The notes under the pieces were generated by a model. The model made no database searches and was not told the DNA's origin. It saw nothing but the letters and a program-made list of their open reading frames with translations. From an uncultured Roseburia sp. (GTDB lineage Bacteria; Bacillota; Clostridia; Lachnospirales; Lachnospiraceae), in assembly GCA_947174805.1 (NCBI GenBank), contig CAMWKH010000029.1, positions 1-39,685 of the forward strand: a stretch of DNA of 39,685 nt, given 5' to 3'. Shown here piece after piece: positions 1 through 39,685 of the stretch; position 1 is the stretch's first letter; every line of letters begins with the position of its first letter. The position numbers and the translations under genes are program-made.

Positions 1-2
1 AC

Positions 3-140
3 CACACCTACCTCACCCTGCTCTACGGGGATTACATGACGCTTCCCCCGGTGGAACAAAGAATCCATGAAGCAGGGGCAGCATCCACCATTCAATTAAT
101 CCCCATTACCCTAAAAGAGGTTCAGGAGAGAAAACAATAG
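3..140 (+). CDS. LicD family protein, C-terminal end (partial)
   Basis: Open from the window edge to a TAG at 138-140, about 45 codons. The visible tail contains YGDYMTLPP followed by VEQRIHE. This matches the end of the complete LicD protein at 4676-5602, which has YGDYMELPP and then MESRVPQ. LicD proteins transfer phosphocholine or related phospho-groups from CDP-activated donors to glycans. Only the C-terminus is present, so the catalytic region cannot be checked. The gene ends inside a hairpin (117-158) and converges on the minus-strand PseG-like gene. The assignment rests on the shared tail motif and on the second LicD nearby. Confidence 0.75.
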   Translation, partial: HTYLTLLYGDYMTLPPVEQRIHEAGAASTIQLIPITLKEVQERKQ

Positions 141-158
141 TTTTTTCTCCTGAACCTC
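117..158. terminator. Hairpin between convergent genes, probably bidirectional terminator
   Basis: A perfect 13-bp inverted repeat (117-129 with 146-158, GAGGTTCAGGAGA and its complement) is extended by an A/T stretch (131-134 with 141-144), leaving the loop CAATAG. The stop codon of the LicD tail lies in the loop. The A-rich and T-rich flanks of the loop are long, but the U-tract outside the stem is short on either strand. It sits exactly between convergent genes, where a shared terminator is expected. Confidence 0.6.
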
Positions 159-166
159 TAGGATAT

Positions 167-1174
167 TTAAATTTCATTTATTGCCTTTACAATTCTTGAT
201 GCGCCTTTCCCGTCAATTAGAGCCTGCATCTTTTTGGAACGCTGTGTGCGCAGTATTATATCTCTTTGATACTCATCCAGGAGAGATATAATTTTTGTCA
301 CAGTCTTATCCTGTCCTGCGTCGCCGGCATATTCGATGATTCCATCTTTCTGAAACTGGTATACATTATCCAACTGATTATCCGCAAAAGAGTAGGAAAT
401 AGTTGGTGTGCCGCATACGCATAACTCGTATAATGTAGAACCTCCGGCTGAAACGGCTATGTCAGCAGTATTCATATAATCTTCTATATTTGTAACAGCT
501 TGATAAATATGAATATTGTGAAAGAATTTGTATTGCTCTTGTAAAATTTCATAACTTGAATCGTATCTGCCGCAAATCACATTTATTTTTTTATATTTAC
601 TTTTATCCATAGCGCTTAAAATGTTTTTAAGCATTCCAAAGGGGTCTGTACCCCCAGATAAAAGAAGAATTTCCGCTACCTCTTTTTTTATCATTTTTCC
701 TCTGCAATTATAAAATTCCTTCCGAAGCGGAACATACTCTAATCCCAAAAAAAGTTTGGTTTTTTCATATAAGCTTGTATAGTTAAATTTTTTCCAGTAA
801 TTTGCATAACAAATAAGAGCATGAACCGGGTAAACAAAAGAATTATTATCATCCATATAAATTGTTATAACATAGGAAGATAAAATTTTTAAATAGTTTT
901 CTGTTACCTGATAACTGTCAATAAGCAGTTTTTTAATATTTTTTGATTTCAAAATCGGAAGCAATTTCGGTAATTCATTATCCATATCGTCCCATTGTGT
1001 TTCAAGAACAATGGCCTTATGACCTTTTTCTGCCACTAATTCACATGCCTGGTAATCCGCCAATATAAATGTAGTACACTCACCAAGGGCTTTCGCTGCA
1101 TCAGCAATGGCGAGGCAGCGCATTACATGTCCTGTAGCTATTTTACTATTCATATCTGTTCGTATATAAATCAT
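167..1174 (-). CDS. PseG/SpsG-like nucleotide-sugar hydrolase
   Basis: A 335-residue protein beginning MIYIRTDMNSKIATGHVMRC, which is the hallmark N-terminus of PseG, the UDP-2,4-diacetamido-2,4,6-trideoxy-altropyranose hydrolase of pseudaminic acid synthesis, and of the related SpsG proteins. The catalytic His of the GH motif is present, and LLSGGTDPFG and SAGGSTLYELC mark the GT-B-like nucleotide-binding half. I chose the ATG at 1172-1174 because GGGAGG lies six bases upstream and the family starts there; an upstream in-frame ATG at 1246 would add 24 unrelated residues. It follows the AAA ATPase gene on the same strand by 52 bases. No PseB, PseC, PseH or PseI accompanies it, so its partner pathway must lie outside the window or differ from the standard one. 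Confidence 0.85.
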   Translation of the reverse strand: MIYIRTDMNSKIATGHVMRCLAIADAAKALGECTTFILADYQACELVAEKGHKAIVLETQWDDMDNELPKLLPILKSKNIKKLLIDSYQVTENYLKILSSYVITIYMDDNNSFVYPVHALICYANYWKKFNYTSLYEKTKLFLGLEYVPLRKEFYNCRGKMIKKEVAEILLLSGGTDPFGMLKNILSAMDKSKYKKINVICGRYDSSYEILQEQYKFFHNIHIYQAVTNIEDYMNTADIAVSAGGSTLYELCVCGTPTISYSFADNQLDNVYQFQKDGIIEYAGDAGQDKTVTKIISLLDEYQRDIILRTQRSKKMQALIDGKGASRIVKAINEI

Positions 1175-1209
1175 CCTATTCCTCCCTGGGCTAAAAGGCC
1201 ATACTGAAA

Positions 1210-1244
1210 GTGGAAGCATAAAGGTGTTATACCACTGCTTCCAC
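1210..1244 (-). other. Hairpin overlapping the stop codon of the AAA ATPase gene
   Basis: A 9-bp perfect inverted repeat, GTGGAAGCA at 1210-1218 and TGCTTCCAC at 1236-1244, with an additional GGT/ACC pair inside the loop. On the minus strand it spans the last codons (VEAVV) and the stop of the ATPase gene, and it ends 36 bases before the PseG-like start. There is no T-tract after it, so an mRNA-processing, stabilising or attenuating element is more likely than a strong terminator. Confidence 0.45.
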
Positions 1245-2816
1245 AATGGTTTTTCCTCCGACTTTTATTTCTTTCATTCCAATGGTTTTCTTTTTATGGA
1301 AATTAAAACTAAGCATATATCCTTTATCTTTATGATAATATTCAAGATAATCAGAAAGCTGCTTTTCCCCGCGCTCATTGTACTCATTTCCCCGCCAAAT
1401 TTTAAGTTCAATGATAAACTGCTCCCCAAGGTAATCCACAATCACGTCGGTGCGCCTCGCATCTCTTGTCTGGGCTTCAATATAATAGTTTCCCTTTCCA
1501 TTGATAATTGGTTTTAGATATAGCAAAAAAAGTTTACGTCCATGGGTTTCAAGAAATTTTTCATCATTCTCTCCATAAATATCTGTAAAGTGTTCTACAA
1601 ATTTCTTTAAAACCAGATCCATGTTAAGCCTGTTGTCCTGAAAGTAATCATTTTTGTTTCCCTGGGCTTCATCATATATCGCATTGGTCAGTTCTTCCTC
1701 CGATAAAAAATAGCTGTACAATCTCATCTCAAAAATTCGGTTTGCCACCTGGATAGTTCCATCATGACTTACAATGTATCCAAACATAGATGCCAGTTCA
1801 ATAATCGGATTATCCGTATTAAAGGTAATTCGCTTTCCCTGAAATAAAATTGCCTGTAACATTCTTTTCAAATCAGGGTACTCCTTCATCTGGCGAATCA
1901 TACTTTCAAAAAGCGGTGCGTCATCCATTAAAATCTTTTTTACAGCTTTTGTAATTCCTTCTTTTGACCATGCTTCTCTTGGTGCGTTTAATTTTTCTTC
2001 TTCCGGCAAATCTTCATCTAAATATTTGCAAATGGCAGAAACTAAAACAGGGTATCCTGATGTGTAATCATAAATTTCCCTGGTTATCATTGGAATATCC
2101 ATTCCGGTATCATAGTCTTTTTCATATTCCTTTAACATAGCTGCAATCTCATTTGACGAGAAACTCATATTAATTTTAAACTTTGCCGCAATGTTCCATG
2201 GGCTGTTATATTGATGCTCTTTATCCGGCCGAAGTTTTAATTTCAGATTTTTAATATTATAAACTCCGGCAAGGATTACAGAGTGAAAAATCGGCATTTT
2301 TTCCCGCTTTAAATAATAACCTCTAAGCTGAGACAAAAAATCTATAAAAACCTGATTATTGCTGGCACTGTCCACTTCATCAATCATTAACACAATAGGT
2401 TTTGGGCTATTTTTGCACATGCTGCTAAAAGCGATAAACAATTCCCTTAGACCAAAATCCCACTGGTTTAAAACCAGTTTGCAAAAAGGATTTATCATTA
2501 TTTCCTGGTTTTGCACTTCCATACTTTTTAAAGCAAAAATAATATTTTCCGCCATAGAACGTGAGAATATTGTTTCATCAGAGAAATCTTCTGTTCCCAT
2601 TAGCTGAAAGTCAAGTGAAATGATAAGATAATCTGTTTTTAAGTATTGCTCCAGTGCCGTGAGGGTTGTGGTTTTTCCATACTGCCGGCCTTTATTAATG
2701 ACAAAATATTTTCCTCTGTCCACATAGGATTGTTTAATTTTATTCAGTCTTTCATATAAATTTACCATATAATGTTCATCTGGTTTACAACATCCTTCTG
2801 TGTTAAAATAGCGCAT
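1227..2816 (-). CDS. AAA-like ATPase with C-terminal PD-(D/E)XK-type nuclease domain
   Basis: A 529-residue protein. The N-terminal P-loop ATPase has a Walker A at about residues 43-50 (GRQYGKTT) and a Walker B at about 141-147 (IVLMIDE). The C-terminal 100 residues carry the pattern of a PD-(D/E)XK nuclease, with RRTDVIVDY followed by FIIELKIW. The architecture matches the AAA-like ATPase proteins found in many copies in Lachnospiraceae and Bacteroidetes, whose cellular role is not established. It looks intact, with GGAG nine bases before the ATG. It lies 15 bases downstream of a broken gene of a different ATPase-nuclease family on the same strand. Nothing links it to the glycan pathways. 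A role in defence or mobility is possible but unsupported here. Confidence 0.8.
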   Translation of the reverse strand: MRYFNTEGCCKPDEHYMVNLYERLNKIKQSYVDRGKYFVINKGRQYGKTTTLTALEQYLKTDYLIISLDFQLMGTEDFSDETIFSRSMAENIIFALKSMEVQNQEIMINPFCKLVLNQWDFGLRELFIAFSSMCKNSPKPIVLMIDEVDSASNNQVFIDFLSQLRGYYLKREKMPIFHSVILAGVYNIKNLKLKLRPDKEHQYNSPWNIAAKFKINMSFSSNEIAAMLKEYEKDYDTGMDIPMITREIYDYTSGYPVLVSAICKYLDEDLPEEEKLNAPREAWSKEGITKAVKKILMDDAPLFESMIRQMKEYPDLKRMLQAILFQGKRITFNTDNPIIELASMFGYIVSHDGTIQVANRIFEMRLYSYFLSEEELTNAIYDEAQGNKNDYFQDNRLNMDLVLKKFVEHFTDIYGENDEKFLETHGRKLFLLYLKPIINGKGNYYIEAQTRDARRTDVIVDYLGEQFIIELKIWRGNEYNERGEKQLSDYLEYYHKDKGYMLSFNFHKKKTIGMKEIKVGGKTIVEAVV

Positions 2817-2831
2817 AATTTTTCTCCATTA

Positions 2832-4523
2832 TTAATTTTCATACTTTTTAATCAACACGTTTTTTCCCTCAAAGGCAAATCCATATTTTTGAATATGTTC
2901 TAGGGAAATTCCTTTTTCCAGCAAAATCTGTCCATATTCCTTTTCTTCAATCTGTTGTAACGCTGCATCTGCCGTTTCCTCCAATAATCTTTCTTCATTC
3001 GGCTCACGGACTTTAAATTCTAATATAATTGCAGAATTCTCTCCTTTCTGCGGTTCCATAATTACATTGTAACGCCCATATCCGCTTTCACGGTTAGAAG
3101 TTATCACATATTTGTCATACAATTCTACTAAAAGCCCAAGAACCAAACCATGATAAAATCTTTCTGGCTCGCTCCCGGAGGGGCGCTTACCTGTGTCAAA
3201 ATAGCTGATGGTATTTAACGCCACTTTATTCATATAGACATTCATTTCTTTCAGGTTCCCGCTTAAAAGCGCTGTGACAAACTTGTTGTAATGAGGCGTG
3301 TATTCCATAAACCAGTCTGATATCATCTGTTCAAACATACACTGCACTTCCATGTTGGTAATTGCCAAATCATATTCCGTTTTCCTTTTTTGGATATTAA
3401 ATTCATAGCGCTCTATTTTTTAGATATCCGCTTGCTAAAAGCAGGCTCCACAGTGCACTGGTTTTACGTCCCAGTTGGTTGAAAGCAATTTGCTCGTCTA
3501 TAACCCCGTGAAATGCTTTTCCGTTTAAAAGATCTTCCATAACTATTTTCACATCGGAACTGCCTTCCCGGATCAGCTTTTCTACCAAACTGTTAGAGCT
3601 TGTATTTGCCCAGTAAATTCCAATTTTTCCGGTATCCAAGTAATTTAATATAGACCATGGGTTATATATATCTTTTTTGTTTCCAAAGGTAAAGCCGTCA
3701 TACCATTTCTTTACCTCATTTTTTTAGTAAGTCCCTGCTCATCCATTCCGGCAAATACTTCTTCCTCCGTAAATCCAAATGCCTCTGCATATTCGTCAGA
3801 AGTGGTAGATACTACTTTGATGTTATTTAAATCAGAAAAAATTGATTCTTTACTTACCCTCGTTATACCAGTCATAATCGCCCTTTCCAGGTAAGGGTTT
3901 GTCTTAAATGTTGCGTTAAACAGATTTCTGGTAAATGTTACAAGTTCATCCCAAAAGCCATGTACATATGCTTCCTGCATTGGCGTATCGTATTCGTCCA
4001 GAAGCACAATTGGTTTTTTCCCATAATAACGCTGCATATAATCACACAGTTTATGGAGGGCAATGGTTGCATCTGTTTCAGGCATACCTTCACAAATCCG
4101 GTCAAAATATTCTCTGTCCTTTTGGGTGAAAGAGGTACTCTCTTTTAAAAAATCTAATTTAATATATAAATCAGTAAGTATCTGGCAGATTCTGGTTTTC
4201 GTTTTCTCAAAGGTATCCGTTTTCACATTTGCAAAACTTAAGCTGATTACCGGGTATGTCCCCTGCAGATTCCTATATTTTTCCTCTTTCCAAATCTCCA
4301 AGTTTTCAAAAAGTTTTTTTTAATCTGCATATTTCAAAGAGAAAAAGCATTCCAGCATACTCATATTCAGTGTTTTTCCAAAACGTCTGGGACGTGTGAT
4401 TAAAGTGACACTGTCTCTGCTTTCCCACCATTCTTTAATGAAAGAGGTTTTGTCTATATAAAAACAATCATTTACAATACATGTTTCAAAATCCTGTATG
4501 CCGATTGCCACTGTTCTTGCCAT
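2832..4523 (-). pseudogene. Broken AAA-ATPase-like (PF09820-type) / PDDEXK_9-type protein
   Basis: Four consecutive pieces on the minus strand together make one protein of roughly 560 residues. The start (MARTVAIG, ATG at 4521-4523, AGGAGG upstream) and the motif RPRRFGKT are typical of the AAA-ATPase-like family; PIVLLDEYDTPM is its Walker B. The C-terminal piece (AIILEFKV) is the nuclease half. Three lesions are visible: an in-frame TAA at 4320-4322 inside YADxKKLFENLEIW; a one-base frameshift at an A7 run near 3720, where the other frame continues NEVKKWYDGFTFGNKK; and a second frameshift at an A6 run near 3417-3421, where the other frame continues ERYEFNIQKRK. Two of three lesions are in homopolymers, so sequencing error could explain them, but the stop codon is a separate change. 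Confidence 0.85.
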
Positions 4524-4556
4524 CTGCCCACCTCCTGAAATCCTGCTTCTTTTTGT

Positions 4557-4585
4557 ATCATACACTAGCGGAATGGGAAAAGCAA
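4557..4585 (-). promoter_or_regulatory. Predicted sigma-A type promoter for the minus-strand group
   Basis: On the minus strand, TTGCTT (plus 4580-4585) and TATGAT (plus 4557-4562) are separated by exactly 17 bases. They lie about 34 bases upstream of the ATG at 4523. Both boxes are close to consensus. It would drive the broken ATPase gene and probably the two genes after it. Confidence 0.6.
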
Positions 4586-4593
4586 GTGATTCA

Positions 4594-4610
4594 CAGATTA
4601 AGCCAATCTG
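4594..4610. promoter_or_regulatory. Small palindrome in the divergent intergenic region, possible operator
   Basis: CAGATT and AATCTG are separated by AAGCC, just upstream of the minus-strand -35 box. The 9-base word AGTGATTCA also occurs twice in this region, at 4585-4593 and 4635-4643, exactly 50 bases apart. I see no convincing plus-strand promoter for the LicD gene. These elements are consistent with a regulator binding between divergent units, but nothing identifies the regulator. Confidence 0.3.
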
Positions 4611-4675
4611 CGAAAAATTTAAATGATATAGAAGAGTGATTCATGTTTCACAAGGTTTCTAGGGGAGAGTAGATC

Positions 4676-5602
4676 ATGCAGGGGATACCAAAAGAAATGA
4701 CTTCTGAGGAGTTGCGAAAGCTTCAGCTTTTGGAGTTGGATATTTTAAAAGAAGTGGACCGTATCTGCCGGAAAAATCAAATTAAATACTCTATATGCGG
4801 AGGCACCCTGCTTGGTGCTGTAAGGCATAAAGGGTTTATACCCTGGGATGATGATATTGATGTGGTAATGCTGCGGGAAGACTATGACAGATTTTTCGCT
4901 GTGTGTAAAGAAGAACTAGATGCAAAATATTATGCCCAGAGCCTTGAGACAGATCGTTTGTACAGGTGGGCCTATGGGAGAATCCTTTTAAACGGGACAA
5001 GTTTTGTCAGGTGCGGCCAGGAACACTTAAAAGCCCAGACCGGTGTGTTTATCGATATTATTCCATGTGATACGTTATCGGATCATCTGTTTATCCGGAA
5101 AGTACAGAGAGGTCTTGCATTTGTTATGAGAAAAATGCTGTACGCCCCGGTGGGAAAAGTCAGGATGAAGGGGACCATGAAAGGTTTTGGATTTGCATTC
5201 CTAAGCCTTTTTGGCAGAAAAATTCCGGAAATGCTCTTAAAGCTTATCTGCAGCCTATCCTCTTCCCAAAATACGGAGTATCTTGAATATTACGGTCTTA
5301 TGACACTTAGGGAAGATGCAAAACTAAAAATAGGTAAAAAAGCCTTTCGTAAAAAAAGGAAACAGTTAAATCGTAATTCCTCCTTGAGAGAGCGTATTCT
5401 CTATGATTATGGAGTCGGTGCGATCAAACGGGAATGGTTTTCAAAAACAGAGGATATTTGGTTTGAAGACTTTTATGCAAAAACCATTGCGGATTATGAT
5501 GGATGGCTAACCTTTGAGTATGGAGACTATATGGAGCTGCCCCCTATGGAGAGCAGGGTTCCTCAGCAGACGGTTTCCAGTTTTAGCTTTGGTGACTATT
5601 AA
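4676..5602 (+). CDS. LicD family phosphotransferase
   Basis: A 308-residue LicD protein. Residues about 41-65 hold CGGTLLGAVRHKGFIPWDDD, the LicD/nucleotidyltransferase-fold motif with the metal-binding aspartates (58-60, 62). The end YGDYMELPP is shared with the truncated LicD at the window start. LicD enzymes attach phosphocholine, or in some loci phosphonates or other phospho-groups, to sugars using CDP- or CMP-activated donors. GGGGAGAG precedes the ATG. It opens the plus-strand gene series and is followed within 33 bases by an aminotransferase and then by a cytidylyltransferase fusion, so its donor may be made by those neighbours. The exact group transferred is not deducible. Confidence 0.9.
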   Translation: MQGIPKEMTSEELRKLQLLELDILKEVDRICRKNQIKYSICGGTLLGAVRHKGFIPWDDDIDVVMLREDYDRFFAVCKEELDAKYYAQSLETDRLYRWAYGRILLNGTSFVRCGQEHLKAQTGVFIDIIPCDTLSDHLFIRKVQRGLAFVMRKMLYAPVGKVRMKGTMKGFGFAFLSLFGRKIPEMLLKLICSLSSSQNTEYLEYYGLMTLREDAKLKIGKKAFRKKRKQLNRNSSLRERILYDYGVGAIKREWFSKTEDIWFEDFYAKTIADYDGWLTFEYGDYMELPPMESRVPQQTVSSFSFGDY

Positions 5603-5635
5603 TGCCAGACAGTCCGGCAGAAAGGCAGTTGATTT

Positions 5636-6709
5636 ATGAATTATTATGTAGACGAACATATTAAAAATACAAAACGTGTTTTTCCCGGCCAGGGAAGATA
5701 TGACTACCTCCGGTATGATATGAATGAAAATCCGGAAGGTCTGCCCAAAGAATTTGTGGATTCTGTACTACAGGAAATCACACCGGAATTTCTTTCCGTA
5801 TATCCGGAGCCTGACAAATTTTTAAATAAGTATGCGTCTTTTATACATGCACAGTATGAAAATGTCCTCGCAACCAACGGTTCCGATATGGCAATTCGTT
5901 ATCTTTTGGAAACCTTTGGGGAAGAGGGAAAAGAAGTGGTGACAGTTGCGCCCTCTTTTGAAATGTATTGGGTGAATTGTTCTATTTTGGGACTGAAACA
6001 TGTGCCTGTGGCTTATGAATCGGATATGAGCATAAAGACCGAAAATATTGTGAATGCAATCTCGGAAGACACCAGAATTGTAGTTTTGGTCAATCCGAAT
6101 AACCCTGTGGGTAATGTTTATTCTGAAGATGATTTTAAATCTATTGTTTCACGGGCGAGGGATGCAGGCGCTATTGTAATCGTGGATGAAGCTTATCATT
6201 ATTTTTATCCAAACACATTTATGGAATATGCGCTTAAAGGTGAAAACGTGGTTATCCTGCGCACCTTTTCAAAGCTGCTTTCCCTGGCAGCATGCAGAAT
6301 CGGAGTTATCATCAGCAATCCCAGAATCATTCAGTATGTGAAAAATGCAAAGCTGACTTTCGATGTTAATTCAGTTGCTCTTTTGTTTGCAGAAAAAATA
6401 TTGGACCATCCAGAGTTAATTGCAGAGTTAATTGAAACCGAGAAGGCAGGAAAATCATATGCGCTGAAGGAATTGCAGAAAAAAGGATATGAATACAGGG
6501 ACTGTGAAGGAAATTACTTTTTGGTAAAACCCCGCCATCCAGCACAGGAAGTGGCAGAAGCGCTAAGGAGCCGGAAAAAGATTCTGGTTCATACATTTTC
6601 CAATGAATTGCTAAAAGACTACTTGAGAATATCAACCGGCTCAAGAAAAGCCATGGAAGTATTTGTAGAAGCTTTTTTTGAAACAGACGAATCCCACAAT
6701 GGACAATAG
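5636..6709 (+). CDS. HisC-like class I/II PLP aminotransferase
   Basis: A 357-residue fold-type I PLP enzyme resembling histidinol-phosphate aminotransferase and CobD-type threonine-phosphate decarboxylase. Visible markers are ATNGSDMAI, VNPNNPVG, VDEAY and TFSK, with the predicted PLP lysine K213. RISTGS near the C-terminus supplies the substrate-carboxylate or phosphate arginine. In this setting, between LicD and a cytidylyltransferase fusion, a role in making an amino-alcohol phosphate or similar amino compound is more likely than histidine synthesis, because no other his genes are present. The distinction between transamination and decarboxylation cannot be made from the sequence alone. 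Confidence 0.85.
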   Translation: MNYYVDEHIKNTKRVFPGQGRYDYLRYDMNENPEGLPKEFVDSVLQEITPEFLSVYPEPDKFLNKYASFIHAQYENVLATNGSDMAIRYLLETFGEEGKEVVTVAPSFEMYWVNCSILGLKHVPVAYESDMSIKTENIVNAISEDTRIVVLVNPNNPVGNVYSEDDFKSIVSRARDAGAIVIVDEAYHYFYPNTFMEYALKGENVVILRTFSKLLSLAACRIGVIISNPRIIQYVKNAKLTFDVNSVALLFAEKILDHPELIAELIETEKAGKSYALKELQKKGYEYRDCEGNYFLVKPRHPAQEVAEALRSRKKILVHTFSNELLKDYLRISTGSRKAMEVFVEAFFETDESHNGQ

Positions 6710-6751
6710 ATAAAATTTGGGAAAATAAATGCAGACGGCAGGTGAATTATA

Positions 6752-8095
6752 TTGATAAAAGTAATTACATATGGAACATTTGATCTGCTTCACCATGGCC
6801 ATATTCGTTTGCTTCAGCGGGCAAAAGCCCTGGGGGACTATCTGATTGTAGGAGTAACTACAGATGATTTTGATAAAAGCCGCGGAAAAATTAATGTGCA
6901 GCAGTCACTTATGGAGAGAATCGAGGCGTTACAGGATCTTGGGATTGCAGACGAAGTGATAGCGGAAGAATACGAGGGACAAAAAATTGACGATATCAAG
7001 CGGTACGATATTGATATTTTTACCGTGGGCTCTGATTGGGAAGGCCATTTTGATTATTTAAAAGAATATTGTGAGGTTATTTATCTAAAAAGAACCGAAG
7101 GAATCTCAAGCAGTGAGATTCGGAGGAGACAGGGGATTCGTTTGGGGCTGATAGGGGATTCTCCTGTCCTTTGCAAATATAAAAGGGAAGCGGAGATTGT
7201 GAATGGGATTGATGTGACCGCTGTCTGTACGGACAATGAAGAAATCATGGGAGAGGTACAGGGGCAGGACATATCGGTATGTTCTTCTTATGATGAATTG
7301 TTGGATTTATGCGACGCTGTATATATTATTACCCATCCTTCCAGACATTATGATGATATAAAGAGAGCCCTCCTAAAGGGCAGGCATGTTTTGTGTGAGT
7401 CTCCCATTACAGTGAAGTATGGGGAGTGTATGGAGTTATTTCGTTTGGCTTCAGACAAGGGCCTGGTTTTGATGGATGCCATAAAAACAGCGTATTCAAC
7501 AGCTTTTAACAGGCTTTTGCTTTTGGTAAAGGGCGGAAAAATCGGGAAAGTTCTGTCGATAGATTCCACCTGCACCAGTTTGGGCAATATATATGAATGG
7601 GATAAAAGTATTATCAGAAAGTCCTGGAACAGCATCTGTGCCTGGGGGCCAACTGCTTTACTTCCTATTTTTCAAATAGCAGGTACAGGGTATCGCAAGA
7701 AAACCCTCACCAGTTATATGTTGAGTGAAGAAGAAAAATTCGATGCCTATACAAAAATAGATTTTATTTTTCCGGGCCTGGCGGCATCTGCCCGTGTTGG
7801 GACGGGGGCGAAATCAGAGGGAGACCTTGTCATCTCAGGAACGAAGGGTTACATTTATGTGCCGGCGCCCTGGTGGAAAACAGATTATTTTGAAGTCCGG
7901 TATGAAAATCAGGAAAATAACAGGCGCTATTTTTATCAGCTGGACGGGGAAGGAATCCGGTATGAAATTCTTGCCTTTTTAAGGGCTATGGAATCAGGAA
8001 AGCGAAAGAATTATCTGAATGAAGATGTATCAGGCATGATAGTAAAAATTATTGAAGAATTTGAATCAGGCACAGGGGTGCAAAAACTTATTTAA
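6752..8095 (+). CDS. Fusion of TagD-type cytidylyltransferase and Gfo/Idh/MocA oxidoreductase
   Basis: A 447-residue two-domain protein. Residues 1-130 are a glycerol-3-phosphate or ethanolamine-phosphate type cytidylyltransferase: YGTFDLLHHGH (HxGH at 14-17), the RTEGISSSEIRRR signature loop and a VGSDW motif. From about residue 131 (RLGLIGDSPVL) a Gfo/Idh/MocA Rossmann domain follows, with HVLCESPI where the family has its conserved EKP. The start is TTG at 6752, chosen because the HxGH domain begins there and GGCAGGTG lies upstream. Joining an activation domain to an NAD(P) oxidoreductase suggests that one substrate is redox-modified and activated as a CDP derivative, plausibly for LicD. 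The substrate is unknown. Confidence 0.85.
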   Translation: MIKVITYGTFDLLHHGHIRLLQRAKALGDYLIVGVTTDDFDKSRGKINVQQSLMERIEALQDLGIADEVIAEEYEGQKIDDIKRYDIDIFTVGSDWEGHFDYLKEYCEVIYLKRTEGISSSEIRRRQGIRLGLIGDSPVLCKYKREAEIVNGIDVTAVCTDNEEIMGEVQGQDISVCSSYDELLDLCDAVYIITHPSRHYDDIKRALLKGRHVLCESPITVKYGECMELFRLASDKGLVLMDAIKTAYSTAFNRLLLLVKGGKIGKVLSIDSTCTSLGNIYEWDKSIIRKSWNSICAWGPTALLPIFQIAGTGYRKKTLTSYMLSEEEKFDAYTKIDFIFPGLAASARVGTGAKSEGDLVISGTKGYIYVPAPWWKTDYFEVRYENQENNRRYFYQLDGEGIRYEILAFLRAMESGKRKNYLNEDVSGMIVKIIEEFESGTGVQKLI

Positions 8096-8113
8096 GGCTT
8101 AGAAGGAGAAAAT

Positions 8114-8875
8114 ATGAAAGAGGACAGCAAGAGAATCTACGGAAAAGTTTCAACGATTAATACGGATGAAGTGAAGCAGTTGTATGCAGAAAGAAGCGGC
8201 AGGAGCAAAACCGTCCACGTAGATTCCCCGGTGGTATTAAGCGGAGATGTGGATGTGGAAAATATAGAATTGTGGACATCATGGGAGTTAAAAAAGTGGT
8301 TTCCACAGCTTTTGTTAAATGAAGACAGCACCGTATTTGAGCTTGGATTTGGGACCGGCCGGATGACAAAATACATTGTGCCTCTGGTGAAGCAGTATGT
8401 AGGAATTGATTATGTGGAAGAATTTGTAAAGATTGCGCAGGAGCGGGATGATATTAAAAGGAAGGAAAACGCAATTTTTTTAAATGCAGATTTTAAGTCA
8501 TTCTTAGACAATCGGAGGCAGATGGAACTGCCTGAATTTACACACTTCTTTCTATCCGGCGGGGTCTTTATGTACATGAACGACGATGTAGTGGAAGAAT
8601 GTATTGAAAAAATGGAAGGAATGCTGGCTAAAAACAGTAAGATATATCTCTCAGAGCCCATTGCACTTTTGGAACGGCTGACATTGGATTCCTTTTTTTC
8701 TGAATCCTTAAGCCATAACTACAGCGCAATTTACCGCACAGAAGAAGAGTATAAAAAGATGTTTAAACCGTTATTTGACAAGGGTTTTCAGCTTAAGGTG
8801 AGCGAGCTGTTTTTTGAAAATGATATTAAAAAGCAGAAGGAGACACAGCAATGGATGTTTATCATGGAACGGTAA
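8114..8875 (+). CDS. Class I SAM-dependent methyltransferase
   Basis: A 253-residue protein with the SAM-binding motif I VFELGFGTGR near residue 76, motif II YVGIDYVEEF, and LNADF and HFFLSGGVFMYM for the later core strands. AAGGAG precedes the ATG by six bases. Its last eight codons overlap the start of the DUF115 gene, so the two are probably translationally coupled. The target may be the product of the upstream LicD/cytidylyltransferase set or a sugar in the next module. Nothing in the sequence fixes the acceptor. Confidence 0.8.
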   Translation: MKEDSKRIYGKVSTINTDEVKQLYAERSGRSKTVHVDSPVVLSGDVDVENIELWTSWELKKWFPQLLLNEDSTVFELGFGTGRMTKYIVPLVKQYVGIDYVEEFVKIAQERDDIKRKENAIFLNADFKSFLDNRRQMELPEFTHFFLSGGVFMYMNDDVVEECIEKMEGMLAKNSKIYLSEPIALLERLTLDSFFSESLSHNYSAIYRTEEEYKKMFKPLFDKGFQLKVSELFFENDIKKQKETQQWMFIMER

Positions 8876-10071
8876 AAGATATGAAAACCGTGGAATTAAG
8901 AAACTGTGGCGCGAAGGAGTTTATTGAGAGATTACAGGGAAGAAAAGTTATATGTTTTGGCGCCGGAAGCATGTTGATTGAGGCGGATTACGAGGTGCTG
9001 AAAATTGATCATCTGGAAGAGCACATTGCCTTTTTTATTGACAATGACACAAATAAACATGGATTAAAATATAAATACCGGGGTTATGAGTATGACATTA
9101 AGAGCGTTGATGCGCTGAATGGCATAGACGTAAAGGATTATGTGCTTTTGATTACATGTGCAGTTTATGTTGAGATTTATAAACAGCTTCGGGATATACC
9201 GGCAGCCGGAGGACTTGAATGCTATATGTACAATGTGGTGTGCAGCTATCCAGAACTTGATGTCAATCAATTTTTTACAAAAGAAATAGAAAAACACCCT
9301 TATAAAGATTGGAAAGCGGTATTAAAAAGCCTGAACTTAAAAGATAAGCATAAGGGGGAGAGATGTTTTGTCATCGGCAATGGGCCCAGCCTGACAGTGA
9401 AAGATTTAGACTTGTTAAAGGATGAAGTGACCTTTGCGGTAAACAGGATTTTCAAATTGTTTGACGAAACAGTGTGGAGGCCCACATATTACTTTTGCAT
9501 AGATTATCTTTTGTATGGGCTTGATTATAAAGAGATAAATAATGTAGAAGCCAAGCTGCGCTTTATCCCGATTCAAAGAGCTCTTGCGGCAGGTGCAGTA
9601 TTTGATGAGATTACATATTATAACAGGGAAATTAACTGTGTCACCATAAAGGAAGGGGAAATCGTCAGAGGGAAAGAGTTTGAATTTTCCGATGATTTTG
9701 AAAAAGTTGCATACGGGGGGCAGACCGTTTTGTATGACACCCTGCAGATAGCTGCTTATATGGGATTTTCTGAGATTTATCTGATTGGAGTGGACTGTGA
9801 TTTTAAACAGGAAGTTTTGGAAGATGGTACAGTTATAGAAAATAACAGTAAAAAGGAACACTTTAATGAGAAGTATGATGAAGGGTTTGATAAAGCGGTT
9901 GCAGTGGTAGCTCCGGTGTACGCCTTGATTGCCGCCTTTCAGAAGGCGAAGGAGAAGTGTGAGGAAAAGGGAATTGTTATAAAAAATGCCACCAGAGGCG
10001 GGAAACTTGAGGTGTTTGAACGGGTTTCACTGGAAGATGTGCTGGCAGATGAAATGAAGGAGAACATGTAA
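8851..10071 (+). CDS. DUF115 / MptE-like protein, candidate glycosyltransferase
   Basis: A 406-residue protein. An N-terminal Rossmann-like region starts at KVICFGAGSM, and the C-terminal half carries the DUF115 (6-hydroxymethylpterin pyrophosphokinase MptE-like) signature CFVIGNGPSLTVKDLDLL and GFSEIYLIGVDCD. The same domain forms the core of Maf proteins, which attach nonulosonic acids to flagellin. The gene overlaps the methyltransferase by 25 bases, with AAGGAG before the ATG at 8851. A second ATG at 8881 fits the length of its paralogue at 14953-16143 better but has no clear ribosome site. Sequence similarity to that paralogue is obvious over the whole length (for example HIAFFIDNDTNKHGLK against HIAFLVDNDTNKQGLK). 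A glycosyltransferase role is inferred. Confidence 0.8.
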   Translation: MDVYHGTVKDMKTVELRNCGAKEFIERLQGRKVICFGAGSMLIEADYEVLKIDHLEEHIAFFIDNDTNKHGLKYKYRGYEYDIKSVDALNGIDVKDYVLLITCAVYVEIYKQLRDIPAAGGLECYMYNVVCSYPELDVNQFFTKEIEKHPYKDWKAVLKSLNLKDKHKGERCFVIGNGPSLTVKDLDLLKDEVTFAVNRIFKLFDETVWRPTYYFCIDYLLYGLDYKEINNVEAKLRFIPIQRALAAGAVFDEITYYNREINCVTIKEGEIVRGKEFEFSDDFEKVAYGGQTVLYDTLQIAAYMGFSEIYLIGVDCDFKQEVLEDGTVIENNSKKEHFNEKYDEGFDKAVAVVAPVYALIAAFQKAKEKCEEKGIVIKNATRGGKLEVFERVSLEDVLADEMKENM

Positions 10072-10072
10072 T

Positions 10073-10945
10073 ATGGAATGTAGAATATGTGGAAATAAGG
10101 ACTCTCAGGTAGTATATAAAGGCCGTATCCGGGACGGGGCTTTTGGAAACTATACTAACCATGACGTAGAAATGCATCAGTGCCAAAAATGCGGTGCGAT
10201 ATATCATGAATGCAGCAGAGATAAAGAGTTTTATGAAAGCAGCGAATACCGGGAAAAGATGGGGCAGAAAACGGATGATTATGCGGTACTCCACGATAAG
10301 GAAGTGCTGGATAAACTGAACTATACAGGGACAGATATTTTCAGGGATAAGACTGTTGCAGATGTGGGCTGCGGAGGTGGAAGTTTCCTGGATTTTGTTT
10401 CAGGTGCGGCTTCACAGGTGGTAGGGATAGAGCCTACCCAGGCATTTAGGGAAAAACTTTCTGAAAAAGGATACCATATGTATACATATGTGGGAGATGC
10501 ACTGAAGGATTATGAGGGCAAAGTGGATGTTGTCACTTCCTTTGATGTGATTGAACATGTGGAAAATCCCCGCATATTCATGGAGGAATGTTTTCAGCTA
10601 TGCTCAAAAGGGGGCAGGGTGATAGTTGGCACCCCTACCGAGCATCCCATTATGCGGATGGCATTGGGAGAAGAGTACGACAGCTTTCTCTTTTCCACTC
10701 AGCATCTGTGGGTTTTGAACAAAGAGAGCTTGGAACTTTCCGCAAAACTTGCAGGTTTTCGGAACATTGAAGTGAAATATAAACAGCGGTATGGCCTGGG
10801 CAACCTTGTCTCCTGGCTGAAAAATAAAAAACCAATGGGAAACGTGTCATATCCATATATATCTGAAAGCGTGAACAAAAACTGGATGTTAAACAGTGAA
10901 GAGTGCGGTTTGGCGGATTATATTGTGGTATATGCAGAAAAATAA
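10073..10945 (+). CDS. SAM-dependent methyltransferase with N-terminal zinc-ribbon-like motif
   Basis: A 290-residue protein. The N-terminus has paired cysteines (CRICG and CQKCG), as in the zinc-ribbon that precedes many sugar C- or O-methyltransferases. The SAM core follows: VADVGCGGGSFLDF, VVGIEPT, VTSFDVIEHV and GGRVIVGTPTE. It starts one base after the DUF115 stop with GAAGGAGAACATG overlapping the end of that gene, so they form one unit. Sugar nucleotides or CMP-linked keto sugars from the neighbouring module are plausible substrates; this is inference from position. Confidence 0.8.
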   Translation: MECRICGNKDSQVVYKGRIRDGAFGNYTNHDVEMHQCQKCGAIYHECSRDKEFYESSEYREKMGQKTDDYAVLHDKEVLDKLNYTGTDIFRDKTVADVGCGGGSFLDFVSGAASQVVGIEPTQAFREKLSEKGYHMYTYVGDALKDYEGKVDVVTSFDVIEHVENPRIFMEECFQLCSKGGRVIVGTPTEHPIMRMALGEEYDSFLFSTQHLWVLNKESLELSAKLAGFRNIEVKYKQRYGLGNLVSWLKNKKPMGNVSYPYISESVNKNWMLNSEECGLADYIVVYAEK

Positions 10946-10982
10946 CAGATGCGGCGGCGATTTAAGAAGGGAGGTTCTATAA

Positions 10983-12005
10983 ATGAAATCATTGCAGGTT
11001 TTGGACTGTACATTGCGGGATGGCGCACAGGCAAATGGAGCGAATTTTGGAAAAAACGCAATAAAAGATATTATAGATAATCTGTCCGCAGCAAAGATGG
11101 ATATTATTGAGTGCGGATTTTTAAAAGAGTGTGAGTATGAAGAGGGAAAGACGTATTATCCCCAGCCCAGCTGTGCAAAGCCGTATATCCCTGCTTCAAA
11201 AGGCAGTTCCATTTATGCGGCATTAATGGATTTTGGCAGATATGATGTTGACAGCTTAGAGGAAAATGATGGAACAACTTTCGATTTAATACGAATCAGC
11301 TTTTTTGAAAAGGATGTGCCCAATGTAGAGCCTTTTATTAAGAAAGTAAAGGATAAAGGCTATAAGGTTTCCATCCAGCCCATGGACACTTTTTCCTATG
11401 AGGAAAAGAATATTTTACAAATTATCGAAGTGGCAAACAGGCTGCACCCGGAAGCACTGTCCATGGTGGACACGTATTCCCTGGCAACAAAGGATGATAT
11501 TGCAAGGGTATATAAGATATACGAAGAACATTTGTCTAAGGATATTAAAATTGGTTTTCATTCCCATAACAACCAGCTGAATTCTTTTGCCTTGGCAGAG
11601 TTTTTCCTGGAGCAGATTGTACCGGAGCGGTCCGTTATTGTGGACGCCTCTTTATATGGTATGGGAAGAGGGGGCGGAAACTTAAATACGGAGTTATTTG
11701 CGGAATACTTAAACCGCAGAGGGATAAAGTCATATGACATGAAACCCATATTGGATATGATAGATGTCTACCTCACAGAGTTTAAAAAACATTACGAATG
11801 GGGTTATTCCATGGCCATGATGTATGCAGGCATTTATGGAGTTCATGTATTTACCACGGCGTACCTGGAAAATAAGCCGGGGGTGACAAGTTATGATTTA
11901 AAGTGCATGTTTGAAATGCTGGATGAACATAAAAAGAAAAGATATGATTATGATTATCTGGATGAAATTTATGAAGCATATATGAAAAGAAAGAATGGTG
12001 GATGA
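10983..12005 (+). CDS. HMGL/DmpG-like aldolase
   Basis: A 340-residue TIM-barrel enzyme of the HMG-CoA lyase / 4-hydroxy-2-oxovalerate aldolase superfamily. The N-terminal metal-binding motif LDCTLRDGAQANG and the downstream GFHSHNNQ (the HxH metal ligands) are both present, as is the barrel strand motif IIECGF. Family members join or cleave pyruvate (or acyl-CoA) units and carbonyl compounds. Here it is encoded directly upstream of a CMP-sugar synthetase, a split transketolase and a KdsC-like phosphatase, and its stop overlaps the next start (ATGA). A sugar-forming aldol step that builds a 2-keto acid is the natural reading. No CoA-dependent or catabolic partner genes are present. Confidence 0.85.
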   Translation: MKSLQVLDCTLRDGAQANGANFGKNAIKDIIDNLSAAKMDIIECGFLKECEYEEGKTYYPQPSCAKPYIPASKGSSIYAALMDFGRYDVDSLEENDGTTFDLIRISFFEKDVPNVEPFIKKVKDKGYKVSIQPMDTFSYEEKNILQIIEVANRLHPEALSMVDTYSLATKDDIARVYKIYEEHLSKDIKIGFHSHNNQLNSFALAEFFLEQIVPERSVIVDASLYGMGRGGGNLNTELFAEYLNRRGIKSYDMKPILDMIDVYLTEFKKHYEWGYSMAMMYAGIYGVHVFTTAYLENKPGVTSYDLKCMFEMLDEHKKKRYDYDYLDEIYEAYMKRKNGG

Positions 12006-12664
12006 AAGTGGGCAAAAGGACGGTAGGGATTATTCCCATCAAAATGCACAATACGAGACTGCCGGGAAAGAATATAAAACCATTAGGCGAGGGAAAGGTT
12101 TTGTGCCAATATCTGTTTGAGACTCTTTCCCATGTGAAACAAATTGATGAGATATATGTGTACTGCAGTGATGAGGGCATACAAAATTATATGCCCCAGG
12201 GTCTCCGCTTCCTGAAGCGGCCGGAGTGGCTGGATGGGGATACTGTAAAATCCAAGGATATTCTTCATGAGTTTATTAGGGAAGTTGAAGCGGATATCTA
12301 TGCTTTGATGCATGTGACACAGCCTTTTTTGACAGCAGGCCATATTGATGAAGTGGTGGAAAAAGTAAAGACGGATGTGTATGATTCCGGGTTTGTTGCC
12401 AGGGAGATCAAAGAGTTTGCCTGGTATGGCGGCCAGCCTGTAAATTACTCCTTAAAGGACGTGGTACGGACACAGGAATTGCAGCCGGTTTATGTCGAGG
12501 GCGAACTTTTTGTTTTTGAGAAAGAGGTGTTTACTGTTTTAGGCCGCAGGATTGGAGAACATCCCTATATTCAGCCTGTGACATGGGAGGAGAGCATCTG
12601 CATAGATGATGAGGAGGATTTCCGCATGGCACAGGCTGCTTTAAAACTTCATCGAATGGATTAA
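12002..12664 (+). CDS. Acylneuraminate cytidylyltransferase family protein (NeuA/KdsB-like)
   Basis: A 220-residue protein with the N-terminal CTP-binding signature VGIIPIKMHNTRLPGKNIKP, the general form of CMP-sialic acid and CMP-Kdo synthetases. HVTQPFLTAGHIDEV corresponds to the conserved L(Q)PTSP strand, and a C-terminal IDDEEDF supplies acidic residues. The gene overlaps the aldolase stop by four bases. This enzyme should activate a 2-keto-3-deoxy or related ulosonic sugar with CMP. It is distinct from the LegF-like synthetase at 26655-27410, so the locus has two CMP-sugar pathways. Confidence 0.85.
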   Translation: MKVGKRTVGIIPIKMHNTRLPGKNIKPLGEGKVLCQYLFETLSHVKQIDEIYVYCSDEGIQNYMPQGLRFLKRPEWLDGDTVKSKDILHEFIREVEADIYALMHVTQPFLTAGHIDEVVEKVKTDVYDSGFVAREIKEFAWYGGQPVNYSLKDVVRTQELQPVYVEGELFVFEKEVFTVLGRRIGEHPYIQPVTWEESICIDDEEDFRMAQAALKLHRMD

Positions 12665-12687
12665 CGGGTGCAAAGGGGGCGTAAAAC

Positions 12688-13521
12688 ATGAAGACGACAG
12701 GCACAATAGATTTTGACAGTCTGCGGAGGATTGCGCATGACAACAGAAAAAAAATTCTCGATATGGTTTATTCTGGCGGTTCCGGCCATATTGGAGGCGC
12801 ACTATCAGCAGTTGATGTTATTACATATCTGGGGGAGTGTGTGATTGATTATGACAGCGGGGAGAGGGATAAGTTTCTCTTGTCCAAAGGACATGCCGTA
12901 CCGGCTCTCTATGCGGAACTCCATCATTTAGGGTATATAGAGGACGGGGAACTGCAGACATTTCGGAAAATCAACTCAAGGCTTCAGGGGCATACCAATT
13001 TGCATCATATGCCATTGACGGATATTACCACCGGTTTGCTGGGGCAGGGTCTCTCCTACGGCGTTGGTATGGCTTTTGCAAAGAAATTAAAAAACAGCAG
13101 AGACCATGTTTTCGTCATGATAGGGGACGGAGAAATGCATGAGGGGCAGATTTGGGAAGCCTTGATGCAGGCAGGTCATTATAAACTGGATAATCTGATT
13201 CTAATTATTGACCGTAACGGACTGTGTTCTCATCAGCCTGTGGAAAATGTGATAAGTATAGAACCGCTGAGAACACGATTGGAAGCTTTTGGATGGAATG
13301 TAAAGGAAATTAACGGTCACAGCATGGAGGAAATCCATTCCTGCGTGTCCGGATTAAATTCCCAATTTGGAAAACCTAAGTGTATTATTTCTCATACGGT
13401 AAAAGGAAAGGGAATCAGTTTTATGGAGAATAACGGAAAGTGGCACAGAAACGTTCCCAATGAGGAGGAATATAAAGCCGCATGTGAAGAACTGAGATTG
13501 TCCGGGGAGGAAACAATATGA
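12688..13521 (+). CDS. Transketolase, N-terminal (TPP-binding) subunit
   Basis: A 277-residue protein equal to the first half of transketolase. The thiamine diphosphate and metal motif is GDGEMHEGQIWEA followed by IDRNG, and SGGSGHIGGALS and SKGHAVPALYAEL are conserved substrate-channel segments. Split transketolases usually act with a separate C-terminal subunit, which follows at once with a four-base overlap (ATGA). Its place between a CMP-sugar synthetase and a KdsC-like phosphatase argues for two-carbon transfer in the synthesis of a special sugar, not general pentose metabolism. Confidence 0.9.
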   Translation: MKTTGTIDFDSLRRIAHDNRKKILDMVYSGGSGHIGGALSAVDVITYLGECVIDYDSGERDKFLLSKGHAVPALYAELHHLGYIEDGELQTFRKINSRLQGHTNLHHMPLTDITTGLLGQGLSYGVGMAFAKKLKNSRDHVFVMIGDGEMHEGQIWEALMQAGHYKLDNLILIIDRNGLCSHQPVENVISIEPLRTRLEAFGWNVKEINGHSMEEIHSCVSGLNSQFGKPKCIISHTVKGKGISFMENNGKWHRNVPNEEEYKAACEELRLSGEETI

Positions 13522-14447
13522 AGCATTATCCATACAGCGTTCCGAAGGATGTAATAGGGCATAAACTGATAGAGATAGCCAGGGATAACCAAAATATCGT
13601 GGTGTTGTCCAGTGATGTATCAGTCTCTACTAATGTTGAAATGTTTCGCAAAGAATATCCGGAACGCTTTTTTGAACTGGGAATTGCGGAGCAAAGCACA
13701 ATGAGCATTGCCGGTGGTTTCGCATCGGAAGGCTTTGTGCCTGTATATGTTGCACTGGCTATATTTTCAAATGGGATGACTTGGGCCCAGACGCGCCAGG
13801 TGTGCAATGCAGGTTTGAATGTTAAGATCATCGGGACCCATGCCGGGGTGGATGACGGCCAGGACGGTTCCGGGCATCACGCCACGGAAGACATTGCAAT
13901 ATCCAGGGTATTACCTGGAATGACGGTTTTATCTCCGTCAGATAAATACGAAGTTGCCGCGGCTATAGAGGCCATGGTTCACCATGCAGGTCCTGTATAT
14001 ATGAGGGTTGCCAGAGAAGAACAGCCAGTGATCCACAGCGAAAACTGTACATTTCCTATAGGAAAGGCGGAGGTGCTAAAAGACACAGGAGATGACTTTG
14101 CAGTAGTGTTTGAGGGGTCTGCACTAAAACAGGCGCTGGAAGGCTTTGAGCTGGCTTGTTCCAGAGGGAAAAAAGGAAAGCTGGTTTCTGTGAGGACAAT
14201 CAAACCTATCGATAGGGAATGTATCCATGAACTGGCAGATTCTGTTGACACCATTGTGGTCGTGGAGAACCATTCTGTCTTAGGAGGATTATACAGTACC
14301 ATTTGTGAAAGCCTGGCCGGAAAAAAGGCCAGGGCGGTAATAAAATCTGTGGGATTTTTGGATAAGTTTGCAGAGTCTGGATCTTCAAAAGATATTAAAG
14401 AAAAATATGGATTGAGTGCAGAACAGGTTGTAAAGGCTATGGAATAA
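13518..14447 (+). CDS. Transketolase, C-terminal subunit
   Basis: A 309-residue protein equal to the second half of transketolase. It has the pyrimidine-binding domain with the catalytic Glu in FELGIAEQSTMS, the loop GSGHHATEDIAI, and the C-terminal domain (IVVVENHSVLGGLY). The start overlaps the stop of the N-terminal subunit, with GGGGAGG upstream, so the subunits should be made in equal amounts. Both halves are complete, which supports a working enzyme dedicated to this operon. Confidence 0.9.
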   Translation: MKHYPYSVPKDVIGHKLIEIARDNQNIVVLSSDVSVSTNVEMFRKEYPERFFELGIAEQSTMSIAGGFASEGFVPVYVALAIFSNGMTWAQTRQVCNAGLNVKIIGTHAGVDDGQDGSGHHATEDIAISRVLPGMTVLSPSDKYEVAAAIEAMVHHAGPVYMRVAREEQPVIHSENCTFPIGKAEVLKDTGDDFAVVFEGSALKQALEGFELACSRGKKGKLVSVRTIKPIDRECIHELADSVDTIVVVENHSVLGGLYSTICESLAGKKARAVIKSVGFLDKFAESGSSKDIKEKYGLSAEQVVKAME

Positions 14448-14465
14448 ATGAGGCGTGCATAGAGA

Positions 14466-14963
14466 ATGAAAGTAAAATATTTTGTAATGGATGTGGACGG
14501 AACCTTGACGGACGGAAAAATTTATATGGGCGCAGAGGGGGAAATGTTCAAGGCATTTGATATTAAAGACGGCTGTGGAATCCATAACTTACTTATTCCT
14601 TCCGGGGTTACTCCGGTAATTATTACAGGGAGAAGTTCCCGGATTTTGGAAAACCGCTGCAGGGAACTGGGAATTTCGGAAGTGTACCAGGGAGTGGAGA
14701 ATAAAACAGAAAAACTGGAGGAGCTTCTTTCGAAAGCCAGGTGCAAATACGATCATGTGGCATATATCGGAGATGACATCAATGACCTGCCCTGTATGGA
14801 AGTGATAAAAGGCGCAGGGGGGCTTGTGGGCTGTCCCACTGATGCAGCAAAAGAGGTAAAAGCAATTGCAGACTTTATAAGCGTCAGATGCGGAGGAAGC
14901 GGGGCGGTTCGGGAATTTATAGAGTGGATATTGGAGCACCAGGAGGGAACGTATGAATTTTAA
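14466..14963 (+). CDS. KdsC-like HAD phosphatase
   Basis: A 165-residue C0-type HAD hydrolase without a cap domain. The nucleophile motif is DVDGTLTDGKIYM (D9 and D11), motif II is ITGRSS, and the metal-binding motif IV is YIGDDINDLP. This matches KdsC, the Kdo-8-phosphate phosphatase, and the phosphatases of nonulosonic acid synthesis, both in length and in motifs. It probably removes phosphate from the ulosonic product before CMP activation by the 12002-12664 enzyme. It overlaps the next DUF115 gene by eleven bases. Confidence 0.88.
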   Translation: MKVKYFVMDVDGTLTDGKIYMGAEGEMFKAFDIKDGCGIHNLLIPSGVTPVIITGRSSRILENRCRELGISEVYQGVENKTEKLEELLSKARCKYDHVAYIGDDINDLPCMEVIKGAGGLVGCPTDAAKEVKAIADFISVRCGGSGAVREFIEWILEHQEGTYEF

Positions 14964-16143
14964 AGATTGCCCGGTAAATGAGTTTATCCGTGAACTGCAG
15001 GGACGAAAAGTGATATGTTTCGGGGCAGGGGGAACCTTGATAGAGCCGGAAGTAAATACGGATATTAAGAAGATAATTGATTTGGAAAAGCACATTGCAT
15101 TTCTCGTTGACAATGATACAAATAAGCAGGGATTAAAATTTCATTACAGAGACAATGAGTTTGAGATAAAAAGCCCGGCAGTATTAGAAGCAGTGAATGC
15201 GGCAGACTATGTATTGTTGATTACATGTGAGTATTTTGTGGAAATTTATCATCAGTTAAAAGATGTAAAGAATCTTGAGGATATGGACTGCTATCTCCAT
15301 AAGACTGTCTGCAGGGCGGGGGATGTAGATTTAAACCAATTTTTTACAAAAGAAATAGAGAAAGCGCCATACAAAGAATGGCGCAAGATTCTTGCAGATC
15401 TTCATCTGAAAGACAAACATAAAGGGCAGAGATGTTTCTTTATTGGAAACGGGCCGAGCCTTAAAAGCGCAGACCTGGAACTTTTAAAAAATGAAATTTC
15501 TTTTGGCGTAAACGGAATTTACCACATCTTTAATCAGACAAGCTGGCGCCCGACTTACTATATTACCATAGATACGGTGGCTTATCCGGGAATTCATGAA
15601 ATCGTCAGCAGATTGGAGGCAGAGGTTCGCTTTGTGCCCTTTCAAAATGCAGTACTGGCAGGAAAGGTATATGACGAGGTTACCTATTTTAACCAGGAAC
15701 TGGGGGATACACATGTAGAAAACAACCGGATCGTGGAAAATAAACCCTTGACTTTTTCGGAGGATATTGAAAAGGGCATCTGCTGCAGGCACACTGTTTT
15801 GTATGCTGCATTCCAGCTTGCTGTCTATATGGGTTTTTCAGAAATATATTTGCTGGGGCTTGATCATAGTTACAATGGAGGAATTTTGGAAGACGGTACA
15901 AAAGTTGAGCATAAAGGGAACAGTCATTTTTATGAAAGACTCACATCAAAAATAGACGAATCCGCACCTTTTTATTTAGATGCCATGACTTATGCATACC
16001 AAAGAGCCAAGGAAATTTGTGATAAAAAAGGCATTATAGTGAAAAATGCAACCAGGGGAGGACGGTTGGAAGTTTTTGAGAGAGTTGATTTTGAGAAATT
16101 AGTGCAGGAGAAAGAAAATGAAGATATTAATGGTTGTTTATGA
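14953..16143 (+). CDS. DUF115 / MptE-like protein, second copy
   Basis: A 396-residue paralogue of the protein at 8851-10071. It shows the same order of parts: ELQGRKVICFGAGG at the start, HIAFLVDNDTNKQG, FFIGNGPSLKSADLELL for DUF115, GFSEIYLLGLDHSY, and the ending VKNATRGGRLEVFERVDFE. AGGAGG lies six bases before the ATG. Its last codons overlap the start of a degraded radical SAM gene. Two related but clearly diverged copies on either side of the aldolase/transketolase module suggest transferases with different donors or acceptors. Glycosyltransferase function is inferred from the Maf connection. Confidence 0.8.
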   Translation: MNFKDCPVNEFIRELQGRKVICFGAGGTLIEPEVNTDIKKIIDLEKHIAFLVDNDTNKQGLKFHYRDNEFEIKSPAVLEAVNAADYVLLITCEYFVEIYHQLKDVKNLEDMDCYLHKTVCRAGDVDLNQFFTKEIEKAPYKEWRKILADLHLKDKHKGQRCFFIGNGPSLKSADLELLKNEISFGVNGIYHIFNQTSWRPTYYITIDTVAYPGIHEIVSRLEAEVRFVPFQNAVLAGKVYDEVTYFNQELGDTHVENNRIVENKPLTFSEDIEKGICCRHTVLYAAFQLAVYMGFSEIYLLGLDHSYNGGILEDGTKVEHKGNSHFYERLTSKIDESAPFYLDAMTYAYQRAKEICDKKGIIVKNATRGGRLEVFERVDFEKLVQEKENEDINGCL

Positions 16144-16258
16144 TAATGACTCTTATTGCAGCTGGTTTCCTCAGGGCTTGGCTTATCTGGCAAGTGTAGC
16201 CCGGAGGATGAGATTTATGATGCGCAGCGGGAGGATTTCTTTACTATTTAAGAAATGA
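16118..16258 (+). pseudogene. Remnant of a B12-binding radical SAM protein (N-terminus only)
   Basis: An ATG at 16118 with AGGAG upstream starts MKILMVVYDNDSYC, then WFPQGLAYLASVAR. This is the typical start of cobalamin-binding radical SAM proteins (BchE-like). The frame then shifts: the neighbouring frame reads EIYDAQREDFF, which is the expected continuation. No FeS-cluster CxxxCxxC motif or radical SAM core is left. The rest of the gene has been lost and sequence of a methyltransferase follows directly. Intact relatives often act with methyltransferases on sugars or natural products. Confidence 0.65.
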
Positions 16259-16609
16259 GTTTCCGGAAGCAAACCTGGCGGGCATGTTAGATACAGGGGG
16301 GTAATGGTTTTCGGAATATTTAATCCGGAAGATATTGATGTGTTAATTAAATCCCGTAAGGCAGGAAAAAAAGAAGATGTGTGGAAATCGGGCTGGAATT
16401 ATTTTTCTAAGAAAAGTATGGAGGATTATTGTGAAAACCGTAATTTAAAATACCAATGGATTCCATTTCATTTCTGTCTGGATATCGAGAAACACAAGGA
16501 TGCCCCCTTAAGGAGTTGGACGATTGATTTGCCTGAGGGAGAGAAAATGATTGTGAATGGTTTGCAGTTAGTGCATCACTTTTATTTGCTCAAGATAACA
16601 AAACAGTAA
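16240..16609 (+). pseudogene. Remnant of a class I methyltransferase
   Basis: One frame reads LRNEFPEANLAGM, the end of a SAM motif II region, and stops at 16302-16304. After a run of six G (16296-16301) the +1 frame reads MVFGIFNPEDIDVL and continues to a natural C-terminus (LQLVHHFYLLKITKQ, stop at 16607-16609). The central 70 to 90 residues expected between these parts are missing. So there is both an internal deletion and a frame change, and the gene is not functional. It and the radical SAM remnant show that this stretch has lost genes. Confidence 0.7.
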
Positions 16610-16647
16610 ATAGCAGTACAAAATGAAAGCAGAAATGGGAGGAAAAT

Positions 16648-17763
16648 ATGAGATATTGTAAAAGATGTGTGATGCCAGATACAAGACCAGGAATTACTTT
16701 TAACGAAGAAGGTATCTGTTCCGCTTGTCAGTCTTATGAAAGAAGAAAATTTATTGACTGGGATAAAAGATGGAAAGAGTTTGAACAACTCTGCGACAAG
16801 TACCGGGGCTCCAATGGAAGCGACCCCGACTGCGCCGTGGCTGTTTCCGGGGGGAAAGATTCTCATTATCAGGTTCACCTTTTAAAAAATATTATGCATA
16901 TGAATCCCATTCTTTTTTCAGTAGAAGATAATTTTCCCATGACAGAAGCGGGTAAACATAATCTGAAAAATATTTCCGAGGAATTTGGATGCAATATTAT
17001 CAGTCTAAAGCCAGATATCAGTACGCAGAAGAGGCTAATGAGATATATGTTTAAAACATATGGAAAGCCTACCTGGTATATTGACAGGCTTATCTATACA
17101 TATCCGCTTATTATGGCATTAAAATTTAATACACCCTTGTTAGTTTATGGGGAAAATGTAAGTTATGAGTATGGCGGTACCGATGCAAAGGAGACCTATT
17201 CTGCAAAAGAGCAGGTAAATAACGGAGTGGCCAGCGATTTCAGCGATAGTGAGCTTGTGGAAAAGGCAGGCATTACGATGAATGACCTTGTGTTGACAAA
17301 AGCGCCGTCTGTCCAGGAGTTAGACAAGCTTGACCCGATTTATCTTTCTTATTTTACCCCCTGGAACAGTGTGACAAACTATGAGTTTGCAAAGAAGCAC
17401 GGTTTTCATGATCTTACCCATGAGTGGGATAGAACCCATCATGTAGAGAATTTTGACCAGGTGGACAGCCGGGCATATTTAGTTCATTCTTGGATGAAAT
17501 ATCCCAAATTTGGGCATCAGTTTGCCACAGACTATGCTTCTAGGTTTGTCCGTTACGGAATGATATCCAGAGAGGAAGCCGTGGATTTGGTTAAGAAACA
17601 TGACCATGCCTTAGACCCGCTTTCTGTAAGGGATTTTTGTGAATTTTGTGGATACACGGAAACAGAATTCTGGAATATTATGGATGGATTTTATAACAGG
17701 GAATTATTTGAAAAAGATTTTCAGGGCAAGTGGGTTCTGAAACATCCGGTATGGAAGGATTGA
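16648..17763 (+). CDS. N-acetyl sugar amidotransferase (PseA/WbpG-like)
   Basis: A 371-residue protein starting MRYCKRCVMPDTRPGI, with CSAC following, which is the signature of the N-acetyl sugar amidotransferase family (PseA, WbpG, LegX-like). The ATP-pyrophosphatase P-loop is AVSGGKDSHYQ near residue 70. Family members turn an N-acetyl group into an acetamidino group on a nonulosonic acid or sugar nucleotide, using ammonia from a glutaminase partner. No HisH/HisF-like partner is encoded in this window. GGGAGGAAAAT precedes the ATG. It opens the legionaminic-like gene series and suggests that the final sugar carries an amidino group. Confidence 0.88.
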   Translation: MRYCKRCVMPDTRPGITFNEEGICSACQSYERRKFIDWDKRWKEFEQLCDKYRGSNGSDPDCAVAVSGGKDSHYQVHLLKNIMHMNPILFSVEDNFPMTEAGKHNLKNISEEFGCNIISLKPDISTQKRLMRYMFKTYGKPTWYIDRLIYTYPLIMALKFNTPLLVYGENVSYEYGGTDAKETYSAKEQVNNGVASDFSDSELVEKAGITMNDLVLTKAPSVQELDKLDPIYLSYFTPWNSVTNYEFAKKHGFHDLTHEWDRTHHVENFDQVDSRAYLVHSWMKYPKFGHQFATDYASRFVRYGMISREEAVDLVKKHDHALDPLSVRDFCEFCGYTETEFWNIMDGFYNRELFEKDFQGKWVLKHPVWKD

Positions 17764-17817
17764 TGAGTTTTAAAATCTTATCATAAAGTGTTCAGTGCAA
17801 GGAAGGGACATCTGTAG

Positions 17818-18894
17818 ATGGATAAAGAAAAAATTCCAATTTTTCTCGGAAACAAAGCTATGTCAGTGGTAGATGCCATGGAAAAAATAGATAAAAACGC
17901 AAGAGGTATTCTGTTTATTGTAAATGAAGGGGGAGTTTTGCTCGGCAGTATTACAGACGGTGATATCCGCAGGTGGCTCATAAAGACTGGCAATTTAAAT
18001 GGGGCTGTTTCAGAGGCAATGCATACAAATCCAAAATATGTTTTTGAGGAAGAAATTTTCAAAGCGGATAAAATTATGAAATCTGAATTAATTTCGGTGC
18101 TGCCTGTTTTAAAAAAGGATAAGTCAGTGCAAGATATTCTTTTTTCCACAGATGTTTTGGAATGTGATGTTCCAAAGACAAATAAGAGTTTGTCTGGGAT
18201 TCCTGTGGTAATTATGGCAGGAGGAATGGGTACTAGGTTGTATCCTTATACGAAAATACTGCCCAAGCCTTTAATCCCCATTGGAGAGACGCCTATTGTG
18301 GAGCGGGTTCTAAACTGTTTTTTAAAATATGGGATAAACGAATATTATATGACAGTGAACTACAAAAAGAGCATGATAAAGTCTTATTTTGGGGAATTAA
18401 ATCCAGAATACAATATTCGATATGTGGAGGAAGATAAACCATTAGGTACAGGGGGAAGTATTAAACTGATAAAAGAAAAGTTTAAAAAACCTTTATTTGT
18501 TGTTAATTGTGATGCATTGGTTTTTGCTGATTATTTTGATATATATCAATATCATAGAAAAGCGGAAAATGATATTACGATTGTATCATCATTAAAGAAC
18601 ATTACTATACCATATGGTGTGCTCCATTCCAAAGAAAATGGCCAGCTTACAGGGATAGAAGAAAAACCGAAGCTATCATATTTCATTAATACGGGGATGT
18701 ATATCATAAATCCCTCGGTGATAGATAAAATTCCCGTAAATACCGTGTTTCATATGACGGACCTAGTGGATTCTGTCATGAGGGATAAGGGAAAAGTGGG
18801 AATGTATCCTGTCAGCGAAGATTCTTTCCTGGATATGGGGGAATTTGGGGAAATGCGCCGCATGGAAGAAAAATTAAATATTGTTTCTGTTTAA
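17818..18894 (+). CDS. CBS-domain sugar-1-phosphate nucleotidyltransferase (PtmE-like)
   Basis: A 358-residue protein. The first 120 residues form a CBS pair (GSITDGDIRRWL in the first repeat, ISVLPVLKKDKSVQDIL in the second). The rest is a sugar-phosphate nucleotidyltransferase with MAGGMGTRLYPYTKILPKPL and the LGTGGSI motif. The same order is found in Campylobacter PtmE, the glucosamine-1-phosphate guanylyltransferase that starts the GDP-linked legionaminic acid pathway. Its neighbours LegG, LegC, LegH, LegI and LegF support that role. The nucleotide preference (GTP or other) is inferred from PtmE, not seen directly. Confidence 0.82.
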   Translation: MDKEKIPIFLGNKAMSVVDAMEKIDKNARGILFIVNEGGVLLGSITDGDIRRWLIKTGNLNGAVSEAMHTNPKYVFEEEIFKADKIMKSELISVLPVLKKDKSVQDILFSTDVLECDVPKTNKSLSGIPVVIMAGGMGTRLYPYTKILPKPLIPIGETPIVERVLNCFLKYGINEYYMTVNYKKSMIKSYFGELNPEYNIRYVEEDKPLGTGGSIKLIKEKFKKPLFVVNCDALVFADYFDIYQYHRKAENDITIVSSLKNITIPYGVLHSKENGQLTGIEEKPKLSYFINTGMYIINPSVIDKIPVNTVFHMTDLVDSVMRDKGKVGMYPVSEDSFLDMGEFGEMRRMEEKLNIVSV

Positions 18895-18913
18895 ATTCAT
18901 AAAAAAGTATAAT
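18885..18913 (+). promoter_or_regulatory. Possible internal promoter before legG
   Basis: A perfect TATAAT at 18908-18913 lies 17 bases after a weak -35 (TTCTGT, 18885-18890). The surrounding 63-base gap between the PtmE-like gene and legG is unusually AT-rich for this otherwise tightly packed series. The weak -35 makes this uncertain. Confidence 0.3.
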
Positions 18914-18957
18914 CACAATAATTGATAAAATTATAAAACTAACGAGGTAGTACAGAT

Positions 18958-20118
18958 ATGAAAAAGGTGTGCGTAATTACAGGAACCAGGGCAGAATACG
19001 GCTTATTAAAACCCTTAATAGATAAAATAGACAAAGATAAGGAATTTCAACTACAGCTGGTGGTAACAGGGATGCATTTATCGCCTGAATTTGGCCTGAC
19101 ATATCAAGAGATTGAAGAAGACGGGTTTGAGATAACAGAGAGAAACGAAATGATTTTAAGTTCTGATACGCCCAATGGAATTACAAAGTCTATTGGATTA
19201 GGGATGATAGGATTTGCAGATATTTTTACAAGAATCATGCCTGATATCATAGTATTGCTTGGTGACAGATATGAATTACTTGCAGCAGCAACAGCAGCAC
19301 TGGTACATCGGATTCCAATTGCCCATCTTCATGGCGGAGAGTCAACAGAAGCAGTGATCGATGAAGCAATCAGACATTCTATCACTAAAATGAGTGCTTT
19401 ACATTTTACATCAACGGAAGTGTACAAAAAACGTGTGATTCAACTGGGTGAAGAACCGAAACGGGTATTTTGGGTTGGCGCATTAGGAATTGAAAATATT
19501 AAGACAGAAAAACTTATGGATAAAGACAAATTATCTCAGAGCATTGGATTTCCACTTGATATGCCATATATGGTGGTTACTTTTCATCCGGTTACTCTGG
19601 AAAAAAATACTGCGCAGAATCAGATTGAAAATCTGCTTCAGGCTTTGCAGAAGTTCAAAGAATATAAAATTCTTTTTACTAAAGCAAATTCAGATACAGA
19701 TGGACGGGTGATAAACCATAAAATAGAAGAATTTGTTCATAAAAATGCAGAACGTGCTTATGTGGCCAGTTCACTTGGAATGGTGAGGTATCTTAGCGCA
19801 CTGAAATATTGTGTTATGGTGGTGGGCAACTCGTCAAGCGGAATAATAGAAGTACCATCATTTAAAATACCAACTGTTAATATTGGAAACAGGCAGTTGG
19901 GCAGGGTAAAGGCAGATTCAGTAATTGATTGTGGTGAAAGCACACTGGAAATAGTTGAAGCCATAAAACGGGCAAAAGCCTTATATGAGGGAAACGGGTT
20001 ATATAATATGAAAAATCCATATGAAGGTGTATGTCCCTCAGAAAGCATATTATATGAAATCCGTAAGTTTTTGTCAGAAGGCAGTAGCACTATCAAATCC
20101 TTTTATAGCATTGTTTGA
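18958..20118 (+). CDS. legG: LegG/NeuC-like hydrolysing nucleotide-sugar 2-epimerase
   Basis: A 386-residue protein of the hydrolysing UDP-GlcNAc 2-epimerase type. The opening KKVCVITGTRAEYGLLKPL, the core LLGDRYELLAAATAAL, AHLHGGESTEAVIDEAIRHS, the TFHPVTLE motif and the GNSSSGIIEVPSF nucleotide-binding loop are all present. In the legionaminic route LegG releases the nucleotide and epimerises C2 to give the 2,4-diamino-mannose-type sugar for LegI. The gene follows the PtmE-like enzyme. A damaged fragment of a second copy lies at 26245-26658. The actual substrate could differ, given the odd enzymes that follow. Confidence 0.85.
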   Translation: MKKVCVITGTRAEYGLLKPLIDKIDKDKEFQLQLVVTGMHLSPEFGLTYQEIEEDGFEITERNEMILSSDTPNGITKSIGLGMIGFADIFTRIMPDIIVLLGDRYELLAAATAALVHRIPIAHLHGGESTEAVIDEAIRHSITKMSALHFTSTEVYKKRVIQLGEEPKRVFWVGALGIENIKTEKLMDKDKLSQSIGFPLDMPYMVVTFHPVTLEKNTAQNQIENLLQALQKFKEYKILFTKANSDTDGRVINHKIEEFVHKNAERAYVASSLGMVRYLSALKYCVMVVGNSSSGIIEVPSFKIPTVNIGNRQLGRVKADSVIDCGESTLEIVEAIKRAKALYEGNGLYNMKNPYEGVCPSESILYEIRKFLSEGSSTIKSFYSIV

Positions 20119-20131
20119 GGGAGGAAAATAA

Positions 20132-21532
20132 ATGTTTGAAAAAGAAAAAAAACTTGTATGCATACAGGGTATGGGGTTTGTAGGCGCAGCAATGGCGGTT
20201 GCGGTGGCCAGTGCAAAGGATAAAGAAGGACAGCCTATTTATAATGTTATGGGAATTGAATTGCCCAATGAAAAAGGAAAAGCCATAGTAAAGAAGATTT
20301 GCAATGGAAAATTTCCTTTTGAGAATGTTGACAAAGATTTGCAGAAGGCACATAGGGAATGTATAGATAATAAAAACCTATCAGCCACAGTGGATACAGA
20401 CTGGTTCCAAAAAGCGGATATCATACTTAGTGATATTAATTTAGATGTTTCTTACCGGGACAATGGAGAACCATACCTTGATTTAGAAATGTATAAGAAT
20501 GCAATACATATGATAGGCAGCAAAATGAAAAAGGGAACATTACTTATTGTGGAAACAACCGTGCCGCCTGGAACTTGTGAAAATGTAATTAAACCAATTT
20601 TAGAAGAAGAGTTCGGGAAACGTGGTTTAGATAAACAGGAAGTTCTAATTGCGCATTCTTATGAAAGGGTCATGCCTGGGGCGGATTATTTCAATTCTAT
20701 TGTAAATTACTGGAGAGTATATTCAGGAATAAATGAAAAATCGGCTGAGATGTGTGAAAAACTTTTGAGCAATATTATTAACACAAAAAAATTTCCTTTG
20801 ACGAGACTGTCATGTACAACGGCATCGGAAGCAGCCAAGGTGCTGGAAAATTCTTACAGGGCAGTTACGATTGCCTTTATGGAAGAATGGGGAAGGTTTG
20901 CAGAGAATGCGGGGTTTGACTTGTTTGAAGTAGTGGATGCGATCCGTAAACGCCCAACACATTCCAATATGCGTCAGCCGGGTTTTGGAGTGGGGGGATA
21001 CTGCCTGACAAAAGACCCGTATTTTGCAGCTCTTGGTGCAAAGGATATTTTAAAGCTGCAGGGGTTGGAGTTTCCGTTTTGTTATGAGGCAGTCCGGATG
21101 AACAATCATATGCCTATTGTATCACTTGACAAGATACAGCATTTGTTAGGCGGCAGCCTACAAGGGAAAAGGATACTGGTTCTGGGAGTGAGTTACAGGC
21201 AGGATGTGGGAGATACCCGTTACTCACCCACCGAGATTTTTGCTAGGGAAGCGATGCATCGGGGGGCTGAACTGACATACCAGGATCCTTTGGTAAATGT
21301 ATGGAGCGAGATGGGGGTGCCAGTGGAGAAAGACATACCTTCTGCAGAGCTTTTTGATGTGATAGTTTTTACTGTTGGTCATAAACAATATTCTTCTATT
21401 AATTTTAAGAAATGGTTAAGCAATAAAAATCTAGTATTTGATGCGAACCATGTATTAGCCAGAGAACAAATAAATGATATAAGAGAAGCCGGATGTAGAT
21501 TTTCAGCGATTGGAATGGGAGGAATTGGATGA
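20132..21532 (+). CDS. Nucleotide-sugar 6-dehydrogenase (UDP-Glc/GDP-Man dehydrogenase family)
   Basis: A 466-residue protein. The N-terminal Rossmann site is CIQGMGFVGAAMAV, TTVPPGTCENVI is the conserved substrate loop, ASEAAKVLENSYRAV carries the catalytic lysine, and FGVGGYCLTKDPY holds the expected catalytic cysteine (C291). LVLGVSYRQDVGDTRYSPT opens the C-terminal domain. Such enzymes oxidise C6 of a nucleotide sugar to a carboxylate in two NAD steps. GGGAGG precedes the ATG, and the gene overlaps the next SDR by four bases. It is not a normal member of the legionaminic pathway, which keeps C6 as a methyl group. Confidence 0.88.
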   Translation: MFEKEKKLVCIQGMGFVGAAMAVAVASAKDKEGQPIYNVMGIELPNEKGKAIVKKICNGKFPFENVDKDLQKAHRECIDNKNLSATVDTDWFQKADIILSDINLDVSYRDNGEPYLDLEMYKNAIHMIGSKMKKGTLLIVETTVPPGTCENVIKPILEEEFGKRGLDKQEVLIAHSYERVMPGADYFNSIVNYWRVYSGINEKSAEMCEKLLSNIINTKKFPLTRLSCTTASEAAKVLENSYRAVTIAFMEEWGRFAENAGFDLFEVVDAIRKRPTHSNMRQPGFGVGGYCLTKDPYFAALGAKDILKLQGLEFPFCYEAVRMNNHMPIVSLDKIQHLLGGSLQGKRILVLGVSYRQDVGDTRYSPTEIFAREAMHRGAELTYQDPLVNVWSEMGVPVEKDIPSAELFDVIVFTVGHKQYSSINFKKWLSNKNLVFDANHVLAREQINDIREAGCRFSAIGMGGIG

Positions 21533-22518
21533 AAGCATTAATAACGGGAGGTGCAGGGTTTATAGGTTATCACCTGGCAAATGAACTGCTTAAAAGTAAT
21601 TATGAGATTACCCTTGTGGATAACTTTGAAAGGGGAGTGGAAGATAGCTGTTTAAAAGAACTGGGAGAAAACGAAAAGGTAAAATTCTTATCGTTGAATT
21701 TATTGGATAAAAGCTGCTATGGAAAAATGGATGAAGAATATGATATAATTTTTCATCTGGCGGCTATTATTGGCGTGGCGAATGTACTGAACAGACCGGA
21801 AGCTGTGTTGCGTGATAATGTTTTACTGTTATTTAACCTCATAGATTTTGCAAAAAAACAGAAAAACCTGAAAAGATTTGTTTTTGCATCTACAAGCGAA
21901 ATATATGCAGGGACTTTACAATATTTTGACATGGAAATCCCTACGCCGGAGAATACGCCCCTGGCCTTGACTCCGCTGGAACATCCAAGGACATCCTATA
22001 TGTTGTCAAAAATATATGGGGAGGCAGTATTGAATCAGAGTATGCTTCCTTTTACAATCGTCCGTCCGCATAATTTTTATGGGCCAAGAATGGGAATGTC
22101 CCATGTTATTCCGGAACTTTTGCGCAAAGCATGGTTTGATGAGGGGAAAGGGAAATTGGAAGTTTTTTCACCATTCCATAAGCGTACCTTTTGCTATATA
22201 GGAGATGCAGTTGTAATGATGCGTTTACTGGCAGAAAGTGAGTCGAGCATAGGACAGGCCTATAATATTGGCAATCAGGAACCGGAGGTTACAATGAAAA
22301 GACTGGGGGAACTGATATTGCTGGTAACGGGAAAACAGTATTCCATAGAGGAAAAAGAAGTAACGGCAGGTTCACCCCCAAGGCGGTGTCCCAATATGCA
22401 AAAGACAACCGCATGTACGGATTATATGCCTAAAGTCAGCCTGGAGGAAGGGATAAGAAGAACTTTTGACTGGTATAGAACACATATTTTTAATGGGAGT
22501 GAGATGGGTGCAAAATGA
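21529..22518 (+). CDS. NAD-dependent epimerase/decarboxylase-like SDR
   Basis: A 329-residue extended SDR protein with GGAGFIGYHLA for NAD binding, FASTSEIYAG for the catalytic Ser/Thr and Glu, and SYMLSKIYGE with the catalytic YxxxK. FYGPRMGMSHVIP and KRTFCYIGD resemble the arginine segments of UDP-glucuronate decarboxylases. It lacks the close similarity to LegB that is usual between legionaminic loci (for example the YSASKIGAD segment). Its position straight after the C6 dehydrogenase suggests that it acts on the uronic nucleotide sugar, by decarboxylation or epimerisation. It overlaps both neighbours by four bases. The specificity is uncertain. Confidence 0.78.
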   Translation: MKALITGGAGFIGYHLANELLKSNYEITLVDNFERGVEDSCLKELGENEKVKFLSLNLLDKSCYGKMDEEYDIIFHLAAIIGVANVLNRPEAVLRDNVLLLFNLIDFAKKQKNLKRFVFASTSEIYAGTLQYFDMEIPTPENTPLALTPLEHPRTSYMLSKIYGEAVLNQSMLPFTIVRPHNFYGPRMGMSHVIPELLRKAWFDEGKGKLEVFSPFHKRTFCYIGDAVVMMRLLAESESSIGQAYNIGNQEPEVTMKRLGELILLVTGKQYSIEEKEVTAGSPPRRCPNMQKTTACTDYMPKVSLEEGIRRTFDWYRTHIFNGSEMGAK

Positions 22519-23648
22519 TATATTTAGCAGAACCTAATTTGACAGGAAATGAAAGAAAATACTTAAATGAGTGTATAGATACAACCTTTGTATCAACAGT
22601 GGGGGATTTTGTCAACCGGTTTGAAATGGATGTTGCAGAAAAATCAGGGGCAAGGTGTGCGACAGCCGTATCTTCTGGAACAGACGGCTTGCATATGGCA
22701 TTAAAAGCATGCGGCGTAGAGCGGGATGAACTTGTATGTATACCCGCATTTACTTTTATTGCTTCTGCCAATGCAGTGGCACATTGCGGTGCAGAACCGT
22801 GGCTGATTGATATCAGTGATGAATCATGGACAATGAATCCTGAAATGCTGGAAGAGGAATTAGAAGCAAAGACCAGGGTAAAAGATGGCCGAATATTTCA
22901 TAGGGAGAATGGGAAACGGGTTGCAGCTATTATGCCGGTCTATACAATGGGAATGCCTGCGGACATGGACAAGCTGAGAAAAATAGCAGACAGATATCAT
23001 CTGCCTCTGGTTGCGGATGCGGCTGCAGCGATAGGTTCCAAATACAAAGGGAAGAATATTGGGGAATTGGCAGATGCTACGGTGTTTTCCTTTAATGGAA
23101 ATAAGACCATTACATGCGGAGGAGGAGGCGCTGTTGTAAGCGGAAATGAGAAAATTATCAGTCTTGCAAAACATATGGCAACCACTGCACGGGTAGGTAT
23201 GGAATATGACCATGATATGGTTGGCTACAATTACCGGATGACAAATTTACAGGCAGCAGTTGGTTGCGCACAGTTAGAGCGGTTAGAAGAGTTTATTGAA
23301 AAGAAACAATATATAAATGATTATTATAAAAAACATTTGGAAGGGATACCAGGAATCAAGTTTTTTCCGGAAACAGAGTGGGCAAAGAGTGCCTGCTGGT
23401 TTTCTGGTGTTGTTTTGGATAATACAAAAGATGTCAGGGAAGTGTGCGAACAATTGGCAGCCAAAGGTATTCAGACACGTCCATTCTGGAAACCAGTGTA
23501 TATGCAGAGGCCATATAAAGATGCGGAAAAATCCAGCATAAATGTCACAGAAAAAATGTGGAAACATATTTTGACATTACCTTCTTCTACGGGTTTGACG
23601 GAGATACAGCTGGAAAGCATAATTTGTGCACTCCGGGAAATATTGTAA
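22515..23648 (+). CDS. legC: LegC-like DegT/DnrJ/EryC1 aminotransferase
   Basis: A 377-residue sugar aminotransferase of the DegT/StrS family. SSGTDGLHMAL, VADAAAAIGS and FNGNKTITCGGGGAVV are present, with PLP lysine K197 in the FSFNGNK motif. HSxxxGYNYRMT-type sequence (VGYNYRMTNLQAAVG) is conserved. In the legionaminic pathway LegC transfers an amino group to C4 of the 4-keto sugar. It sits between the SDR and a LegH-like acetyltransferase, exactly where a 4-amination step would be needed. The 4-keto donor may come from the upstream SDR in place of LegB. Confidence 0.85.
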   Translation: MIYLAEPNLTGNERKYLNECIDTTFVSTVGDFVNRFEMDVAEKSGARCATAVSSGTDGLHMALKACGVERDELVCIPAFTFIASANAVAHCGAEPWLIDISDESWTMNPEMLEEELEAKTRVKDGRIFHRENGKRVAAIMPVYTMGMPADMDKLRKIADRYHLPLVADAAAAIGSKYKGKNIGELADATVFSFNGNKTITCGGGGAVVSGNEKIISLAKHMATTARVGMEYDHDMVGYNYRMTNLQAAVGCAQLERLEEFIEKKQYINDYYKKHLEGIPGIKFFPETEWAKSACWFSGVVLDNTKDVREVCEQLAAKGIQTRPFWKPVYMQRPYKDAEKSSINVTEKMWKHILTLPSSTGLTEIQLESIICALREIL

Positions 23649-23683
23649 TGGGAATAGAAAAGAGATACTGATTAGGGTGGAAC

Positions 23684-24253
23684 ATGGAAGATATTATATT
23701 AGTTGGTTTTGGCGGCCATGGAAAAAGTGTGGCAGATTGTATTGAAAGAGAAAAACTTTTTAGAATCGCAGGCTATACGGACAATAAGGAACAGTCATGT
23801 GGGTATCCTTATCTGGGAACGGATCAGGAGCTTTTTAACTACTTTGAAAAGGGAATTAAAAATGCGGCAGTCTGTGTGGGATATCTGGGCAAAGGCTGTA
23901 TCCGGGATAAAATATTTGAAAAACTAAAAGGAATCGGTTTTACACTGCCTGTGGTAAAAGACCCCTCTGCGGTTGTTTCTTCATCCGCCAGGATTGGAGA
24001 AGGTACATTCATCGGGAAAAGAGCTGTTGTAAATGCCGGGGCCCAGGTTGGCAGGATGGTAATTATAAATTCTATGGCTTTAGTGGAGCATGAATGTGTT
24101 TTGGAGGATTTTTCCCATATAGCGGTCTCCGCCGTTCTCTGCGGAGAGGTTTCTGTAGGCAGGGCAGCTTTTGTGGGGGCAAATGCAACAGTAATTCAGG
24201 GTATGAACATAAAACCGCATCAGATTGTTCCGGCAGGGGCGGTGATACGGTAA
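23684..24253 (+). CDS. legH: LegH/PglD/NeuD-like sugar N-acetyltransferase
   Basis: A 189-residue protein. An N-terminal nucleotide-sugar-binding part (IILVGFGGHGKSVADCI) is followed by a left-handed beta-helix of hexapeptide repeats from about residue 95 (ARIGEGTFIGKRAVVNAGAQ). NSMALVEHEC supplies the acetyl-transfer histidine. The length and form match PglD, NeuD and LegH, which acetylate the 4-amino group made by the preceding aminotransferase. The gene lies 35 bases after legC and 15 before legI. Confidence 0.85.
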   Translation: MEDIILVGFGGHGKSVADCIEREKLFRIAGYTDNKEQSCGYPYLGTDQELFNYFEKGIKNAAVCVGYLGKGCIRDKIFEKLKGIGFTLPVVKDPSAVVSSSARIGEGTFIGKRAVVNAGAQVGRMVIINSMALVEHECVLEDFSHIAVSAVLCGEVSVGRAAFVGANATVIQGMNIKPHQIVPAGAVIR

Positions 24254-24268
24254 AAGGATGGTGCATTT

Positions 24269-25267
24269 ATGGAGCATGTAACAATTATTGCAGAGGCAGG
24301 GGTAAACCATAACGGCGATTTGTCCCTGGCAAAAAAAATGGTGGATGCAGCAAAATCTGCCGGGGCAGATTATATAAAATTTCAGACATTTCAGCCGGAG
24401 AAACTTGTATCTAAATTTGCAGGAAAGGCAGAATATCAGAAAAAAAACACAGGTGAAGATGAGACGCAGCTTCAGATGCTTCGGAAACTTGCATTGACAA
24501 AAGAAGATTTTGTTGAGATAAAAAAATATTGTGATGAAGTGGACATGAAATTTATTTCCACCCCATTTGACCTGGGAAGTATAGAATTTCTTGAAAAATT
24601 TGATATGGATTTTTGGAAAATACCTTCCGGGGAAGTGACAAATCTTCCCTATTTAGAAGCCATTGGAAAAACAGGCAGGAAGGTTATCATGTCTACAGGC
24701 ATGTGCAATCTGGAAGAAATTTTAAATGCTGTCAGGGTTTTAGAAAACTGCGGTACAAAAGAGATTATTTTGTTGCATTGCAATACCCAGTATCCCACGC
24801 CTTATGAGGATGTGAATCTTTCCGCAATGAAAAGTATTGCCGAGGCTTCACATAAAAAAATCGGATATTCAGATCACACCCCGGGAATAGAGGTTTCTCT
24901 TGCAGCTATTGCACTGGGGGCGGTGGTAATAGAAAAGCATTTTACATTGGACAAAAATATGCCGGGGCCTGACCATAAAGCAAGCCTGGAAACCGGAGAA
25001 TTAGAAAAGCTGGTGTGTGGGGCCAGAAACATAGAAAAAGCCATAGGAAACGGGAAAAAAGAATTGACGCCCTCAGAAAAGGAAAATGTGGCAGTGGCAA
25101 GAAAGAGCATTATTGCAAAAAAGGATATCAAAGCAGGCGAGCCTTTTACTGCAGATCATATCACAACCAAAAGGCCCGGGACCGGGATTAGCCCAATGAA
25201 ATGGTATGATGTAATTGGAAAAACTGCACCCAGGGATTTTAAAGAAGATGAAATGATTGAATTATAA
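24269..25267 (+). CDS. legI: LegI/NeuB-like nonulosonic acid synthase
   Basis: A 332-residue protein with the NeuB barrel (IIAEAGVNHNGDLSLAKKMV, ADYIKFQTFQPEKLVS, STPFD, KIPSGE, IMSTGM and LLHCNTQYPT) and a C-terminal SAF/antifreeze-like domain (from about residue 275, ARKSIIAKKDIKAGEPF, then RPGTGISPM). The enzyme condenses PEP with a manno-configured amino sugar to give a 2-keto-3-deoxy sugar acid. All expected motifs are present. In this locus it would act on the product of LegG. PEP is also the input of the phosphonate operon downstream. Confidence 0.9.
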   Translation: MEHVTIIAEAGVNHNGDLSLAKKMVDAAKSAGADYIKFQTFQPEKLVSKFAGKAEYQKKNTGEDETQLQMLRKLALTKEDFVEIKKYCDEVDMKFISTPFDLGSIEFLEKFDMDFWKIPSGEVTNLPYLEAIGKTGRKVIMSTGMCNLEEILNAVRVLENCGTKEIILLHCNTQYPTPYEDVNLSAMKSIAEASHKKIGYSDHTPGIEVSLAAIALGAVVIEKHFTLDKNMPGPDHKASLETGELEKLVCGARNIEKAIGNGKKELTPSEKENVAVARKSIIAKKDIKAGEPFTADHITTKRPGTGISPMKWYDVIGKTAPRDFKEDEMIEL

Positions 25268-25317
25268 AGAATATATACTAATGCTCTTTAAAAGGACATA
25301 AAGGAGGAAGTTTTGGA

Positions 25318-26252
25318 ATGGCCAGAAAAGTTTTACTATGGGGAATGGGCAATGAATACGAAAATCTTATAAATTCGATATTTGAAATACATAAAGGGAA
25401 TATAATTGTGGAAGCTGTGGTTTGTAAAGCAGATGATATTTTTGCCTCTAAAAGAGACGGTTTCCGAATTGTCACGAAAAAAGACGTTAAGGAGCTGGAG
25501 TTTGATTATGTCTTGGTTACGAGCCGCCATTATTATGGAGAAATCAAAAAGAAGCAATGGGCGAAGGAATTTCAGAAAACCGGATTATTGACGCAACCGT
25601 ACTCTATTTGCCGTTTTTCGACTTTAAGAGATATGTTAATTTAATAGAAAATCCCGTCACGATAATATCAGACGATTGTTGGAGCGGGTATGTATATAAT
25701 CGTCTGAAGCTTCCTTTTTCCACGCCCTTTATAAGTATTTATATTGAAAATGACGAGTATATGAAATTAATTCAGAATATTGAATTTTATTTAAAATCTG
25801 AATTAACCATGGTACGGGAGGGAAACCTCCGGGAAGGTATTTTTCCCATTGCTGCATTGGGCGAGGGAAGCGACAAGGTAATGATGTAGCTTGTGCATGA
25901 TGCGACATTTGCGGAAGGCAAAGAAAACTGGGACAGAAGGAAAGAACGAATCAATTTAGAAAACATGTTTGTAAAAATGAGATTTTCTATTTCTGACAAA
26001 AATAAAGAAGTTTTGATAGAGGCATTTAAATCAGTTCCCTGGAAAAAAATACTATTTTATAACGGGGATGAAGACATTTATGGGAAATTTAAAACAGATA
26101 GATTCATTTGGAGACAGCAGAAAGTGGATAGGGTCGAGTATTTTTGCTACTATGATTACTGCAGAGCAGCCTACAAATATGATTTGGATATTCTAAAACT
26201 TTTAAATGGCGACAGTAATTACTCGAGATACGGGGGGGGGGTAGATGCATAA
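25318..26252 (+). pseudogene. DUF1919-type exopolysaccharide protein, broken
   Basis: Three pieces form one protein of about 310 residues. The N-terminal piece (KVLLWGMGNEYENLINSIF) is a nucleotide-binding-like segment. The middle (TIISDDCWSGYVYNRLKLPFS) and the end (DRRKERINLENMFVKM) are the DUF1919 signature seen in polysaccharide loci. Lesions: a one-base loss in the A5 run at 25546-25550, after which the adjoining frame continues KEAMGEGISENRI, and an in-frame TAG at 25887-25889 before LVHDATFAEG. The end of the frame runs through a G10 tract to a TAA at 26250-26252. AAAGGAGG precedes the ATG, so it was once a normal gene of the operon. Confidence 0.78.
26232..26241 (+). repeat. G10 homopolymer tract
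   Basis: Ten G in a row preceded by GATAC. It lies at the C-terminal end of the DUF1919 frame, where the present reading is YGGGVDA then stop. With nine G the frame would end in TAG directly after the tract, and ATG of the following fragment would come next. Tracts of this length are prone to slippage. It marks the junction of two damaged genes. Confidence 0.9.
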
Positions 26253-26658
26253 GCTGTGGTTTTACGGAGAAAAAGATTGTATTTGTTCATGCGCTTTTTG
26301 GGGTGGAAACACACAAAACCAGATGGAAGAATTTTTCAAAGCAATTCAGATGTTTCCAGAAATAGAATTTGTTATTACAAAGGCAAATGCGGACCAGGGA
26401 GGGTCATATATCAATAAAATCCTTGAGGAAACAGAACCTTTCATTCCAAATATGCATGTGTACGCTTCCCTTGGGGTGGTGAGGTATCTGTCCCTTATGA
26501 AACATGCCCGGTTTGTTTTAGGCAATTCTTCCAGTGGGATTATTGAGACACCGGGAGCATTTTTTGGACATGACAGAGGGAAATACAGAAAACGACAACA
26601 GCATTGCTCATGGGATAAAGGTTTTACAATTAACACAGGGGGGATGATAAGAATATGA
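26245..26658 (+). pseudogene. Internal fragment of a second LegG/NeuC-like epimerase
   Basis: The reading frame matches the middle third of the LegG protein at 18958: NTQNQMEEFFKAIQMFPEIE, ITKANADQGGSYINK, YASLGVVRYLSLMKHAR and VLGNSSSGIIETP. The first 200 or so residues are missing. After GIIETP the frame loses similarity, where TVNIGxRQ should follow, and ends at 26656-26658. So both ends are lost and the fragment is inactive. It begins a few bases after the G10 tract and its stop overlaps the start of legF. Confidence 0.75.
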
Positions 26659-27410
26659 AAATATTATTTACAATGTGTGGAAGGGCCGGGTCAAAAGGGA
26701 TTAAAAATAAAAATATCAGGAGTTTTGCAGGAAAGCCCCTGCCCTACTATTCAATTTCTGCAATCGACCTTTTCTTAAAAAAGACAGAATTGGAGATTGA
26801 TTATGACATAGTGGTTAATACGGACAGCATGGAATTAATAAATATGATGAAGGAAAATCCCCTTCGCAAAGTCCAGGTTATAGAGCGGAAACCGGAACTT
26901 TGTAATGATGTGATTGGAAAAATAGAAGTAATCAGAGACTGCTATTTTCAGATGAAAGAACGTATGGGAAAAAGTTATGATATGGTTGTGGACTTAGATC
27001 TTACCTCCCCCTTACGAACCGTAATTGACATGGAAAATCTCATAAAAAAGCATCGGGAGACGAAAGCGGATGTGACAACTTCCGTTACGGATGCAAGAAG
27101 GAATCCCTATTTTAACCAGTTAAAACGCACAGAACATGGGTTTAAAAAAGTGATAGAGTCGGACTTTACAGCCAGGCAGCAGGCACCGGAAGTTTTTGAT
27201 ATGAATGCATCCCTCTATGCATATAACCCAGAGTATTTGATGACAGGGAAAGGAGTCCTGGACGGCTACTGTGAATGCATTGAGATGAAGGATACGGGGG
27301 TATTGGACCTGGACCATGAAAATGATTTTGCCTTGATGGAAATTATAGCGGAATATTTATTTAAAACAGATAATGGGTATGGGGAAGTGAAAGATAATAT
27401 TATCGTATAA
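26655..27410 (+). CDS. legF: LegF-like CMP-nonulosonic acid synthetase
   Basis: A 251-residue acylneuraminate cytidylyltransferase. CGRAGSKGIKNKNIRSFAGK is the CTP-binding N-terminus, DLDLTSPLRTVIDMENLI the LxxTSPLR motif, and DTGVLDLDHENDFALME the acidic end. This is the form of CMP-N,N'-diacetyllegionaminic acid synthetase. It should activate the LegI product with CMP for a DUF115/Maf-type transferase. The start overlaps the stop of the LegG fragment by four bases. Confidence 0.88.
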   Translation: MKILFTMCGRAGSKGIKNKNIRSFAGKPLPYYSISAIDLFLKKTELEIDYDIVVNTDSMELINMMKENPLRKVQVIERKPELCNDVIGKIEVIRDCYFQMKERMGKSYDMVVDLDLTSPLRTVIDMENLIKKHRETKADVTTSVTDARRNPYFNQLKRTEHGFKKVIESDFTARQQAPEVFDMNASLYAYNPEYLMTGKGVLDGYCECIEMKDTGVLDLDHENDFALMEIIAEYLFKTDNGYGEVKDNIIV

Positions 27411-27448
27411 AGTAAAAGGGGGCGGGATGGTACAGGAGGATAGGAAAA

Positions 27449-27928
27449 ATGATATATACAAAATACAGTAAATTAAATGTCATAAAGTTCAAAAGTCATG
27501 TGGATACCGTCTCTTTTCAGGTCCTCCGCCATGCCATACAAAAAAATCCTTCCAATGTGATCTACTGTGAAGCAGAAGGGAAGATTTATGGAATTATCAG
27601 CGGCGGAGATATAGAGAGGGATTATTTTGCAGGAAGGGACTATGTAACCATAAATAAAAATTTTACATGGCTTTATCCCAATGAATCCATGAAGGCAAGG
27701 GAAATATTTCATGAAAAAGCCAATATAAATGTGATTCCCGTTATAAATAAGGAAGGTGTGCTTCTAGGAGATTATAAACGCTGGGACAAATTAAATTTGA
27801 AACGCATGATACGGGGGGGGGGTTTTGTTCATCAAAAAACATATATCTTATCTGTCCTTGCGGTGTGTTTCAGGAAAAACAGAAAATATACTATGACTTT
27901 AAGACGTTCTTACAGTCTGCAGGTGTGA
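27449..27928 (+). CDS. CBS-domain N-terminal part of a gene split at a G10 tract
   Basis: A 159-residue frame with ACAGGAGG upstream. Residues 1-120 form CBS-like repeats (VIYCEAEGKIYGIISGGDI and NVIPVINKEGVLLGDYKRW), similar in style to the CBS half of the PtmE-like protein. After RMIRGGG, encoded by a run of ten G, the sequence becomes unrelated and stops at 27926-27928. With eight or eleven G the frame would continue into the 535-residue frame that starts within this one, giving a protein of about 674 residues. The present product is therefore either an OFF state, a real truncation, or an error in the tract length. Confidence 0.75.
   Translation: MIYTKYSKLNVIKFKSHVDTVSFQVLRHAIQKNPSNVIYCEAEGKIYGIISGGDIERDYFAGRDYVTINKNFTWLYPNESMKAREIFHEKANINVIPVINKEGVLLGDYKRWDKLNLKRMIRGGGFVHQKTYILSVLAVCFRKNRKYTMTLRRSYSLQV
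27813..27822 (+). repeat. G10 homopolymer tract, candidate phase-variation switch
   Basis: Ten G in a row, preceded by GATAC, inside the coding region that joins the CBS part to the SGNH/nucleotidyltransferase part. At ten G the two parts are out of frame. At eleven (or eight) G the reading is R, then glycines, then FCSSKNIYLICPCG, and runs on for over 500 residues. The position at the exact frame break makes it a good slipped-strand switch candidate. Confidence 0.9.
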
Positions 27929-29472
27929 CTGTTTATAGTATCAACTGGAATGAAATTCTGAACAGCGTTGATCAGGCAGAAGAGGTTTTTGTTGTGGACT
28001 GGGATGAATATTGGGCAGTAAACAGCTTTTTAGTCCTATCAGACAAAGTTGACATGAGTCATAAGATTAAGACATTTGAGCAGTTCTTAAAGCATTCCTG
28101 GATGTGTGAATATTTGCATAGCATCAATGAATCTGTTCCCGTTCTGAATTTAGTTTTCAGGGAGACTGCCGATAGCAGGCTATTACCTGCAAACTTTCGG
28201 AATAAGACAATGGACAGGAACTTAGAGATAGATAACAGCAAAGTGCAGAAAGAATTTTTATGTGAATTGTATACTCCTGAGTATGCAGAGCAGATTATGC
28301 ATTTGCCCGTATCAGTAACAGCAGATATCTCCGGAAAGTTAAAAGATTGTAAAAGTAAATATTATAATGTCACAAATGGGGAGCGGCATACAGCGGGGCA
28401 GCCTGAATGGTATGTAAAAACTGTCTATTTCATAGGTCCTTGTTTTGTGTATGGACATTTTGTAGAGGACAAGTACACAATTGAAAGTTTCCTGCAGAAA
28501 CGCATCAATGACGCCGGTTATGATGTACGGGTAACGAATTGTGGCTCTTTGTTTTATTTTCGGAGAATCGAAAATATACTGCCTCGGATTGAGGAACTTC
28601 CCTTACAGAGGGGAGATATTGTTATTCTGTATTTGGATGACCTAAGTATTCCAGGTATTTCAGAACTGAATTTGATGGATGCCTTGGGAGGCAGCAATGT
28701 AGAAGCGGGTTGGGCATTGGATAATGCATGGCATTGCAACCATAAGGTGAATGAAATTTATGCAGAAGCTATTTTTCATGCATTGGAGGATGCGTTGTCA
28801 GCAAAGGCAGAAAGCCATAAGGAAAAGAGCGGGGAAGAGATAGATGTTGTAAAGAAAGTATATATTGACAGATATTTTGCAGACTATTCCCCTGAAGCGT
28901 ATAAAAAAATTGGCTCAATTGTCATGAACTGCAACCCATTTACATATGGACACCGTTATTTAATAGAGCAGGCCCTTGCCTTGGTAGAATTTTTAATTAT
29001 TTTTGTGGTAGAGGAGGATGCATCCCTGTTTTCCTTTGAGGAACGATTTTCTATGGTGTGTGAAGGTACGAAAGATTTAAATCACGTAATGGTGGTGCCA
29101 AGCGGCCCTTTTATTTTGTCGAAAAAAAGCTTTCCAGAATACTTTGTAAAAGAAGCCGACGAGGATATAATCCAGAATGTAGAAAATGATATAACTTGTT
29201 TTGCAGAGAGGATAGCACCCCATTTGAATATAAATTACAGGTTTGTAGGCGAGGAGCCGGAGGATGCAGTGACAAATGAGTATAACCTTGCAATGAAGAG
29301 GATTCTGCCAAAGAAAGGAATTGAACTGGTAGAAATTCCAAGAAAAGAGCAAAATAATAAGTACATCAGCGGTTCTTTAGCACGGAGATGTTTAGAGGAA
29401 ATGGACATAGAAAAACTGGAAGAATTAGTGCCGGAATCTACAGTTAAATTATTGTTTGCAGAATGGGAATAA
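27865..29472 (+). CDS. SGNH-like / citrate-lyase-ligase-type nucleotidyltransferase part of the split gene
   Basis: A 535-residue frame, counted from GTG at 27865, which has no ribosome site; it is probably expressed only when joined to the CBS part. Residues about 187-310 look like an SGNH-type domain: VYFIGPCFVYG at its start and DNAWHCNHKVNEIYAEAI at its end, where the D-x-x-H pair is expected. Residues about 345-535 are a nucleotidyltransferase like the [citrate lyase] ligase: GSIVMNCNPFTYGHRYLIEQ with the TxGH-type motif, and YISGSLARR for the ISxSxxR motif. Substrate and role are unknown. The CBS domain and location after legF suggest a step linked to nucleotide-activated sugar modification. 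Confidence 0.75.
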   Translation: MFQEKQKIYYDFKTFLQSAGVTVYSINWNEILNSVDQAEEVFVVDWDEYWAVNSFLVLSDKVDMSHKIKTFEQFLKHSWMCEYLHSINESVPVLNLVFRETADSRLLPANFRNKTMDRNLEIDNSKVQKEFLCELYTPEYAEQIMHLPVSVTADISGKLKDCKSKYYNVTNGERHTAGQPEWYVKTVYFIGPCFVYGHFVEDKYTIESFLQKRINDAGYDVRVTNCGSLFYFRRIENILPRIEELPLQRGDIVILYLDDLSIPGISELNLMDALGGSNVEAGWALDNAWHCNHKVNEIYAEAIFHALEDALSAKAESHKEKSGEEIDVVKKVYIDRYFADYSPEAYKKIGSIVMNCNPFTYGHRYLIEQALALVEFLIIFVVEEDASLFSFEERFSMVCEGTKDLNHVMVVPSGPFILSKKSFPEYFVKEADEDIIQNVENDITCFAERIAPHLNINYRFVGEEPEDAVTNEYNLAMKRILPKKGIELVEIPRKEQNNKYISGSLARRCLEEMDIEKLEELVPESTVKLLFAEWE

Positions 29473-29514
29473 GGAAATTTAAGGTAGTGTTTTAAGTCGT
29501 ATAAGAGTGCTTTA

Positions 29515-29560
29515 AACTGTCAAAATTACTTGCAAAAAGTAGTTTTTTGGCAGTTTTTTG
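29515..29560 (+). terminator. Rho-independent terminator after the legionaminic-like series
   Basis: AAACTGTCAAAA and TTTTTTGGCAGTTT pair across a loop that also contains ACT/AGT, followed by a run of six T (29554-29559). A second small stem (GGCAG/CTGCC) overlaps the 3' side. It lies 43 bases after the stop of the split gene and before a new promoter, so it separates two transcription units. Confidence 0.7.
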
Positions 29561-29593
29561 CTGCCATAAAAAAACAGTGAGCCGCCGCCTTTG

Positions 29594-29622
29594 TTGACTT
29601 TTAAAGAAAAAGAGGTTATGAT
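29594..29622 (+). promoter_or_regulatory. Strong sigma-A type promoter of the phosphonate operon
   Basis: TTGACT at 29594-29599 and TATGAT at 29617-29622 are separated by exactly 17 bases, both within one or two bases of consensus. The expected start is about 25 bases before the first ribosome binding site. It directly follows a terminator and precedes a run of genes without gaps, so it probably drives 29656 to at least 35764. Confidence 0.75.
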
Positions 29623-29655
29623 AATTTAAGCTAATGAAGTTTTAGAGTATATGAG

Positions 29656-30390
29656 GTGATTTATATCAGAATAGTGGTGATATCGGATGTCCATGGCAAC
29701 AGAGAAGCCTTTGTAAGGGTTATGGATTCCCTGAAAAATGAAAATATTGAAGGAGCTGCCTTACTGGGGGATTTGATTGACTATGGAATGCATTCCAACG
29801 AAGTGATAGAAATGATTCAAAGCCTGAAATATCCTCTTCTCTGTAATCTCAGGGGAAACCATGAACAGGCAATTATAACGGAAAGTTATGACAGATTTTC
29901 TTCTAAACGGGGCAAGGATTGCGCTATGTATACGCATTCTGTGTTAAATGAAAACACCTGGAATTATATAAAAAATATACAAAATCCCTGGGGAATATCA
30001 GAGTTTATGATAGAGGAAAAGAGATGTGCAGCCGTTCACGGAAGCCTAAAGGATATCTTCTGGAAGGCAATTTTTCCCGGAGAGCAGGATCCTGCGTATG
30101 GGAAATATGACTATGTCTTTTCCGGCCATTCTCATCTGCCCCACTATTTTGAGGTGTTTTATCAGGCGGATAATAAAGCCCTGCGGAATAAGAAAAAGAC
30201 GGTTTTTATTAACCCGGGCTCCGTGGGCCAGCCCAGAAATCTAAATCCTGCGGCACAGTACTGTATCCTAGATACCAGTACGGGCCAGGTAGATATGAGG
30301 AAAGTTCCCTATGATATTTCAGCAGAACAAGCATCTTACCACGGCCAGGTGGATGATTTTTACAGAGAACGTTTAAAGTCAGGAGTGTAG
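29656..30390 (+). CDS. Calcineurin-like metallophosphoesterase
   Basis: About 240 residues with the metallophosphoesterase motifs in order: ISDVHGN, LLGDLIDYG, NLRGNHE, AAVHGS and FSGHSHLPH, then NPGSVGQPR. The family removes phosphate from small molecules or phosphodiesters. The start is unusual. Related proteins begin MRIVVISD, but here the matching codon at 29665 is ATC, and GAGGTG lies six bases before it. The frame can also be read from GTG at 29656, but that codon overlaps the apparent ribosome site. Either a rare ATC start, the GTG start, or a mutated start is possible. It is first in the phosphonate operon and may dephosphorylate an intermediate. Confidence 0.82.
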   Translation: MIYIRIVVISDVHGNREAFVRVMDSLKNENIEGAALLGDLIDYGMHSNEVIEMIQSLKYPLLCNLRGNHEQAIITESYDRFSSKRGKDCAMYTHSVLNENTWNYIKNIQNPWGISEFMIEEKRCAAVHGSLKDIFWKAIFPGEQDPAYGKYDYVFSGHSHLPHYFEVFYQADNKALRNKKKTVFINPGSVGQPRNLNPAAQYCILDTSTGQVDMRKVPYDISAEQASYHGQVDDFYRERLKSGV

Positions 30391-30393
30391 AAA

Positions 30394-31386
30394 ATGAGAG
30401 ATTTATATGTAATCAGCGGCGTGACAGGCATGACAGGGAATGAACTGGTCAGACAGTTAGTGGGAAAAGAGAATCATGTGATTGGGTTTGACAATTTCTT
30501 TGCCTCTTCCTTACATACGGTGGAAGATGTTTTGGACAAGCCGGATTTTGAATTTTTTGAGTATGATATCAACAATGCAGAACAGATGGACAGGCTTAAG
30601 GCGAAAGTAAAAGAGATGAAATCTGATTACAGCCGTGTGATTTATATTAACTGTGCGGCTGTGGTACACACAGAACATTTTTATTATGTAAACCGTACAT
30701 TTGAGACAAATGTTTTGGGGATGAAAGGGTTTTTGGACCAGGCCATAGAAGTGGGGGCAGAGATTTATATCAACTGTTCCACATCAGAAGTATATTCCAT
30801 GAATTCCTGGAGCGCAGACGGCGGGGTGAGGGAATCTGATTTTATCACTATGGCCAATGCGGAGCACAGCCAGCGCACCAGCTATGCCACAGGGAAACTT
30901 CTCACGGAGTTTTTTATGAAAGACGCTGTGATGGAACATAAAATAAAGGGGTGCTCTATCCGTTTTGCAAATGTTTACAGCAAAAATGAATTGTATCCCA
31001 AACATATTATCCCTCATATTCTCCATGAATTAAAAGAAAAGGGGAGTGTGGAGCTTTTGGAAAATTCAAAGGTGAACAAGAGAACCTTTTTGTACAATGA
31101 GGACAGCTGTTCGGCGGTGATTGCACTGACACAGGCGGAGGGGGCTTTGGATGGTTCCGTATATAATGTGGCCACAGAGGAGGAAATTTCTATCATTGAT
31201 TTGGTAAAACTGTGCGGAAAAAAACTGGGGATAGACAATCCTGAGATTATCTTTAACGGCTACAGAGAGTCAGACCCCGAGAGAAGGGTATTAAATACAG
31301 AAAAAATCCGGGAGAGGACAGGCTGGACTCCGGGAGTGACCCTTGATGCGGGAATTGAAATGTGTGTAAAGGAGTTGGGAAATTGA
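30394..31386 (+). CDS. NAD-dependent epimerase/dehydratase family SDR
   Basis: A 330-residue extended SDR. The nucleotide-binding loop is SGVTGMTGNELV, the active site has NCSTSEVYS and the YxxxK pair in TSYATGKLLTEFF, and IRFANVYSKNELYPKH is the substrate region. These enzymes change nucleotide sugars by epimerisation, dehydration or reduction. It is placed between a phosphoesterase and a LicC-like nucleotidyltransferase. It is diverged from the SDR at 21529. Its substrate cannot be named. Confidence 0.8.
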   Translation: MRDLYVISGVTGMTGNELVRQLVGKENHVIGFDNFFASSLHTVEDVLDKPDFEFFEYDINNAEQMDRLKAKVKEMKSDYSRVIYINCAAVVHTEHFYYVNRTFETNVLGMKGFLDQAIEVGAEIYINCSTSEVYSMNSWSADGGVRESDFITMANAEHSQRTSYATGKLLTEFFMKDAVMEHKIKGCSIRFANVYSKNELYPKHIIPHILHELKEKGSVELLENSKVNKRTFLYNEDSCSAVIALTQAEGALDGSVYNVATEEEISIIDLVKLCGKKLGIDNPEIIFNGYRESDPERRVLNTEKIRERTGWTPGVTLDAGIEMCVKELGN

Positions 31387-32132
31387 GAGTTCTAATTGTC
31401 ACAGTGGCAGGATTATCCACCAGATTCAGCCAGTCTATAGGCCGCTCCTGCTTAAAATGTATCTACCATGAAAAGGATATCACAGAGTCCTTGTTATACC
31501 GAATTTTAAAAGGCAGTCCCCAGGCGGATAAGTTTGTGATTGTGGGGGGATTTCTGTTTGAGGAGTTAAAGGAGGCCATTGACAGTAAATTTGGTGAGTT
31601 CCAGGACAAGATTTTACTTGTAAAAAATGAAAAATATGATTTGTACGGGTCAGGATACAGCCTTTATATGGGGCTTTTAACCATAAAAAACATGGAATTT
31701 GACGAAGTGGTTTTTGCGGAAGGCGACCTGTGGGTGGACGCAGAGGACTATACCAGGGTATGGGACTGCAGGAGGGATGTGATAACCTGCAGCAGAGAGC
31801 CTGTGCTGGCGAGCAAATCCGTTGCCTTTTACTATGACAGGAATTATCATATCCATTACATATTTGATACCAGCCATTCCCTCCTTGAAATTGGCGAACC
31901 TTTCCGGGGGATTTTTAATTCAGGACAGATATGGAAATTTGTTTCCCGTGAAAGAGTTTTACGCATTATGGACAGTCTGGCAGAAAAAGAGTGGGAAGAG
32001 ACGAACCTCAAATTTGTCCAGGGGTATTTTGAGGGAATTGACCGAGAAGGATATGAGTTAATAGAGTTTAAAAAATGGATTAACTGCAACACTGTGGATG
32101 ATTTTTTGAAAATCGAAAATGAGGAGAACTGA
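31383..32132 (+). CDS. LicC-like nucleotidyltransferase
   Basis: About 249 residues from a TTG at 31383 that overlaps the upstream stop (TTGA), with GGAG eight bases before it. VTVAGLSTRF is a modified NTP-transferase loop. EKYDLYGSGYSLYMGL followed by VVFAEGDLWVD closely follows the pattern of LicC, phosphocholine cytidylyltransferase (YSLYxA, then EGD). PntC-type CTP:phosphonate cytidylyltransferases belong to the same group. In an operon with PEP mutase the likely role is to activate a phosphonate as a CMP ester for transfer by a LicD-type enzyme. The usual lysine-proline after the loop is replaced by RSCLKC, so the specificity may differ. Confidence 0.75.
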   Translation: MRVLIVTVAGLSTRFSQSIGRSCLKCIYHEKDITESLLYRILKGSPQADKFVIVGGFLFEELKEAIDSKFGEFQDKILLVKNEKYDLYGSGYSLYMGLLTIKNMEFDEVVFAEGDLWVDAEDYTRVWDCRRDVITCSREPVLASKSVAFYYDRNYHIHYIFDTSHSLLEIGEPFRGIFNSGQIWKFVSRERVLRIMDSLAEKEWEETNLKFVQGYFEGIDREGYELIEFKKWINCNTVDDFLKIENEEN

Positions 32133-32134
32133 GA

Positions 32135-33310
32135 ATGATATGTTTAGATGATAAATTAAACAGGATTCGGGAGGAGCTAAAAGGGAGAAAAGCCAGAATT
32201 ATGATTATTGGCCTGGGCAGTGTGGGAAATTATCTTCTGGATTATCTCATGTCTTCCGGTGATGAAGGGTTAGAAATTTGTGTTGTGGGACGCAATGAGG
32301 AGAAAATGCAGTCGGATGTAAATATTGTCCGTGTGGCATCCCTTATCCGGGGGCAGAACCGAAGCAGGGTAAAAGTCATTGGCGGGGTGGATTTGAACCA
32401 TGTTCCCTCCATTGCAGATGCCATCAGAGAATTTCAGCCAGACATAATCGTGAACAGCAGCCGCGCCTATGCGGGGCTTAAATATGGGAGTATTTCCTGG
32501 GCCAATGTGCGGGCCTACGGAATTTGGACGCCCCTTTCCATCAAATATACGAAAAATATTATGGAGGCATATGAGGAGGCAGGTTGTTGTGCCATTGTGA
32601 TAAATACATCTTATTCCGATGCGGTGATTCCCTGGTTAAAATCAGCGGGAAAGGCTTATCCTGATTTTGGCAGCGGAAACATCAATCATCTCATCCCCAG
32701 GTTTAAATTTGCTATTTCTGAAAAATGCGGAATTGAGGACTATTGGAATATTGACATTACATTTGCGGTATCCCATTTTCATGACGTTGTCATCAGCAAA
32801 GAAGGCCATACCGAAGGGGTGGATATGCTGATGGATGTGAGATACCAGGGTAAAAAACTGGACGTGGATATCAATGAAATTGCGGCAGGCTGCGGAATCC
32901 CAATGCCTGTGGACGCAAAGCGGAATATGATGAATGCTTCCAGTAATTTTGAGATTATTCAGGGGATTTTATCTGCTGTTAGGGATGGAAGGAAAGTAAA
33001 ACTCCACTGCCCCGGAGTCTTTGGGGAAATCGGTGGATATCCGGTTATAATCGACGGCTCCAAAGAGCAGGTGTCCTCCTATTTATGTGAAGACTATTTC
33101 GACTTTAAAACTATGGAACAAAAGAACAGGGAATCTATTTATCTGGACGGAATAGAAGATATTTCAAATGGATGCCTGACCTATACAGAGGAACTGTTGG
33201 AAAAAGTAAAGAAAGCCTTTGGGGTGGATTTGGTAAAAAAGGTTGCCTTTCATGAGATAGATGAGGTGGCGGAATTTATTGTCAAAAATATTATTGAGAA
33301 AAATGTATAA
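32135..33310 (+). CDS. Unassigned NAD(P)-binding oxidoreductase-like protein
   Basis: A 391-residue protein with an N-terminal Rossmann site (IMIIGLGSVGNYLLDYL) and a second strand VVGRNEEKM, broadly like saccharopine or homospermidine dehydrogenase-type folds. DIIVNSSRAYAG and SHFHDVVISKEG are further recognisable segments, but I cannot place it in a characterised family. It lies directly before PEP mutase with GAGGAG upstream, so it probably acts in the phosphonate route, perhaps as a reductase of a phosphonate aldehyde or keto acid. That is inference from position only. No frame defects are seen. Confidence 0.65.
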   Translation: MICLDDKLNRIREELKGRKARIMIIGLGSVGNYLLDYLMSSGDEGLEICVVGRNEEKMQSDVNIVRVASLIRGQNRSRVKVIGGVDLNHVPSIADAIREFQPDIIVNSSRAYAGLKYGSISWANVRAYGIWTPLSIKYTKNIMEAYEEAGCCAIVINTSYSDAVIPWLKSAGKAYPDFGSGNINHLIPRFKFAISEKCGIEDYWNIDITFAVSHFHDVVISKEGHTEGVDMLMDVRYQGKKLDVDINEIAAGCGIPMPVDAKRNMMNASSNFEIIQGILSAVRDGRKVKLHCPGVFGEIGGYPVIIDGSKEQVSSYLCEDYFDFKTMEQKNRESIYLDGIEDISNGCLTYTEELLEKVKKAFGVDLVKKVAFHEIDEVAEFIVKNIIEKNV

Positions 33311-33321
33311 GGAGTAAACAA

Positions 33322-34617
33322 ATGAAAACAGTTTATACATGCTTTTGTACAAGTGTGATTCATGAAGGGCATTTGAATATCATAAATGAGGCAAAAAAAT
33401 ACGGCCAGGTAATTATCGGCGTGCTCAGTGATGAATCCATGATTCGTTTTAATAAATTTCCCACAGTTACTTTGGAAGAGCGGGTGGAGATGGCAAAAAA
33501 TATTGAAGGCGTTTCCAAGGTGATTATTCAAAAAGAGATTATGTATGATGCCGTGATACATGAATTAAAACCGGATTACGTCATTCATGGAGATAACTGG
33601 AAGGGAGGCTCTATGCGGGCAATTCGCAACAACGTGGCATCTCTTTTGACAGAGTACGGTGGTCAGATTATAGATGTTCCTTACACACGCAGTGAAAAAA
33701 TCAAACATATAGACATGTGCGAAAATGAGCAGCTGGCTATGCCGGAGTACCGCCGTGGAAGATTGAAACAGTTTTTAAAGTTATGTCCCATAGTAAAGGC
33801 AATGGAAGTGCACAGCGGCCTTACAGGCTTGATTGTGGAGAAAACTGTGGTGGAGCACGACGGGGAGTATGACCAGTTTCAGGCGATGTGGATTAGTTCC
33901 CTCTGCGATTCCACTGCGAAAGGGAAACCGGATATAGAGCTGGTGGATATTACATCCCGCTGCAGGACCATCGACGATGTAATGGAAGTTACCACCAAAC
34001 CCATTATTTTTGACGGCGATACCGGCGGGCTGACGGAACATTTTGTGTATCTGGTAAGGACGCTGGAGCGTATGGGGGTTTCCGCAGTGATTATCGAGGA
34101 TAAAACCGGCCTTAAGAAAAATTCTCTATTTGGCACGGAGGTGGAGCAGACCCAGGAAACCATAGAAAATTTCTGCGAGAAGATTAAAGCCGGAAAAAAA
34201 GTACAGCTCTCGGAAGACTTTATGATCATTGCAAGAATTGAGAGCCTGATTTTAGAGCAGGGTATGGAAGACGCCCTGAATAGGGCCAGGGCTTTCCGGG
34301 ATGCCGGGGCGGACGGGATTATGATTCACAGCCGGAAAAAAGAGCCGGATGAGATTCTTGAATTTTGCGATAAATTCCGGGAAGAGGATAAGGAGACGCC
34401 TATTGTGGTAGTGCCTACCTCCTTTAATGTGATTACGGAGGAGGAGCTGGCTAAGCACGGGGTAAATATTGCCATATATGCAAACCAGCTTACCAGAAGC
34501 GCATTCCCTGCCATGCAGCAGACTGCGGTGGATATTTTAAAATATCACAGGGCAAAGGAAGTGGACGCTCGTCTGATGCCTATCAAGGATATCATTTGTT
34601 TGATTGATGAATTGTAA
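33322..34617 (+). CDS. Fusion of TagD-like nucleotidyltransferase and phosphoenolpyruvate mutase
   Basis: A 431-residue bifunctional protein. Residues 1-130 are a cytidylyltransferase-like domain with TSVIHEGHLNI (HxGH at 14-17) and YVIHGDNWKGG. From about residue 150 the PEP mutase/isocitrate lyase barrel follows, with IIFDGDTGG and the diagnostic EDKTGLKKNS (259-268), which fits the EDK(x5)NS signature that separates PEP mutase from other superfamily members. The mutase turns PEP into phosphonopyruvate, the first step of nearly all phosphonate synthesis. Fusion to a nucleotidyltransferase is consistent with nucleotidyl-activated phosphonates used for glycan decoration. Confidence 0.93.
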   Translation: MKTVYTCFCTSVIHEGHLNIINEAKKYGQVIIGVLSDESMIRFNKFPTVTLEERVEMAKNIEGVSKVIIQKEIMYDAVIHELKPDYVIHGDNWKGGSMRAIRNNVASLLTEYGGQIIDVPYTRSEKIKHIDMCENEQLAMPEYRRGRLKQFLKLCPIVKAMEVHSGLTGLIVEKTVVEHDGEYDQFQAMWISSLCDSTAKGKPDIELVDITSRCRTIDDVMEVTTKPIIFDGDTGGLTEHFVYLVRTLERMGVSAVIIEDKTGLKKNSLFGTEVEQTQETIENFCEKIKAGKKVQLSEDFMIIARIESLILEQGMEDALNRARAFRDAGADGIMIHSRKKEPDEILEFCDKFREEDKETPIVVVPTSFNVITEEELAKHGVNIAIYANQLTRSAFPAMQQTAVDILKYHRAKEVDARLMPIKDIICLIDEL

Positions 34618-34642
34618 ATTTCAGAGGGGACGGGATATCGGT

Positions 34643-35764
34643 ATGAAAGCAGAAAAATTGTTTGAAATTATTGGTTCGGATTTTTACACAGGGGTGCCGG
34701 ATTCCCAGTTACGGCCCCTCTGCGATTTTTTGATGGAGCGGTTTGGAATTGATGCAGAGCATCATGTAATTGCGGCAAATGAGGGAAACTGTGCGGCTCT
34801 TGCGGCAGGGTATCATTTAGCCACAGGGAAGACCCCGGTGGTTTATATGCAAAACAGCGGGGAAGGGAATATTATAAATCCTGCGGCATCTCTTTTGCAT
34901 GAGAAGGTATATGCCATCCCCTGTCTTTTTATCGTTGGATGGCGGGGAGAGCCGGGAATCCATGACGAACCCCAGCACATATACCAGGGGGAAGTTACCG
35001 TAAAGCTTTTGGAGGATATGGGCATCCCTTCCTTTGTCATTGGGAAAGAAACTACAGAGGAACAGGTGAGGGCGGCAATGGATGAGTTTCGGGATGTGCT
35101 TTCCTCCGGGAAAGACGCTGCTTTTGTCATCCGAAAAGGCGCATTAACCTATGAAGGTAAGGTTAAATATGAAAATGAGAACTGCATGAAAAGGGAAGAG
35201 ATTATTCGGCATATTGTGGAAGTATCAGGCAGCGACCCTGTGGTATCCACAACAGGAAAGGCCAGCCGGGAATTGTTTGAAATCCGGGAAGAAAAAGGAC
35301 AGAGCCATAAATATGATTTTCTCACAGTGGGCTCTATGGGACACAGTTCTTCAATCGCCCTTGGGGTTGCCGCTCACAAGCCGAATACAAAAGTATGGTG
35401 TATTGACGGGGACGGGGCAGTGTTAATGCACATGGGGGCTATGGCTGTTTTGGGGGCCAATGGGCCCAAAAATCTGGTGCATGTGGTAATTAACAACGGA
35501 GCCCATGAAACCGTGGGGGGGATGCCCACAGTGGCACAGCAGATTGACTTGGTTGGCATTGCAAAATCCTGCGGATATCCATTTGGAGTCTGTGTGGATA
35601 ATTTTGAAGATTTGGATAAAGAGCTTGTAAAGGCAAAACAGAGAAATGCTTTAAGCTTCATTGAAGTAAAATGCGCCGTTGGTGCCAGGGAGGATTTGGG
35701 ACGGCCTACCACAACCCCATTGGAAAATAAGAAGAATTTTATGGAGTATCTGCAGGGACTATGA
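34643..35764 (+). CDS. Phosphonopyruvate decarboxylase
   Basis: About 373 residues from the ATG at 34643 (MKAEKLFEIIGSDFYTGVPD). An earlier ATG at 34604 overlaps the PEP mutase gene and adds 13 residues unlike the family. The protein is a TPP enzyme with VPDSQLRPLCDF at the N-terminus, AANEGNCAALAAGYHLATGK with the cofactor-activating Glu, and the TPP/metal motif GDGAVLMHMG through VVINNGAHETVGG. It decarboxylates phosphonopyruvate to phosphonoacetaldehyde and pulls the unfavourable mutase step forward. The pairing with the preceding gene makes the function secure. Confidence 0.93.
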   Translation: MKAEKLFEIIGSDFYTGVPDSQLRPLCDFLMERFGIDAEHHVIAANEGNCAALAAGYHLATGKTPVVYMQNSGEGNIINPAASLLHEKVYAIPCLFIVGWRGEPGIHDEPQHIYQGEVTVKLLEDMGIPSFVIGKETTEEQVRAAMDEFRDVLSSGKDAAFVIRKGALTYEGKVKYENENCMKREEIIRHIVEVSGSDPVVSTTGKASRELFEIREEKGQSHKYDFLTVGSMGHSSSIALGVAAHKPNTKVWCIDGDGAVLMHMGAMAVLGANGPKNLVHVVINNGAHETVGGMPTVAQQIDLVGIAKSCGYPFGVCVDNFEDLDKELVKAKQRNALSFIEVKCAVGAREDLGRPTTTPLENKKNFMEYLQGL

Positions 35765-35797
35765 TTTGTAACAGTATTTGAGGAGAATATTTAGTGG

Positions 35798-36265
35798 ATG
35801 ATAATCAATAATCAAAATAGTATGTACCTATATTTTCATATGATAAATGAATTACAGCCGGATTCCATGCTGGATGCAGGAATGTTTTTAAAACGTGTCG
35901 GCAGTGTGTCCAGGCAGATGATGGGCTGTGGAATTTCAGAAGATGTCCGTCTGGATGGAATTGATTTTTTTCCGGAGCTGCAACTCCCGGTTTGGAAAAC
36001 TATATATAATGAAATATATCAGGGGGAGAGACTTTCTGAGATACAAGTGGTGACCAATTATGAACTGGGTATTTTGCTGGGGAGTGATTCATTAAAGGGC
36101 ATAGTATCGTGTGAAGAGTTACTTTCATGGATGGGCAGCAGGGTATCCGGACTTTTGGTTGATTCCTATTTGAAAGAAAATGTGAAAAAATTGTCCGGTG
36201 TAAATGTACAGGAAATAACAGTAGAAGGGGAAGTCTATTATTTCATAGACTATAGGAGCAGATAA
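35798..36265 (+). CDS. Small protein of unknown function upstream of glycosyltransferases
   Basis: A 155-residue soluble protein. SMLDAGMFLKRVGSVSRQM resembles the first motif of a Rossmann or methyltransferase-like fold but is too short and diverged to assign. No catalytic motif, membrane segment or signal is evident. GAGGAG lies 12 bases before the chosen ATG at 35798. The stop overlaps the ATG of the next gene (TAATG), so it is probably made together with that glycosyltransferase and may assist it. It is likely a real gene because of the coupling and the coding-like composition. Confidence 0.6.
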   Translation: MIINNQNSMYLYFHMINELQPDSMLDAGMFLKRVGSVSRQMMGCGISEDVRLDGIDFFPELQLPVWKTIYNEIYQGERLSEIQVVTNYELGILLGSDSLKGIVSCEELLSWMGSRVSGLLVDSYLKENVKKLSGVNVQEITVEGEVYYFIDYRSR

Positions 36266-38214
36266 TGGATACCAGAATGTATGTTATGACGCATAAAAGT
36301 ATACAAAAGCTTCCTGATGATACGTATATCCCTTTTCATGTGGGAAAGAAAGGAAAAATGGATTTAGGGTATCCGGGAGATGATACAGGAGAAGAGATTT
36401 CTGAGAAAAATCCCTATTACTGTGAATTGACGGGGATGTATTGGATTTGGAAAAACGTTACATGTGATATTGTGGGAATCTGCCATTACAGACGTTTTTT
36501 TGTAAAAGAAGATGAATTGTTAAGCAAATCTTATATAGAAATGTTGATGAAAAATTACTCTGTTATTGTCCCTGACAGTGCCTGCGTGCCTAAGGGCAGC
36601 AGGGTTTACGAACATTATGCTTCCCGGCATTACGGAAAAGATTTGGATTTGTGCCGTGAGGTAATTCAGGAAAATTATCCGGAATATTTGGATGCTTTTG
36701 ATTTCTCCATGGATTCTATCTTAGTTTCTATGGGCAATATGTGGATTACCAGAAAGGATGTATACGACAGATATTGCCAATGGCTTTTTGATATTCTTTT
36801 TGAGGTTGAGAAGAGGCTGGATATGATAGGATATGATTCTTATCAGCAGAGAGTGTTTGGATTTCTTTCTGAAAGGCTGTTCCGTGTCTGGTTATTGATG
36901 CAGCAGGAAAACATTCGGGAAGAAAAAGTAGAATTAACAGAAATTGATGTGTTGTGGAAGAAAAAAAGGTTGAAAGAGTTGAAAAGGTCAGGAGAAGAAG
37001 CTGTTCGGCCGCCAAAAAGATTACTGTTTTTGTCCGGCCTGGATGAAACTTTAGATTTATTTACAGAGGAATTAAATCATGCATTTGTGCAGCTGGGGTA
37101 TGAAACACTAAAATTAGATGTGAGAAATTTGCATGATGACTGGGCAAGACTGGCACAGTTTATCAAAGAGCCGGTCATAGCTGCAATCACCTTTAACAGC
37201 CTTGGCTTTAACATGGAATTGGTGGAAGGACAAAATATATGGGAACAGTTAAATATACCATGTATTAACATATTAGTGGAACATCCCTGCTGTTATCACG
37301 GCGCTTTATTGAAGGCACCTTTTAACGCTGTTGTTTTATGTGCAGACCAAAATCACATGAAGTATGTCGGGATGAATTATCCAAATATTTCTGTAACAGG
37401 ATTTTTGCCAAATGCAGGCTGTATTCAGATAACTCCATATAAAAATATGGAAGAACGAAAAATTGATGTACTTTTTGCAGGAGATTTATTTGTGCCTGAA
37501 AATGAAAAAACACAAATTAGTCTTTTTACACATCCTGTCATTAATGCAAAAAAAATGTCGAAGGAAATATTGCAGGATTTACTGGAAAATCCATCTTATA
37601 CAACAGAAGAGATTGTGTTAAAATGGTTAGGCGGACATGATGTGCATTTGACAGGTGAAGATTTTTGCCTTCTCATGGCAGATATCCATGATATGGAAAA
37701 AACAGCGGTGTCCTGTTTTTGTGAACAGGTACTAAAAAGTTTGGTTGATTCTGGAGTGAAAATTACTGTATATGGAAAAGGATGGGAGAAATGTGATTGG
37801 ATAAACCATCCTAATTTAACCTATGAAGGCGCAATGCCGGCAAAAAAAGTGTTGGAAGAAATGAATGATGCCAAAATTATTTTAAATATTTTAAGATGGT
37901 TTAAGGATGGGACACAAAGCAGTGTATTTGATGGAATGCTGGCAGGAGCGGCGGTGGTTACAGACACATCAAAATATATGGTTGAGAACTTTAGAGAAAT
38001 TGAGAAATTGTCGGATGGATCAGGATATTCTACCGCAGATGCTGAGATAGTGTTTTTTGAACTGGATAAAATTCAGGAACTGGAAGAAAAGGTGAAGTAT
38101 TTGTTGGGACATTTGAAAGAAGCCCAGAGAATTGCAGAACACGGTTACCAGCGGGCAAAGAAACAGCATACATGGGATGTAAGGGCACGGGAAATAGAAG
38201 AAGCACTGTTTTAA
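36265..38214 (+). CDS. DUF4422 domain fused to CgeB-like glycosyltransferase
   Basis: A 649-residue two-part protein. Residues 1-235 are a DUF4422 domain, a glycosyltransferase-related family in polysaccharide loci: MYVMTHKSI at the start, YYCELTGMYWIWKN, then VGICHYRRFF. From about residue 250 a CgeB/DUF3880-like glycosyltransferase follows: LFLSGLDETLDLFTEELNHA, NILVEHPCCYHGAL, VLFAGDLFVPENE and a C-terminal GT-B part (ITVYGKGWEKCDW, LNILRWFKDGTQSSVFDGML). Two transferase-like parts in one chain suggest successive sugar additions. It has no membrane segment. The next gene is related to its second half. Confidence 0.82.
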   Translation: MDTRMYVMTHKSIQKLPDDTYIPFHVGKKGKMDLGYPGDDTGEEISEKNPYYCELTGMYWIWKNVTCDIVGICHYRRFFVKEDELLSKSYIEMLMKNYSVIVPDSACVPKGSRVYEHYASRHYGKDLDLCREVIQENYPEYLDAFDFSMDSILVSMGNMWITRKDVYDRYCQWLFDILFEVEKRLDMIGYDSYQQRVFGFLSERLFRVWLLMQQENIREEKVELTEIDVLWKKKRLKELKRSGEEAVRPPKRLLFLSGLDETLDLFTEELNHAFVQLGYETLKLDVRNLHDDWARLAQFIKEPVIAAITFNSLGFNMELVEGQNIWEQLNIPCINILVEHPCCYHGALLKAPFNAVVLCADQNHMKYVGMNYPNISVTGFLPNAGCIQITPYKNMEERKIDVLFAGDLFVPENEKTQISLFTHPVINAKKMSKEILQDLLENPSYTTEEIVLKWLGGHDVHLTGEDFCLLMADIHDMEKTAVSCFCEQVLKSLVDSGVKITVYGKGWEKCDWINHPNLTYEGAMPAKKVLEEMNDAKIILNILRWFKDGTQSSVFDGMLAGAAVVTDTSKYMVENFREIEKLSDGSGYSTADAEIVFFELDKIQELEEKVKYLLGHLKEAQRIAEHGYQRAKKQHTWDVRAREIEEALF

Positions 38215-38278
38215 TCTTTCTATTTATGCAAATAGTATAAAATTTGATGATGTGAAGTTTAAGGAGAGTATTTTGTTA

Positions 38279-39685
38279 ATGACAAGGGTAAATTGTAGGT
38301 TAAAGGTAAGGCAAGAGGATGAAGCGCTTTTTTATCAGGCAGAAAAAAATAATTTGGATTTTGAAAAATGTAAGGGGATTTTGTGTTTGCAGCCAATCAA
38401 TCCTGATAAGGCAAAAGCAGGCGTTGTGGATGATTTGTGGAAAGAAGTCTATGAAGAATGTTATCTTGTTTCCAGATACAAAAATGTTCTTTTAAAATGG
38501 GATAGGTTTAATTTTTTGATTGAAAATATACTGGAAAAAGCAGAAATTTGTAATAGAAAACAGGAGGCAGTGGCATTGATGGAACAAATGTTGCTTCGTT
38601 CTGAGGAATACTTGTGGATTGAGGAGGCGAGCTGTCCTGTATTGCTGTATAAAAGTGATGATGTTTGTCATAATGTGCTGAATATTTTTGCAGAGCAGCT
38701 GGGTGCTGCATTTGAAAGAGCGGGTCAGGAAGTTGAATATTTTGATACGGAAGCAGAAGAAATCAATGAGTTAAACAGATTTAGGGGCAGACATTTTCGG
38801 GCAGTAATTGGAATGCAAACCTACCTTTTTGGGGTGAGGATGATGGACGGAAGTTATCTGCATGATTATATGATTGGACCTAAATTTAATTTCATATTTG
38901 ATCATCCGGTTTGGATGAGGCATCATTTAACAAATGTACCTAAGAACTTTTATGTTATTACCCATGATATAAATTATGTACAATTTACACAACAATATTA
39001 TCACCATAAAACTTATCTGTTGCCGCCGGCCGGACAAATGGTAACAATAGAAAACTTAACGAAAATATATGATATATCTTTTATCGGAACCTATGGTGAT
39101 TACTGGAATCAGGTATTACTTATCCATCAAATGCCAAGGGAAATCCGTTTTATTGCAAATCGTTTTTTGCTGGAATTGCGGAAAAATACAAATTTTACAG
39201 CAGAAGAGGCATTGGCGGAGGTTTATCGCAAAAAGGGGTATGAGCCAACGAATGAAGAATTTTTGGAAATGCTTTGGGAGCTTTACAGGCCATATTTTTG
39301 TGCTGTGTATTATTACAGGCATTGTGTTATTAAAAGTTTGTTGGATGCAGGATTACGGGTGGACGTTTTTGGAGAAACGTGGCAAATGTCTCCTTTAAGT
39401 GTGTACCCGAATTTGGTATGCCATCCAAATGTTAGATATGAGGAAGCCGTACGGATTTGGCAGCAGTCGAAGATGTCTCTTAACATAATGTCTGGGCATA
39501 AAGGGGGATTTACTGAGCGGATGGCCAATATTATGCTTTGTAAAACAGTGTTGGTAACAGATGATACCTCGTATTTACATGGCAGATATGCATCGGATGA
39601 GGATTTAATTGTTTTTCGGTTGGATGAGTTAAAGACATTGCCTCAGAAGCTGAAAATGTATCTGGAAAATGAAGAGAAACGGCAT
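38279..39685 (+). CDS. CgeB-like glycosyltransferase (partial, runs off the window)
   Basis: An open frame of 469 codons continues to the window end without a stop. It resembles the second half of the preceding protein: FIFDHPVWMRHHL, then YVITHDINYVQF, DISFIGTYGDYWNQ, and a GT-B C-terminal part (VDVFGETWQMSPL, SLNIMSGHKGGFTERMANIM). The start is ATG 38279 or TTG 38273; AAGGAGAG at 38261-38268 is better spaced for the TTG. The 64 bases before it are AT-rich and hold no terminator, so it probably belongs to the same transcript. It is likely a glycosyltransferase for the same glycan. Confidence 0.75.
   Translation, partial: MTRVNCRLKVRQEDEALFYQAEKNNLDFEKCKGILCLQPINPDKAKAGVVDDLWKEVYEECYLVSRYKNVLLKWDRFNFLIENILEKAEICNRKQEAVALMEQMLLRSEEYLWIEEASCPVLLYKSDDVCHNVLNIFAEQLGAAFERAGQEVEYFDTEAEEINELNRFRGRHFRAVIGMQTYLFGVRMMDGSYLHDYMIGPKFNFIFDHPVWMRHHLTNVPKNFYVITHDINYVQFTQQYYHHKTYLLPPAGQMVTIENLTKIYDISFIGTYGDYWNQVLLIHQMPREIRFIANRFLLELRKNTNFTAEEALAEVYRKKGYEPTNEEFLEMLWELYRPYFCAVYYYRHCVIKSLLDAGLRVDVFGETWQMSPLSVYPNLVCHPNVRYEEAVRIWQQSKMSLNIMSGHKGGFTERMANIMLCKTVLVTDDTSYLHGRYASDEDLIVFRLDELKTLPQKLKMYLENEEKRH

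Follow-up and report, generated by a model that had tools for sequence, protein, structure and literature searches.

The five genes at 10983..14963 of the DNA analyzed here (a stretch of 39,685 nucleotides, termed the window) probably encode an aldolase-based variant of a CMP-Kdo-type pathway, which would yield a CMP-activated 3-deoxy-2-ulosonic acid. The aldolase and CMP-synthetase of this set, often accompanied by a phosphatase, form a cassette that is the common unit at related loci, and the transketolase (TK) is an addition in one small clade of the cytidylyltransferase (CTPT) tree; the wider cassette is therefore a larger finding than its transketolase version. The earlier note had described five overlapping or adjacent genes, and their ORFs and coordinates were confirmed, as were their families, the latter by Pfam and NCBIfam matches. 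The set and its immediate neighbors are as follows:

8851..10071, + strand: DUF115/MptE-like (Maf-type) protein, proposed CMP-ulosonate transferase (PF01973 56.7 bits, cut-off 34.6)
10073..10945, + strand: SAM methyltransferase, probable tailoring enzyme (PF13489 77.7 bits)
10983..12005, + strand: DRE-TIM (HMGL-like) aldolase, 340 aa (PF00682 76.2 bits, cut-off 29)
12002..12664, + strand: NeuA/KdsB-superfamily CTPT, 220 aa (PF02348, CTP_transf_3, 53.6 bits, cut-off 22.6)
12688..13521, + strand: transketolase N half (ThDP-binding), 277 aa (PF00456 144.9 bits, cut-off 22)
13518..14447, + strand: transketolase C half (pyrimidine-binding and C-terminal domains), 309 aa (Transket_pyr PF02779 114.9 bits, cut-off 27; Transketolase_C PF02780 63.8 bits, cut-off 25.9)
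14466..14963, + strand: KdsC/YrbI-family HAD phosphatase, 165 aa (TIGR01670 150.2 bits, cut-off 106.95)
14953..16143, + strand: second DUF115/MptE-like protein, proposed CMP-ulosonate transferase (PF01973 44.6 bits, cut-off 34.6)

Enzyme Families of the Gene Set

The five ORFs are co-directional and tightly packed, with a 4-base overlap in two ORF pairs, and the phosphatase ORF (ending at 14963) overlaps the next DUF115 gene (starting at 14953) by 11 bases. The first protein has the DRE-TIM fold with the metal-binding Asp and HxH, and scores below the equivalog cut-off for 4-hydroxy-2-oxovalerate aldolase (TIGR03217, 74.5 bits, cut-off 286). Position 16 (after RDG), which we take to be the site of the BphI/DmpG catalytic His, is Gln in 4/4 TK-type aldolases and mostly Arg or Tyr in other relatives; with Gln at that site, the acid-base chemistry must differ. 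Its predicted model aligns with DmpG-type aldolases over 315-320 residues. We propose that this aldolase takes the part of KdsA by condensing pyruvate with an aldose phosphate. It is very improbable that the HMGL protein is instead a Claisen-type condensing enzyme or a lyase acting on acyl-CoA.

The second protein had been called a NeuA-like cytidylyltransferase, which agrees with its PF02348 match and with the position of its family beside Kdo-type genes. It matched four NCBIfam models, each with a score below the cut-off (best KdsB-type model NF009905, 33.7 bits, cut-off 255), has weak PDB matches to PpNeuA (E 9.1e-6), KdsB, and CMP-NeuNAc synthetases, and is proposed to be a CMP-ulosonate synthetase. 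A search of phages with this CTPT (E <= 1e-10) returned no match.

That both halves of a transketolase are present is likewise upheld, by the Pfam domains and by the best PDB matches, which are the N chain (6yak, E 1e-65) and the C chain (6yaj, E 2.1e-62) of a split transketolase. The alignment contains GDGE...N, presumably the ThDP motif, and GIAEQ, which we assume to carry the catalytic Glu, as in a two-subunit transketolase. These halves are a second copy, as another pair is encoded elsewhere in the same genome (G000:C14), and the two pairs carry different signatures (GVDDGQDG in the set, GISVGEDG in the other pair). The phosphatase scores below the KdsC equivalog NF007019 (157.1 vs 208), and its best PDB match is KdsC (4um5, E 2.7e-33).

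Recurrence of the Set and the Wider Cassette

Comparison of genome neighborhoods showed the five genes to be conserved beyond the window: their order is intact in two other Lachnospiraceae genomes (L136 and L138), where they stay together despite differing settings, and a cut-short version with a truncated TK C half and no KdsC nearby occurs in an Oscillospiraceae locus (L137). Because the order recurs in L136 and L138, and partly in L137, the arrangement is not a product of chance. In searches for more copies of the TK version, the aldolase at E <= 1e-95 was found in its own genome only (397 family and 391 class genomes, in overlapping samples), as was the TK N half at E <= 1e-100 (392 order genomes, overlapping the other samples). 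The proposal that the five genes act as a unit thus holds insofar as they belong together, but the common unit is the aldolase and CMP-synthetase cassette, and the TK version is rare.

The additional TK-type copies came only from a contig search with the CTPT, in which the best 80 of 380 confirmed relatives were examined. Of these 80 loci, 46 have a same-strand HMGL aldolase within 4 kb, 22 have KdsA within that distance, two have both, and five have an HpcH/GarL-type aldolase without KdsA or an HMGL aldolase. The aldolase frame is -87 to +27 bases from the CTPT frame in 39/46 loci. Most related aldolases carry a fused C-terminal domain of about 200 aa; among the 41 loci with a fused aldolase, none has a transketolase, and 14 lack KdsC within 4 kb, a number of these being truncated at a contig end. 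One Treponema locus (L143) contains KdsA, a KdsA-KdsD open frame, the CTPT, and the aldolase together. A relative of the SAM methyltransferase is found within 4 kb in 18 of the best 80 of 380 CTPT loci, including two of the three TK loci.

In the CTPT tree, which was built from a quick search (asterisked supports 99* and 96*), the four TK loci, including the window, are a single clade (99*), nested in a set of 40 rows (96*) composed of 34 fused-aldolase loci, the four TK loci, one with no partner, and one mixed. The KdsA loci form a separate 22-row branch (support 92). Seven more fused-aldolase loci lie outside the 40-row set, beside the HpcH loci, so partner and CTPT clade are not matched one to one. 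That a transketolase occurs in one small CTPT clade and in 0/41 fused-aldolase loci counts against our preferred reading.

These surroundings also bear on a more conventional, though unlikely, explanation. Under it, arabinose-5-phosphate or a comparable pentose phosphate would be the aldolase substrate and Kdo-8-phosphate or some other known ulosonate the product, with the transketolase doing no more than adjusting pentose phosphate supply; the route would then be new and the sugar would not. CTPT relatives do sit with KdsA, and KdsA-only loci include KdsD in 19/20 and KdsC in 15/20 cases; the order CTPT-aldolase-KdsD in one locus (L067) points to a pentose-5-phosphate acceptor there; and relatives of an L035 protein that passes the KdsB equivalog cut-off (189.7 vs 155.2; the single protein tested) occur in 14/40 loci sampled from the aldolase side. 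However, KdsD lies within 4 kb of the CTPT in 0/41 fused-aldolase and 0/3 TK loci and was not found in the window's genome, and the CTPTs are largely grouped by partner on the tree while aldolase residue 16 varies by group, which suggests different substrates.

Among those 40 aldolase loci, 24 have a CMP-synthetase (CTPT or KdsB family) within 3 kb, immediately upstream in 23, and the 14 relatives of the L035 protein are among these 24. Another 13 have an acetolactate-synthase-like partner and no CMP-synthetase, which shows that this aldolase family also works in other routes. Plasmid records were matched by the aldolase (seven, six examined) and the CTPT (eight, of which H8, H9, and H10 were examined). 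Three Leisingera plasmids encode a distant aldolase (26-27% identical), then a gene annotated as KdsB, then a HAD hydrolase; a Priestia plasmid (H6) lists no cytidylyltransferase near its aldolase relative, and on a Sulfitobacter plasmid (H10) the CTPT relative is accompanied by a glycosyltransferase and an oxidoreductase, with no synthase or aldolase listed. The region around the aldolase match of a Niallia plasmid (H5) carries no annotation. Altogether, the cassette occurs in records named Clostridia, Bacteroidota, Synergistota, Spirochaetota, and Alphaproteobacteria.

The fused C-terminal domain had no Pfam match in four proteins, its best match in a PDB profile search was only E 0.14, and structure searches with a fused aldolase model (pLDDT 87.6) gave matches taken up by the barrel. 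We considered a DUF115-like transferase as the identity of this domain (34.6% probability and E 4e-4 when its profile was compared with that of DUF115) and do not claim it, the more so because fused-length aldolases also occur beside acetolactate-synthase-like genes.

PEP-Dependent Synthases in the Genome

The absence of a PEP-dependent synthase had been claimed, and this stands for the five genes, among which there is no NeuB-family synthase and no match to the KdsA model TIGR01362, and for KdsA throughout the window's genome (91.77% complete). Elsewhere in the window, NeuB is encoded 9.3 kb downstream of the set (24269-25267) in a legionaminic-acid-type locus. No KdsD/KpsF scored over the cut-off in the genome, where only the CBS part of a gene at 17818 matched (49.1 bits, cut-off 203.7). 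The single DAHP_synth_1 match (L220) has no KdsA-model match at E <= 0.001 and is taken for an aromatic-pathway DAHP synthase. A canonical Kdo pathway in this genome was rejected, as KdsA has no match and KdsD none over the cut-off.

The NeuB locus raises the prospect, in our judgment quite improbable, that the set combines two unrelated functions. The CTPT and phosphatase would then work for the legionaminic-acid pathway, and a different product, e.g., a branched nucleotide sugar, would come from the aldolase and transketolase. Aldolase-type neighbors beside TK halves without a CTPT do occur: in Desulfobaculum (L224), a TK pair (N half 38% identical to that of the window) and an aldolase relative adjoin rfbH, with no cytidylyltransferase listed in the 15-kb region inspected, and a sugar cluster (L129) has an aldolase with divergent TK halves. 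On two enterobacterial plasmids, moreover, a CTPT relative is found together with a gene of the NeuB family. However, the NeuB locus is equipped with its own cytidylyltransferase (26655-27410), L136 and L138 keep all five genes together in different settings, and the L129 halves are far weaker matches (E 1.5e-40 and 1.3e-13), compared with 45-49% identity between the window TK N half and the top-scoring proteins from other members of the family.

Proposed Pathway and Sugar Transfer

Sequence shows the enzyme families, the gene order and its recurrence, the exchange of places with KdsA and KdsD, and a genome in which neither KdsA nor KdsD was detected; the substrates, the succession of steps, the identity of the sugar, and its acceptor are all our inference. 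In the proposed variant of CMP-Kdo synthesis, the two-subunit transketolase would move a C2 unit between sugar phosphates, freeing a C4 or C5 aldose phosphate, for which erythrose-4-phosphate is the simplest guess, and so would do the job of KdsD in Kdo synthesis. The metal-dependent aldolase would then join this aldehyde to pyruvate, forming a 3-deoxy-2-ulosonate phosphate (the job of KdsA, with PEP); the KdsC-family phosphatase would remove the phosphate, the cytidylyltransferase would couple the free acid to CMP, and the linked methyltransferase would probably modify the sugar. The earlier note had likewise proposed C2 transfer, aldol addition, dephosphorylation, and CMP activation; the context places the aldolase where the PEP-dependent synthase would be, while the transketolase acting before the aldol step and the nature of the sugar are suggestions.

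The DUF115 proteins had been cast as the transferases, and this is likely for both flanking proteins, given PF01973 on both sides of the set and a weak likeness to CMP-sugar transferases: a profile of 18 DUF115 proteins weakly matched GT42 sialyltransferases (best E 3.7e-4), and the protein at 14953..16143 weakly matched the Kdo III transferase WaaZ (33.1 bits, cut-off 200). These putative transferases would pass the CMP-sugar to an acceptor, perhaps flagellin; of the eight flagellin-domain matches in the genome, the window's contig carries none. The Maf protein of C. botulinum is, we assume, a DUF115 protein. One report describes this Maf as accepting CMP-Neu5Ac and CMP-Kdo (PMC11339370).

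A bolder proposal, which we hold tentatively, is an undescribed class of CMP-ulosonate pathways in which a pyruvate-type DRE-TIM aldolase takes over from the PEP-dependent synthase. In the window's clade, the dedicated transketolase would supply an unusual aldose phosphate, and the product would be a sugar so far not known from nature, for example a 3-deoxy-heptulosonic acid instead of Kdo. To our knowledge, the characterized Kdo and nonulosonic routes all rely on a PEP-dependent synthase to add the three-carbon unit. We found no published description of this gene set in titles and the beginnings of abstracts, a weak negative given the thin coverage of subscription journals. If widespread, an aldolase route would change the genome-based prediction of keto-acid sugars, account for CMP-synthetases whose operons have neither KdsA nor NeuB, and provide a new enzymatic means of producing these sugars; it would also make the unnamed "aldolase catalytic domain-containing protein" family a testable sugar synthase.

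Comparison With Known Systems

The closest counterpart is the CMP-Kdo pathway (KdsD-KdsA-KdsC-KdsB), with which the set has in common a phosphatase of the KdsC family and the superfamily of its CMP-synthetase; where that pathway uses KdsA and KdsD, the set has a DRE-TIM aldolase and a split transketolase, and its CTPT scores below the KdsB cut-offs. A canonical Kdo gene island is described for a Gram-positive Bacillus in one publication (PMC4744853), and another tabulates pentose phosphate genes and covers nonulosonate flagellar genes (PMC12342839).

Nonulosonic pathways pair NeuB, LegI, or PseI with a NeuA-type synthetase, whereas the set has no NeuB, and the NeuB of the window belongs to a separate locus. 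A keto-acid sugar, CMP activation, and a DUF115/Maf-type transferase are, we presume, common to the sialic, legionaminic, and pseudaminic acid routes and to the set. The flagellin Maf glycosyltransferases have PF01973 in common with the flanking proteins, for which a CMP-ulosonate donor and a flagellin acceptor are proposals. DmpG/BphI and BVU_2661 (3dxi) share the fold, the metal-ligand positions, and an Arg with the window aldolase, and we assume the roles of these positions to be those in DmpG/BphI; BVU_2661 is a structural-genomics aldolase. Unlike DmpG/BphI, the window aldolase has Gln in place of the catalytic His and scores below the equivalog cut-off, and the aldehyde dehydrogenase of that system is absent among the five genes. 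Finally, the split transketolase of Carboxydothermus hydrogenoformans (6yaj/6yak) has the same two-chain architecture and ThDP motif as that of the window, but the window pair lies in a surface-sugar cluster, has its own signature, and coexists with a second pair elsewhere in the genome.

Organization of the five-gene set

The window corresponds to contig C29, one of the 68 contigs of a genome of 3.1 Mb (91.77% complete), and ORF and family-model checks bear out, as described, the five genes of the earlier note:

10983..14963 (+): DRE-TIM (HMGL-like) aldolase, NeuA/KdsB-superfamily cytidylyltransferase (CTPT), the N and C halves of a split transketolase (TK N, TK C), and KdsC-family phosphatase

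Four-base overlaps join aldolase to CTPT and TK N to TK C. The 3′ end of the set overlaps a second DUF115 gene by 11 bases; immediately 5′ of the set are a methyltransferase gene and the other DUF115 gene. Other loci in the window are:

4676-8095: LicD-family gene, HisC-like aminotransferase, and a glycerol-3-phosphate-cytidylyltransferase-like domain fused to a GFO/IDH/MocA oxidoreductase
16648-27410: legionaminic-acid-type locus (WbuX/PtmG-like, CBS-nucleotidyltransferase, NeuC-type epimerase, LegB/LegC-like, NeuD-like, NeuB, own cytidylyltransferase), with DUF1919 divided between two ORFs (25557-25889, 25893-26252) and an epimerase fragment of 137 aa (26245-26658)
27865-29472: 535-aa protein with a C-terminal citrate-lyase-ligase-like domain, in a sugar cluster
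33322-35764: PEP mutase carrying a fused cytidylyltransferase-like domain, then phosphonopyruvate decarboxylase; both match their equivalog models (PEP_mutase for the first), and the pair looks like a phosphonate pathway within a sugar cluster

Recurrence and the proposed role of the transketolase

The transketolase-containing set is rare. Besides the window, two loci carry it intact and one carries it in incomplete form. The nearest named relative, from an uncultured Lachnospiraceae bacterium (L136; CTPT 86% identical), has the order methyltransferase (truncated where the contig stops)-aldolase-CTPT-TK N-TK C-KdsC-DUF115. A second Lachnospiraceae locus (L138; CTPT 62%) reads DUF115-aldolase-CTPT-TK N-TK C-methyltransferase-KdsC-DUF115, and its broader surroundings differ; an Oscillospiraceae locus (L137; CTPT 64%) has aldolase-CTPT-TK N-TK C with KdsC absent nearby. 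In L137 the TK C pyrimidine domain continues into an ABC-2 transporter domain (11571-12818; a natural fusion, deletion or assembly join). Searches with the aldolase (E ≤ 1e-95; 397 genomes of the family, 391 of the class) and with TK N (E ≤ 1e-100; 392 of the order) found the set in no other genome.

For each transketolase half, the best solved match is the Carboxydothermus split transketolase, and the copies in the transketolase loci differ in motifs from the genome's other pair (e.g., GVDDGQDG versus GISVGEDG). Because a dedicated second copy adjoins an aldolase that needs an aldehyde, the arrangement suggests that the transketolase makes this aldehyde, as KdsD makes arabinose-5-phosphate; the pair would yield an aldose phosphate as the aldolase substrate. 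Locus L067, in which KdsD and not transketolase accompanies the aldolase, fits this role. On a Desulfobaculum bizertense plasmid (L224, 3846-8014), rfbH, TK N, TK C and a relative of the window aldolase (29.5% identical) are consecutive, with a DXS-like gene further on.

Partners of the cytidylyltransferase

Same-strand neighbors within 4 kb were classed by phmmer (E ≤ 1e-10) for the best 80 of 380 CTPT relatives. An HMGL aldolase was found near 46 (43 in frames >430 aa, fused to a further domain, and three short with transketolase), KdsA near 22, KdsC near 45, DUF115 near 36 and a methyltransferase relative near 18. Available sequence stops within 4 kb in 24 loci; the other 56 give the same picture.

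Partners within 4 kb of CTPT (best 80 of 380 relatives)
Class; loci; KdsD; KdsC; DUF115; loci among the other 56
Fused aldolase only; 41; 0/41; 27/41; 22/41; 27 (KdsD 0/27)
KdsA only; 20; 19/20; 15/20; 6/20; 17 (KdsD 16/17)
Aldolase with transketolase; 3; 0/3; 2/3; 2/3; 2
HpcH/HpaI-type aldolase without HMGL aldolase or KdsA; 5; –; –; 5/5; 5
HMGL aldolase and KdsA; 2; –; –; 0/2; 1
None of these; 9; 4/9; –; 1/9; 4

A sixth locus has the HpcH/HpaI type beside other partners. The HpcH-type protein from L215 resembles GarL/HpaI at 169-172 bits, under the cut-offs. In L161, the one KdsA locus scanned, KdsA exceeds its equivalog cut-off (409.9 versus 314) and KdsD the KpsF subfamily cut-off (299.3 versus 203.7). 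The two loci with both aldolase and KdsA are L188, which consists of two separate operons, each headed by a CTPT gene, and L143 (Treponema), where KdsA, a KdsA-KdsD open frame and aldolase share one locus; the latter is a true exception to the separation. Its single 611-aa frame (60-1892) matches both KdsA and KdsD, and CTPT, aldolase and a second KdsA adjoin.

In a CTPT tree from a quick search with SH-aLRT support only, loci grouped largely by partner. The four transketolase loci form one clade (99, starred) within a 40-row set (96, starred) that includes 34 fused-aldolase loci, and a branch of 22 rows holds the KdsA loci (92, not starred); seven fused-aldolase loci, L067 and the five HpcH loci group together in another part of the tree (89, weakly resolved). 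Partner changes are far below those in shuffles, a result that near relatives make easy.

The view from the aldolase

Among 200 family genomes, 86 (own genome counted) held an aldolase match at E ≤ 1e-20, and neighbors within 3 kb were examined at the top 40 places in genomes other than the window's own, a sample that shares some genomes with the CTPT sample (e.g., L044 and L140, whose contigs are equal in length) and is not fully independent of it. A CMP-synthetase was nearby in 24 of the 40, directly upstream in 23 of these: ten were CTPT relatives and 14 were relatives of the L035 cytidylyltransferase, which itself exceeds the KdsB equivalog cut-off (TIGR00466; 189.7 versus 155.2). In 17/40 the neighbors included a HAD phosphatase of the KdsC or HAD_2 type. 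Thirteen loci (including L037, L039, L048 and L065) instead pair the aldolase with an acetolactate-synthase-like ThDP enzyme and lack a CMP-synthetase, probably a second use of the same aldolase family in another undescribed sugar or keto-acid route; three have neither.

Three Leisingera plasmids (Alphaproteobacteria) carry a fused-length aldolase, an annotated 3-deoxy-manno-octulosonate cytidylyltransferase and a HAD hydrolase consecutively, and on two enterobacterial plasmids a CTPT relative is accompanied by an inositol-monophosphatase-family gene and a NeuB-family synthase. The recurring theme across loci is a synthase or aldolase, a phosphatase and a CMP-synthetase. The ∼200-aa C-terminal domain of the fused aldolases (e.g., L145, 883-2508) is weakly DUF115-like and had no Pfam match in the four proteins scanned. 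The window's genome also encodes a distant second aldolase homolog (30% identical; contig C16, 15735-16601), located ∼1.3 kb past a flagellin-domain gene, a single ORF separating the two.

Putative transferases and comparison with the CMP-Kdo pathway

The presence of DUF115 across partner classes is what would be predicted for a transferase that accepts a CMP-sugar irrespective of how it was made. GT42 sialyltransferases are weak matches to the DUF115 profile (best E 3.7e-4), and CMP-Neu5Ac and CMP-Kdo serve as donors for C. botulinum Maf (PMC11339370). Of the eight flagellin-domain matches in the genome, none falls on the contig that forms the window, and flagellin is at most a possible acceptor.

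As a proposal, a CMP-ulosonate pathway that uses an aldolase and a transketolase is well supported by gene context; searches of an open-access library gave no description of such a pathway. Neither KdsA nor KdsD was found, and the cytidylyltransferase falls below the KdsB cut-off; the set is therefore not a member of the CMP-Kdo pathway, yet it would work alike, with the aldolase in place of KdsA and the transketolase pair in place of KdsD.
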